64,000 bases of DNA from Chiridota heheva (taxonomy: Eukaryota; Echinodermata; Holothuroidea; Apodida; Chiridotidae), in assembly GCA_020152595.1 (NCBI GenBank), contig JAIGNY010000196.1, positions 480,001-544,000 on the forward strand. Reading direction: 5' to 3'. The first letter of the stretch is position 1; each line of letters starts with the position of its first letter. Below, piece by piece: positions 1 to 64,000 of this stretch. A program made the position numbers and the translations under genes. Below the pieces are notes generated by a model, which was not told the DNA's origin, did not search any database, and worked only from the letters and a program-made list of their open reading frames with translations.

Positions 1-418
1 AAGATAATTTTTTTGTTTTTCTACTTTTCTTTCATTTAGAGTGTAAGGTACCTGAGCAGATGTGCAAAGCATGTTGTGCCTAATTTAAATCATTAAACAA
101 CAAATGTTTTAGAAAGAGGCAATTAATTTTCAAAGAAATGCATACAAAATTGTCTAGGATCTAACTAGTATGACAACGCATGTACTCTGCAATGGTGACT
201 TTTCAACACACACTGTGGTGTTAACATTTAAATGTAATAACTCAAAAGGGAAAAAAGACATCAACGTGGTTTTTCCACTAGTTCTTTCTTATATCGAAAT
301 GAAAATTCACTGGGATATTTCTTGAACAGTATTTTCGTAAAACTTGACAAAAAAGTTATTATTATCAATTACTTATTTGACTTATAAGGTACCTGACCCA
401 TTATGTGTGCAACACAAG
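1..418. other. AT-rich non-coding DNA, nothing recognised
   Basis: No ORF, repeat or motif worth reporting. If the SS18-like call is right, this is intronic. Confidence 0.5.
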
Positions 419-545
419 TTTGCTTCACCCTCTACCCTCCACCTTCAATCCCCCTTCCCTCAACTCCCTTCACCCTCTACCACCTTCACTCTCTAGTCCC
501 TTCACCTTCTACCCCCTTCACTCTTTACCCCCCCCCCCCTCCATT
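419..545. repeat. Polypyrimidine minisatellite
   Basis: Degenerate units of about 15-16 bp of the type CTTCACCCTCTACC run for about 125 bp and end in a C run. The almost pure pyrimidine strand makes triplex (H-DNA) formation possible. The short open frame here is a by-product of this composition. Confidence 0.7.
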
Positions 546-2987
546 AAGTAATATCATGATAGGTAGTCAATTAGCTTTTTCTATCCATAAACATTTTAGA
601 AACTACTCAAACTTTTTGGAAACGACAACTTTTAAAGTCAGAATTTACAAATCTTTCCATAACACTAAAATTTACTTGGGTTACCTAAACCATATTCCAA
701 TTTAATCAAAAGCCAGTCCAAATTATGAATACTACTTATGACCAACTTATAAGAATAAAACTTATGACCATTTCACTTTGTCTTTGCAAGAAAATCTTAA
801 CTGCATATGAACTCGTATCATCTACAACCTTCCTCCTGCTTGTCAGATAATAACTTTGCCCGCAGCTTCTTTCTTATCAAATCGTTCTACAGATATTCCA
901 AGTCATTAGCCAATCACAAAGAAGACATGACACAAAATCAGGCGCGGCGTTATGCAAAGGACTTCAGGTAGTTTAGTCACTTGAATTACAGGAAGACCAC
1001 AAGTGGCCATTTGTGGAGTTTTGAAGAGGGTCACATTATTCCGTTTTTCCAAGTTATTTAAAACCCATCGGGGGGGAAATCCCATAGAGAGTAATCTCAA
1101 GTGCGTTTTCTTGCTTTGAATAAATTAGTTAACGAGGAAGATTATTATTAATGATTTCTGTTGTTTAGATTTTCTCGTTGTTTTTTGTTCTTCTGTCTTG
1201 GAGGTGTATAAAGTGCATGTTTAATTTAAATAATTTCTGTATTTTCAGTTTGTTTTAAATGTTATAAATACTATGTATAGATGATTTGATAAATACTATA
1301 TATAGATGATTTGATAAATACTGTAGATGATATTAAGAGTTGTTGATTTCTTTGGGGGAAGTTGAATTTATTTTGCAGAAGTGTGTATGAGAAGGTGATG
1401 TTCTAATTTTTTTTTTTTTTTTTTTTTAAAATTTAAGTTAAATCAACATATTTTGTGTGATTTTCGTACTCTAATTTTGTGATGAATTTTAAGTTTTGCA
1501 TTCAAATGAAACTTTGCTGAAAGCGATGTGCAATCTTTTTTCTTTTTTTTAAAGTATTGAGAACTAGTTCCCCTTTTTATATGCATTGATGGTCTGATTC
1601 TGGAGGGAGGTGATTTTACATTTACATAAATGTTTTCCTCTGGAAAACTTAAATATCTTCAAAAAGTTGTAATGCCGAGAAACAGTTTGTATTTCGTTGA
1701 TTTTTAGACAGCATTTATATTATGAGTGAAACCTTCTGGAATGTTTTGTTTGCAAATAATGGCTGATCAATATTTAAAGGCTTTTTATTTTCTGGGAATT
1801 TGGTGATTAAATTAGATCAAAGCCATATACCTTCAAGCAAGTGTAAATGTGAGATTTAGCATTTGGGACACTTAAAACCTCTTTTTCAGAGTTGGAATTA
1901 ATTATAGAATTTCGCACAGTTCTGAATAAAGGTGTTGAAAATCATCTGAAAATTATGACAAAAATAAGATTATTTTATATGCTTCCCTCTTTTGCAGTTT
2001 TTTGCAATTTTAACAGAAAAGTTTTTAAAATAAATTATTTTTTGTAATTTTACACTGTGTGTGTTTGTTAAAACCATTTAAATGAAGAATTGTAAGTACA
2101 GAAGAAAAGAAGTGACATTTTCGTGGTATCCATCTTGTAATAATTGTGCCTTGATTTACTTGAATGTATTCAGAAGACGCAAAAATCAAAGAAAAATACC
2201 GTCAAAGTCAATCCTGAATACATCACCAAGAATATTTTCATATGGTATTACACAGGTCAAGGAAGAAACAAAAAAGTACCAGCCTTTTGTACTTAGCCAA
2301 TTTGCCCCCAATTGATAAAGTCCACTCGCTAATCAGACCACAATATTTTGATACACCTGCAACGGACAGTGAGCCTGATTATTAATTGCATTTTGATGAT
2401 GATGATGTTTTTGGTATTCAAAGCAAGAGAAAGGGCAGCCAATTGGACCTGTTGCCCAAGTGTGGACTGTCCATTGTTTTTACCTGAGGGGGTACTTAGT
2501 GGTCATTTTGGCTTGTTGCGTGCTCAGGGGATTCTTGGAGGATCAAAGAGATTTTAAATGTTCAGCTGTATTTTGAATTGTTATTGATTCGTTGGATGTA
2601 AAACTTCTCGGGTCTTTAGTCTAGATAATGTCCTCTACAGTGAGGATAGTTGTCTTAAAGTATAATCCTTTGATTAACTTTCAGGTGGTATCAAATGAAA
2701 GAGAAAGGGGGTAAATATTGAGAATTGATCCAAGAAAGGGGATATATGGACTTAAGAACAACTTAGGAGCAAACAAAGACACAAACTTTGTCTTTGTGTG
2801 CCACTTTCTACAAGTCGTTAGAGAATTGTAGGTCTGAAAACTGCTTTGTTTGTTTTTACAGTATATAATTCTCTGCAATAGTGAAATAATGAATTTAAAA
2901 TTTCACCCTTTTTAAAGATGTTAGATATATGTATAAAGTGATCTTTTTATCCAACTGTTGTGAATTTAAAGTTCCTGTTTTATTGTA
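546..2987. other. AT-rich non-coding DNA, nothing recognised
   Basis: Only short chance ORFs with unconvincing composition, plus a T run at 1410-1427. The frame at 2348-2557 has no homology I recognise and no splice or codon evidence. Confidence 0.5.
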
Positions 2988-2988
2988 A

Positions 2989-3019
<31 letters not shown>

Positions 3020-3025
3020 TATTGG

Positions 3026-3123
<98 letters not shown>

Positions 3124-3286
3124 AATATCATTATTAATATTATTATTAATGTAATTAATTATTATTATATTATTATTATCATTATTATCATTATTATTAT
3201 TATTATTATTAATATTATTATTATTATTATTATTATTATTACTGATATTATTATTACTAATATTATTATTATTAATATTAATTTCA

Positions 3287-3335
<49 letters not shown>

Positions 3336-3353
3336 TTATTAATATTATCATAC

Positions 3354-3392
<39 letters not shown>
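2988..3392. repeat. (ATT)n microsatellite, 0.4 kb
   Basis: A nearly continuous ATT trinucleotide array with scattered A and C interruptions. Poly-Leu, poly-Ile and poly-Asn frames on both strands are artefacts of the 3-bp period. Confidence 0.97.
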
Positions 3393-3394
<2 letters not shown>

Positions 3395-3569
3395 AGTTCA
3401 TGTATCTTAAGTGTTTTTCATAAATTAGAACATGTCACCCTCTAAAGCAAATATTTTTATTTGTTGGAAGATCAGTCATCATGTTAACATTAACATTAAT
3501 ATAAAACAAGAATGCAATCCACATAGTTGCTGATCTCATCACCACTTGTCACTTAGCAATGACCTATCC

Positions 3570-4078
3570 TTCACATGATTGTGGGTCATTCTGTATATCA
3601 GCCTTGAAACTTTGACCTCATAACAGTCACCTTTGACTTTTCCCATCACAGCAATGCAATAGTTCCCATAAGGCCCCCATAATATGCAAAATCCTATTTA
3701 CCCCATTGAAACACTGCAGCAGAAATGTGAAAATAGGTTTATTACCAGACTACCACTTGACATTTGTACTCGAAAGTCTGCGCGGCACAACTTCACGTTA
3801 CAAGGTACCATGCTACCAGTTTGGATCACAATCAGCCGTGTACTTTTTATGTTTATATTAGCTCAAATCTTTTCATTTTGAACAAATATTTTACCCTTTG
3901 TTTCTTGACTTTTTCAAAAGCTAAACTATCACATGCATATCACAAATTACACTGCTATACCCTTTATGTCTCATCCACAACTCTAACTTTGACCTCACAA
4001 CAGTTCACCTTTGACTTCCCATCACAACAATGCAATAGTTCCCATAAGGCCCCCATAATGTGCATAATGTGTACATAG
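3570..4078. repeat. Pair of about 110-bp direct repeats
   Basis: 3570-3685 and 3975-4075 are diverged copies of one segment. They share TTTGACCTCA, a track ending GCAATGCAATAGTTCCCATA, and AGGCCCCCATAAT. They lie about 395 bp apart, so this is an old local duplication. Confidence 0.75.
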
Positions 4079-4185
4079 CAGTTGCATGGTGACAGGGGCC
4101 AGGGGGAAACTGCCACCCAGTTAGGCTTTCTGAGGGGTACCAAACACTCACAGGGGCGCAAAAATTGTCCTGCGAATATATTTCT
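4079..4185 (+). mobile_element. hAT-like transposon terminus, family copy 1
   Basis: It begins CAGTTGCATGG and continues with a G-rich track and GGCTTTCTGAGG, then GGGGCGC. The same series of blocks occurs on the minus strand at 37630-37739, where the end reads CAGTGGCGTGG. Homology over about 100 bp with both copies starting CAGT supports a common DNA-transposon end. No partner end is found here. Confidence 0.5.
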
Positions 4186-4387
4186 GTATACTTTTTATTC
4201 CCAACAATTTGTATCATTTAAAAAACAAACGTTATAAATGTTTTCTCTCAAAAGCGTTTTTCTTACATCAAAAACATGAAAATCATCCCTGGACCGCAAC
4301 TACTGTAACATGACTAAAGACACATCATCAATGGGATCTTACTTTTGAACATTCGTTCCAAAATCTATATTCCTTGTAACTACTGTA

Positions 4388-5330
4388 ACCTTAGTGTGGA
4401 ATTGACACGATTTTAACAATTTTCTGCTACCAAAATCATGCTACAAAATGCCAAGCTTCCTGGGGCTTCCTCCCTGCATGGGCACTTACCAGGCAGCCAG
4501 GATGTCAACCCCAGATCTGACATAATATTTAGAAATTTTCTGCTATCAAAATCTGGAGAAAAGCATAGCTTCTAGGGCTTTCCTCTAGGTTTGATACAAT
4601 TTTAAACAAATTTTCTGCTATCAAAATGACAAAAAAACATAGGGCTTACGAATAGTGCTTACTTCGCCCCAGAACTCCTATCCTACAGCTTAGACCCAAA
4701 GATTTGACACATTTTAAAGCAAATTTTGGCTGCTATCAAAAACATAGGGTTCCAAGAGCTTCACCCCAACCAGTCCCCCTCCACCAGGGCTTTGCATTTC
4801 CAGCAATTGACCAGATTAAATCCTTTGTTAGGCCTAGTATGCCTATAGATTTAACACAATTCAAAACAAATTAAAATCAGGAGAAGGGCAGGGCTTCCAG
4901 GTGCTTTGCCCCTAGATTTGACACATTTTTAAGCGTTTCTTTGCTATCAAAATCACGAGAAACATATGTTTCCGGGAGCTTTTCCCCCTGGCCCCTACCA
5001 GGGCTTCGCCCCTAGATTTAACCCTTAGCGTTGACACAATATTAAACAGTTTCTTGCTTTCAAGATTGCAAGAAATGCAGGGCTTCCAGTGGCTTTGACC
5101 CTAGATTTGACCCAATATTAAGCAATTTTTTGCTACCAAGATTATGAGGCACACAAGGCTTATACCCTGGATTTGACACAATATTAAGTAATATTCTGCA
5201 ATGAAAACCACGTGAAATACAGCGCTTCCTGGGTCGATCACCTTCTGGACCCTTACCAGGGCTTCGACTCTAGATTTGAAATGCTGAAACATGACCCACC
5301 ATGTGACTGCTCCATAGCCCAATGCATTTC
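4388..5330. repeat. Degenerate tandem repeat, units of about 90-130 bp
   Basis: Eight or so diverged units. Each has a block like TTTGACACAATTTTAA, a block like TTTTCTGCTATCAAAATCA, and a block like AGGGCTTCCAGGGGCTT, often with GGGCTTCGCCCC. Units are shuffled and of uneven length, so the array is old. Confidence 0.75.
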
Positions 5331-7312
5331 CAGCGATTGACCAGATTAAAACCTTTGTTAGGCCTTGTGTACATTCTACTAGTATAAGTAAGCACCCTTA
5401 TTTTCGTACACCCCTAAATTTTACCCTGGGCCTAGTGCTTAGTTGTTTATCTCACTATAGTAAAATCTCTAAACAATGCAATTTCATTAATTTATTCTTT
5501 ATTATCCTAGCCTAGGCCTAAGCTAGTTATTGTCACAACTTATGTACATGTATGTTATCAGGCCATAAATCATAAATGACAGCAATCAGTGAACGTCAGC
5601 CAACAAGAAAAAAACAGATCAGTGGGGAAGTAAAAGGCCTGGAATAGGGGTATATGACAAATAACTAGGCCTAAACCTACTTTGATTGTGTAGTTTGAAC
5701 TAATTTTTTAGCCTATTGAAGTTTATATCAACCAGTATCATCGATCGGATATCATACGTCTTACTGGTACATCTGCTGGGTAATTAGGCATGTTTTATAT
5801 TTTGGGCCAACCCAAATTTTGCCCATGTCATTCATGCAATTTTACCCACCTAACATTAGGCCTAAGAAAGTTTAACAAAATTGTTATGATTTCCAAATGT
5901 TAGGTTAACTCCACTTCCACTATTCATACAATTTTAAAATAAATATTTATTCAAATTTTCTTGAAGCACTAGGCCCCGTGATCAGACATTTTACGTTTTG
6001 CTGGTACAGCTGGGTGATTCAGCTTGTAATGTTAGGCTTAGGTCTTACACTTTAACGCCTACTAATGGCTCAAAATCCTTAGCCATAGCCAGGTTTAGCC
6101 TATTTCAGCTTTGAAAACTACGACGAGTGGTTTTCGGAGGAAATTTTATACAGGTTTTCTGCGTTACTGGTACCTTGCTTTGGCCCAAGGTGTAACGTTA
6201 GGCTTTAGAGACGATAACGTTAGGCCTAACTTTACTCGTTAGCCACATTTGTATGTAGGCTAACCAATGAAGCAGTTCACGGTACAGATATGATAGCCGA
6301 TGTTCTCAAATTTCAATCCTCATGCATGTGTGGCCTCAAAAAGTAAAAATAGGCCTAGACTAGTTACTGGTAAGGTAAATGGGTAAATGAATGAACACTT
6401 ACGTTAGATCTAGATGGTGTTAACTTCAAGACCTGGCCGGGCAGCCACAGGCAGCCTAATGTTATACAAAATATGCTAAGAATATGGTATTACACTATAG
6501 TGTTAGGGTATAGTCCGTTATCAAACTGATCTACGTTTTACAGCCTTCCTATTTTGTATACCTCCTCCCTCTGAGTAAACTTCCACACTAACACAATATC
6601 TCTATATTCTCAAACCATTGCTTTCTTATCACTCTGTAATAGTTGTAACAGAATAGAAGAAAGAAATGATAACATAATATTAGATTATTCTAAGAACAAT
6701 GTCTAGTTTATGAATGGAGAGGATGGCTTATAAAAATAAAAGCCATTTCCCTTTCATTTCTTGCCGGAAGTGTCATAGTTTGCTGCAGTCACTTCAAAAC
6801 GAAGCTTGTATTTTTCAAAATTGATAGCCTTTTTGTCAGTCAAAAGTCCCCCCAAAAATATTACAACAGTCAAATTATTTGCAGACGTATTGACAAATTT
6901 GTAAATACATTCCAATGTGCTTTATAAATATGTAAGAGTTTTACTGGTAAATTACCTGTGTTAAAATAACAATTCTAAAAGTACCAGTAATGTTTTTCCT
7001 GAATAACGTCTAGTCTAAGCATCAAAAATGTCAAAACATTGACTCAAAATAGAGATAATTTAATTCTTTTTCGGAGAATAAGGTTTATATTTAAAATTCC
7101 TCCTGCACTTTCCAATTACAAAATGCTGAATTTTGGCCAAAATTTGACGACTGCATAAAAGTCTAACCATGCGGTCTATCGCTAATAAAAAAGAAATTGT
7201 GTTTAGTTTTAGACAATCTCAAATTTGCTCAGATTTTATTTTAATTGGTCAATCCAATCATGAGTTATCAAGACTGACTTTTGTTTATTTAAAATATAGA
7301 GTAAACTTATAA
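5331..7312. other. Non-coding DNA enriched in AGGCCT palindromes
   Basis: No gene recognised. AGGCCT, usually inside TAGGCCTA-like contexts, recurs at about 5361, 5512, 5635, 5662, 5856, 6222 and 6350. Fuzzy repeats around TACTGGTACA occur at about 5760, 6000 and 6165. Confidence 0.45.
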
Positions 7313-7376
7313 TTATTATTATTATTATTATTGTTGTTGTTGTTGTTGTTGTTTTGCTGCTGCTGCTGCTATTGTT
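7313..7376. repeat. Compound trinucleotide microsatellite
   Basis: (ATT)n, (GTT)n and (GCT)n follow one another without a gap, then irregular T/A-rich sequence. This is consistent with stepwise interconversion of one array. Confidence 0.9.
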
Positions 7377-7724
7377 TAATATTATTATTTTTATTTTTAT
7401 TATTAATATTTTATTATTATTCCTTTTATTTTATTATTATTATTTATTGCTTATTAAAACATTCAAATGTGTTGTACATAAAACATTTACACAATCTAAA
7501 TGAAATTATAGATTGAATGATACTGTAATATGAATTGGAATTAAGTGATCATTCAATTTGATGTTATGTTGTATAAAATGTCAGTCGGAATTTTTTGTTT
7601 GTTTTTCTGTCTTGTTCGTTCTAGAAAATGTATTATTCTCCTTGCCTAGTTTGCTTAAAAAGTAACTTACAGGTATTAGATAATATTATTTAGAAATGGA
7701 TTTAATTTTATAATTGTTCCAGCT

Positions 7725-8690
7725 GAAGAAATGGCTTATTCTTTCTGTTCTACATTCAATCGTTTTGAATAAAAAGTTTCAATTTCTGAGCATTTCGTAT
7801 TAACAAAAGCTAAGGAAACCCCCGACCTGGTCCTGTGTAACATGATAAAGCAAGCACAATATCAGTCAACCTCGGGGGCCCAGAGAATTCACCAAAATAT
7901 ATGAAAAGGAAGAAAAAGGCCATTACATTCTCTCCACTTGTTGGGATGAGCTAAGAACATTGACATCAATATTCCAAGGAATTAATAAGTAGCAGTATCT
8001 TCATTTCATCAGAGAGACCGGTTAATCATTCCATTGAATTTAGTCAGAAAAGCTTTTCATTTTTTCATTTTCTTTTTATAAATTATCATTCTTTACTTTA
8101 AAATCCTTTGGGCAATTTCTTTTAAAAGTTTATTATTATAAATGGATTAATTTCATCATGGTTTCTCCTGAAAAAGTGGTGTATTCCTCATAGTTTCATA
8201 TTCTTTATTCAAGTATTTAAATCAAAGTTTGTCATATTATTTAAAACTAAGATGATCTTTTCCAATGAAAAAACTTATTCCTTTATCGATACCCTCAATT
8301 ACCATTCAGTTATGCCTAAAATGATCCAGCGTAAAATGAAAATGGGCAGAAATACCTCTCACTGTCGTAATTACCAAAGAAACCGAGAGTCACTTTTCCA
8401 ATGCACAAGTCAAGAACTGTTATTAATATTCATTAAAGAATTGTGTTTCAATTTCTGAGCATTTCATATCACCAAAAGCTCAGGAAACCCCTGACCAGGT
8501 CCTTTGTAATATGATAAAGCACAATATCAGTCAACCACGGGCCCAGAAAATTCACCAAAAAGTATGGAAAAGAAGAAAAAAAGGCCATTTCATTCTCTCC
8601 ACTTGTTGGGATGAGCTAAGAACATGACATCAATATTCCAAGGAATTAATAGGTAGCAGTATCATCATTTCATCAGAGAGACCGATTTGG
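7725..8690 (+). repeat. Segmental direct duplication, about 650-bp offset
   Basis: 7780-8025 and 8445-8685 are about 85-90 percent alike by eye. Shared blocks include TTTCAATTTCTGAGCATTTC, TTCTCTCCACTTGTTGGGAT and TTCATCAGAGAGACCG. Small indels separate them. No coding potential. Confidence 0.85.
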
Positions 8691-9060
8691 ATGTTATTTG
8701 AGTCAGAAATCAATGTAAGTGCTGGAGGCACCTGCAACATACCACTTCTTAATCATAGCACCCATTGTCAATCCAGCCTCAGTTGCAAAAAAATACCAAA
8801 TACAAAAAAAAAGAACCCTTTGGCAGTACATGGTTTTCTGTTGTACCGGGCTTGGGCTCATTTGCATATGCATGAGGAGATTGGGTAGCATGCCACAGTT
8901 GATTTTTGACACAAGGCCTGTGGGCTGGGCAAACACACGCACAATGGAGGTGCAAATTGCCAACGAGATAAAATTTCTCGTTTTGGTTCCTGGCGAGGTG
9001 TTCTTTAATATTAGTAGTTGTCTTTGTTCAACTTGTCGGAACGTCGGTTATTAATTCTCC
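8691..9060. other. GC-richer unassigned patch
   Basis: It stands out from its flanks in GC content. It contains an octamer-like ATTTGCAT inside TTTGCATATGCAT (8859-8875) and a short perfect palindrome CGAGATAAAATTTCTCG (8963-8980). Open frames exist on both strands but match nothing I recognise. It may be a degraded repeat. Confidence 0.35.
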
Positions 9061-10139
9061 GTAGGCAGGCATTCTTATATTCTTTTCTCCTTTAAAAAAA
9101 AAGAATTTATTGGATAGTTTGTCGACTGCAACAAGTACTTTTTCACCTGTGGGTTACTGTCGTGTATATTTTGTACAAATGTAAACTATGAATTCTTTGA
9201 GGGTATTTTCATAATTTTGATATGGGGGTATTAAAAAAGAAGGATATGTTTGAACATCAAAGCAGATAATTGGGATTGACTTTATGTTTGAAGTACATGA
9301 AAATGATGAAATATCATGTTGGTTTTGAGGAGGAAGGTGTATATATCGAGTCAATATTTATCAAAAGCTTAAAATGTTTGAAAATGAAGAAATATTGCTA
9401 AGCTTATTGTACAGCCCTTAGAAAGTGTTTGATCAATCAATGTCATAATGTTTAAACTAGTATAAAGAAATGACACAAATTAATAGTAAAAGTGGATGTT
9501 ATTTTGCACATGTTATTGGAACTTTTGGAACTATGTGATGGAAGTATGCTCAAATGCATACATGAAATTAGTTTTCCTGAGGTGTATTTAACTAAATAAA
9601 AAGTAGAGCAGGGTAATGGAAAGCTTGGAAAACACTTGAATTAGTGAAAAAGGTACAAAATACAAGAGGATTATTCAATAGTTTTCTATGAAATGTTTAT
9701 TGATAAAGTAAAAGTAAGTTTTGTGAATTAAAACCCCAGCCAATTCATTTTTTCAGCAGCACTTTTATGAATTGAAAAATTGTTTCCTACAAAGTAAACT
9801 TAAATAAACCTTTGACTACTGTATTATTGGTTGACAAGTAGGCACTTCACTACTTCCCTTCACTTCATTTCAAATGAGTAAATTGAAAATGTCCAACACC
9901 AATGAAATGCAGGGATTTCTGTGAGAAGAAATCATGAGCAAATAAATGCTTAGTCAATTGGCTTTCAGAAAATTCATCAGACTAATGAAAAGGGTGGAAA
10001 ACTTTTTTTGCAACAGTAGATGCTCTGCAAAACCTGTTTTATCAAAAACAATTAGTATGCAATATTTGCATTTTATTTTTATTTTTAGGCAGATGCTCTT
10101 TGGAATGTGTCTCACTCAAAACAATTGAAATGCAAAATT
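9061..10139. other. AT-rich non-coding DNA, nothing recognised
   Basis: Only short chance ORFs and no repeat structure evident. Confidence 0.5.
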
Positions 10140-10915
10140 TTGGACATTTTTTGTAAAAATCACTGTCTAAAAGCAATTGAATACAAATGTTACTTTTGGA
10201 AAATTTCATAAAAATCACAGATAGGTTTGAAATGTTTCTGAACTTTATTACCTATTTTTCAAAACTGAATCTGTTCTCAATACTTTAAATTCTGGGAAAT
10301 TATTCAAATAAAATTTTCAATGGTGAAGAAATAATCGTGCAAGCACTTTGGTATATTTCAGTGGGTTTCAAGTTGTTCTATGTAACAGTCTGTTAAAACA
10401 AGATGGAGGGCACTATTATTTGTTTAGGGAGTTTCCTTCTTTTTTTTTGGGTAAAATCTCTGTCCATAAAGTTATAGGACAAATTCATAAACATGGATAT
10501 AAAGATAACCTATTTATTCTATGTGTTTCAGTGCAGACATGCAATTGAAATACAATTAAAATGCAATTGGAAACTTTCTGTAAAAATCACGGATAGATTT
10601 TAATGTTTGTGAACTTTATAACCAATGTTTTAAAGCTAAATCTGTTCTCAGACAAACCTTAAATTCTGGCTAAATGTTCGAGGTTTCTAATGGTGCATAA
10701 ATAGCTGTGCTAGCAAAGTCAGTTTATATCAGTTGAGTCAAGTACTTTTACTCATAGGGCACAAGTCTGTGAAAACTAAGTAAGATTGAATGTACTATTA
10801 TTTGTTTAGGGAGTTTCATTCTCATTTTTGGTCAAATCTTCAGTTTATAAAGTTGTAGGACGAAGTCATAAACATGGATATAAAGATAACCTATTCTGTG
10901 TGTATCAGTGCAGGA
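10140..10915 (+). repeat. Tandem duplication, about 380-bp unit, two copies
   Basis: Copies at 10140-10535 and 10560-10910 share TTATTTGTTTAGGGAGTTTC, CATAAACATGGATATAAAGA and CAGTGCAG in order, 380 bp apart. Moderate divergence and no coding. Confidence 0.85.
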
Positions 10916-11274
10916 GTCTTATATTTTCAAAAAATATTATCATGCATCTTCACTATTTACTTTGGAAGTTGTGCAAATATATTAATGCGGGGTGTATTCA
11001 CGCAAGCAAGTCATAAAAGAATGTTAATATTTAGATAGGTGTGTTGAAAGGACAAGTCAAAAATGTAATGGCTTCTGTCTAACATGGACGTGCATTATAC
11101 TGTGACAGTGCTTTGAATGAAAATTGGCTCATAAATTTTTTTATTGAGAAGATGAAAATCTGGCTGAAAAAATCAGCAATTCTTCAAATGTTTGATATGA
11201 GAATCCCGGAATGGGACAACATCGTCGATTGTCATCATTAAAGATCTATGGACGGTTGGCAGCAACGTGTGGGT
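10916..11274. other. AT-rich non-coding DNA, nothing recognised
   Basis: No supported feature. Confidence 0.5.
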
Positions 11275-11595
11275 GTCAGGTGGCTCAGTTGGTAGAGCAC
11301 ACGACTGAGATGCTGCAGGTTTCAGGTTCGAGGCTCACACTAACCTAAATTGATTTTCCAGTATGTAGACAGATACGCCGAACATCAAAGCAGAAACACG
11401 TCCTTTGCAGCCCCTACTCCTCATCCAGCCTTTGGAGTATTAAACAATGGCTGGATGGCGCTCACTTTCCCTCGGATGAGGATGTTAAATGGGTCCAGAT
11501 GGCAGGAGAGTCACCCCCTGCCTGGCTCTCTGAACACTATTCGAGAAGAGAAGCATGAAAACGTTGGTGTTTATTCACTTCCTGTACCAGATTGA
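11275..11595 (+). mobile_element. tRNA-derived SINE
   Basis: The head is tRNA-like: an RNA polymerase III A box TGGCTCAGTTGG at 11281-11292 and a B box GGTTCGAGGCT at 11325-11335, correctly spaced. The anticodon arm does not pair properly and there is no acceptor stem, so this is not a functional tRNA. The body continues to a conserved-looking 3' module with GGATGAGGATGTTAAATGGG at about 11474-11493, a type I recall from SINEs of sea urchins and other marine invertebrates. The open frame across it is incidental. The exact end is uncertain. Confidence 0.75.
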
Positions 11596-11639
11596 ACAGT
11601 CATTCCATCGTGATCATACCGACGTGTTGATGCAGATCC

Positions 11640-11830
11640 AGAGTGTAGATGAAAGAAAATATGTTATATAGATTAAACCTATGAATTTTCTTATGTTAAG
11701 TTATTGTTTTTCAATTTTCACCAACGTTAGTTGAATGGGAGCAGCTGGATACAACCAAGAGATTTTTAATCTCCATCATATCCTCACTCAAGAAAGTCTG
11801 ATGATTGTTCTATCAGAATAGGGCCAAAAT
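11640..11830 (-). mobile_element. Dispersed repeat family A/B, copy C (partial)
   Basis: The reverse complement matches 16425-16530. It shares ATATGATGGAGATT, CTCTTGG, GCTCCCATTCAAC and ACGTTGGTG in order. The same family occurs at 46590-47575. Only the middle part is present here, directly after the SINE. Confidence 0.7.
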
Positions 11831-11849
11831 TTCATAAACTAAACTTCTG

Positions 11850-12720
11850 CCTGTTTAATACCTTATAATAGGTATGACAAAGTGCATTATGCCTTTAGTA
11901 TTTATGAAAAATTACAGGCTTTCAAACTACATAATGCCTTATGAACTGTATTAGTTTGCCACAACTACTGTAGTTTGCCACGACTACTGTAGTTTGCCAT
12001 GACTACTGTAGTTTGCCACAACTACTGTAGTTTGCCACGCCACAACTAATGTAGTTTGCCACAACTAATGGTTTGCCACAATTAATGTAGTTTGCCACAA
12101 CTAATGCAGTTTGCCACAACTAATGTAGTTTGCCACAACTAATGTAGTTTGCCACAACTACTGTAGTTTGCCACAACTAATGTAGTTTGCCACAAATAAT
12201 GTAGTTTGCCACAACTACTGTAGTTTGCCACAACTACTATAGTTTGCCACAACTACTGTAGTTTACTTAATAATACAGTGGTTATGACAAACTTCATAAT
12301 ATCTCATGGTAGGTATGACAAACTACATAATACCTGTTTTTCAAACTACATTTTGCATTATAGTAGTTTTGGCATACTACATAATGCTATATAGTAGCTA
12401 AGGCAAACTACATTAGTTATGACAGACTATAGTAGTTAAGGCAAACTACAGTAGTTATGGCAAACTACAGTAGTTGTGCCAAACTACATAATGCCATATA
12501 GTAGTTATGGCAATCTGAACAATGGCTAAGAGCAATATTAGTAAACTACACAACACCTAACAGTGGTTTGGGGATAATATTTTATCAACCCTTTGTATCT
12601 GTAATTCTAAGAGTAGCATTAGCATAAAACCTAATAAGTAGTGCTTGAAAAATTACTTTTCCTAAAGTAGCTCTTAGTAACTGTTTAATGCCAGACTACT
12701 GCATTATGGTTAAAAGTAGC
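11850..12720. repeat. 19-bp hairpin-forming minisatellite with inverted copies
   Basis: About 17 units of TAGTTTGCCACAACTACTG run from 11949 to 12272. Copies in the opposite orientation (GCAAACTACAGTAGTTATG) follow at 12360-12500. Each unit is itself a hairpin: GTAGTT and AACTAC flank a TGCCAC loop. The flanks carry more degenerate AAACTACATAATGCC units. Confidence 0.9.
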
Positions 12721-12818
12721 ATCATAAATAAGCTACACAAAATATAATGGTAAGTTTTGGAGAGAAAAGCATGATTACACACAGCCAAACCTGATTTAAA
12801 GAACAGAACACTGACAAT

Positions 12819-15256
12819 TGTCATTCTGTAAGTGTGGAACAGCATCATTCTGTAAGTCTGGAACAGCATTATTCTGTAAGTCTGGAACAGCATCATTCTG
12901 TAAGTATGGAACAGCATCATTCTGTAAGTATTGAACAGCATCATTCTGTAAGTATTGAACAGCATCATTCTGTAAGTATGGAACAGCATCATTCTGTAAG
13001 TATGGAACAGCATCATTCTGTAAGTATGGAACAGCATCATTCTGTAAGTATTGAACAGCATCATTGAACAGCATCATTCTGTAAGTATTGAACAGCATCA
13101 TTCTGTAAGTATTGAACAGCATCATTCTGTAAGTATGGAACAGCATCATTCTGTAAGTATGGAAGAGCATCATTCTGTAAGTCTGGAACAGCATCATTCT
13201 GTAAGTATAGAACAGCATCATACTGTAAGTATTGAACAGCATCATTCTGTAAGTATGGAACAGCATCTTTCTGTAAGTATAGAACAGCATCATTCTGTAA
13301 GTATGGAACAGCATCATTCTGTAAGTATGGAACAGCATTATTCTGTAAGTCTGGAACAGCATCATTCTGTAAGTATTGAACAGCATCATTCTGTAAGTAT
13401 GGAAGAGCATCATTCTGTAAGTCTGGAACAGCATCATTCTGTAAGTATAGAACAGCATCATTCTGTGAGTATGGAACAGCATCATTCTGTAAGTCTGGAA
13501 CAGCATCATTCTGTAAGTATAGAACAGCATCATTCTGTAAGTATTGAACAGCATCATTCTGTAAGTATTGAACAGCATCATTCTGTAAGTATGGAACAGC
13601 ATCATTCTGTAAGTATGGAACAGCATCATTCTGTAAGTATGGAACAGCGTCATTCTGTAAGTAAAGAACAGCATCATTCTGTAAGTATAGAACAGCATCA
13701 TTCTGTAAGTATTAAACAGCATCATTCTGTAAGTATGGAAGAACATCATTCTGTAAGTATGGAAGAGCATCATTCTGTAAGTATGGAACAGCATCATTCT
13801 GTAAGTATTAAACAGCATCATTCTGTAAGTATTGAACAGCATCATTCTGTAAGTATGGAACAGCATCATTCTGTAAGTATGGAAGAGCATCATTCTGTAA
13901 GTATGGAACAGCATCATTCTGTAAGTATAGAACAGCATCATTCTGTAAGTATTAAACAGCATCATTCTGTAAGTATGGAACAGCATCATTCTGTAAGTAT
14001 GGAACAGCATCATTCTGTAAGTATGGAACAGCATCATTCTGTAAGTATGGAACAGCATCATTCTGTAAGTATGGAACAGCATCATTCTGTAAGTATGGAA
14101 CAGCATCATTCTGTAAGTATGGAACAGCATCATTCTGTAAGTATTGAACAGCATTATTCTGTAAGTATGGAACAGCATCATTCTGTAAGTATGGAACAGC
14201 ATCATTCTGTAAGTATGGAACAGCATCATTCTGTAAGTATTGAACAGCATCATTCTGTAAGTCTGGAACAGCATCATTCTGTAAGTATGGAACAGCATCA
14301 TTCTGTAGGTATGGAACAGCATCATTCTGTAAGTATTGAACAGCATCATTCTGTAAGTATGGAACAGCATCATTCTGTAAGTATTGAACAGCATCATTCT
14401 GTAAGTCTGGAACAGCATCATTCTGTAAGTATGGAACAGCATCATTCTGTAAGTATTGAACAGCATCATTCTGTAAGTATGGAACAGCATCATTCTGTAA
14501 GTATGGAACAGCATCATTCTGTAAGTCTGGAACAGCATCATTCTGTAAGTATGGAACAGCATCATTCTGCAAGTATTGAACAGCATTATTCTGTAAGTTG
14601 AACAGCATCATTCTGTAAGTATGAAACAGCATCATTCTGTAAGTATTGAACAGCATCATTCTGTAAGTATTGAACAGCATCATTCTGTGTATGGAACAGC
14701 ATCATTCTGTAAGTATGGAACAGCATCATTCTGTAAGTATGGAACAGCATCATTCTGTAAGTATGGAACAGCATCATTCTGTAAGTATTGAACAGCATCA
14801 TTCTGTAAGTATGGAACAGCATCATTCTGTAAGTATGGAACAGCATCATTCTGTAAGTATGGAACAGCATCATTCTGTAAGTATGGAACAGCATCATTCT
14901 GTAAGTATTGAACAGCATCATTCTGTAAGTATGTAACAGCATCATTCTGTAAGTCTGGAACAGCATCATTCTGTAAGTATGGAACAGCATCATTCTGTAA
15001 GTATTGAACAGCATCATTCTGTAAGTCTGGAACAGCATCATTCTGTAAGTATTGAACAGCATCATTCTGTAAGTATTGAACAGCATCATTCTGTAAGTAT
15101 TGAACAGCATCATTCTGTAAGTATGGAACAGCATCATTCTGTAAGTATAGAACAGCATCATTCTGTAAGTATGGAACAGCATCATTCTGTAAGTATTGAA
15201 GAGCATCATTCTGTAAGTCTGGAATCGCATCATTCTGTAAGTCTGGAACAGTGTTC
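12819..15256. repeat. 24-bp minisatellite, about 100 units
   Basis: The consensus unit is GAACAGCATCAT followed by TCTGTAAGTATG. Variants fall mostly at one site (ATG, ATT, ATA or CTG before GAACAG), plus GAAGAG and TAAACAG types. A truncated unit near 13062 and irregular units near 14595 and 14687 break the phase. Because 24 is a multiple of 3, frames stay open for hundreds of codons on both strands (EQHHSVSM on plus, MLFHTYRM and NDAVPYLQ on minus). No promoter, splice or codon evidence supports translation. Nearly every unit has GTAAGT on the plus strand. Confidence 0.98.
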
Positions 15257-15944
15257 TTCCTTATAAATTACTTTACAAATGTATGGATTATTGTAAAGTT
15301 AAGAGATTTAGAAAACCCTTTGCAATCCTTAAACAATTATCACTTGAACAACAGAAAGACAAGCACTTAGTAAAACACTCAAAAGTACTCGGCTAATGCA
15401 AAATTGTCAGAAAATTGCCCAAATTTTGACAAAAATTAGTCGTAAGTACCACTTGCATCTTTGTGGAGGGTGTATGGTAACCTCTTAGCGAAACTAATGA
15501 CTGCTTGAGCTGAGCGAAATTTTATATCATCCTTATTATATTTGTTCTGCAATAATATTTATTGACTGTGGCAAATTTTACAATACTAGTGACTTTTGTC
15601 AACACTGCTATATTTGATCAATATGTGTATGCACAAATCGTTAAAAGGATCTATCACCTTTGATGGGTTGTAAACCTCTTTCGGTTTGCTTGAAAGCCCC
15701 GTCCAGCCAGATCTTGCGTTTTTGTGTCTTTTTTTCTTCAGACTTTGTGTGTATGCATGATTTATCTTACAGATATGAAGATTATTACAAGCCATTTCTT
15801 TTAGAATCAATGGAGATTAGCAAAATGGATTGATGTAGGGGAAGTAATAATAAATTCCATACTGGGAGAGTTTAACAAGTAAGATCTACAGTGCAGGCTG
15901 TTTTACAAAATGGGGAAATTATGATCTAAATTTCATTCCTTAAA
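15257..15944. other. AT-rich non-coding DNA, nothing recognised
   Basis: A minus-strand frame at 15586-15810 has locally higher GC but no recognisable family. Confidence 0.45.
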
Positions 15945-16640
15945 GGTGTATGGATATAGGTAAAGATTTTATATTCACCAGAAAGAGCTTTTATTCTGAA
16001 CAGAATAGTTTATTAAATTTTAAATTATGTCAAAAGTACCTGTAGTTTTGGCTAATCATAAGTTTGAAGAGTGTTTAATGTACAGAACAGGTGTGATGTG
16101 TGAAAGAGCTCAATATCTTTTTTATTTAAATTCATTTGCAGCAGCTTCTATTTTCAAAATGGATTTCTATTGTCAAAATGGGCTGGAATAAAGCCGTCAC
16201 ATTACCATTATACTCCTCTTTTGGTACTTAATAAACTCTGTACCAGAATAGCTAGCACTATTCTTGTACAGAGTATATCAAGTACCAAAAAAGGAGTATA
16301 ATGGTAATGTCAAGGCTTTATTTGAGTCCATTTTGACAATAAAATCCATTTTGAAAATAGAAGCTGCTGTTTTGACATTAAATTCAGTAACTGGAAATCA
16401 TTGAGACCGTTTTCTTGTGGTAATTGTTTTTATATGATGGAGATTCAAAACCTCTTGGCCATGTTCAATTGCTCCCATTCAACCAACGTTGGTGGAGGAT
16501 TGGAAAGCAATAAGTTTATTTAAGGAAATTTATAGGTTCTCTTGATGTGATGTCATCAAATTTGTATAATTTATTATAATAAGGCCTGATAATTCAAAAT
16601 GCTGTAAAATGGTTGATTTATAACCGATTTTGATGGACCT
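15945..16640 (+). mobile_element. Dispersed repeat family, copy A (carries a foldback insertion)
   Basis: Matches 46590-47575 in order: TTCTGAACAGAATAG, a segment near TAGTTTTGGCTAATCA, TTCAGTAACTG, CATTCAACCAACGTTGG (copy B CATTGAAAGAAACGTTGG), and AAAATGGTTGATTTATAACC with GATTTTGAT. The left end reads TTAAAGGTGTATGG, like the ends at 21203. Copy B lacks the foldback seen here. Confidence 0.7.
16139..16369. mobile_element. Foldback (palindromic) element, 231 bp
   Basis: The arms are near-perfect inverted repeats of about 115 bp. The left begins CAGCAGCTTCTATTTTC and the right ends GAAAATAGAAGCTGCTG; the arms meet around CTAGC near 16250 with almost no spacer. Direct TTTG lies on both sides, and removing the element restores similarity to copy B of the host repeat. 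Confidence 0.85.
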
Positions 16641-18870
16641 TTTTGCTGTTTTTTGGTTTCTAGCAAATTTTCTTTCAAATAAACTCAAGTTATTGCTGAC
16701 TCATTCGTTGTAGATGATGAGAATGTCTTCTGCACTTTTTTTTTTGTGTGGGACAGGGTACCACTGATCCCAGATTTGAGAATCAGCGACTTCCCTTCAA
16801 AACCTACGGAAGACGATCATGCATCACAAATATGCAAATCAAGATATTGAAATAGAAAGAAAAAATAATATTTAACTAATTTGTATGGATTTAAGCAAAT
16901 CCTTCTTAGCTAGTGTTACCTGGATGTGGTTGATTTCAAGCATGTGTTTCAAGCAAACAGCTCATAACCAGAAATTTTTAATTGTGTCATTTGATGTTGT
17001 AGCTTCTGAGATGGTTATCAGAACGACATGTTGAAAGCCAAAAGTCGGGAAAAGGAAATATTCCCTCAATGGGTGAAAGAGGCGATTGGAAATTGTACTA
17101 TCAAAGCATTCATAGCTTTATAGATTTTTTTGTTATAGAAACACTGTGTAAAACAAGACTGACAATTAGCAGGTGATTTTCATTGAGAACAGGTGTTCAG
17201 AATTTTGACTTTCTAAAGCAGTCTAAATTGAAATTGAATCTATCTGCATGAAAGTCCTTTATCTTTCCCTCATAACAACAGTCTGATCTATGTGAACTTT
17301 GGCTTTAGTGGATATATGGAAGAGTGACTCAACCATGTGCAATTTGCTTCTTTGCTATTGGATATTAACATGAGATTCATAAATAATTGTTATATTATTA
17401 TTGTTATTGATTTATTTCTTCACATGTGTAAGGCCACTGGCCTTTACAAAACATTAAGAAAGAAAATTTGCAATTTCTTCGAGATATATACAAAATATTA
17501 GTGCAAACATCTTGGGCAGAAAACAACAGAAAGTAGCGGAGGTTAAGACGAAGTAGAATTACATCACTTTTTAGGCCCCAAGTTTCTTTATAATAAGCGC
17601 CCATGTTCCGGGGCCATGTTCAGTGTGCTGCATTGTGTGAACTGGTTCTACACGTATATTATCCCCATAATAACCACCACAAAAAACATTGTGAGCGTCA
17701 GATGCAAAATAAGGAATGGCGTACAATTTCAACTGCCAAGACATGGCCAGTGATGTGATGCTTCAGTGCACATATACCCTTCACAATTTTGTATATATGT
17801 ACTGAAGCATGACTTCACTGGCCATGTTATTTTAAATCTTCAAATAAATTATGTTATCATGCAAAAAATACTAGGTGGGCGCTTGTTAGAGCTTAATACG
17901 TTGAATACAGTATATATAATTATATATAAGATAATTAAAAGGAACAAAATTGCCAACAAATATTCAAATTGCAAAGAAATATCTGGTACTAAACTGGAAG
18001 TTACATGTTTTCTTCTGAAACAGTTTTTTTCGCTTTTGGATATATGAGACTTGTAAAGCAATATAGGGAAGAAACTGATTTGCAACCTGAAGGAATTTGG
18101 AAAATATATTTTCAGTTAGTAAAAATAATGTAATTAATTTTTATTATGATATCATTACAATTATAATAAAAGTGAATATTTTTATATCTTAGTCCTGTAC
18201 CCCACTAAACTTCACCCTGCTGCACCCCCACCCCACAAATCCCCTTACTCCCACTTCTTTCAATAATGGAGTTTCCGTATGTATATTCCATTTTAATGTT
18301 TGCATTAATACAATTTGAAATATAAATATGAGTGTTAATAATTCCAAACATTACCAGAAAATAATAAATTCTTCTAAGTCATCCATTTGGTTTTCAAAGT
18401 AATTATTTTTTGTTTTGACCTGCATTTGCATTTGACACTTGACCTCTTGACATTTCCATAGACTAAGTAAATAAAGAGTTCTTTGTTATAGTACTTGTTT
18501 CTGCAGCTGCTGCCATTGGTATCATAGTAAAACTTGATTTATGACTAAATGGCATAATTTGTCAAAGTGTATTTTATATAAATGAACCAATATACAGGTG
18601 GAATTTTATGACTTTGTTCTCACAGGCCAAAAGACTGCATCAGGAATTATTGCCCTGATTCTCTAAAGTACTTTCAAAAGGATATGAACTGGCATGCATA
18701 TATATATGTGGGTACAGCACTAACAGCTAATTACGTGTAGTGTTGTCGTTCGTTCGTATGTACATCAAAGTTATTATATCAAATTGTATTCTATGATTTT
18801 GAAACATTTTTGAACTTTGTAAACTGGGCTGGTCAATATTCACTTATATTCACAAATATTTGAGCACACT
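16641..18870. other. AT-rich non-coding DNA, nothing recognised
   Basis: Several chance ORFs under 100 codons on both strands with no matching family. No repeats of note. Confidence 0.5.
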
Positions 18871-19425
18871 TTAAAGGATTAGTTCAGGGGTTAAGCAAGT
18901 CCATCTTATATGAAAGAGGACTTCAAAAGAAACAAAATAGTAAAGAAAGCATTCAAAAATCTTATTCCGTTAAGGAGATATCTAAGTTTGGTATCATTTG
19001 TGTAGAAACAAGTGAAATCAGACTAGTTGTGATGTCATAGCCTCAGATTTCTCAAAGTCTTTATGTATTCTATCATATTTTGTCCTGCGATTTTGTGGCT
19101 TAGAAACCATGGGATATGTCAAAAAAGTAGTAAAACTGAATCTTGGAAGGGTATTTATAATACACCACCTGAAGAAAGTTAAGAGGGAAAACAATTTAAA
19201 TAGTGAAAAAATCAAATAAAACTTCAAATACATTAACAATTATTAATTAAGAATGTGAGGATGAGGATGCCAATTTTCCATAGTAGACTTACAACACCAG
19301 TCATTTCTACACAGATAAGACAAAGCTTGAAACTTGAATATCTCAAGAGAATAAGACTTTTGAATGCTTTCTCCACCATTTTGTTTCCATTGAAGTCCTC
19401 TTTCTTTTATTGACATGCTTGACGT
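18871..19425. mobile_element. TIR element (AAGGATTAGTTCAG family), copy 1
   Basis: The left arm starts TAAAGGATTAGTTCAGG and includes AGAAACAAAATAGTAAAG; the inverted right arm at 19320-19425 mirrors it (CTCCACCATTTTGTTTCC, GAAGTCCTCTTTC). The last 20 or so bases of the right end are missing, cut off by the neighbouring tandem repeat. Other copies are at 43330 and 55736. No transposase: non-autonomous. Confidence 0.85.
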
Positions 19426-19429
19426 TAGC

Positions 19430-20215
19430 TAGTACGAGGTTGCTGTTTGCCTGTACCAGCTCATTTCTCATTCATTCAAGATTGCCATTAACTTATACTT
19501 ACTTGCAGCAAGCTAACTATAGCTTCAAACAGGCTCAGTTTTGTTCTGAAGCTTCGTTTGATTAAAAAAGGACAACTATTGAAGGATTACAATTGCAAGC
19601 TTGTGACAAGCTTAACGTGAGCTTGTTATTTCTATAACTCGTACAAGGTCGCTGTTAGTCTTACAAACTCACCTTTATCTCATACAAGCTTGCATTTGGC
19701 TTAATCCTGCTTAAATGAAGCGTTATAGCTTTAAACAAGCTCGTTTTTTTTCTGCAAGCTTTGAGAACGGTTCAGAATGGTGGATCGTTTAAAGGATTAC
19801 TGCTTCATGAAGGTTGCAGTTACAAATTTATGTTTTATTAATAAATGCTGACTTTAAGGGTTCCATTTGCACGTGGTGAGCTTACTATGTCTATATGTAG
19901 CTCATACTAGGTTACTGTTAGCTCATATGAGCTCAACCGTGATCTCATACAAGCTTGCATTTGGCTTAATTCTGCTTAAATAAATCGTTGTAGCTTTAAA
20001 CAAGCTCGTTTTTGTTCTGCAAGCTTTGAGAATGGTTCAGAATGGTGGATCGTTTAAAGGATTACTGCTTTATTAAGGTTGCAGTTACAAATTTATGTTT
20101 TAGTAATAGATGCTGACTTAAGGGATTCCAAAAAAATGACTACTTTGTAAAGTATAAGCTCGTGGCAAACTAGTAATGAGCTAACAGTGAGCCTAAAGTT
20201 AGCTTAGCATTTCTA
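19430..20215 (+). repeat. Tandem repeat, about 265-bp unit, three copies
   Basis: The last two units are close copies (CATACAAGCTTGCATTTGGC at 19681 and 19946, GGTTCAGAATGGTGGATCG in both). The first unit is more diverged. Rich in AGCTT and GAGCT palindromes. Confidence 0.85.
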
Positions 20216-21202
20216 TAAAGGTGTTGAAGAAAAATCTATTTAGCTTGAAAAGATGAAAATCAACTCTAGATTGGGTTGGACAGGTATCGTTGGATGTACT
20301 TTGCAAGAAAAAGGATTTTATCTTGTTTTCTTGTTTAATTAAATTGTCGTGATTCATCCACTTTAGATCAGTATTCATAATTTTTGCAAAAGAATACAAA
20401 TTATGAGATTAAATGTATGCTTACACAAATATACTCTGTTTAGAAAAAATATGCTCTAGTTTTCAAGCAAATAATTTTATTCATTTTCTAACTAACAGTT
20501 ATTTTTATGCTGCACATTCCGTACATTCTTATGATCTTCAGCAAGGTGTTTGGGAGATGATATTTTATGGGCTTGGACTTGTCAAAGGGTCATAAAATAA
20601 TCTGGTCATAAAAAATATTTTTTACGTGGTTCCGTACAATGCCTAGGCTTTTATGTTTGAAATTTTCTACCTTTCTTCTATTTTCTGTTTTTGAAGACCA
20701 TTTTAAGTGATTAATATTTGTTTGAACCATGTATTGTTATATTTTGTGTGTATTCTATGCCAAAAATAATCATGATGATGTTTCATCTACTTTGGATCAG
20801 TATGATCTAAATCTGCAATTTTGCAGTGCAGATTTTATTTATATTTTTTAATGAAAAGAAAGAAAACACGGACCACCAAATATGAAAAACTGTTTAGGAA
20901 TTTGTTCAAAGTTCTTTATCCAAACAAAGTGTATTCATTTTGTGCACTGAAAGTTGCTTTTATGATCTTCATCAGTGGCTTCAGATATGACTTTCTATTG
21001 GCTGAAGATGGTCAAATAATCTTGAGTGTATAATTATGTACCCATAAAGATAATTTGTTATCAGTTTCTTGCCTTTTGTATTTAAAGCATGTTTCAAGAG
21101 GAGAAATACAAAATTAAAAAGAAACATTTGATAACTGATAAAGATGCTCAAAAGCCACAAAATATTTCCAAGATGACAATATTTTAAAGTTTCGGAAGAG
21201 AC
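20216..21202. other. AT-rich non-coding DNA, nothing recognised
   Basis: No supported feature. Confidence 0.5.
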
Positions 21203-21204
21203 TT

Positions 21205-21867
21205 AAAGGTATATGGACAGGTGGAGATTTTGCCATATATATATTCCTTTACTATTCTGAATATTCATCAACCTATATTTATCAGAAATTTCCACTTGTT
21301 TCTAAGATATTCGCAAAAAAGTGGAAAATTAAGCCCCAAGAAATGACTGGATTTCCACTATTCAAAAAAAGTGTGTGATGTAAGAATAAGGACACAGCGA
21401 GGCCTACAATGCATAACATTCATGGCCGGATTTTTCACATTTCGGGATCAATTTTGTAAGAAAGTGTTTGTGGTGAGTGTTTATGAAGGGCATTTGTATC
21501 AATTTATGCAAAGTGGTTGCTACCTGGCCATATACCTTTGTGGTGAGTGTTTATGAAGGGCATTTATATCAGTTTATGCAAAGTGCTTGCTACCTGTCCG
21601 TATACCTTTGTGGTGAGTGTTTATGAAGGGCATTTGTATCAATTTATGCAAAGTGGTTGCTACTTGTCCATATACCTTTGTGGTCAGTGTTTATGAAGGG
21701 GGCATTTGTACTTGTCCATATACCTTTGTAGTGAGTGTTTATGAAGGGCATTTGTATCAGTTTATGCAAAGTGGTTGCTACATGTCCATATACCTTTGTG
21801 GTGAGTGTTTATGAAGGGCATTTATATCAGTTTATGCAAAGTGGTTGCTACCTGTCCATATACCTTT
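21205..21867. mobile_element. TIR element whose right end is a 70-bp tandem array
   Basis: The left end AAAGGTATATGGACAGGTGG is mirrored by the right end CTACCTGTCCATATACCTTT, and TA flanks both. From 21471 to 21867 the right-end sequence is repeated about six times at a 70-bp period (starts 21471, 21541, 21611, 21681, 21729 truncated, 21799). Each unit has GGTGAGTGTTTATGAAGGGC and the terminal CCATATACCTTT. A 70-bp period shifts frame, so the repeated peptides seen here are not a protein. Confidence 0.85.
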
Positions 21868-22228
21868 ACTGTTGTATTTACTGTTCTGCTTTTCAAATAC
21901 TTTGTAGTCCTTTGGAATCGTGTTTACATTTATCTGTAATGTTTTATTGCTTTCTTCATTTTGTCATTTTAAAGAATTTTGTAAAAAGAAAATTCATGTT
22001 AAGAATTTAACATTGACTTTTGGTAATTATTAGTAATTAGCAATCTCAAGTGTAATAAAAGAAACAATACAATGCATTCGGGTCAAAAGAAATTTGATCT
22101 TAAGATCTGTAAGGACCTTGTGAACCTTAAAGCAATGCTAACTCATAAAGAATACAAGCAAGCAAGTTTTCAGTGGATGATTTTTTGAAACTTCCCTTTC
22201 AATAATATCTCAAATATTTATATCTTCT

Positions 22229-22336
22229 TTAACCCTTACTCTGCCAGCATTTTTTTGAAAATGTGTTTGGGAGGTGGAGTCAAAGATGTGGCACCCAAAA
22301 CGACTTTAATATTGCCGCGTGGTAGAGTAAGGTTAA
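22229..22336. mobile_element. piggyBac-like MITE, array copy 1
   Basis: 108 bp including TTAA at both ends. The left end is TTAACCCTTACTCTGCC and the right end is GGTAGAGTAAGGTTAA (one G lost). TTAA duplication plus CCC...GGG termini is the piggyBac signature. Confidence 0.75.
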
Positions 22337-22471
22337 GCACAGGCTGATTATTGAAGGGTCCTCTGTCTTCCGAGCAGCAGAGTTGGGCTCATTCCACTTC
22401 AGTGACCCACTGGGCCCCCACCAGGATCATGCTGCATATAGTTTTGAGTCGACATACTTGTCCTGAGTTTA

Positions 22472-22579
22472 TTACCCCTTGCTCTACCTGCATTTTTTTT
22501 AAACGCGCTTGGAAGGCGGAGTCAAAGATTTGGCACCCAAAACAGTGATAATATCACTGCGTGGTAGAGTAAGGGTTAA
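22472..22579. mobile_element. piggyBac-like MITE, array copy 2
   Basis: Same element; the left TTAA has mutated to TTAC, the right is GGTAGAGTAAGGGTTAA. It begins 243 bp after copy 1. Confidence 0.75.
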
Positions 22580-22713
22580 GCACAGGCCAATTATTGAAGG
22601 GTCCTCTGACTTGGGAGCAGCAGAGTTGAGCTCATTCCGCTTCAGTGACCCACTGGGCCCCTGCTGAGTTGTGCTGCATATAGTTTTGAGTTGGCACACT
22701 TGTCGTGAGTTGA

Positions 22714-22822
22714 TTAACCCTTAATCTACCAGCACTTTTTTGAAAACGCCCTTGGAAGGTGGAGTCAAAGATGGGGCACCCAAAGCAGCGATAATATCAC
22801 CGCGTGGTAGATTAAGGGTTAA
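22714..22822. mobile_element. piggyBac-like MITE, array copy 3
   Basis: The best-preserved copy: TTAACCCTTAATCTACC at the left and GGTAGATTAAGGGTTAA at the right, perfect inverted ends with intact TTAA on both sides. It ends 64 bp before the exon at 22887. Confidence 0.8.
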
Positions 22823-22886
22823 TGATTGGTGATGTTGCATATGTAGCTGAAATACATCTTTAAAACTCCTTTCTTTTTTTCATCAG

Positions 22887-22949
22887 GGTAACTACCAGCA
22901 GGACAGGGGGTATCCTCGCCCCCCTCAGCAGGGTCAGCGGCGATACTGA
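22887..22949 (+). CDS. Terminal coding exon, SS18/SYT-like (partial gene)
   Basis: This is a 63-nt exon, too short to stand out as an ORF. It is preceded by a good 3' splice site: a pyrimidine tract (CTTTCTTTTTTT) followed by CATCAG at 22881-22886. Read in phase 0 it encodes GNYQQDRGYPRPPQQGQRRY and then TGA. Its Gln/Tyr/Pro/Arg content and GC-rich codons contrast sharply with the AT-rich flanks. Vertebrate SS18 and SS18L1 (BAF chromatin-remodelling subunits with a QPGY-rich C-terminal activation domain) end in GNYQQ. In human SS18 the last exon encodes about eight residues starting with Gly after a phase-0 intron, the part lost in SS18-SSX fusions. The start residue, phase and NYQQ match that arrangement; the 15 extra residues would be an invertebrate extension. 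No other SS18-like exon is visible upstream, so the preceding intron would exceed 22.8 kb. Alternatives are another Gln/Arg/Tyr-rich RNA-binding or coactivator protein. Confidence 0.5.
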   Translation, partial: GNYQQDRGYPRPPQQGQRRY

Positions 22950-23440
22950 GTCACATTGGATGAATCAGCTTGTGCCAAATGGAAGTGATGTTATTGGCTA
23001 CCGTGCACCTCGCCCATGTATTTCTGTTTTGTTTTTGATCTAGAATATTTTCTCTTTCGTTGGTGTATGAACTAGTTCCAAAAAATTATTTTTTACTTAA
23101 AAAGAACCTAGAATTCTAAGGTTAACTCTTATAAGTATGAAAATAAGTATTTTTAGATTCTCAATTAAAAGATTTTTGATACCTGCAAAATTTATTATGT
23201 AAACTTGGAAAGACAGATGAAACCTTTTACCTATCTTATATTATTTCATTTCAGTCATTGATAATGCATGTCCTCTTAAATTTTGATTGGGGATATGGCT
23301 TTGGGGTATGGCTAAGATTCAAACAAATTCTTGCCAGAATCTGCCACTCTCCTTCGAAAAAAGTGACTAAAACACAATGGATTAACATAAGACAATAGAA
23401 AGGTGTGTTTATTCATACATCACATGTTTGTTTATCAACA
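22950..23440 (+). other. Probable 3' UTR start of the SS18-like gene
   Basis: This is the sequence directly after the TGA of the terminal exon. The first 80 bases are GC-richer than the flanks, then it becomes AT-rich. I find no AATAAA; the variant ATTAAA occurs at 23164-23169 and is the nearest plausible polyadenylation signal. The end of the UTR is unknown. Confidence 0.35.
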
Positions 23441-23680
23441 CATTAAAATGGTCAATTTAGAAGCTGGAATTTGAATGTAAAATTTGGTATTTTCATGGAT
23501 TTTCATGCAATGTAAATATTGTAGCTGTTCATAGATTTTATTATTACAATGTCTAAATTCCTTAAATGCAGGTAGCTTCACTCTGATAAATGTAATTGCA
23601 TGTTGACAGAACTCCATGCATTGAACAATGTTATGTGTGAAATAATCTTTTCCATCCACAATTTCCTTTTGTTATTTTAA

Positions 23681-24522
23681 CCCTTAAACACCTGCCGAAT
23701 CGAAAACTTGACTGCAAATTTTTGGGATGTTTTATTCAAGCTTAATTCTCTAAAAAATCCTTTCATTTTCTGTCAATACAAGTTTCTTTTATATGAATGC
23801 TAAGACAATGAAGTTTACTATATAAGAGTCAAACTGATGAAAATATTGACATAAATATGATAATTTTGCAATTTTTCGCAATAATACAGCATTTTTTCAA
23901 CTTTTTTAGCTTGTAATTTTTTGCTTGTGAATAATGAAAATGAAGGATTTTGTAATATGTATAATTAGTTTTGACACTTTTTTAGCTTGTAGAACCTGTG
24001 ACCTTTTTTGACCACTGAGCTGTGTAATAATGAAAATTGTGTTTGAAGGATTTTGATTGTGACATTAAGCTCATATGGGATAGTGTAATGTATAATTATG
24101 TTTTTGCAAAAAATTTCATTGAAAAATTGGTCTAAAAAGGCTGAAAATCATGGAGTTTTGCAGAACTTTTGCCAAAAAAAGAGATTGATGATAGGTACTG
24201 TATTTTTACTCATTGAAGTGTTCACTACTGGTACACATGTTTTTGGACAAAGGAAAGGTCCTGAAGTAAAATTAGTGAGTGTTTGAAGACTGTTTTTTTT
24301 TTGACGATATTTTCTGACATTTTCGTTTTTAGCCATTTTCAAAGCTTACTCCAAAATTCCATTATAACCCTCATCAAAAATATTGGTTTTTGGTAGAACT
24401 AGAATAGCTCTTTCAAATTATACCACGATCAGTGCTGTAGGCCTACAGTAAGGTCCAGATTTCATTGTTTGAAAATAGCACTTCAAAATCCACAATAATA
24501 TTGTCAATCCGGTGTTTAAGGG
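23681..24522. mobile_element. piggyBac-like non-autonomous element, 842 bp
   Basis: The termini CCCTTAAACACC and GGTGTTTAAGGG are perfect 12-bp inverted repeats, each flanked by TTAA (23677-23680 and 24523-24526). The interior is AT-rich with no transposase frame. It lies just downstream of the SS18-like 3' UTR. Confidence 0.8.
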
Positions 24523-24526
24523 TTAA

Positions 24527-25770
24527 ACTTGTCTTTGCTGTGTTGCTAGGGACTTAAGAAGAAAAAAGTAGATTAACTTATTGATTCATCTCTGAATGAT
24601 GGACAATATGGAATTACAAACTTAAAATAATAAGTGTTTTTTTACAGAAAATTTGTAAGTAATTCCAATTTTACCATAAATTGTGTGTTGTCTTGTTTTG
24701 TGTTTATTTGATGTTTTGAACTTAAAGACATTGGAGGCCATAACTTCTGATGTTCCTAAATGATTTTTCATACCATCTACTAATTTTATTCTGTTTTGTT
24801 TTCTGTCTTTAAGAGCAGACAATGAGTAAGTAAACATTTATGAAATATTCAGTAGAATTTTTTATCTTGATTTGTTTCAAATCGATTGAACATTTTTGTT
24901 TAATAACAAACGACTTTGGAATAGAAATATTGCTAACTTCATCACATTTCGAAACTTTGCAACAATTTTAAGGGATTTGTAACCGTTATTTCAAAACGAA
25001 AATTGGTGTTATTTCCTAAGATTAGTCTCCAAGTTTGTACTATTTTTCTTAGTTATTTTAAGCTTGTTTAAATAGAATAATTTCTAAATTGAGGAAAATC
25101 TGAAGTGAAGATTCACTGATTTGCGTTTTAAGGTTCAATTTAAATTTAAACTGAAATTATCATTAATCGACTTCAGGAATAAAGATAAACATGATTTGAT
25201 GACATACAAGGAACTGGTCTTATGTCTGAGGAAGCTTGACAATGCTTCTCATATTTATGATTGCAAAATTGTTAAAAAATATATTAAGAATGGATTTCAG
25301 GCTTTGCTTTGTATTTTGTTGTTTTCCATATGGTCATTGTGCCTCTGCTATTTATTATTGCATTTAACTAGTACTTTGAAGTCCAGCTAAGGTGTTGAGG
25401 GCCAAGGCAGAGGCCCTATGAAACAATCTGTTTCAGAGATGAGGATATCAGATTGTGGTACTTACAACTTTGACATTTTTTGTAATACTTTTCCAGTCCA
25501 TGTTATCAATTACTGTGATAAGATTCCTAAACCATTTTTTTTTTTATAAACTGCTACAAGTGTCACAGTTATGGTCAATACAAAATATTTATTGTGATAA
25601 CCAAAAAGTTAATTTCTTTCATGCACTTGAAATTTTGTAGATATACTGAAGACCATTTATCTTCACGTGGTGTTTCTTGAGATTACTTATCAATTGGATT
25701 TATTGATTATTATTATTTTTTTCCACTTTGTTTTTGTTTCAACCATGCACTACCCCTCTCAATCACAGCT
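24527..25770. other. AT-rich non-coding DNA, nothing recognised
   Basis: Chance ORFs at 25121-25390 and 25455-25640 are AT-driven and match no family. Confidence 0.5.
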
Positions 25771-25774
25771 TTCT

Positions 25775-25915
25775 GATTTTTTGTTCTTAAATTTCTCTCA
25801 TTCTCCCCCTGTTTCCTTTCCTTTCTACCTCTAGAATGATCTAACCTCTCAGGCACAATTTGACCTTCGTTGTCGTAGTGCCATTAAGCCCTCATTAAAC
25901 AAACAAGCAAATTAT
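25775..25915 (+). mobile_element. Possible LINE 3' tail
   Basis: A C/T-rich stretch is followed by GTCGTAGTGCCATTAAGC and ATTAAACAAACAAGCAAA. This resembles the 3' UTR and short-repeat tail of CR1/L2-type retrotransposons. No coding part is present. Weak call. Confidence 0.25.
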
Positions 25916-26385
25916 TTTTTAGCTGAAGCAATTCCTCAATCTTTAAAGGTATATGAACGTGTAGCAGCAACTTATGCTGAGTTGCTTTAATATCCATGAA
26001 AAATGATGAAAATAGCAAAGAAATTCTCCAAATTACTTTAAAATTGACCATTTTAAAGCATTTTTAATTTTCAGGCCAAAACATACACACAAAAATTCCT
26101 CTTTAAGTTCTTGTGATGTATGACAAGGCAGAAATTCCTATTTCCATTTGTAATCCCTTTTGTTTCTTTAATTGCTAGGCACTCATTTGTGAAAAATGGA
26201 AAGGAATTTTAACCAAATGTTTTTAAGTGCTGACCATACCATTAACCAAAATCTAGCGGGAATAGGCTTTGTCATTACTTTCAGGAACTGAAATATATAA
26301 AGAATTACATAAAGCTTTTCAGCTACCCACCCACCTGGTCAGTCATACATCACAAATTGAACATAAATTATGCGTTCACTGCAGA

Positions 26386-26603
26386 CAGTGGCGTAGCCAG
26401 CATTAAAAACGTGAGGGGTCTGAGAAGGTTCTAGACCCCCCTCCCATGACAAGGTGTTCAAATTTAGCCCATTTCCGAGGGCAATTTTGTTTTTTCAAAG
26501 CAAAACAAATATATAAAAAGCAAAGTTTATCCCAATTTTGGAAAAAAATCCTCAAAAAACGAACCCCCTCCCCTCCCCATTCCCCACTTGGGTATATCAC
26601 TGA
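26386..26603. mobile_element. hAT-like MITE, 218 bp, with 8-bp target duplication
   Basis: The ends are CAGTGGCGTAGCC and, inverted, CAGTGATATACCC. The 8-bp sequence ACTGCAGA lies immediately outside both ends (26378-26385 and 26604-26611) without a mismatch. CAGTG ends plus an 8-bp duplication fit the hAT superfamily. No transposase. Confidence 0.85.
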
Positions 26604-26611
26604 CTGCAGAT

Positions 26612-28954
26612 CGTTAAAACTAATCAGTCATTCAAAAACTATACGTGCTAGAAACAAGATTTAAAGACTTGCATTTAGAAAATAATGTTCTTTCTCGTAG
26701 GCTACAAATCTTCCAGGTACATGCAAGTGTGCGAGATTTACATGTGAAATGAGATGCTTGTGCAGAATGCTTTCTAGTATAGCCTGACTCCTCTTCTCCT
26801 CTCTCCAAGAAATTTTGGCTCCTCTTTCAAACGTTCCTATTAAAAACTGTGTCTTTTGTTAAACTTAATCTGTTATTAAACTCTGTCTATTTGTCTAGTT
26901 TAGGATGAGTAACTTCACTGTGTGTGCTTTTGTTTAGACTGAATCACATGAAAGTTTTGTTTATCTGAAAATACCCCCAAAACTAGGTGTAAATTTTCAT
27001 TATTGAATGACAGTATTCAGGTCATGAATATTCATTTTTATGTAAATCAGTGTGATGTCATCAACAGATGTAATACATTTAGTGTATTTTACTTTTTCAT
27101 GTTTGTATTAGCAAAAGACAGGGAACTGAGCACTCCATATTGTTTCCTGTGTGTAAATGTAATCAAAGCATTCCTTGTTATTTTTAAGATTTGAGAGAGA
27201 CAAGCTTTTTTTCTGTAAATGAAATGGAGCAAGGAATTTTATGATGAAGTGTCTTTTTCTAAAGAATTTTAATCTTTTTTTTTTAATTGTGTATGTGAAC
27301 AAACTTACAGGAAATAATAACTGGAAAAACTTACTGTGGTGTCAAGTATGTTTCTTAATGGGATTGTTATATCTCTGACCTTGATCAGAGGTCAGTTATA
27401 AAGTAAATTTTATATTTTAAATCTATTGTTTGATCTTTTAAGTGACATGTCCATTGTGCAATCATGAATGGGACACAACTTTCCAACCCTTATATCAAAC
27501 CACCAAGTACCAGCCCAATAACACTTATGGTTGTTCCAGGAAATACAGTACAAATTGTTACTTTTTAAATCAAATTGGTATTTTTGTTATTTTAATCCTC
27601 ATGTGCGGGACACAAGTTTGCATCACCCTCCACCAACCCATGGAGTTTCAACCAGTTAGCTTGTACAGTTTTTGTACATGGCACAAAAAAATGCATTCAA
27701 GTACACAAACCCACACACAAAAGTGGTACAATACCTTACCACTATATCTGCTATTTGCTGCCATTAGGTAAAAACACACTGTCAGTTCATGCATTTTCTT
27801 AGCTTGGTGATTATGATGCCTGGTCTGCTGAAAAGTATATGGACAGGGGTAAAAAGATTCTTCCCTACTTCCTTTTAATTAACTAAAGAGAGCACAAAAT
27901 CCAATTCAAGCCTTTAAGTTTGAAAATAGTAGATTTAGATTTAGAGATACAATTTTGATTATGCTATTAGGATTTATGCCTAAAATTTGTGACATAGGCC
28001 TATGAGTGGGAAGGTGGCTGAATTGTTTTATGCAAATCTGTGTGTTTGTTTCCTTAATTTCAGTATTTTGGATTGTTTTCTCCTCCTAGATATTGGCTTT
28101 GGGTATGGCAAAGCTCACGAGACCTTTCAGTCAGAATCACCTACTAACCAAGCAATTGTGGTACATATATTTTTTTAACCAGGATTTGCATCAGAAAATA
28201 AAGAGTTCTGCCCCTTCATACATCACACATTTGCATTATGTTTTGCATATTGATTCTTACAAATTTAAAAACTGTAAAACAGCCAATTTTAACCCAATTT
28301 GATAGGAATTTGTGCTATTTTCATTTTTGATGTGGGTTTTGAAGCAATTTAGCAGCAAAGTTACGTCTACCTGTCCCTAGATCTTAGCAACTCTTGAGAG
28401 TGACACGTTGAATTGGAAGTGATTAATCATGACGATAGGTGCTTACAAATTCTTAAGTTTGATTGAATAATTTACTTTTTATGATTTGCAGAAACAAAAT
28501 TAATGGACAAAAGAACCAAATTTTAGAACAATATAGTAAGATAAATGAACTTCTACAAGGAATTGACTAATTACAAAGGCATTTTAAGGTGTATGATCAA
28601 TTAGGCAACTCAGCTCATAATGAGTGAAGTTCACTAGACCTTTTGTAAGTGTGCACATTTTCTTTCAGTATACTGACAAACTGATTACTGCCATGAGCCC
28701 TATATGGGGCAAATGTCCCTCTGCATTGTATTTTCAAAAATGCTCTACACATCCCTGAATATGATTGAAAATTATAATAGCAAAAACATTGGATAAAACT
28801 TGACGTGTAATAGATGCATGTGATATTAGAGTTGTGCCTCGTCCCTTGACACTCTATGCTAGCCCATGGATTTATAAATGTGGAAGGATTTGATGAAAAT
28901 ATCAAATTTATTCAAACAATTTTCATGGGCAGACATTTTCAGTAGACATGAGGT
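26612..28954. other. AT-rich DNA; one weak TIR candidate
   Basis: A possible element of the 21205 type may span about 27831-28378, with AAGTATATGGACAGG at the left and CTACCTGTCCCTAG at the right, but the ends are poorly matched. Nothing else recognised. Confidence 0.3.
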
Positions 28955-29060
28955 TACAATCGTGGCCAAAAGTCTTGGGACAAAACTGCTCAAATATTTT
29001 AAATGGCACCCCCCTCCCCCTCTTCCCTTTTAATGTTGTGCACTTTGCAAAACACAGGGA
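28955..29060 (+). mobile_element. Tc1/mariner-like element, left end only
   Basis: CAATCGTGGCCAAAAGTC follows a TA. The first 100 or so bases match the left part of the complete element at 30326, including TTTTAATGTTGTGC. The paired right end was not found nearby. Confidence 0.55.
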
Positions 29061-30323
29061 AGGGGCATCTAATGTCATACCCTTGTACGTACTTTTTCGG
29101 CAAGCCCTTCATTTAAAAATCGAGAGTATTGTTTAGATTAAATAAATAATGAAGAAAATAACCGTTGTCGGCAATTTTGAATGTTAAGAATTGAAGACAT
29201 GTTGACGACTAAGCACCATATTAGAAACTCCCACAAACGTTGGGATAAGTGTGCCACAATTCTGGAAATAATTATCCGATTATTTTAGTGGCATCGCAAC
29301 TTGGTCTTTTGCACTACTGCAAAGTTGAGGACAATCGATTTGCAATAAATCCTGTCGTTTTCTGTTATTTTTTAACTTAAAAAATAATCTTTTTAAGTCT
29401 CATAAGGAACTTAAATTTGATCAATATATACTATCCACATCTCTCTAAAGGACCGTATTTAATTTCACGATATTCTTTAGAAAAGAACAATTTGCACTAC
29501 ATGTAAAGCTTGATCTATAGCTTACTCTTTGTTTATTATTTGCCGCAAACCGTGATATGCATGCTTTTGCATAGGTACATGCCACAAACCGTCAAAGGGT
29601 GTGCACTTTGCATAGTAAACCCCTTGTGAATTAGTGTTTTTATATGCAAATGACTTTTAAATTATCATGTAATGTGTTCTTTCACGATGGTACATTCATT
29701 TAATTCATTATTTAGAATGTGCCACAAACTTAAAGAAATATGCAAATATCCTAGGAAAATGACCAAAAATCATTCATGTAATCAAAATTAATAGAAATTA
29801 ATTTTAAAATCTGTGATTATTTTATCAATTGAAAAGTCAACATCAATGGTGAAAATTCAGCGCTCAAGCTGTCTATCTAGCATTCAAGTTGATATAGGCC
29901 TACAGAATGCTTCCACTTAGTTGGCAGTTATCATTTACGCCCCCTCCCCTGACCATTTCTGCCATTGTTTTTAATCCAATGCTGATTGACCCCTCATCAC
30001 GTCCTGCCCTTCATTCTTACTTACGCCGCACACTCCTCCCCCTCCCCACTCAGATAAATGATCTAACGAATGCTTTTTAATATACATGAGGATGAAATGT
30101 TATTTTCCGTCATTCTATGTATAATTTCTTTGAAAATTTTCGAATACATAGTTCAGACTAAATCTCCATTAATCATTTTCTGCAGTCTCATCGCTGCCTC
30201 CTGCTCAATTTTACACAACCCACAACATGCTACCTGTTCCCTGTCGACTTAATTCTTTTAACTATCATTTTCTTAATCCTAATGGTATCCATATTACTTC
30301 CATATACTTTGTACAGGCGCTCA
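29061..30323. other. Non-coding DNA, nothing recognised
   Basis: No transposase remnant is visible, although the distance from 28955 to 30499 is close to a full Tc1 element. Confidence 0.4.
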
Positions 30324-30325
30324 GA

Positions 30326-30499
30326 CAATCGTGGCCAAAAGTGTTAGGACAAAACCGCTCAAAAAATTAAAACAGCATTTTTCTCCACCTTTTTTTCCTT
30401 CACCGTTTCAATGTTGTGCGCTTCGAAAAAAACATGACAAAATACGACTTTCAATCAAGAAGAGTGAGGATTTGTCCCAACTACTTTTGGCCACGATTG
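30326..30499. mobile_element. Tc1/mariner-like MITE, 174 bp
   Basis: Inverted ends of about 30 bp: CAATCGTGGCCAAAAGTG with GGACAAA at the left, TTTGTCC and ACTTTTGGCCACGATTG at the right. TA follows the right end; the left flank reads GA, probably a mutated TA. The CGTGGCCAAAAGT wording is typical of Tc1-like ends. Confidence 0.85.
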
Positions 30500-33400
30500 T
30501 AATTAAGCAGTTGAGTTGCCAAACAGCGTTTTGAAACACTGGTGAAAAACTGGTCGCTGAAGCAACGATATTAACAAATGTGGCTTATTACAATGGCTGT
30601 GATGACAACTTTTTTTTTTCATTTTTGTTCTGCTTTTCAATCAACTTAGCTTTCATTCTTTCAAATAAGACTAGCAAAAAATTCCCTAACAACCACCATC
30701 TGTTCTTTAATGCAAATTGTGTGTTTTGTTCACTAACAACGTCAGTGAATTTTAGCACCTTAAAGAATATGATATATTAATGTTACATTACATTAATGTT
30801 ACATTACAACGTATGAAATGGTGACATTTAAATGGTGAAATACGTCCCCACTTTTGGCAGTTTTCTCCAAAAAGGCTCAAGAATAACCATCAACCAGTCA
30901 ACTGTAATAATATTCTTGTGAATGTAACATTAATTGATTATTGATTTATTGTTTCCTTAATTCAATGGATGAAACTTTTCAAAAATAATGAAAACATTAA
31001 TGCCGGTAAAAATGTGAAGGTAAATATCAATTTTCCTGTCGGACAATTTCTGCTATGTTGTCGTGACTACAAAATAATCATAAAAAGATAATGTTTTTAT
31101 TCAGGCGGGACTTGTGTTTGATGTCTGTGTTAGACCCTACCCCAACCTCGTTTTAGGAGGCAGGCAAAAAGACACGAAAGTTAAAATCACCTGTCAGTAA
31201 AACTGGGTAATAACACAGTTAAATGACTCCTTTGTTTAGATCTGTATTCTCAATCCTTATGGACACATTTATCTCAATTTTCAGCTAATATCAGGAAAAA
31301 CTTTATGGTTTGAGCAAAGTCTGAAATTATTAATGCCAGTTTAATTGCTACTCAATGAGAAACTATAACACCAACGGAACGTGAACACACGTATGAGTTT
31401 TGCAGAGCTGGTAAAACAATCTCCAGATTGCCAGGTAAATGCATTGCTTAAATTATTGCAAGAGCCGTTAAAACAAGGAATGAAAAATGTTCCTGCAAAC
31501 AGCCATTAATACTGTAATAATATATTCTCAAGAGAGGCTTTATAACGGAAAAACCTTTTGAAAATATATTATTTAGTATAAGTGAATATGACGCCTGCAC
31601 CACATTTGCGATTGCCATCAGCCTGCCAGCTTTTTGGTGCACGGGGAAAAAAGTGCCCTCCATTCTGCCATTGCACGGGACACAAGCCTGTAGACAGGTA
31701 TTTAAAAGAAGGGAAGGAAGGGGGTTGTTTTTCGTAATATAAAGGGCAACAAACTTTCAAATTCCAAGTGCTTATTATTTTTTTAGCTTTCAAAACGGCA
31801 CGGACGAATCTGGCTATGGGCCTGGGACAAGGTGATGTCATTCATAAATAAAGAAATCGGAAATTAATACACTATTGACTAAGCCACTTTCTTTCCTCCT
31901 GCCTTTACCTTAATCTTCACACAGTGCTGATTTTATAGGAATGTGCGACCCTGTACTTATACCGTATTCCTAATAGTACCTGTTCTAAATTATCTAAATG
32001 AAATTTTAAAAAAAACATGATGAACTGTTTAGGTCCTTGTGTTGGATCCTTTGGGCGAGCGCCCGGTTGCACACCATTCGACACTGCTACCCTACTCCTG
32101 CTGTCCTGGGGCCGGATTAGGTTTTGTTAGGGCCGAGGCATAAAGTAATTTGGGCCGGTCTCAACATCAATCTGGAGTAGAACAACGAATTCTGGAGTGA
32201 AGAACATATGCGGACGGGACTCGGGGAGCGATATTCCCTCATACATGACAAAAGAAAATTAAACAAAGTGGGCAAAATTAACGACCCCAAACAGCTTCTC
32301 AGTCTCTGACTTTTTGGCCAATGTGTGAAGGGCCTGTAAACATCAGGGGCTGTGGTATATTCCCCTTTTAAACCGCTACTGCCCACTCCCCCACCAACTC
32401 TCTCAACCCTCCCTTACCTCCTCTCCCCAACCTTTTAAGATCCAAACAAGTTTGCAGTTTTAGGTCATAATTCAGGGTACCTGAAAATGGAAGTAAGTAC
32501 GATTCGGAAAAGTTACTTGTCAGTCCTAAAAAAAAAAGACCGGTTATGCGAATGTCTTTAACTGTGTTTGTGTTACCTAATACAGTAAGATAATACAGTA
32601 ATACAGCCTGCTAGTAACTGAATTCTATATAAGTGAGGAACGTGGCATTCCTATATTAGTCAAAGCGTATGTTTCTTTACCAAATGTGAATATTAAATCT
32701 TATCAATACACCTGCTCCTGTAATATATGCAAAAGCCTGGTTAAGCTGTTGAGGAAGTTACATAAAAAAGTTGAAGTTAAAACCAATTCCGTAAATAAGC
32801 ATTATACCAATAGAGACAATGATTAAAGTAACCGTAACTCATTTCCATGTTTATTGTACGTGAGCCGGCTGTGTACATATACTGCATTAAAAACTTCTCC
32901 GTTGTAAAATTTGAACTTCTCTGACGAATTTGAGGTGGAAAATAGAATAAAAATTCCTCAACTATTCTTAAGATTATTGGCGACATTCGATCATACATGA
33001 CACTTGGCTCTGATCTTCAATTGCTTCATCTGCGGGTTTAAGTGTTTGATGGTGTGAGTGATGGGCGGTAAAAGCCACAAAGTCAAATATAATGATTCTT
33101 AGTGAGATAGGAGAGATTGTTACCCGCACCTGTAGCCTATTTCAACAACACTCGCCGATACACTATCGATCGGCGACGGATCCTACGTCTTCGCGAGCAC
33201 GGGATTAAGACACTCAAATACGGCAAAAAGTCCTTTCCTCACGAAATGGTAATTTAGATGGTTTTTGCGTTAAAGTACGATTTAGAGATTAATTTTGGCT
33301 TTAACTGGTATATGATATTCTGCATCAAAGACAAGGTTTATTACTTCGGTTGAGGTTTTGGAAAAAGTATTTCATTTTTGTTTTCTTACTTGGCGACATA

Positions 33401-36400
33401 TATCTCTATTAGTTGAGAAACCTTTAAAGGTCTACTATTTAGAGTCAGCATTTGATAAATTACTTTAAAATCTATTCCAAACCATGGATGAAATGAGAAA
33501 TTATCCGTTAAAGTTTACCATTTGTTTTACAGCTTTATGAATTTTTAGCATCAATGCAATCAATATGCAATTTTTTTGTGGGTGATTGTGATGTAAAACT
33601 GGGCCGTCTTGGCGTTTCTTATATGCTAAATCCTTTGTTTTGGGATGCAGCAAATTAGGAGCATTTAAAGACAAATTTGTTAGATATCCAGTTTTGGCAA
33701 TTTCATGTATACAACGACCAATAAGCAAAATGGTAATTGACTGTTTGAAAATATTGGATCAAACTATCGAACGGAGAATCTGGAGGAAAAAACCAACACA
33801 ATTTCGATCTATCGTTAAGGTTTATATAGTCTGAAAATGAAAATTATTGGCCTGCAATTTTCCACCCCCCTCCCCTTTCTCTTCCCCGCGAACGCCCCGT
33901 CAAATTTACAATATATATTATATGTACAGGTCGAGTCTCGAGATTTTTTCGGCCATACGACCACGTCGATAAATCCAGCAATTCTCAGTAGATTATGATT
34001 TTGTAAATGACATGAAAGATCACTTGCGAATGCTATGATCTTTTCAAAATTGAATCGTCCATATTTAAAGCGACAACCCATGCAACATGTGCAGAGGGAA
34101 GAGAGACCTATCATCAGATCATCAATGATTTTGATGAACTATGTTTTTATGTCACTGTTTCCAATAATTTCCACCCAAAAATGACAAAAAGCATAAAGCT
34201 GTCAATCTGGAAAGTCCCCTGCGGGGCCAACTTGTAGCTCATTTTGACCAGGTGTATAGCTTGTTCTGTATTTGGAATTCAGCCTTCTTGGGTTCTTTAA
34301 GGATTTGCTTCTAAGAGTAATTTGGAAAAAAGTGTTCTATGATAGTTTGTCCCGTATTTGGAAGCTTCTCTTTTTGTAACCTTTCATAAGAGTTGTACAA
34401 TAGCGGCGATTTGTCATGAAAGGTTATTTAAACATGTTAACGTCAATCTAATATGTTTCCCTGCTTGAAAATAAGAAATTTGTCGCCTTTCATCAAAATC
34501 ATAATAATGAACTATGAAACTTTAATGAATTACGAATAAATAAATTACGAACAAGGTTGATTTAAAAAATAAACATTCAGGGTTTTTTTTAATTTTTTTA
34601 TAGAAATAAGTCATACATGGTTACGGAAAATATCACGAGAAACCCCTATTTAGATTATCTGAATAAAATCTGATAATGTGAAAGCGTGCTGCTTCTTTCT
34701 TCTTCTTTTTTCTATATGTGTTCATTTATTTATTTCATACCTTCAATAATTGATCTACTTCATTGTATTAAAAGAACACTACACATAAAAGCGACAAAGT
34801 ATATGCTCGCATTCTGAATAAAATCATTGATGATACTGACAGACAAGATAAGGCTGAAAATTAAATTTCATCCGACAATTATTAGGACTACTTCATCTCC
34901 GACGTCTCTCGGCCGCGTGTGCTCCCCTTTAAATTGACTTGTAACATGACCATGAGTCTCGGAGGCATTCCGTTTTAATTTATGCATTTTCGCTGTAAAC
35001 CGGCTCGAGATTTGGCGATCCCGTAACAGCAACACAATTTTCCCCTTTCAATCGTAGCTTCAGGGTTTAATAATCACAAGCCTCCTCTCTCCCTTCTCTC
35101 TTTAGCCGAAAGTAATTTATTTTCCAATTTTCTTCACTTTTTCTTTTCTTTTACACAACAGAAATAGAAAAAGGAGACGTATTAGAATTCAATTCAATGT
35201 CTCATTTCACCGACCTAATAGCCTATTAGTATTCTTATTTTATACGAGTTAAGTAAACAGAGATTTTCATTTTTTTGCCTCGAGAAAGACATGAAATGTT
35301 TTTGTTAAACAAAATAGCCAGGGATATAATAAGATTGAAATCAAGCGCAAAAAGTCAATGACTGTTATATCTAATTTCTCAAGAATATTAGTGAAATTAC
35401 ATAACATTTCATTAACGGTAATTGGCTGTGTTAACCTTAATGAAGGTGAACAAGGAGCTCATTTGCTGAAGGAATATTAATAGCACCGCCAAAACCACTT
35501 GAAAATTAGATCGACGAAAACTCATGATCATTGTTAGGAGTTATTATGAATCTCATGATATGAACAGATATTGTTACAATGCTTTTATTGAAAAAAAGTA
35601 AAAATGATTTCAGATAATATATTTTGTATTGTTTAACTAATATTATGGTAATATATCGAGTTTGTCTTTTTCGATAAAGACGTTTGCCCGTTCATGATTC
35701 GTACAAAAAAATGCATAATTTGCATAAAAAATTGCATGTTGGCATCTTCCATGGACAATTTTTTGGGCAGGCCTACACATGATATATTTTCACGAATTGT
35801 ATCCCGCTCAGTGGAATTTCAAAGCAAAAATTAATTCATCTTAATCAATATTTCGAAGTACTCTATCCGTTTCTTTAACATACGCTCACAAATTTCACGA
35901 CGCATTTAAGACATATTAAGAATTATGCAAAAAGGGAAAACATTGACTCTGAAAATGAGATTTTTTTCCTATGTGGGGGCTCAAGCTGCTCCTCATTCCC
36001 TGCCGCGGGATAACCCAATACCCCCTTCCTATTCACCGATGCCACCTGGTGCTTCCATTTGTACTTCGGCATTTTCATTAAAAATGGCCTATACATGTTA
36101 TGATGCGGCATGTATCATGACAAATGGAGTACACATTGGCGGACATCAGAGAAATTCCTCTCCCAAACTGTAACAAATTGCGTTTGGGTGGAAACTTGGT
36201 CGTTTGAAACTGTTAGGTTGGCAATATTCATACAAAAAATAGAACAATAATAAGACAAATGCAAAACACTTTTTTCACATTCAGTTTTGGCAGTTTGGGA
36301 CGTACGTTGGCTGTTATTTTCATCGCGTACCATCGGAGGGGCAAGGACAATTTGGCCCTCCCGCCTTCCTGAAATAAAACATGCCTTTAAGCAGTTAAGT

Positions 36401-36479
36401 AAAACGTGCACATAGATCTAAATTGGCATGCAACGTTTATATGGCACCGTTTAGGAAATTGCATAAAGTCAGTGTTTCA
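30500..36479. other. Intergenic DNA, 6 kb, no gene recognised
   Basis: Mostly AT-rich and unique-looking, with short GC-richer islands near 31590-31700, 32040-32400, 33140-33200 and 34900-35000. Minus-strand frames at 31569-31841 and 32117-32386 match no family I know. This stretch could hold enhancers of either neighbour, but sequence alone does not show it. Confidence 0.4.
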
Positions 36480-36935
36480 AATCTAAGGACAAAGCAAATT
36501 TCCTGAAAATGAAGGAAACTTCCGCAGAATGAAGAAAATTAAACAAAAATTAAACAAAAACTTCCTAAATATTGAAGCAATTATCCCAAAATAAAGGAAT
36601 TTCCCGAACATTGTAGAAAATTGTCTAAATATTGAAGAAAAAATCCCCAAAATGAAGGAAATTTTACGAAAATGGAAGAAAATTTTCGCAAAATGCCGAA
36701 AATTGAAGAAAATTTTCCAAAAATTGAAGACAATTTTTTAAATATTGAGAAATTATCCCTAAATTATAAAAATTTTACAAAAATGGAAGCAAATTTTCCG
36801 AAAATGAAGGAAATTTTCCAAAAATTGAAAAAACTTTCTAAAATTGATAAAATTCCTGAAAATGAAAGAAATTCCTGAAAATTTCAGGAGAATTTCCAGA
36901 AATTGAAAGATATTTTTCGGAAATTGGGGAGAATT
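36480..36935. repeat. Degenerate A/T/purine-rich minisatellite, about 21-24 bp
   Basis: Repeats of the form GAAAATTTTCC, AAAATTGAAG and AAAATGAAGGAAATT. The same words in inverse orientation occur at 52870-53025 inside the ATT-bearing element. The open frame here is incidental. Confidence 0.75.
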
Positions 36936-37739
36936 CCCGAGGAAAATAAATTCGTAAGACGGTTTTTTTTGCGAAGAAAAGAAAAAAAAAAAAAGGGGGG
37001 GGGTGGCAAATTTGTTTAAAATTGTTTTTACTCTGTAGGCATGATATAGGAGCGAAGGCCGCGAAGAACCGGTGGGGACCCGAGGGTTTTCGGGAAGCCC
37101 GGGCCTACGTTTTTGTGGTTTTGATAGCAGAAAAGGGCTTTAAAACGTGTCACATCTATGGGGCGAAACTGCTGGTAGGGGCGCTGGGAGATAGCAGAAA
37201 ATGCTTAATCAAATTTGACGTCCTAGTAGGCGTTTTTCGGCTTAGTTTTGGTAGCAGAAGATTGCTTAAAGTTGTATCAATTTTACACTAAAATTAGTTA
37301 AAAGGAGTATATATTTTGGAACAAATGTAGAATCCCATTGACTACAATGTGTGTCTTTAATTTGGGTGACGACTAGGGATGGTTTTCATGTTTTTGATGT
37401 TAGAATAAAGTTTGAGAGAAAACATTTTCAGCGTTGAGAATAAAAAGTTACAAGCTATCTCCATGCATCTTCTATGCGCGAAATCCAATGGTTGCGTTTG
37501 GGATGAAGTCCCGGAAATTTGGTCTTTTCTGTGGAAATTTTATGCGCTTTTGGACGACAAAAATGGAATATTACGTGCAAATAGTATATAAGAAGAAGTT
37601 ATTGATCAACACATAAATTTTCCCAGGGCTAAAAAAAATATAATTCCAGGACCATTTTGGCGCCCCTTGAGCACTCGGCGCCTTCTCAGAAAGCTTCGCT
37701 GGGGTAAGTTGCCCCCGGCCCCCTGCCACCACGCCACTG
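36936..37739 (-). mobile_element. hAT-like transposon fragment, family copy 2
   Basis: The end at 37739, read inward on the minus strand, starts CAGTGGCGTGGTGGC and shares about 100 bp with 4079-4185. The rest includes an A/G run (36970-37010) and a GC-richer body. The opposite terminus could not be identified, so the left boundary is arbitrary. Confidence 0.45.
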
Positions 37740-38815
37740 CCTATAATGAAGTAGCTCTTTAATCAATTCAAAGCACAAACGATTTGAATAAGACCAATTA
37801 AGAAATCCCTTAAACCCAGACCGTTTAAAAACCACCCATGAAGTCACCGAAAAAAAATGGAAAACAAATTACAGCGCAAATAATGATCAATTAAACCACA
37901 TCGCACACCTTCAGAGTTGTCCTTGGGTTACCGTTCTACCAAGGGACAATTCCCGATCATCAAGAAATCTTTTTTGACTGACACTCAACTCAAACGTCAA
38001 ATTACAGATCTATGAAAACGGGTTATTATTGTAATCCATAAAATCCTCAAAGCTTATGTCCAAATAATGAGATTTCAGGTCTTCCATCGTAACAAGTGCT
38101 TGTAAGGTGCGAAAGAAGCCTAAACTAGACATTTGGATCAAACACCTCAATGGGTTCTGTCCTGCATTGGTGACTAATAAGTACCTTTCCATAAGGCGGT
38201 CCCGCTCTCCTGTAGCGAGAGTATTGTACTGGAAATAGGCGGGAACAATGGTTATTGACCATTGTGAAAACACGCACTGAAAAGACATTCACGTCTGCTA
38301 AACGTTTTATCGATATCTCAAATAAAGGTTCAACCAATAGGCTATTATAGTTTATAAATTTATAAGGTTTTCCTGTTTTTCAAATACAGGGCATGAGTGA
38401 CTTTAAATTCCTTGAATTTTCCTGGCTATTGTTAAGCCTTACGGAATTGTTGATTAATTGAACTAATAAATAGTTATTAACAAGTTTAATCCATCTACAA
38501 TTCACGTCACACTGACTTTTGACCTGTTTCCTGATGGTTGGCATAACACATGAATCGTTTTAATCAACTTAAACAATAGTAATAATCTGGTGGTCGAAAT
38601 TAGATGTATCAGAAACAAGAAAACAGTTTATGGTTGTATGGCCGGAATGTAAACTTTAACTTATTAAACCCCAAATTACTTTTTTCAGTCACTGTTCTTG
38701 GAAAACAACAAATAAACGATTTATTTGTATCACCTTACACGGTCAGACGGAGTCGCGTATAATAATAATTTGTCCAATTTACAAATTACGAGTGTTCCTG
38801 TACTATAGTGCCATA
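37740..38815. other. Intergenic DNA, no gene recognised
   Basis: Overlapping minus-strand frames at 38010-38337 have fairly even composition but resemble no family and lack splice context. Confidence 0.4.
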
Positions 38816-38819
38816 CCAC

Positions 38820-38989
38820 CAGCTGACCAGAGGCGCAATTAGAGGTCTGGAAGCCCGTGGGAAATTTAGCCTTCAGGGGCCTCATAACAAACATATCGCA
38901 GTGTCATTGCTTGGGGCTCCTCAAATCTCGGTTTTTGCTCGGGGCCCGTGTGGTTTACCCACCCTTCCCACGCTATTGTTGCGCCCCTG
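38820..38989. mobile_element. Candidate small TIR element, 170 bp
   Basis: Right end (inverted) CAGGGGCGCAACAAT; left region CAGAGGCGCAATTAG at 38828. The flanks CATACCAC (38812-38819) and CATACCAT (38990-38997) agree at 7 of 8 positions if the left end is placed at 38820. A CATACCATGTA-rich low-complexity tract follows to 39060. Confidence 0.4.
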
Positions 38990-39361
38990 CATACCATGTA
39001 CCATGCATACCATACCATGTACCACAACATGTACAGTATTGATACAATACCATGTATACACACAAACTTGATCACCGCCGACTGAAAACTTTGGGTTTTT
39101 CCTTTTTGAAAAATAAAGTCCTTTCTCCGATTGGGAAATATGGTTTTACATTAAAGGTTATGAGAAATATTGTCGTTGCAGAGCTATCCACAATTATGTA
39201 ACTAATATGTTTTTACTAATTCCTAAAAAAGGTCCACTAGTTAGGCTTATTAAAAGATACTTAAAACTTAAGCTATTGAAAAATTAAACATTTCTACGGT
39301 AGTGGGATTCGGAACATCAATTGAATCTGTGCTGGTTTACCCTGAATTGCGTTCATTTAGC

Positions 39362-39645
39362 GTATACTGCCGTGTGGTGCAGTTGCTCGGTACCTGAGGA
39401 GTCATGCTCCTTACAGTGCGAAGGTGTATACCGGGTTCCACTTCCTTCACGATCACTGCATTGTTAATCTACTTGCCTTGCTCCAGTCCACTACTCAGCA
39501 CATGTAAAATGAGTATACCAGCAGTGTTGGGGAGTTAACATGCGATGGACTGGCGTCATATCCAGGGGAAGTCATGTGCTGTCATCCGCTTACCCCAAGG
39601 GTTAATAAGTACCGGCATGATGTGTCTGGCTCAGCTCTAGTACAG
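39362..39645 (+). mobile_element. tRNA-derived SINE with conserved 3' module
   Basis: The head at 39372-39445 is tRNA-like, with a degenerate A-box region (TGGTGCAGTTGC) and a B box near GGTTCCACTTC (39434-39444). The 3' part has GGACTGGCGTCATATCCAGG, TCATCCGCTTA, AAGTACCGGCATGATG and GGCTCAG. That series resembles a 3' domain I recall from SINEs of many aquatic invertebrates (CTGGCG, CCAGGGG, ATAAGCNCCGGC, GGGCC). It is a different family from the SINE at 11275. Confidence 0.7.
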
Positions 39646-40027
39646 TAGTATGGACTTCACTTTTTGACAGTACTGCCGTACGGTAGAGTGTGTTATATGA
39701 GGGCTCATCTTTCATTTTTATTGACAAGCGATGTTATCTACAGTTCATAATTCCCTCCAATCTCTGGATGGTCCATTCGCGGTCATAAAGAAAATTAGCT
39801 TAATTTTATCAGTTCTTTGTTTACACGAGCTTATATGAGGGATGTGTATCAACTGGTAGATTTCCTTTAAAGTGAAAAGTACACAGTTGCTTCTAATCTC
39901 TGAATAAATGTATGTATTGCCCCTGACTTTGAAACGATTCTTAATTTAGAAGAAAGATCATTGACGATTTGGGATCGTCTGGAATTAACCTTTTACAGTT
40001 TTAGTTAGTCAAGGTCTTCTCAGGCAG

Positions 40028-40228
<201 letters not shown>

Positions 40229-40759
40229 TTTGATCAAAAATGATCATGGACGAAGTTGATCAAAAAGTTGCTGATGCTCAAATAAAATAGTAGAGGACAC
40301 GAACATCAGAATAGTTGTGATAATCAGTCTTATATTTTCCTCGCCCCTGTAAAATAAAAAAAAACCTGACTGCGCTACACATAGCTGTACTTAATTTAGT
40401 CACATCTGTGAAAAGATAGTTGAGCTGGAATGCTTAGAGGTATATGAACCTAAAGGCAACATTACACAATAGCTCAATTTAGGCCTATGACCACCATGAT
40501 ACAGTAGCAAAAATTAGAGTAAACATTTACCATTTTACCAGTTTACAGCGTTTTGAAATCTCATTCATCAATCTGCATATCATATGCAAATTTTTGGATG
40601 TATTGCACGGCGACCTTAGGTTTTTCATTTTCTAAATCCTTTTGTTTTTACATGTGTGTCATAATTCTTTGAGGTGGTGCGGCATCTTCTGACCAAAAGG
40701 TTTTGAGTTTTTGCCATGTCCCTAAAACAATTCTTGCAGGAATAGACTTTCTCATCATT

Positions 40760-41314
40760 CAGTCCGGTTCGTACCCCCGATAGGGAGAACAATTTTGTTC
40801 TCCCGATCGGGAGATCCTTTATCCCACAATGTATCCCACAATGCATCTATTCAAATTCAAAGTTTGCGTAGGAATAACATAAGAACCAGACACATTTCGA
40901 GCGTGGGGAACTTAATCACTGCCTGACTGCGAAGTTTTGTTCGGGAATTATTTTTGACTAACGTAGTAGGCTAACGTTGTCAAAAACTTTTAAATGTTTT
41001 TTTCTTCAGAAAATCTTGATCAAACTCGACTGCCTAACGGCAACACATAATACGAAGTCACTACTTTTCTTCCAATTTCTCGAAAATTCCAAGGTTTAAT
41101 TTTTAAAGCGCACGGTGAAACGATTTCAAATCGTGAAAAAAAATTGGAACCTTTCGCAGTGGTTGAGTTCCCCGCGCTGAAAATGTGTCTGATTCTTATG
41201 TTATTCCTATGCAAACTTTGAATTTGGATAGATTCATTGTGGGATACTTCTGTAAAGGATCTTCCGATCGGGAGAACAAAACTTTTCTTCCAATCGGGGA
41301 TACAAGCCGGGATG
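40760..41314. mobile_element. Long-TIR element, 555 bp, CAGTCCGG family, TSD TCATT
   Basis: Ends CAGTCCGG (left) and CCGGGATG (right). Inverted arms of about 130 bp include CTCCCGATCGG, ATCCCACAATG, AAATTCAAAGTTTGC and TAGGAATAACATAAGAA. TCATT flanks both ends (40755-40759 and 41315-41319). The paralogous copy at about 42245 lacks the element. No transposase frame. Confidence 0.9.
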
Positions 41315-41641
41315 TCATTTGCAGTAACTAAAATTTAGGAAATGTAAATAATAACATGTAGATTTTGAGCCCAATCATGCATCACAAATTTCAGACGAAT
41401 TAAGAATTGGTCTAACTTTGATCAGCCCTTATTCAACAACTATAATTGCTTTTGATTTCAAAATTGAAGAAATTGATCTGCTTAGATTTTAATGTTCTTT
41501 GAACCAAAATCGGTACATATCCATGTGCTCTAAGCCAACAAGATCATCTAACAAGTTCTGAAGACGTCGAAACCAATATGTGGATATTATTAACAAAACA
41601 AATATGTGTTCTGTCGAATAGGGAAAAACGTCTGAAATTAG

Positions 41642-42180
41642 GTGTTAAGACAATTAACCTTTCCAGGTTTTCAATTAGGCCACGCCCACCATAGCAACGA
41701 CGCGGTAACTATGTGGGGAAAACAAACCTCAAATCCGCAATTGTGCATTACCAATGCATTGACATTTAGCTTAACTTTGATGTTCGAGAGGCCTCAGTCG
41801 CAAGCTTTGATACATTTATGGCACTTCTCCGGATCTTTAGAGTTTTTAGCAAATGGGAAAAACAAAATTCAGTTTGCTAAATGTTCTGGGTAACAGCTAT
41901 CAGATTTATAATGCCCGCAGTGGGCCCGTAAGCGCAATTTTTGTTCACCCTTTAGCCGTCACTCAGTCTCTGTGTGCAGAAATTTGTTTTTCACAGTAAG
42001 TTGCATTGACTACATAAGCGCGCAGCTAGCTAGCTGTATTGTACCGGTACCGCGTAGAATGTTTGCACCACTTAGTTACGCAGATTTTGTTGCTAGGAAA
42101 ATTCATGCGGTGATTGGTTAAAACAAGCTGTCAATCATTAAACCCAAAAAGGTTCATTATAGAATCAGTTATCGGCCGGG
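41642..42180. other. GC-richer intergenic stretch
   Basis: Contains GCCACGCCCACCATAGCAACG at 41681-41701, which joins a GC-box-like CCACGCCC to an X-box-like half site (CGTTGCTATGG on the minus strand). No transcript evidence; could be a promoter, a distal element or chance. Confidence 0.2.
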
Positions 42181-42302
42181 CCGAAATTATGACCAAAACT
42201 TTTACAATTCCCCAATCAAATCTTATTAGGAGTAGACTTTCCCATGCATAGACTAAAATTTAGGAAAGAAGTTTAAACAATTACATAAAGATTTTGAGCC
42301 AT

Positions 42303-42618
42303 AAAAGATTTGCGCCCGCCGCCCACACAACAGCGATGTTCGTTTCTTTCACATGTAAAGAAAGTCGAATATCTCAAGATTAAACTGCTTCCTTGACGTC
42401 TTGACCTACCAGGACCTCGACGGAGTGACACTATTACCTCTGAATCCCCACCAAAACTATACATATAGTGTACGACACTGTACGTACGGAGTTTATTTCG
42501 GGAATGGTTTAAGTGGACACAGCGTGTACATTTAAAAACAATATTGAGTGAGGGCGCTGCGGGTAGCAATGCCGTACATGTCGGGGCACATATTGGCATG
42601 CTGTCTGCCCTGTCATCT
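42303..42618. other. Unassigned about 315-bp insertion in paralogous copy 2
   Basis: Absent from copy 1 at the corresponding point (41375). GC content is clearly above its flanks. No inverted ends or target duplication found. A minus-strand frame spans it but matches no family. Confidence 0.4.
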
Positions 42619-43329
42619 GGTCATTCTTATGAATCAAAAACTGATCTTACTTTGATCAGCCTTTATTCATCAACTAAAATTGCTTCTTTTTTGTTTTTGA
42701 TTAAAGAAATTAATCTGCACAGATTTTATTGCTCTTTCAAGTAATATAGAATTGCTACATGCCCATAGACCATAAAACCAGCAAGATCATCTAACAAGTT
42801 CTGAATGCATCGAAACTAATATGTGTGTATTATTCACAAGACAAATATATGTTCAGTTAAATAGGAACAAAAAACGTCTAAAATTAAGTTAAAACTATTC
42901 TAGTCTCTATATATAATCCGTTATCCAATCATATTGATCGGGTTAATCAATTTGTTTCTGGTTTATAATTAGGGTTGTTGCATAATAACAATTCTATAAG
43001 CATGTTGCTAATGAAAGATTTCCAACATAACAGATGGAACTTAACTTTCAATCCGGAATTCTTTAATGAAAAGAAATTGCTTCAGGAAATAAGGGGTGAA
43101 AAAATCAATTGACGATGTATATATAGTATTTTGGGAAGCTTAGGTTATAAATGAATGTTTGTTTGTAATGGTCAAACATGTGCATATGGTTTCATGTACT
43201 ATAAAGGACAATTAAAGAAAACAGATTGGTGAAAGAAATCTTTGATACCTTAAAGTCTGCTTAGACAATCTTGAATTTCAAAGATTAAGTATGTTTATAA
43301 GTAAGTGGGGTATAGTAAGTCTAATTTAG

Positions 43330-43911
43330 ATGATTAGTTTAGTGGTCAAGCAAGTGTATCTTATCTGAAAGATGACTTTAAAAGAAACAAAATGGTGAAG
43401 GAAGCATTCACAAATCCTATTCCGTTGAAGAGATATTCGAATTTGAACTCTGTCTTATCTATGTTTAAATGACTGGTGTAGTAAGTCTACTAAGGAAAGT
43501 TGGCGTCCTGTCCTCATATTCTAAAGAAAAAATTATGTATTGAAAAAAAAAAATTGTACAACTTTTGTACTCTATTAATTATTTTCCCTCAAACTTTCTT
43601 CAGGTAGTAAATTATCATTATTCTTACTAGATTCTGTTTTACTACTTTTCAGACACATCCCATGGTTTATAAGCCACAAAATCGCAGGACAAAATATGAT
43701 AAGAATGCATAAAGACTTTAAATAATGTGAGGCTGTGACGTCACAATTATTCGATTTCAGTTGTTTCTACAAAAATGATATCAAATTTTAAGCTTAAATA
43801 TTTCCTCAAATAAGATTTTTGAATGCTTTTATCTGTTCATTGCCATTTTGTTTCTTTTGAAGTCCTCTTTTATATAAGATATACTTGCTTCACCACTAAG
43901 CTAATCCTTTA
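43330..43911. mobile_element. TIR element (AAGGATTAGTTCAG family), copy 2
   Basis: Left arm 43330-43445 (GATTAGTTTAGTGGTCAAGC, AGAAACAAAATGGTGAAGG); inverted right arm 43790-43911 (CATTTTGTTTCTTTTGAAGT, CTAATCCTTTA). TA lies at both ends. The interior matches copy 1 (TTTATAAGCCACAAAATCG here, mirrored in the interior of 18871-19425). Confidence 0.85.
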
Positions 43912-44410
43912 AGGGAATAAGATTTTTGAACACTTTCTTCACCATTTTGTTTTTTTAAAGTCCTCTTTCATATAAGATGGACATGCTTGACCACTGAAGT
44001 AATCCTTTAACGGAATAAGATATTTGAACACTTTCTTTACCATTTTGTTTCCTTTGAAGTCCTCTTTCATATAAGATGGATATGCTTGACCACTGAAGTA
44101 ATCCTTTAACGGAATAAGATTTTTGAACACTTTCTTCACCATTTTGCTTCTTTTGAAGTTCTTTTCCATATAAGATGGACATGCTTGACCACTTAACTAA
44201 TCCTTTAACGAAATAAGATTTTTGACACTTTCTTCACCATTTTGTTTCTTTTGAAGTCCTCTTTCATATAAGATGGACATGTATGACCACTGAACTAATC
44301 CTTTCCCGAAATAAGATATTTGAACACTTTCTTCACCATTTTGTTTTTTTTAAGTCCTTTTTCATATAAGATGGACATGCTTGACCACTGAACTAATCCT
44401 ACTCCTTTAA
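43912..44410. repeat. Tandem array of the element's right arm, 98-99 bp, five units
   Basis: Each unit runs GGAATAAGAT, CACTTTCTTCACCATTTTG, GTCCTCTTTCATATAAGATG, CTTGACCACTGAA and AATCCTTTAA. The AATCCTTT marker falls at 43903, 44001, 44100, 44199, 44297 and 44395. The units are right-arm copies without left arms or interiors. Confidence 0.92.
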
Positions 44411-45182
44411 ATGTTTCATGGTGTGATGTCATGGGAATTTGTATGCAGTTTTTTGGAAATTGTCTACCTCTTACTGAATGATTGGAAACATGTTTTATTC
44501 CTTCATGCAAATATCTGGTTATGAATATGCTTTGACCATCTATTCATTTAACCCAATAGTTTGTGTATTTTCTTTTTTATAAAAAAGTAAACATTTAGAT
44601 GATACAAAAGGATTGTGGGTAACGTGGTGGTTTGATATAACACTTAGCCTGTTCTCTATAGCGATTTTATATAATTTCCCTTGATATTAAATTACTTTTT
44701 GTATATAGGATTAAGACATCAACGTGCATTTTCTCCACTTTGTTTCCTTGATTGTTCTGTATGAAACTCACATTTTACCATTGAAACATAAGGTATTATT
44801 ATTCAACATTAATCTACTTCTTCAATATAAATAAGACGAATCGAAGAAACTGAATCCAGTATATGGTTGCAAAATACGTGTTTTACTTTATGTAAGCATT
44901 ATAAACTAATTTCAATAAATTTTATTATCGATGCGGGACGTTACCCTTGGACACAGACAAACATATTCTTCCTTTACGTATTTCATATTAATTTTTAACA
45001 GGTTCTCCAAAACAGAATAGCCACTTCAAACAAAGGCCTATCTTACGTACTTTAGATATCATAAAATAATAAAACATTGTAAAATTCTTGGCAGATTAGT
45101 CAGTAAACAAAGTTTATGCATGTGTGTTATATATCTAATTTTTATCTCTAGATGTTGACGAATTTTTCATGACGCTCGCCCG
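44411..45182. other. AT-rich intergenic DNA, nothing recognised
   Basis: No supported feature. Confidence 0.5.
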
Positions 45183-45187
45183 TTTTA

Positions 45188-45712
45188 CAGTTCGGGAGTA
45201 ACCCCAAAAACTGGATACGTTGAAATACCCAAAACATTGGGTACTTTTATGTATTACGTCATCGCATGAGCCTACACATTTGACTAGCCCACACTAATTA
45301 AACATATGAGGATTCTGATTTTCCGCTCCGGATTGTCCAAAATTTCACCAAATATCCTGAAATTTTGGAGACGGATAGTAAATAGATATTCAACACTTTT
45401 TGCCCCTGCTGTTGCCTTTTTGAAATCAATCAAACAGATTGTGTGCAGTCTGTTTTGTTCATTTTTTCAAAAAGACGACGATTAATTTCAAAAAGCAGCA
45501 GCAAAAAGTTTTAAATATCTATTTACTATCCGTCTCCATTATTTAAGGATATCCGGTGAAATTTTGGACAATCCGGAGCGGAAAATGAGATACCCCATAT
45601 GTTTAGTGTGCGCTAGTCAAATGTGTAGGCTCATGCGATGACGTAATACATAAAAGTACCCAATTTTTTGGGTATTTCAAAGTATCCAGTTTTTCGGGTT
45701 GCTCCCGGACTG
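45188..45712. mobile_element. Long-palindrome element, 525 bp, CAGTCCGG family, TSD TTTTA
   Basis: The left end CAGTTCGGGAGTAACC mirrors the right end GGTTGCTCCCGGACTG. The arms pair over about 230 bp each (GACGTAATACATAAAAGTACC, TCCGGAGCGGAAAAT, TTTACTATCCGTCTCC on the right arm), leaving a centre near 45450. TTTTA flanks both ends (45183-45187 and 45713-45717). Confidence 0.92.
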
Positions 45713-45852
45713 TTTTATTAGTTGATAGTTTTTCCAATTTTATACTTTCGTAATGGCATTAGGGAGGCGTTAAATCAAACAAGTGTTAACAAGATATGAG
45801 CACAATTAAACAAATGAAATCTATCACAGTTTCACAAACACCAGCAGAAGAA

Positions 45853-46245
45853 GTACGAAATTGTATAAAACGCTAATTGTATAAAACAAGCTTCTATAAA
45901 ACACTGCTTCTCTTAAGCACCAATTCTATAAAGCACTGCTTCTATCAAACATTACTTCTATAAAACACTAATTCTATAAACACTACATCTATAAAACATT
46001 AATTTTATCAAACACTCATTCTATATAACACTTCTTCTATAAAACATTAATTTCATCCAACACTAATTCTATGAAACACTACTTCTGTTAAACACTGTTT
46101 TATATTAAACACTATTTATATTAAACACTGTGTCTTTTAAACACTATTGTTATTGAACATTATTTCTATTCAAGACTATTTCTATTAAACACTATTAATA
46201 TTAAACACTATTAATATTAAACACTATTTATATAAAACATTTAAA
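45853..46245. repeat. Degenerate minisatellite, about 16-20 bp
   Basis: Around twenty units of the type AAAACACTAATTCTAT, drifting to AAACACTATTTATATT at the right end. A single AACACT core persists throughout. Confidence 0.85.
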
Positions 46246-46258
46246 AAACCTACTTTAA

Positions 46259-46290
46259 TTAATGGATTAGTTTAGTGGTCAGATGATAGA
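46259..46290. mobile_element. Fragment of the AAGGATTAGTTCAG family
   Basis: TGGATTAGTTTAGTGGTCAG matches the outer 20 bp of the elements at 18871, 43330 and 55736. No inverted partner found. Confidence 0.45.
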
Positions 46291-46589
46291 AGACAAAGGA
46301 AATAATTTTCATATCTTGTTTTGTCCTAAAGATATAGTTTTTAAAATGTCACAAGTTGGTATTTCGAATATGTCTGGTGTACAAAGTCTACTTTAGCAAA
46401 GTCACAAATGCTCAGTTTCTTGACAATTGTTGATGCTGTCATGAGAAACCTGTTTTGAACAACTGAAAGTATTAAGCCACTGGGTGTAGACATTGATCAA
46501 CGATACATACGATAAATTAGATTCGATTTAGTGCAACTCTATAGAATGATCGTAAAATATTTTGAATCATTTCTAGAAGAAAAACAAAC

Positions 46590-47575
46590 TGAAGATATAT
46601 TGCCAGAAGGAACTTTTAATTCTGAACAGAATAGTCTTTAAATTACGACAGTAGCATATGTAGTTTATAAGTTATGGCTAATCAAAGTTTAAAGATTTTA
46701 TCTTAGGCATAGTAAAATATATGGAAGAGAAGACAGCTCCAAATTTTCAATGCAATTATTTTCATTTCTGTCGTAAATTTCAGTCACTGAAATTATCAGA
46801 CTGTTTTTTTTTCTACTAAATTTTAGGGACTAAAAACCTCGTGGTCATATTCAACAGTTGAACTATTAATAGTCCGGTCCACTCTCCCGAACGGGAAATC
46901 TCTATCCTCCGATCAGGAGATTTTTTGTCATTATAACCCACAATGCATCTTTCCAAATTCAAATCGCTCTAAGGAAATACATAACGGTTAAAAAGGTTTA
47001 AGGCAACATTAGGAAAAATGCAAGCGAAATATTCAAATTTTATTGGTGTAACAGAAGGATAAAATTATTTTTCCATTTTCACCAGCACAAATTTGACTTT
47101 CACCAGGGAATTTCAACGTAATGTTTAAAAATTAATTTCAATATTTTTTAAAGAACAGATTTTAAAAATCAGCAAAAGCACAAATTATACAGAAATATTA
47201 ATTCCAATATCATTTCCAAAGTATACAACTTTAGAATTACAGAATTTGGCAAGCAAAAAAAAATTAACGGCTGAACTTATTGGCAACAATTTAAATTATG
47301 GTCACTGCGCATATCTCGATCTCCCAACCGAGAGCGTGGACCGGACTGATTAAATCCCATTGAAAGAAACGTTGGTGAAAGACTGATGAAACTGAAAGGT
47401 TAACATAGAAAAAATCACCAAGATGTTTCTTTTCGTAATATCACAAATTTGAATAAAAAATATGCTTAACTTACTTGCATTGAAATAAAAACAAAAGGCA
47501 TAACTAAGGTCTTTAATTTCAAAATACTCTAAAATGGTTGATTTTTAACCGATTTTGATTAAACGTTTTGTTATT
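46590..47575 (+). mobile_element. Dispersed repeat family, copy B (carries a MITE)
   Basis: Homologous to copy A (15945-16640), with the same markers in order: TTCTGAACAGAATAG, GTTATGGCTAATCA, TTTCAGTCACTG, AACGTTGGTG and AAAATGGTTGATTTTTAACC. It lacks the foldback of copy A but is interrupted by the element at 46870-47348. Confidence 0.75.
46870..47348. mobile_element. TIR element, 479 bp, CAGTCCGG family, TSD ATTAA
   Basis: The left end TAGTCCGGTCCACTCTCCC is mirrored by the right GAGAGCGTGGACCGGACTG. ATTAA lies directly outside both ends (46865-46869 and 47349-47353). Near the left end it shares ACCCACAATGCATCTTTCC and AAATTCAAA with the element at 40760. No transposase. Confidence 0.9.
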
Positions 47576-48077
47576 TTAATATTTTATATCACCATTTTTT
47601 CCATTACGTTCACGTGGTTGCTGTCTTCCCATTAATATTTAAACATGAATATTCATGTTACAATACCTAAGTACCGCGGGAGAAGAAAACTTGAAAACTG
47701 CCAAAAGCGGTGTAATTCTGTTAATGTGAGTTTTGCCTCCACTGGTATTGATTCAGACGTATCAGATACAAATGTCCACATTGGAGAAGAGAATAAACTG
47801 ATAAATGAAAAATTCAAATAAAGTTCTGCCGCCTTTTGAACCCCTTTAGCTTCAAGAGGATGGTGACATAATTTGAACAGTCATAACCTTAGTTTTGTAT
47901 AATATATAAAGTTTACAAAGTGTCAGTTACAAATTCCGATTCTCACGCTTTCAAGAGATATAAATTATACTTCCCTGAATCAACTTTGAATTCCCGTCAC
48001 ATATTAATAACAAATACGGGATGCGAAATCTAGATTATTTAAAAAGTCTTACAAAGTAAATTTGATTTTGGCGTCTA

Positions 48078-48099
48078 GCAAACCGCCCGAGCGGTTTGC
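48078..48099. other. Perfect GC-rich hairpin
   Basis: GCAAACCGC and GCGGTTTGC pair over 9 bp with a CCGA loop. It is unusually GC-rich for its surroundings and lies 140 bp before the satellite array. Confidence 0.7.
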
Positions 48100-48237
48100 A
48101 ATTCACCAAACATTGGTCACTTAGTATAATTGTTATTTTGTGGAAAGTTCAGACTGGCAACATGGGCAAAGTTTGCTTCATTTCATGGAAAGTTATAATT
48201 CTGGAAGAAACTTTTTATTTAAAAATCATGAAGCAAT

Positions 48238-51200
48238 CCTTTATTTTAGGGATTCTAGATGAAGTACTATCTAAGATCTTACCTCGGCTATTGTTCTCCA
48301 CTTGAGAGCTATTAGTATTACTTCATTTTAGGGATTCTAGATGAAGTACTATCTAAGATCTTACCTCGGCTATTGTTCTCCACTTGAGAGCTATTAGTAT
48401 TCCTTCATCTTTAGGGATTCTAGATGAAGTACTATCTAAGATCTTACCTCAGCTATTGTTCTCCACTTGAGAGCTATAAGTATTCCTTTATTTTAGGGAT
48501 TCTAGATAAAGTACTATTTAGGATCTTACCTCGGCTATTGTTCTCCACTTGAGAGCTATTAGTATTCCTTCATCTTTAGGATTCTAGATGAAGTACTATC
48601 TAAGATCTTACCTCGGCTATTGTTCTCCACTTGAGAGCTATTAGTATTCCTTCATTTTGGAGATTCTACATGAAGTACTATCTAAGATCTTGCCTCGGCT
48701 ATTGTTCTCCATTTGAGAGCTATTAGTATTCCTTCATTTTAGAGATTCTACATGAAGTACTATCGAAGATCTTGCCTCGGCTATTGTTCTCCAATTGAGA
48801 GCTATTAGTATTCCTTCATTTCAGAGATTCTACATGAAGTACTATCTAAGATCTTGCCTCGGCTATTGTTCTCCAATTGAGAGCCATTAGTATTCCTTTA
48901 TTTGAGGGATTCCAGATGAAGTACTATCTAAGATCTTACCTCAGCTATTGTTCTCCACTTGAGAGCTATTAGTATTCCTTCATTTTAGAGATTCTACATG
49001 AAGTACTATCTAAGATCTTGCCTCGGCTATTGTTCTCCAATTGAGAGCTATTAGTATTCCTTCATTTCAGAGATTCTACATGAAGTACTATCTAAGATCT
49101 TGCCTCGGCTATTGTTCTCCAATTGAGAGCCATTAGTATTCCTTTATTTGAGGGATTCCAGATGAAGTACTATCTAAGATCTTACCTCGGCTATTGTTCT
49201 CCACTTGAGAGCTATTAGTATTCCTTCATCTTTAGGGATTCTAGATGAAGTACTATCTAAGATCTTACCTCGGCTATTGTTCTCCACTTGAGAGCTATTA
49301 GTATTCCTTCATTTTGGAGATTCTACATGAAGTACTATCTAAGATCTTGCCTCGGCTATTGTTCTCCATTTGAGAGCTATTAGTATTCCTTCATTTTAGA
49401 GATTCTACATGAAGTACTATCGAAGATCTTGCCTCGGCTATTGTTCTCCAATTGAGAGCTATTAGTATTCCTTCATTTCAGAGATTCTACATGAAGTACT
49501 ATCTAAGATCTTGCCTCGGCTATTGTTCTCCAATTGAGAGCCATTAGTATTCCTTTATTTGAGGGATTCCAGATGAAGTACTATCTAAGATCTTACCTCA
49601 GCTATTGTTCTCCACTTGAGAGCTATTAGTATTCCTTCATTTTAGGGATTCTAGATGAAGTACTATCCAAGATCTTACCTCAGCTATTGTTCTCTAATCA
49701 AAAGCAATTAGTATTCCTTCATTTTAGGGATTCTAGATAAAGTACTATCTAAGATCTTACCTCGGCTATTGTTCTCTAATTGAGAGCAATTAGTATTCCT
49801 TCATTGTAAGGATTCTAGATAAAGTACTATCTAAGACCTAGCAAGACCTCAGCTATTGTTCTCCAGTTAAGAGCCATTAGTATTCCTTCATTTTAGGGAT
49901 TCTACATAAACTACTATCTAAGATCTTACCTCAGCTATTGTTCTCTAATTGAGAGCAATTAGTATTCCTTTATTGTAAGGATTCTAGATAAAGTACTATC
50001 TAAGACCTAGCAAGACCTCAGCTATTGTTCTCCAATTAAGAGCCATTATTATTCCTTCATTTTAGGGATTCTACATGAAGTACTATCTAAGATCTTACCT
50101 CAGCTATTGTTCTCTAATTGAGAGCAATTAGTATTCCTTCATTGTAGGGATTCTAGATGAAATACTATCTAAGACCTAGCAAGACCTCAGCTATTGTTCT
50201 CCAATTAAGAGCCATTATTATTCCTTCATTTTAGGGATTCTACATGAAGTACTATCTAAGATCTTACCTCAGCTATTGTTCTCCAATTGAGAGCCATTAT
50301 TATTCCTTCATTTTAGGGATTCTAGATGAAGTACTATCTAAGATCTTACCTCAGCTATTGTTCTCCAATTGAGAGCCATTATTATTCCTTCATTTTAGGG
50401 ATTCTAGATGAAGTACTATCTAAGATCTTACCTCGGCTATTGTTCTCCAATTGAGAGCTATTAGTATTCCTTCATCTTTAGGGATTCTAGATGAAGTACT
50501 ATCTAAGATCTTACCTCAGCTATTGTTCTCCACTTGAGAGCTATAAGTATTCCTTTATTTTAGGGATTCTAGATAAAGTACTATTTAGGATCTTACCTCG
50601 GCTATTGTTCTCCACTTGAGAGCTATTAGTATTCCTTCATCTTTAGGGATTCTAGATGAAGTACTATCTAAGATCTTACCTCGGCTATTGTTCTCCACTT
50701 GAGAGCTATTAGTATTCCTTCATTTTGGAGATTCTACATGAAGTACTATCTAAGATCTTGCCTCGGCTATTGTTCTCCATTTGAGAGCTATTAGTATTCC
50801 TTCATTTTAGAGATTCTACATGAAGTACTATCGAAGATCTTGCCTCGGCTATTGTTCTCCCATTGAGAGCTATTAGTATTCCTTCATTTCAGAGATTCTA
50901 CATGAAGTACTATCTAAGATCTTGCCTCGGCTATTGTTCTCCAATTGAGAGCCATTAGTATTCCTTTATTTGAGGGATTCCAGATGAAGTACTATCTAAG
51001 ATCTTACCTCAGCTATTGTTCTCCACTTGAGAGCTATTAGTATTCCTTCATTTTAGAGATTCTACATGAAGTACTATCTAAGATCTTGCCTCGGCTATTG
51101 TTCTCCAATTGAGAGCCATTAGTCTCTTAGTATTCCTTCATTTTAGGGATTCTAGATGAAGTACTATCCAAGATCTTACCTCAGCTATTGTTCTCTAATC

Positions 51201-52710
51201 AAAAGCAATTAGTATTCCTTCATTTTAGGGATTCTAGATAAAGTACTATCTAAGATCTTACCTCGGCTATTGTTCTCTAATTGAGAGCAATTAGTATTCC
51301 TTCATTGTAAGGATTCTAGATAAAGTACTATCTAAGACCTAGCAAGACCTCAGCTATTGTTCTCCAGTTAAGAGCCATTAGTATTCCTTCATTTTAGGGA
51401 TTCTACATAAACTACTATCTAAGATCTTACCTCAGCTATTGTTCTCTAATTGAGAGCAATTAGTATTCCTTTATTGTAAGGATTCTAGATAAAGTACTAT
51501 CTAAGACCTAGCAAGACCTCAGCTATTGTTCTCCAATTAAGAGCCATTATTATTCCTTCATTTTAGGGATTCTACATGAAGTACTATCTAAGATCTTACC
51601 TCAGCTATTGTTCTCTAATTGAGAGCAATTAGTATTCCTTCATTGTAGGGATTCTAGATGAAATACTATCTAAGACCTAGCAAGACCTCAGCTATTGTTC
51701 TCCAATTGAGAGCCATTATTATTCCTTCATTTTAGGGATTCTACATGAAGTACTATCTAAGATCTTACCTCAGCTATTGTTCTCCAATTGAGAGCCATTA
51801 TTATTCCTTCATTTTAGGGATTCTAGATGAAGTACTATCTAAGATCTTACCTCGGCTATTGTTCTCCAATTGAGAGCTATTAGTATTCCTTCATTTGAGG
51901 GATTCCAGATGAAGTACTATCTAAGATCTTATCCAGCTATTGTTCTCCAATTGAGAGCTATTAGTATTCCTTCATTTGAGGGATTCTAGATGAAGTACTA
52001 TCTAAGATCTTACCTCAGCTATTGTTCTCCAATTGAGAGCAATTAGTATTCCTTCATTTGAGGGATTCTACATGAAGTACTATCTAAGATCTTACCTCAG
52101 CTGTTGTTCTCCAATTGAGAGCTATTAGTATTCCTTCATTTTAGGAATTCTAGATGAAGTACTATCAAAGATCTTACCTCGGCTATTGTTTTCCAATTGA
52201 GAGCCATTAGTATTACTTCATTTTAGGGATTCTACATGAAGTACTATCTAAGATCTTACCTCAGCTATTGTTCTCCAATTGAGAGCCATTAGTATTACTT
52301 CATTTTAGGGATTCTACATGAAGTACTATCTAAGATCTTACCTCAGCTATTGTTCTCCAATTGAGAGCGAGAGCTATAAGTATTCCTTTATTTTAGGGAT
52401 TCTAGATAAAGAACTGTTTAGGATCTTACCTCGGCTATTGTTCTCCAATTGAGTGCCATTAGTATTACTTCATTTTAGGGATTCTACATGAAGTACTATC
52501 TAAGATCTTACCTCGGCTATTGTTTTCCAAATGAGAGCAATTATTATTCCTTCATTTTAGAGATTCTACATGAAATACTATCTAAGATCTTACCTCGGAT
52601 ATTGTTCTCCAATTGAGAGCCATTAGTATTCCTTCATCTTTAGGGATTCTAGATGAAGTACTATCTAAGATCTAAACTCAGCTATTGTTCTCCAATTGAG
52701 AGCCATTAAT
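48238..52710. repeat. 82-83 bp satellite, about 54 units, with higher-order repeats
   Basis: Typical unit parts: AGGGATTCTAGATGAAGTAC, TATCTAAGATCTTACCTCGG, CTATTGTTCTCCACTTGAGA and GCTATTAGTATTCCTTCATT. Diagnostic variants recur in blocks: TTTTGGAGATTCTACATG at about 48657, 49315 and 50726; CTAATCAAAAGCAATTAG at 49693 and 51194; CTAAGACCTAGCAAGACC at 49831 and 51332 and neighbours. These give duplication offsets of about 657, 1411, 1501 and 2067 bp. On the minus strand most units read GAGGTAAGATC or GAGGCAAGATC. Confidence 0.97.
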
Positions 52711-52720
52711 GTTGATCAAG

Positions 52721-54981
<2,261 letters not shown>

Positions 54982-54989
54982 TGATCAAG

Positions 54990-55735
54990 AATGCTGATTT
55001 GTACACAGCAAAAACAAGGTAACATATATCTATCTAAGATTCACATATAACTGTATAAAACGATGGGGTTTATAATAGTCATAAGTGCAAAATTTTCCAG
55101 AGAAAAAGAAAAAATCTACCAATTTAATCTCTATTTTCCGAAATCAAGAAGCAAAACTTTGTGTCGAGATTTGTATGAAATTTACAAACATTCACATTTG
55201 TAATATTTTCTGCAACTATTTGAAGTTCGTTTGCACAGTATATGTAGAAACATACTGCATTATGGGTATATGGCGGCAAAGTTTTAAAATATACATACAA
55301 ATATATGTAAATATAAACAATTATATGAAATTAAGAGAGCAACTTAAAAGTATAAAAACAATATGCATGTCGAAAGCAATAGTAAACATTGCATTTAAAG
55401 ACTAAAAAAAACTTTTGAACCGGCAAGTTGATTTAAAAAGATTATACGGATGAATTAAAAGTGTAAATTTAGTGAAGAATTCACTTTTGTTAGTGCTGTA
55501 ATAATGGACGAATAAACTGTTTTAGTTGCTTGCATCTACGTAGTAAAGAAACAAATTATAATTGTTTAAAATCACAAGCGCATAGCACAACAAAGTAGAG
55601 TCATTACTACCTGCATGCAAGCATGGAGCTCTTAACTAGCTCCATGATGCATGTAAGTACTTTTGCCTCGTTGGTGAGTATGCCCGTTTGGGGTATGTGC
55701 ATATGACCACATTTCACTGCGACTAACAGTATAAG
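54990..55735. other. AT-rich intergenic DNA with one long hairpin
   Basis: At 55612-55652, CATGCAAG plus CATGGAGCT pairs with AGCTCCATG plus ATGCATG around a CTTAACT loop (9-bp perfect inner stem, imperfect outer stem). A frame at 55085-55405 is AT-driven and unrecognised. Confidence 0.4.
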
Positions 55736-56008
55736 GATTAATTCAGTGGTCAAGCAAGTCCATCTTATATAAAAGAGGACTTAAAAGAAACAAAATGGTG
55801 AAAAAAGCATTCAAAAATCTTATTCCGTTAAGGAGATATTCAAGTTTAAAATTTGGTATCATTTGTATAAAAACGACTGAAATCAGACTAGTTATAGTGA
55901 ACAAATTATCTTAAGCGGAATAAGATTTTTAAATGCTTCACTATTTTGTTTCTTTTGAATTCCCCCTTTATATAAGATGATCATGCTTGACTACTGAACT
56001 AATCCTTT
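55736..56008. mobile_element. TIR element (AAGGATTAGTTCAG family), copy 3, internally deleted
   Basis: Left arm AAGGATTAATTCAGTGGTC and CATTCAAAAATCTTATTCCG; right arm GGAATAAGATTTTTAAATGC and GAACTAATCCTTTA. Only about 50 bp of interior remain, so this is the shortest complete copy (273 bp). TA at both ends. Confidence 0.88.
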
Positions 56009-57059
56009 AAAAATATATTAAGCTTCTTTTTTTTAAATTTATCAAGACATGAAGTGAATTCAAAGATGTTCGGTCAAGTACATGTCACAACTCTTCATCT
56101 ATCTTCTGGTCACTTATTTATTTACAGGCTAAAATCATGTCTCAAGATGTATTGTCCTAAACACGAATATTTATATCTCTTTGAATCAAAAACAATATTA
56201 CTCCAAACGATGTATTTGTTTATTTGGATACAGTTTAAGTAATTTAGAAGTATTGTCACTACGGCTATTATCTTGCTATTATATGCACTTAAAATGCATG
56301 AAGAGATGTCAATAAAGCCTTTCCGAGTGGCACTTGAAGTTGATGTTAGGGTACCCAGTTGAAGTACCCATCGAAATAGTCAACTTGCCTTTAATATCAG
56401 GCAATTATCAAAAAGTTGATTTTGTTACAAAAAAAAATCTTGAACCACTACACCTCTCAACGAGTTTGCCTTATTCTTATATCGAGTGCCACGATAAACA
56501 CTTATTAGGCAAGTGCAACTACTGTTGTGTGTACTTACATTGCCGAAATATGTTTGTTTCAACTTGAGAAAAATTGTACCCTGATCCGGTTCTGATTGTT
56601 TTTAGATTAGCAGAAGTGTAAGCAATAGTTAACGAGGTGTTGACTTAATCTTAGCTTTGTCATACAATGTATACACCACATCGCTTTCCACAAATATGTG
56701 TATATATTGCTCTTTGTGTTTTCTCTTGTTTTTGATCCTGGGAGTGACGTGGATTAATGACTTTTGACGAATATGAACTTTGGTCTTTTTAGGCGAAAAG
56801 CGAGCGTATAGGCCTATCGCTTCTATTTTTAAAAGCCGAAAAAACTATCACACACTCCTTGTTCTGTCAGTCTGTAGGAAGTTCTGCAAGTAAATTGATA
56901 TGATCGTAATTTATTTTCCGTGGTCGCATATTGCCAGATGTTCCCCATGTGAAAAATATTAATGTAGATAGGCTGGGGGAAATTTCAGTATATGTGTATC
57001 ATGTTAACAAACGGAAACAAATCCTTCTTGTTAAATTACACGCAAAACTTCAATACTTA
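56009..57059. other. AT-rich intergenic DNA, nothing recognised
   Basis: Small frames at 56054-56242 and 56334-56567 resemble no family. Confidence 0.45.
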
Positions 57060-57475
57060 ATTGTTATATGTTTATTAGGCCACATACTGACTTTGTACGT
57101 GGAATTATGATACAGGTTTTTAGATTTCTATCTGGTAGTGATGCTTTGACTTCCTGTTATTTCTTGCATGTTTTAACTAATCCTCATGTAATACGTGGTA
57201 ACAGTTTAAAGCTGACCAAAAAGTTCTCACGGATTGATATTCAGCGTTTTGGTTTTTCGCAAAGAGTTGTTTAATGAGTGTAGTGGTTTGCCTGATTGGG
57301 AGATTAGCTCCAATTCTGTTCACAATTTCAAAGTTAACATCGATAAGTTCTTTACTAACTCTGGAGTCTTTGATTATTTATTTTATTTGTGGTGGTGGTG
57401 TTAGTTTGGGTTTTTTATGGGGTGATTAACCCTTCTTAATCCGTCATCTTGTTATATTATATTATATTATACCTA
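57060..57475 (+). pseudogene. Degraded non-LTR retrotransposon (CR1/Jockey-like) 3' end
   Basis: Translation from 57068 gives DFVRGIMIQVFRFLSGSDAL, then RGNSLKLTKKFSR and FSQRVV. This is the order of conserved words at the C-terminus of reverse transcriptases of CR1/L2/Jockey-type LINEs (RGDMIEVFKILSG, RGHSLKL, FFTQRVVNDWN, LPxxVV, SVNxFKxxLD). A 1-base shift and stop at about 57270 break the frame; the continuation, NECSGLP and HNFKVNIDKFF, is in the next frame and ends at a stop at 57402-57404. A short 3' part with a TTATA-repeat tail (57450-57472) follows. Only the last 100 or so codons remain, so it is 5'-truncated and dead. No function for neighbouring genes is implied. Confidence 0.8.
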
Positions 57476-57655
57476 TACATATAATCATAATCTTTTTATC
57501 TTAAACATTAAATCAAACGAGGAGAAAATTATCTTTGGACATTCTGAAATTATTATTCCGGTATTCATTAATACTCTGAACCCATCTGATACCCTGTGGT
57601 AAAAATAGAAAGGTTCTCATCGACATAACTATATAGCCAATATTTCATGAGCTTT

Positions 57656-58015
57656 ATAGCAAAATCGTAGTCAGGACTTTTCGCAAAGGAAGCACAAGCA
57701 CCTCGAAGAGGTGCACTTGGGCAAATTCTTCATACACTTTTATATTCTTTTTCGCACGAATTGTTTACAGGGTGGGGCACAGACCTTTACAAGTGACACG
57801 TCCCCTTCGCAGGGGACACGTCCCAGTACCCCACGCTGGTTATGAGAATGAGCTTTGGTGCTAGGTTAGTCATAACTGAGCCCAGGATCGGATGCACATT
57901 CTCAGACTAAAAGTCATGGAGTCTAAAATCAGTCCCTGGTCATCTGCACCCCTTTCGAATCACGTTTGATACTATAGTATACGTCCTGTTGGCTCCGGGC
58001 AGCTGCTGGGAAAAA
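57656..58015. other. GC-richer unassigned patch with stable hairpins
   Basis: GCACCTC-GAA-GAGGTGC (57698-57714) is a perfect 7-bp stem with a 3-base loop. GTCCCC-TTCGCA-GGGGAC follows near 57810, inside a direct repeat of GACACGTCCC. It could be a structured RNA or a degraded repeat; no family recognised. Confidence 0.35.
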
Positions 58016-58217
58016 CCCTCTTCCGAAGTGTGTACTGGAGAGTCAAGTGATCAAAGTCTATTTTACCGTTTTGTGCATATTTCCACCATTCTTATATTTC
58101 ATAATCTCATACGTGATGCACGCGTGCATAAGGTTTCGCAAAATAGTTAGCCAAGTGTTCACTTGATAACCAACTTGAGAAGTGTGCATTAAGTGTTGCA
58201 GCAGTCAGCCAATCAGC

Positions 58218-58386
58218 GACCCGTATCCCCCGTAAATGACCCGTATCCCCCGTAAATGATCCGTATCCCCCGTAAATGACCCGTATTTCCCGTAAATAAC
58301 CCGTAAATGATCCGTATCCCCCGTAAATGACCTGTATCTCCCGTAAATGACCCGTACCCCCCGTAAATGACCCATATTCCCGTAAA
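58218..58386. repeat. 20-bp G/C-run minisatellite, about 8-9 units
   Basis: Unit GACCCGTATCCCCCGTAAAT. The minus strand has GGGGG and GGG runs every 10 bp or so, giving G-quadruplex potential. The minus-strand frame across it comes from the repeat. Confidence 0.95.
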
Positions 58387-58668
58387 CAATCCTGGTGCTT
58401 GGTGTTCCCGGCAGACGCGTGATGGAAGAGTGTAATAATAGGGAGCGGAGCGTATAGATACCTCCCTTGAAAGCGTCACCACAGATGGGTCAGGAATTTT
58501 GTAGAAATCATAAACATATTTGATGTAACTATATTTATCACATAGCTACAGCTTTTACCTATCGTAAATATTTCGATTTCTTCAAGGTCTATACAGCTAT
58601 ATATGGCAATATGGAGCAATGAAGCAATTTCGTATACATTGTTCAAAAGATTTAGTCAATTTGAGCAG

Positions 58669-59240
<572 letters not shown>

Positions 59241-61316
59241 ATCCAAAATTGTGTCTGTAATCTATCTGTTTCAAACCCCACAAATTTGGAATGAAATTCG
59301 AAAACTCTTGTTCTTTCCAATGTGTTCATTCATTTAGAGGGTCCTACATTCAAAGTTTGCCCGGGCTGCCTAATTGACCATTCTCTCGGCGCCGATTTTT
59401 AATTCGAACTTTCAGTTTTGATGGTTTTTGCTCCCTGCGAAAGAAGTCTAACCACATCACTATAGAGCATGCAGGAACATGTCCAGACTTAATACCTCTT
59501 TAGCATTTACTAACAGTCAGCATGTGCTTGTTATAACATGTCAAAAATTACCAATCATTTCCTTTCATTCACTTTAAAGTATTATTTCAGAAGTGATTAA
59601 GGGGAGTTAGTTAAACTGATTAATGCGATTTGAAGTCGTGACAAAGCTATTACGTCCAATCAACTTACTGGTTTAGAAACGGTGGATATCTGATAATAAT
59701 TGTCATGTTATCGTTAGATTGTAATCATTAGAAGAATGGCTTGTACAGTTATAATTTGCAGTTATGATCTCTGCACGATTTTTGCGTGCGCCCGTATAAT
59801 TTACGATTTATTTCCAAACAACATAAAGTAACTAAAGATTTTGAAAATGACATTTTTAAATCAAAATGTTGCGCTTTCTTTTTCTGGTAATAAAATATTA
59901 AAGAAACAAACCTATAGATGTACATGAGCCTATAACTTTCTAGGCCTATAATGAATATATTTATTTTATGATTTCATGCCATAGCGCGCGTTCGGTGAAG
60001 GAGTTTACAAATTTGTTGACTCGTTTATTTTTATGGCGGTCTACAAAACTAGAAAAAATCGTAACAATTGAATGCATGTTTATATCAAGGAGCTTATACT
60101 GCGTGCAGTTCGAATTATCTATCACAGATAATATCCTTAATGAAGTCTCATCTTCAATAACTTTTAAGAAGGGTCCCCTTCTGCTAAATTTGGCCAGACA
60201 ATAATAGGCAGATATGACCAAAGTTAGATAGTGCCTGAATTGCAGATATGAAAATTACCAACTTTTTGAAATTGATTAACTTCGTTAAGTTGAATTTTTA
60301 AATGTGTGTATGCATGCAGTTGGAATATTTTTTGTTTAATTTGCCTTGAAATATTGCTTTTCCGTGTGTGGTGAAACAAAGATAGGAAAACTTAACGATT
60401 ATCATAAACGTCCAAAATTGTCGTAGCTTTTAAAGGACGCAAAAATCTAAAAATAAAATGTCAAATGGAATCACCTATTAACAGATTAATAGATAACATG
60501 CATGCACGAACTCTCCATTTGATTTAAACAAAAACAACACGGGGTATTTCAACTTGTATAGTGTATTGTGGAACACAGACTTAAGAACATTTGCTAATTC
60601 TTTACAAGAAAATATCAAGAAAATATTTACACTAAGACATCTCATAATGGAATTCAAGATAAGCCTTATTGCCCCAAAGTAATTTTCAAATTATTCACAT
60701 TTGTTCGTGCTATCAACATTTTACATTGTTGAAAACAAATCAGAATTTTAGATAATTCTTTTTACGTTATCCATTTCACTGCAAAATAAATTGCTCAATT
60801 AATCTTTTATCATTTAATGACCAACGTCAAAAAGTTTGTAAAACCGGTGGGAACATCGTTCTTTGAAAAGCGCGCTTTAGAAGAATATGGAAATGTTTTT
60901 TTTTTTTTAATCTAGTGAATTGTTACAACTAAAATGAAATCACGGAAATATAAAGTAAAATTGGCAAACGATTAAAAAACAATTTTGGCTCATGTTTTCA
61001 CATATATCATATATTATTGTGATTTGGTATATATGCGCAAAAGACAAAATAACACCCTTTTCTTAAGATACATTATGTTGTCGTATGCATTGAACGTGCC
61101 CCAATTTTCAAATTCCTTTGAATATACTTTTGTTTCTAATCCTCGTGAAATTATGAAAATGAGCTTAACCGTTTTCTTTTTTCAAAACTTAAATTCAAGC
61201 GATTCTCATTTACAATTTACCGTGAATTGGTCTTTCAATAATAATTCATGCACCGGACTACTTTAACACGGCGAAAGTTTGGAGTGCAAGTGCACAGCAA
61301 ATTAACCAAATGGAGT
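59241..61316. other. AT-rich intergenic DNA, nothing recognised
   Basis: Overlapping frames on both strands at 59961-60221 and one at 60985-61266 have no recognisable domain. Confidence 0.45.
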
Positions 61317-61375
61317 TGGGAGCATGTTGCCTCCCCCCCCCCTTCCCCCCTCCCTCCCTTTAACAGAAAAAGAAA
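61317..61375. repeat. Poly-C/T tract
   Basis: C-runs broken by T, about 40 bp, in otherwise AT-rich DNA. The G-rich complement could form unusual structures. Confidence 0.85.
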
Positions 61376-62008
61376 GGACTAAAAGAGTACAGGCCTCTTT
61401 ATACGTTTCAAGATATTTTGGCCCCTAAACTGCCAAATTCCAATATTATCAGCGGATGGAGATTAATGAATATTTTCTTTCTATTGTTTATTTACGAAAA
61501 TATGTGAGTTTAAATTTGGCACGTGATCTTTCTTGTTATATATAGATATATATGTAATAATTTCATCTAAACGTAAGCCATCTAACAGTTGAATATGTAC
61601 GGTTTTTAAAACAATGCTCTTTGCACTTTTCCCAGAAAAAAATGCTTACATTCTTGAAACTGTTGACTTATACTAATATTTAGATTTCACCGTATAATGT
61701 GTTCCGCTCAGTCAATGATAAAAGACTATATTGAGAAAGTTTCCGTCTCTAATTGCGATATTTCTTCCCGTGTACCTGTGTACCTGATCAGCATGGTAGT
61801 CATTAGTCCAACTTGGAAATGAGTTCACTATACCACCATAAAAGTATTCTATATGGATCTGGCTATGCAGAGGCATATACGGATGTATATATACTATAAT
61901 AAATGTGAAAATATAGCATTTTAAAGATTGAAGCCTGCAATAATGTTTTAGTTTAATAAAATTGTTTGTGGAAGATTATGAGAGCCTTGAGAGAGGCAAA
62001 AACCACTA
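61376..62008. other. AT-rich intergenic DNA, nothing recognised
   Basis: No supported feature. Confidence 0.5.
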
Positions 62009-62580
62009 AGCATTCTATATCTGAGAATAACTTTCAGGAGTGGTGGTTTACGTTCTCCTCCTTCCCCATCCTTCCATACATGTTATGCACAGTCAATAGT
62101 TTGCTACCTTGGATTTTAACAGTGTCCTTTCAATTATTAACAAAGGTGCCTTATTTCAAAGAGCAGTTTAAGAATTAAGTGAGCTCAGAGTGTATACCTA
62201 GCATTCTATATCTGAGAATAACTTTCAGGAGTGGTGGTTTACGTTCTCCTCCTTCCCCATCCTTCCATACATGTTATGCACAGTCAATAGTTTGCTACCT
62301 TGGATTTTAACAGTGTCCTTTCAATTATTAACAAAGGTGCCTTATTTCAAAGAGCAGTTTAAGAATTAAGTGAGCTCAGAGTGTATACCTAGCATTCTAT
62401 ATCTGAGAATAACTTTCAGGAGTGGTGGTTTACGTTCTCCTCCTTCCCCATCCTTCCATACATGTTATGCACAGTCAATAGTTTGCTACCTTGGATTTTA
62501 ACAGTGTCCTTTCAATTATTAACAAAGGTGCCTTATTTCAAAGAGCAGTTTAAGAATTAAGTGAGATCAAAGTGTATACC
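62009..62580 (+). repeat. 191-bp tandem triplication, near-identical units
   Basis: CATTCTATATCTGAGAATAA occurs at 62011, 62202 and 62393, each followed by GGAGTGGTGGTTTACG, a pyrimidine run and CATGTTATGCACAGTC. The units look identical except at the last boundary (GAGATCAAAG instead of GAGCTCAGAG), so the expansion is recent. It lies 0.85 kb downstream of the NK2 stop codon. Confidence 0.95.
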
Positions 62581-62717
62581 TTCTTAATTTGTGGGGAATT
62601 TGTGCCCCCATATTCACACATCTTGACATATAACAAGACATCACACTTGTATACGAAACTGAATCAGGAAAGTGTGCAAAAGTATATCGAAAAGTTTATA
62701 ATGCAGGGGTGGTGCTA

Positions 62718-62820
62718 GGACCGATTGGGATAGCCGATCGGAGATAGCCGTTCAGATCGGGGATAGCTTTCTCGATCGGGTGATAGCCTTACCGACCGGG
62801 GACAGCCTTCCTAGATGGGC
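62718..62820. repeat. 19-20 bp GATCGGGGATAGC minisatellite, about 5 units
   Basis: Units GATTGGGATAGCC, GATCGGAGATAGCC, GATCGGGGATAGC, GATCGGGTGATAGCC and GACCGGGGACAGCC with 5-6 bp spacers. GC-rich for the area. Confidence 0.85.
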
Positions 62821-63421
62821 AACTACTTCCCATGTCCCTAGATGACATCTTCCCTGGTATAGAGATGTATATTCAAGCTAACCAAAAGTCAAGAAGATTC
62901 CATCATTCTAAACGAAAGCTTGCATTATTAACACATCTCAAGTACCAACAAGACACAATTTAAAGAATCTTTTACAACCGATGTGACTACACTTTTATAC
63001 TACAATTTAGCATCAACCTGATGCACTTGCTTTTCATTCTCTTTACATTTCTGTTTTCTGTAATTTATAACGTCTTTCCCCACCTTTATCACACTTCCAA
63101 ATCCTCTCTACTCATCCTACCATAATAATGATTATTCTATTACAGTCGTTGACTATAATTGGTGATATATTGTGGTAACATCCATTACTTTATACCTATC
63201 ATGCATAAAAATGGCAAATTGGCCAACGACCAATATTTCTATGCATGAAATTTGCACGACTTTTTCCATTTTGAAAACTTGTTGGTATTTAGACTACTTC
63301 CGTTTGTATTGTTTCTGTGCCAGATTGCAAAGAGTTATTTTCCGATAATGAATATCAAGTGAGTTTTTTCAACACAAAAATAACGAAAACAGTACAAATT
63401 TACTAGTCACTGTATCTCATC
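62821..63421 (-). other. Probable 3' UTR / downstream flank of the NK2 gene
   Basis: Unique-looking AT-rich DNA immediately downstream of the NK2 stop codon. I see no AATAAA on the minus strand here, so the transcript end cannot be placed. No ORF or repeat is recognised. Confidence 0.35.
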
Positions 63422-64000
63422 TCACATATTTTGGGAATAGTAAGTCCGAGCCGCTGCTAATAAATACGGCGACGATGACGACACCGACGACGGTACCGCA
63501 TTCTCCAGACTACTTGGATCGGAGTTTGGGTACCCATTGGTATGCAACATATTTCCCGAAGCCGACTGGTGACTTGATAGCGATGTGTGAGACGATAAAC
63601 CATGAATTTGATTGGGTGTCGCGTGGTGATTATGGTTAGGGCTTAACCCCATTCCAGGTGCTACCGCTGACAAACCGTTTGACGCCTGTGATGCACAGGA
63701 AGGGGACTCTACGTGGGATACCGGACTCGTTTTGGGCGCTTGAGCACCGCTGGTTATTGATGTATTACCATGGGATAAGTGGTGCGCGTGGGATGATACT
63801 GAGTTAGCTGATACAGTACGCTGACTCTGGTGAACAGGGTGCCGGGAAGCTGCTGTCGGTTGTACTTTCTCCTCGTCCTCACAAACGTCCCTTTGTGTTT
63901 CCTGTTTGACATCAGGACCGTTAGAGTTCGAACCGTTACACGGTTTACCATCCTTTACGAGGACAGGTACTGCAACTCGGCGTGGATTTTGATGCACCGA
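63422..64000 (-). CDS. NK2-class homeobox protein, C-terminal exon (partial, Nk2.1-like)
   Basis: This is the last 192 codons and stop of a homeodomain transcription factor; the 5' part, including the homeodomain, lies beyond position 64000. Visible residues 6-21 are PRRVAVPVLVKDGKPC, the NK2-specific domain found C-terminal to the homeodomain in NK2 proteins. The lysine in LVKDGKPC matches Nkx2.1/2.4/scarecrow as I remember them; Nkx2.2 and Nkx2.5 types usually have arginine there. The remaining 170 residues are low-complexity, rich in Ser, His, Asn and Pro, and end AAARTYYSQNM, as expected of a divergent transactivation tail. It lacks the short Trp-ending terminus of vertebrate NKX2-1. The frame is open to the window edge, so no start codon should be placed here. 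In deuterostomes Nk2.1 acts in anterior ectoderm and pharyngeal endoderm. Local base composition is clearly richer in GC than the flanks. NK2 class is secure; Nk2.1 rather than Nk2.2 or Nk2.4 is an inference from one residue and from tail length. Confidence 0.9.
   Translation of the reverse strand, partial: SVHQNPRRVAVPVLVKDGKPCNGSNSNGPDVKQETQRDVCEDEEKVQPTAASRHPVHQSQRTVSANSVSSHAHHLSHGNTSITSGAQAPKTSPVSHVESPSCASQASNGLSAVAPGMGLSPNHNHHATPNQIHGLSSHTSLSSHQSASGNMLHTNGYPNSDPSSLENAVPSSVSSSSPYLLAAARTYYSQNM

Follow-up and report, generated by a model that had tools for sequence, protein, structure and literature searches.

The termini of two families of small transposable elements in the holothurian Chiridota heheva, here called E1 and E3, have repeatedly been amplified into satellite-like arrays. 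The arrays occur at many loci and at both ends of the elements, seldom in interiors, and their units and junctions fall into several classes that are mostly specific to a locus, which points to local growth. We consider it reasonably probable (a probability of about 0.6) that they arose by microhomology-linked duplication of a terminal segment, followed by unequal exchange or slippage; E1 and E3 arrays were apparently founded separately at different insertions. The analysis covers a window of 64,000 nucleotides, meaning the whole stretch of DNA under study, and searches of the assembly to which it belongs (1.10 Gb in 3744 contigs). A first-pass annotation of the window had described three arrays and proposed that transposon termini are repeatedly amplified into satellites. 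All three arrays are present (TRF scores 421 to 902), and the proposal holds for two of the families at many loci. Pfam searches with 10 and then 2 reading frames and one structure-sequence search gave no matches.

The annotation had further taken the three families to be unrelated, and here E1 and E3 prove to be alike in kind. Both are small elements with TTAA target sites and AGG...CCT ends, probably non-autonomous and similar to Kolobok MITEs. TTAA target-site duplications flank both ends of many copies, which read TTAA/AGGTATATGG...CCATATACCT/TTAA in E1 and TTAA/AGGATTAG...CTAATCCT/TTAA in E3 (slashes here and below mark edges and joins); the E1 copy of the window has TTAA and TTAC, and the sites of its E3 copy are degraded. 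A terminal RR is present in E1 (AGGTA) and E3 (AGGAT), and the AGGRR motif given for T2-MITEs (PMC6004289) is matched only in part. The piggyBac motif CC[C/T]T is absent from both families, whose ends begin with AGG.

The E1 element of the window (21207..21865, forward strand) is an internally deleted copy with inverted termini and relatives in the genome. It is flanked by TTAA on the left (21203-21206) and TTAC on the right (21866-21869), its inverted termini are perfect over 19 nt (21204-21222 and 21850-21868), and the interior that it lacks is found in relatives, at a gap at query position 218/221. Its right-end array (21467..21864, forward strand) holds six right ends, whose units measure 70, 70, 70, 48, 70 and 70 bp and are joined as CATATACC/TTTGTGG. 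The 70-bp units that had been annotated are confirmed as right ends, the fourth being shortened to 48 bp, but the array starts at 21467, not 21471. By left-arm path, the nearest loci are L039 and L037 (weakly supported), each with one right end.

The E3 element of the window spans 43326..44398 on the forward strand. Its left arm (43332..43430, reverse strand) is the reverse complement of the arm unit and is 81-87% complementary to the right arms, and its innermost right arm (43809..43906, forward strand) is followed by five further right arms (43907..44398, forward strand) of 98, 99, 99, 98 and 98 bp, with TTAA in four of the five junctions. Two additional copies lie in the window: one with a single right arm and a truncated left end (18871..19404, reverse strand), and a shorter one with single arms (55733..56010, forward strand). 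All six right arms of the array-bearing copy have their nearest unit in a different locus, which counts against local growth there. Even so, AACACT is found in four of the five outer arms and a form one base shorter in the fifth, and the variant was seen three times in other loci. At two substitution sites, and at one gap column lying at a trimmed edge, the left arm agrees with the innermost right arm and differs from the array. A separate origin for the five extra arms was considered on this basis and dropped, as by rough estimate two shared sites can be chance; we claim neither origin.

Across the genome, 40 E1 loci were read (39 plus the window; the best 40 of 1360 candidates), drawn with an array-bearing query and, like all samples drawn in this way, biased to arrays. 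At least two right units occur in 31/40 of these loci, the window included, and one in 5/40 (degenerate in L045); a right unit was not found in the remaining 4/40. The longest array in this sample has 37 units. Unit length varies by locus (70, 71, 74, 61, 66 or 83-85 bp), and the junctions form five named classes besides the 83-85 bp class, whose unit in L034 takes in bases beyond the terminal TTTAA. With 320 of 353 adjacent junctions classed and 33 dropped, the same class is shared by 2396 of 2626 within-locus pairs, compared with 15711 of 48414 between-locus pairs. Similarly, 58% of E1 units have their closest counterpart within their own locus, against 4.7% after shuffling. The homologous loci L019 and L043 (~90% over both flanks) carry 5 and 2 units. 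A candidate identity of the L017 and L025 insertions was dropped: their likeness fell inside left-array units, not in the flanks.

Microhomology, for which the annotation had suggested inspecting the junctions, is found as TTAA in E1 left and most E3 junctions and as TTT in the 70-bp E1 right junctions. For example, the single-ended copies L039 and L041 read AAGTGTTTGTGG before the unit and end in ATACCTTTAA, so the 70-bp junction ATACC/TTTGTGG can form on TTT. The 61-, 66- and 74-bp E1 right junctions carry little or none, which counts against a microhomology model. In three of the four single-ended copies measured (L037, L039, L041 and L046; multi-unit copies, where the offset runs through the array, were left out), the 200 bp next to the right end contain no TTAA; L046 has one at 98 bp.

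Left ends are amplified as well. Among the same 40 array-biased E1 loci, left arrays were detected at six by TRF and at L036 by BLAST spacing, and one interior TRF array was present; TRF arrays were assigned by position, to the right end in L022, L025, L029 and L036 and to part of the left array in L011. The six left arrays found by TRF, compared with the single interior one, depart from the length expectation with a binomial p of 1.7e-5, taking a median interior of 499.5 bp (30 loci measured), treating loci as independent and ignoring detection limits. The annotation had held that the right arm alone is copied and had named equal amplification of left and right arms as a refuting outcome; on that test the right end is not privileged. 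With the single-ended copy L039 as query (best 40 of 1675 candidates, a sample biased to single ends), extra left ends appear at 7/40 loci (C1814, C1804, C569, C3431, C736 in part, and C826 twice); additional right ends are seen at 3/40 (C826:4932765, C3206 and C3267), with C220 a doubtful fourth; about 30/40 are single-ended. The left junctions, read as the two commonest per locus, are ATTAA/AGG or near that, and single-ended copies read CATTTCATTAACAT internally at the left end, so the left unit spans TTAA to TTAA. A nearer TTAA at 43 bp, present in four of six single-copy left ends measured (L030 and L038 left out), is unused by every left array read, a fact explained neither by microhomology nor by the self-insertion discussed below.

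For E3, twenty loci beyond the window were read from the top of the list of an array-bearing query (among the matches listed, best 40 of 18354 candidates), and all 20 have at least six tandem arms, with a maximum of 56 in L057. In many copies the inner edge of the arm carries another TTAA (CTCC/TTAA/CGG), and TTAA lies within 237 of 266 adjacent right-right junctions; TTAA occurs at ~0.01 per base. Other unit classes of 110 bp (L056, L060, L067 and L068) and about 118 bp (L069) start at further internal TTAA/TTTAA sites, as read in the window copies. Arrays occupy both ends in 3/20 loci, with seven and nine arms per side in L052, two and seven in L053, and five and twelve in L063; the interior is reversed in L063 and probably in L068, so there the longer array stands at the element's own left end, again at odds with copying of the right arm only. 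Of 278 right arms, 78% are closest to another unit of their own locus, against 8% after shuffling (L065 and gappy units left out). Loci L064 and L065, 96.7% identical, have nine units each; array change is therefore not fast, which counts against a growth model. With the single-armed window copy (18871-19404) as query, no further right arm was found in 38/40 loci (best 40 of 10922 candidates, a sample biased to single arms), so arrays seem to be a minority state of the family; in this sample a partial second right arm touches the end at C1397 and C826:4312566.

Taken together, these observations suggest a two-step origin. First, some 60-120 bp from one end of an element would be duplicated head to tail at a single insertion. 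One breakpoint would coincide with or adjoin the element end or the flanking TTAA, the other lying farther inward. The inner breakpoint would lie at an internal TTAA in E1 left and most E3 arrays, and at TTT or almost nothing in E1 right arrays. As the trigger of this first duplication, we infer DNA breakage or fork stalling at the ends, with repair through microhomology and possibly with involvement of the transposase. Once two copies are present, unequal exchange or slippage would enlarge and homogenise the array locally, from 2 to 56 units.

The transposase could be given a larger part. An element might enter the TTAA that bounds an arm of its own family on the inside, leaving end-TTAA-arm, and recombination between the duplicated left parts would then leave one arm gained, so that transposase, rather than slippage, sets the TTAA boundaries. 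Such self-insertion would account for the form end-TTAA-arm in the E1 left junctions read and in most E3 junctions; moreover, an E1 element sits in the inner TTAA of an E3 arm in L041, and E2 and E3 adjoin at one shared TTAA in L058 and in L055, where the E2 trimer meets an E3 end. However, the uncollapsed intermediate L-int-L-int-R-R was not found in the 20 array-biased E3 loci, and E1 right junctions lack TTAA and therefore need some other mechanism, and we find self-insertion unlikely. A broader idea, which we rate as doubtful, is that TTAA transposons turn their own ends into satellite monomers. An arm would be bounded by a target TTAA inside and the duplicated TTAA outside, so that each self-targeting event, or each end cut repaired via TTAA, would add one end-to-TTAA unit, and the TTAA preference of the transposase would set monomer length.

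Arrays might also have been spread by transposition, from founders that already had at least two ends, with loci differing through later change only. E2 does act in this way, and E1 left junctions are alike between loci. Furthermore, J70 is the commonest junction in 15 of 28 classed E1 loci (tied in L009); these could descend from one founder, which counts against separate founding. The mostly locus-specific junction classes and units speak against such spread, as do the single-ended loci (38/40 for E3 and about 30/40 for E1 in the best-40 samples of 10922 and 1675 candidates) and a star-like E1 left-arm tree in which junction classes are not grouped (low support), making it distinctly improbable. 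The annotation had suggested replication slippage or rolling-circle events that start at terminal hairpins. Rolling-circle amplification could yield head-to-tail arrays, and nothing else points there: the junctions carry short homologies, including TTAA in E1 left and most E3 arrays. Reinserted circles should moreover give free arrays, whereas all 20 E3 arrays read are joined to an E3 interior (top of the list of the element-plus-array query; six further array loci, whose listed element match is slight or absent, are not among them). We regard this origin as highly improbable and retain microhomology-linked duplication with local growth as the preferred reading.

E2, which the annotation had placed in the same process of tandem growth, behaves differently. 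On sequence grounds, E2 consists of three piggyBac-like MITEs separated by two spacers, and the whole composite appears to have spread as one unit. In the window it occupies 22229..22822 on the forward strand, with TTAA at both outer ends, and comprises MITE copies at 22229..22336, 22472..22579 and 22714..22822, all on the forward strand. The elements are 108-109 bp and the two spacers 134-135 bp, giving a period of 243. Element ends read TTAA-CCCT...AGGG-TTAA, altered in two of six (AGG-TTAA in copy 1 and TTAC-CCCT in copy 2), and the outer ends, TTAA-CCCTT, conform to the piggyBac-like/CMITE motif TTAA + CC[C/T]T (PMC2872659). The elements are 80-87% identical (copy 2 is 80.4% identical to copy 1 and 87.0% to copy 3) and the spacers 86% (115/134); similarly diverged, elements and spacers therefore aged together. 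The full trimer, complete except for at most 10 bp at either end, recurs at 36/40 loci including the window (whole-array query, best 40 of 4791 candidates, a sample biased to trimers), indicating a dispersed unit and not growth in situ. The other 35 trimers are 81-84% identical to that of the window, 10 with further long matches alongside; at L035 and L014 the elements occur without a spacer match. Coral CMITE arrays are similar in that piggyBac-like MITEs of about 100 bp with TTAA stand in tandem with similar spacers (PMC2872659), but E2, with its full trimer at 36/40 scored loci, looks like a dispersed composite as opposed to repeated local slippage.

Arguments about how transposons give rise to satellites usually start from arrays that are already complete. 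The genome studied here contains single-ended and few-unit copies as well as one of 56 units, with several founding junctions that can be read to the base, so founding and growth become separable for study. Related cases are already in print, namely Xstir and Tetris, and both microhomology and recombination have been proposed before (PMC12628747, PMC9659126). Terminus-containing units of several junction classes within a single genome, most of them flanked by TTAA on both sides, were not met in the related literature as covered here, in which subscription journals are thinly represented. The miDNA4 arrays of Xenopus tropicalis are likewise built from a MITE and attributed to microhomology at short direct repeats, and differ in that miDNA4 is a Tc1/mariner MITE with an internal repeat (PMC12628747, PMC9659126). 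In Drosophila virilis, Tetris TIR-220 likewise has tandem repeats within inverted repeats and satellite-like growth, with allelic change in copy number; unlike E1 and E3, Tetris is of foldback type with its repeats inside a separate outer domain, and the account as available describes no TTAA-bounded units (PMC4079207). The closest likeness is to the Xenopus T2-MITE Xmix, a presumed Kolobok element with a TTAA target, AGGRR/RR ends and a tandemly amplified segment, Xstir (PMC6004289). That segment is internal, whereas the units of E1 and E3 include the terminus, arise at either end and are joined through several junction classes.

In one further locus of the 1.10-Gb assembly (L041, ~1484-2030 in the reoriented locus), the inner TTAA of an arm of E3, a small Kolobok-like MITE family whose terminal segments form tandem arrays, holds an inserted element of the similarly built family E1; the TTAA so occupied is the very one at which the units of E3 arrays are bounded. 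At the borders between E3 and E2, the piggyBac-like composite of three MITEs and two spacers, a single TTAA is common to the abutting elements (L055 and L058). A further locus, L010, carries three blocks of E1 right arrays spaced ~694 bp apart (2343-4275), a layout that points to duplication of a higher order.

Tandem repetition also takes other forms in the window. Three 191-bp units at 62009-62581, 99-100% identical, appear to be a recent triplication, and an array of a 19-bp unit (11950-12264) is followed by a shorter one (12342-12513) whose unit approximates its reverse complement, the two together making up a foldback-like inverted array pair. Some 100 copies of a 24-bp unit form an array at 12821-15251. 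Another array, at 48237-52708, comprises 54 copies of an 82-bp unit; a comparison of two of these copies with the 39 further E1 and 20 further E3 loci read from the assembly gave no match.

Two stretches of the window are coding-like, at 63425-64000 (minus strand) and 22881-22946 (plus strand). A Pfam search returned no match for either, nor did a structure-sequence search with the former; putatively, the former resembles an NK2.1-type homeobox protein at its C-terminal end, the latter an SS18-like last exon.
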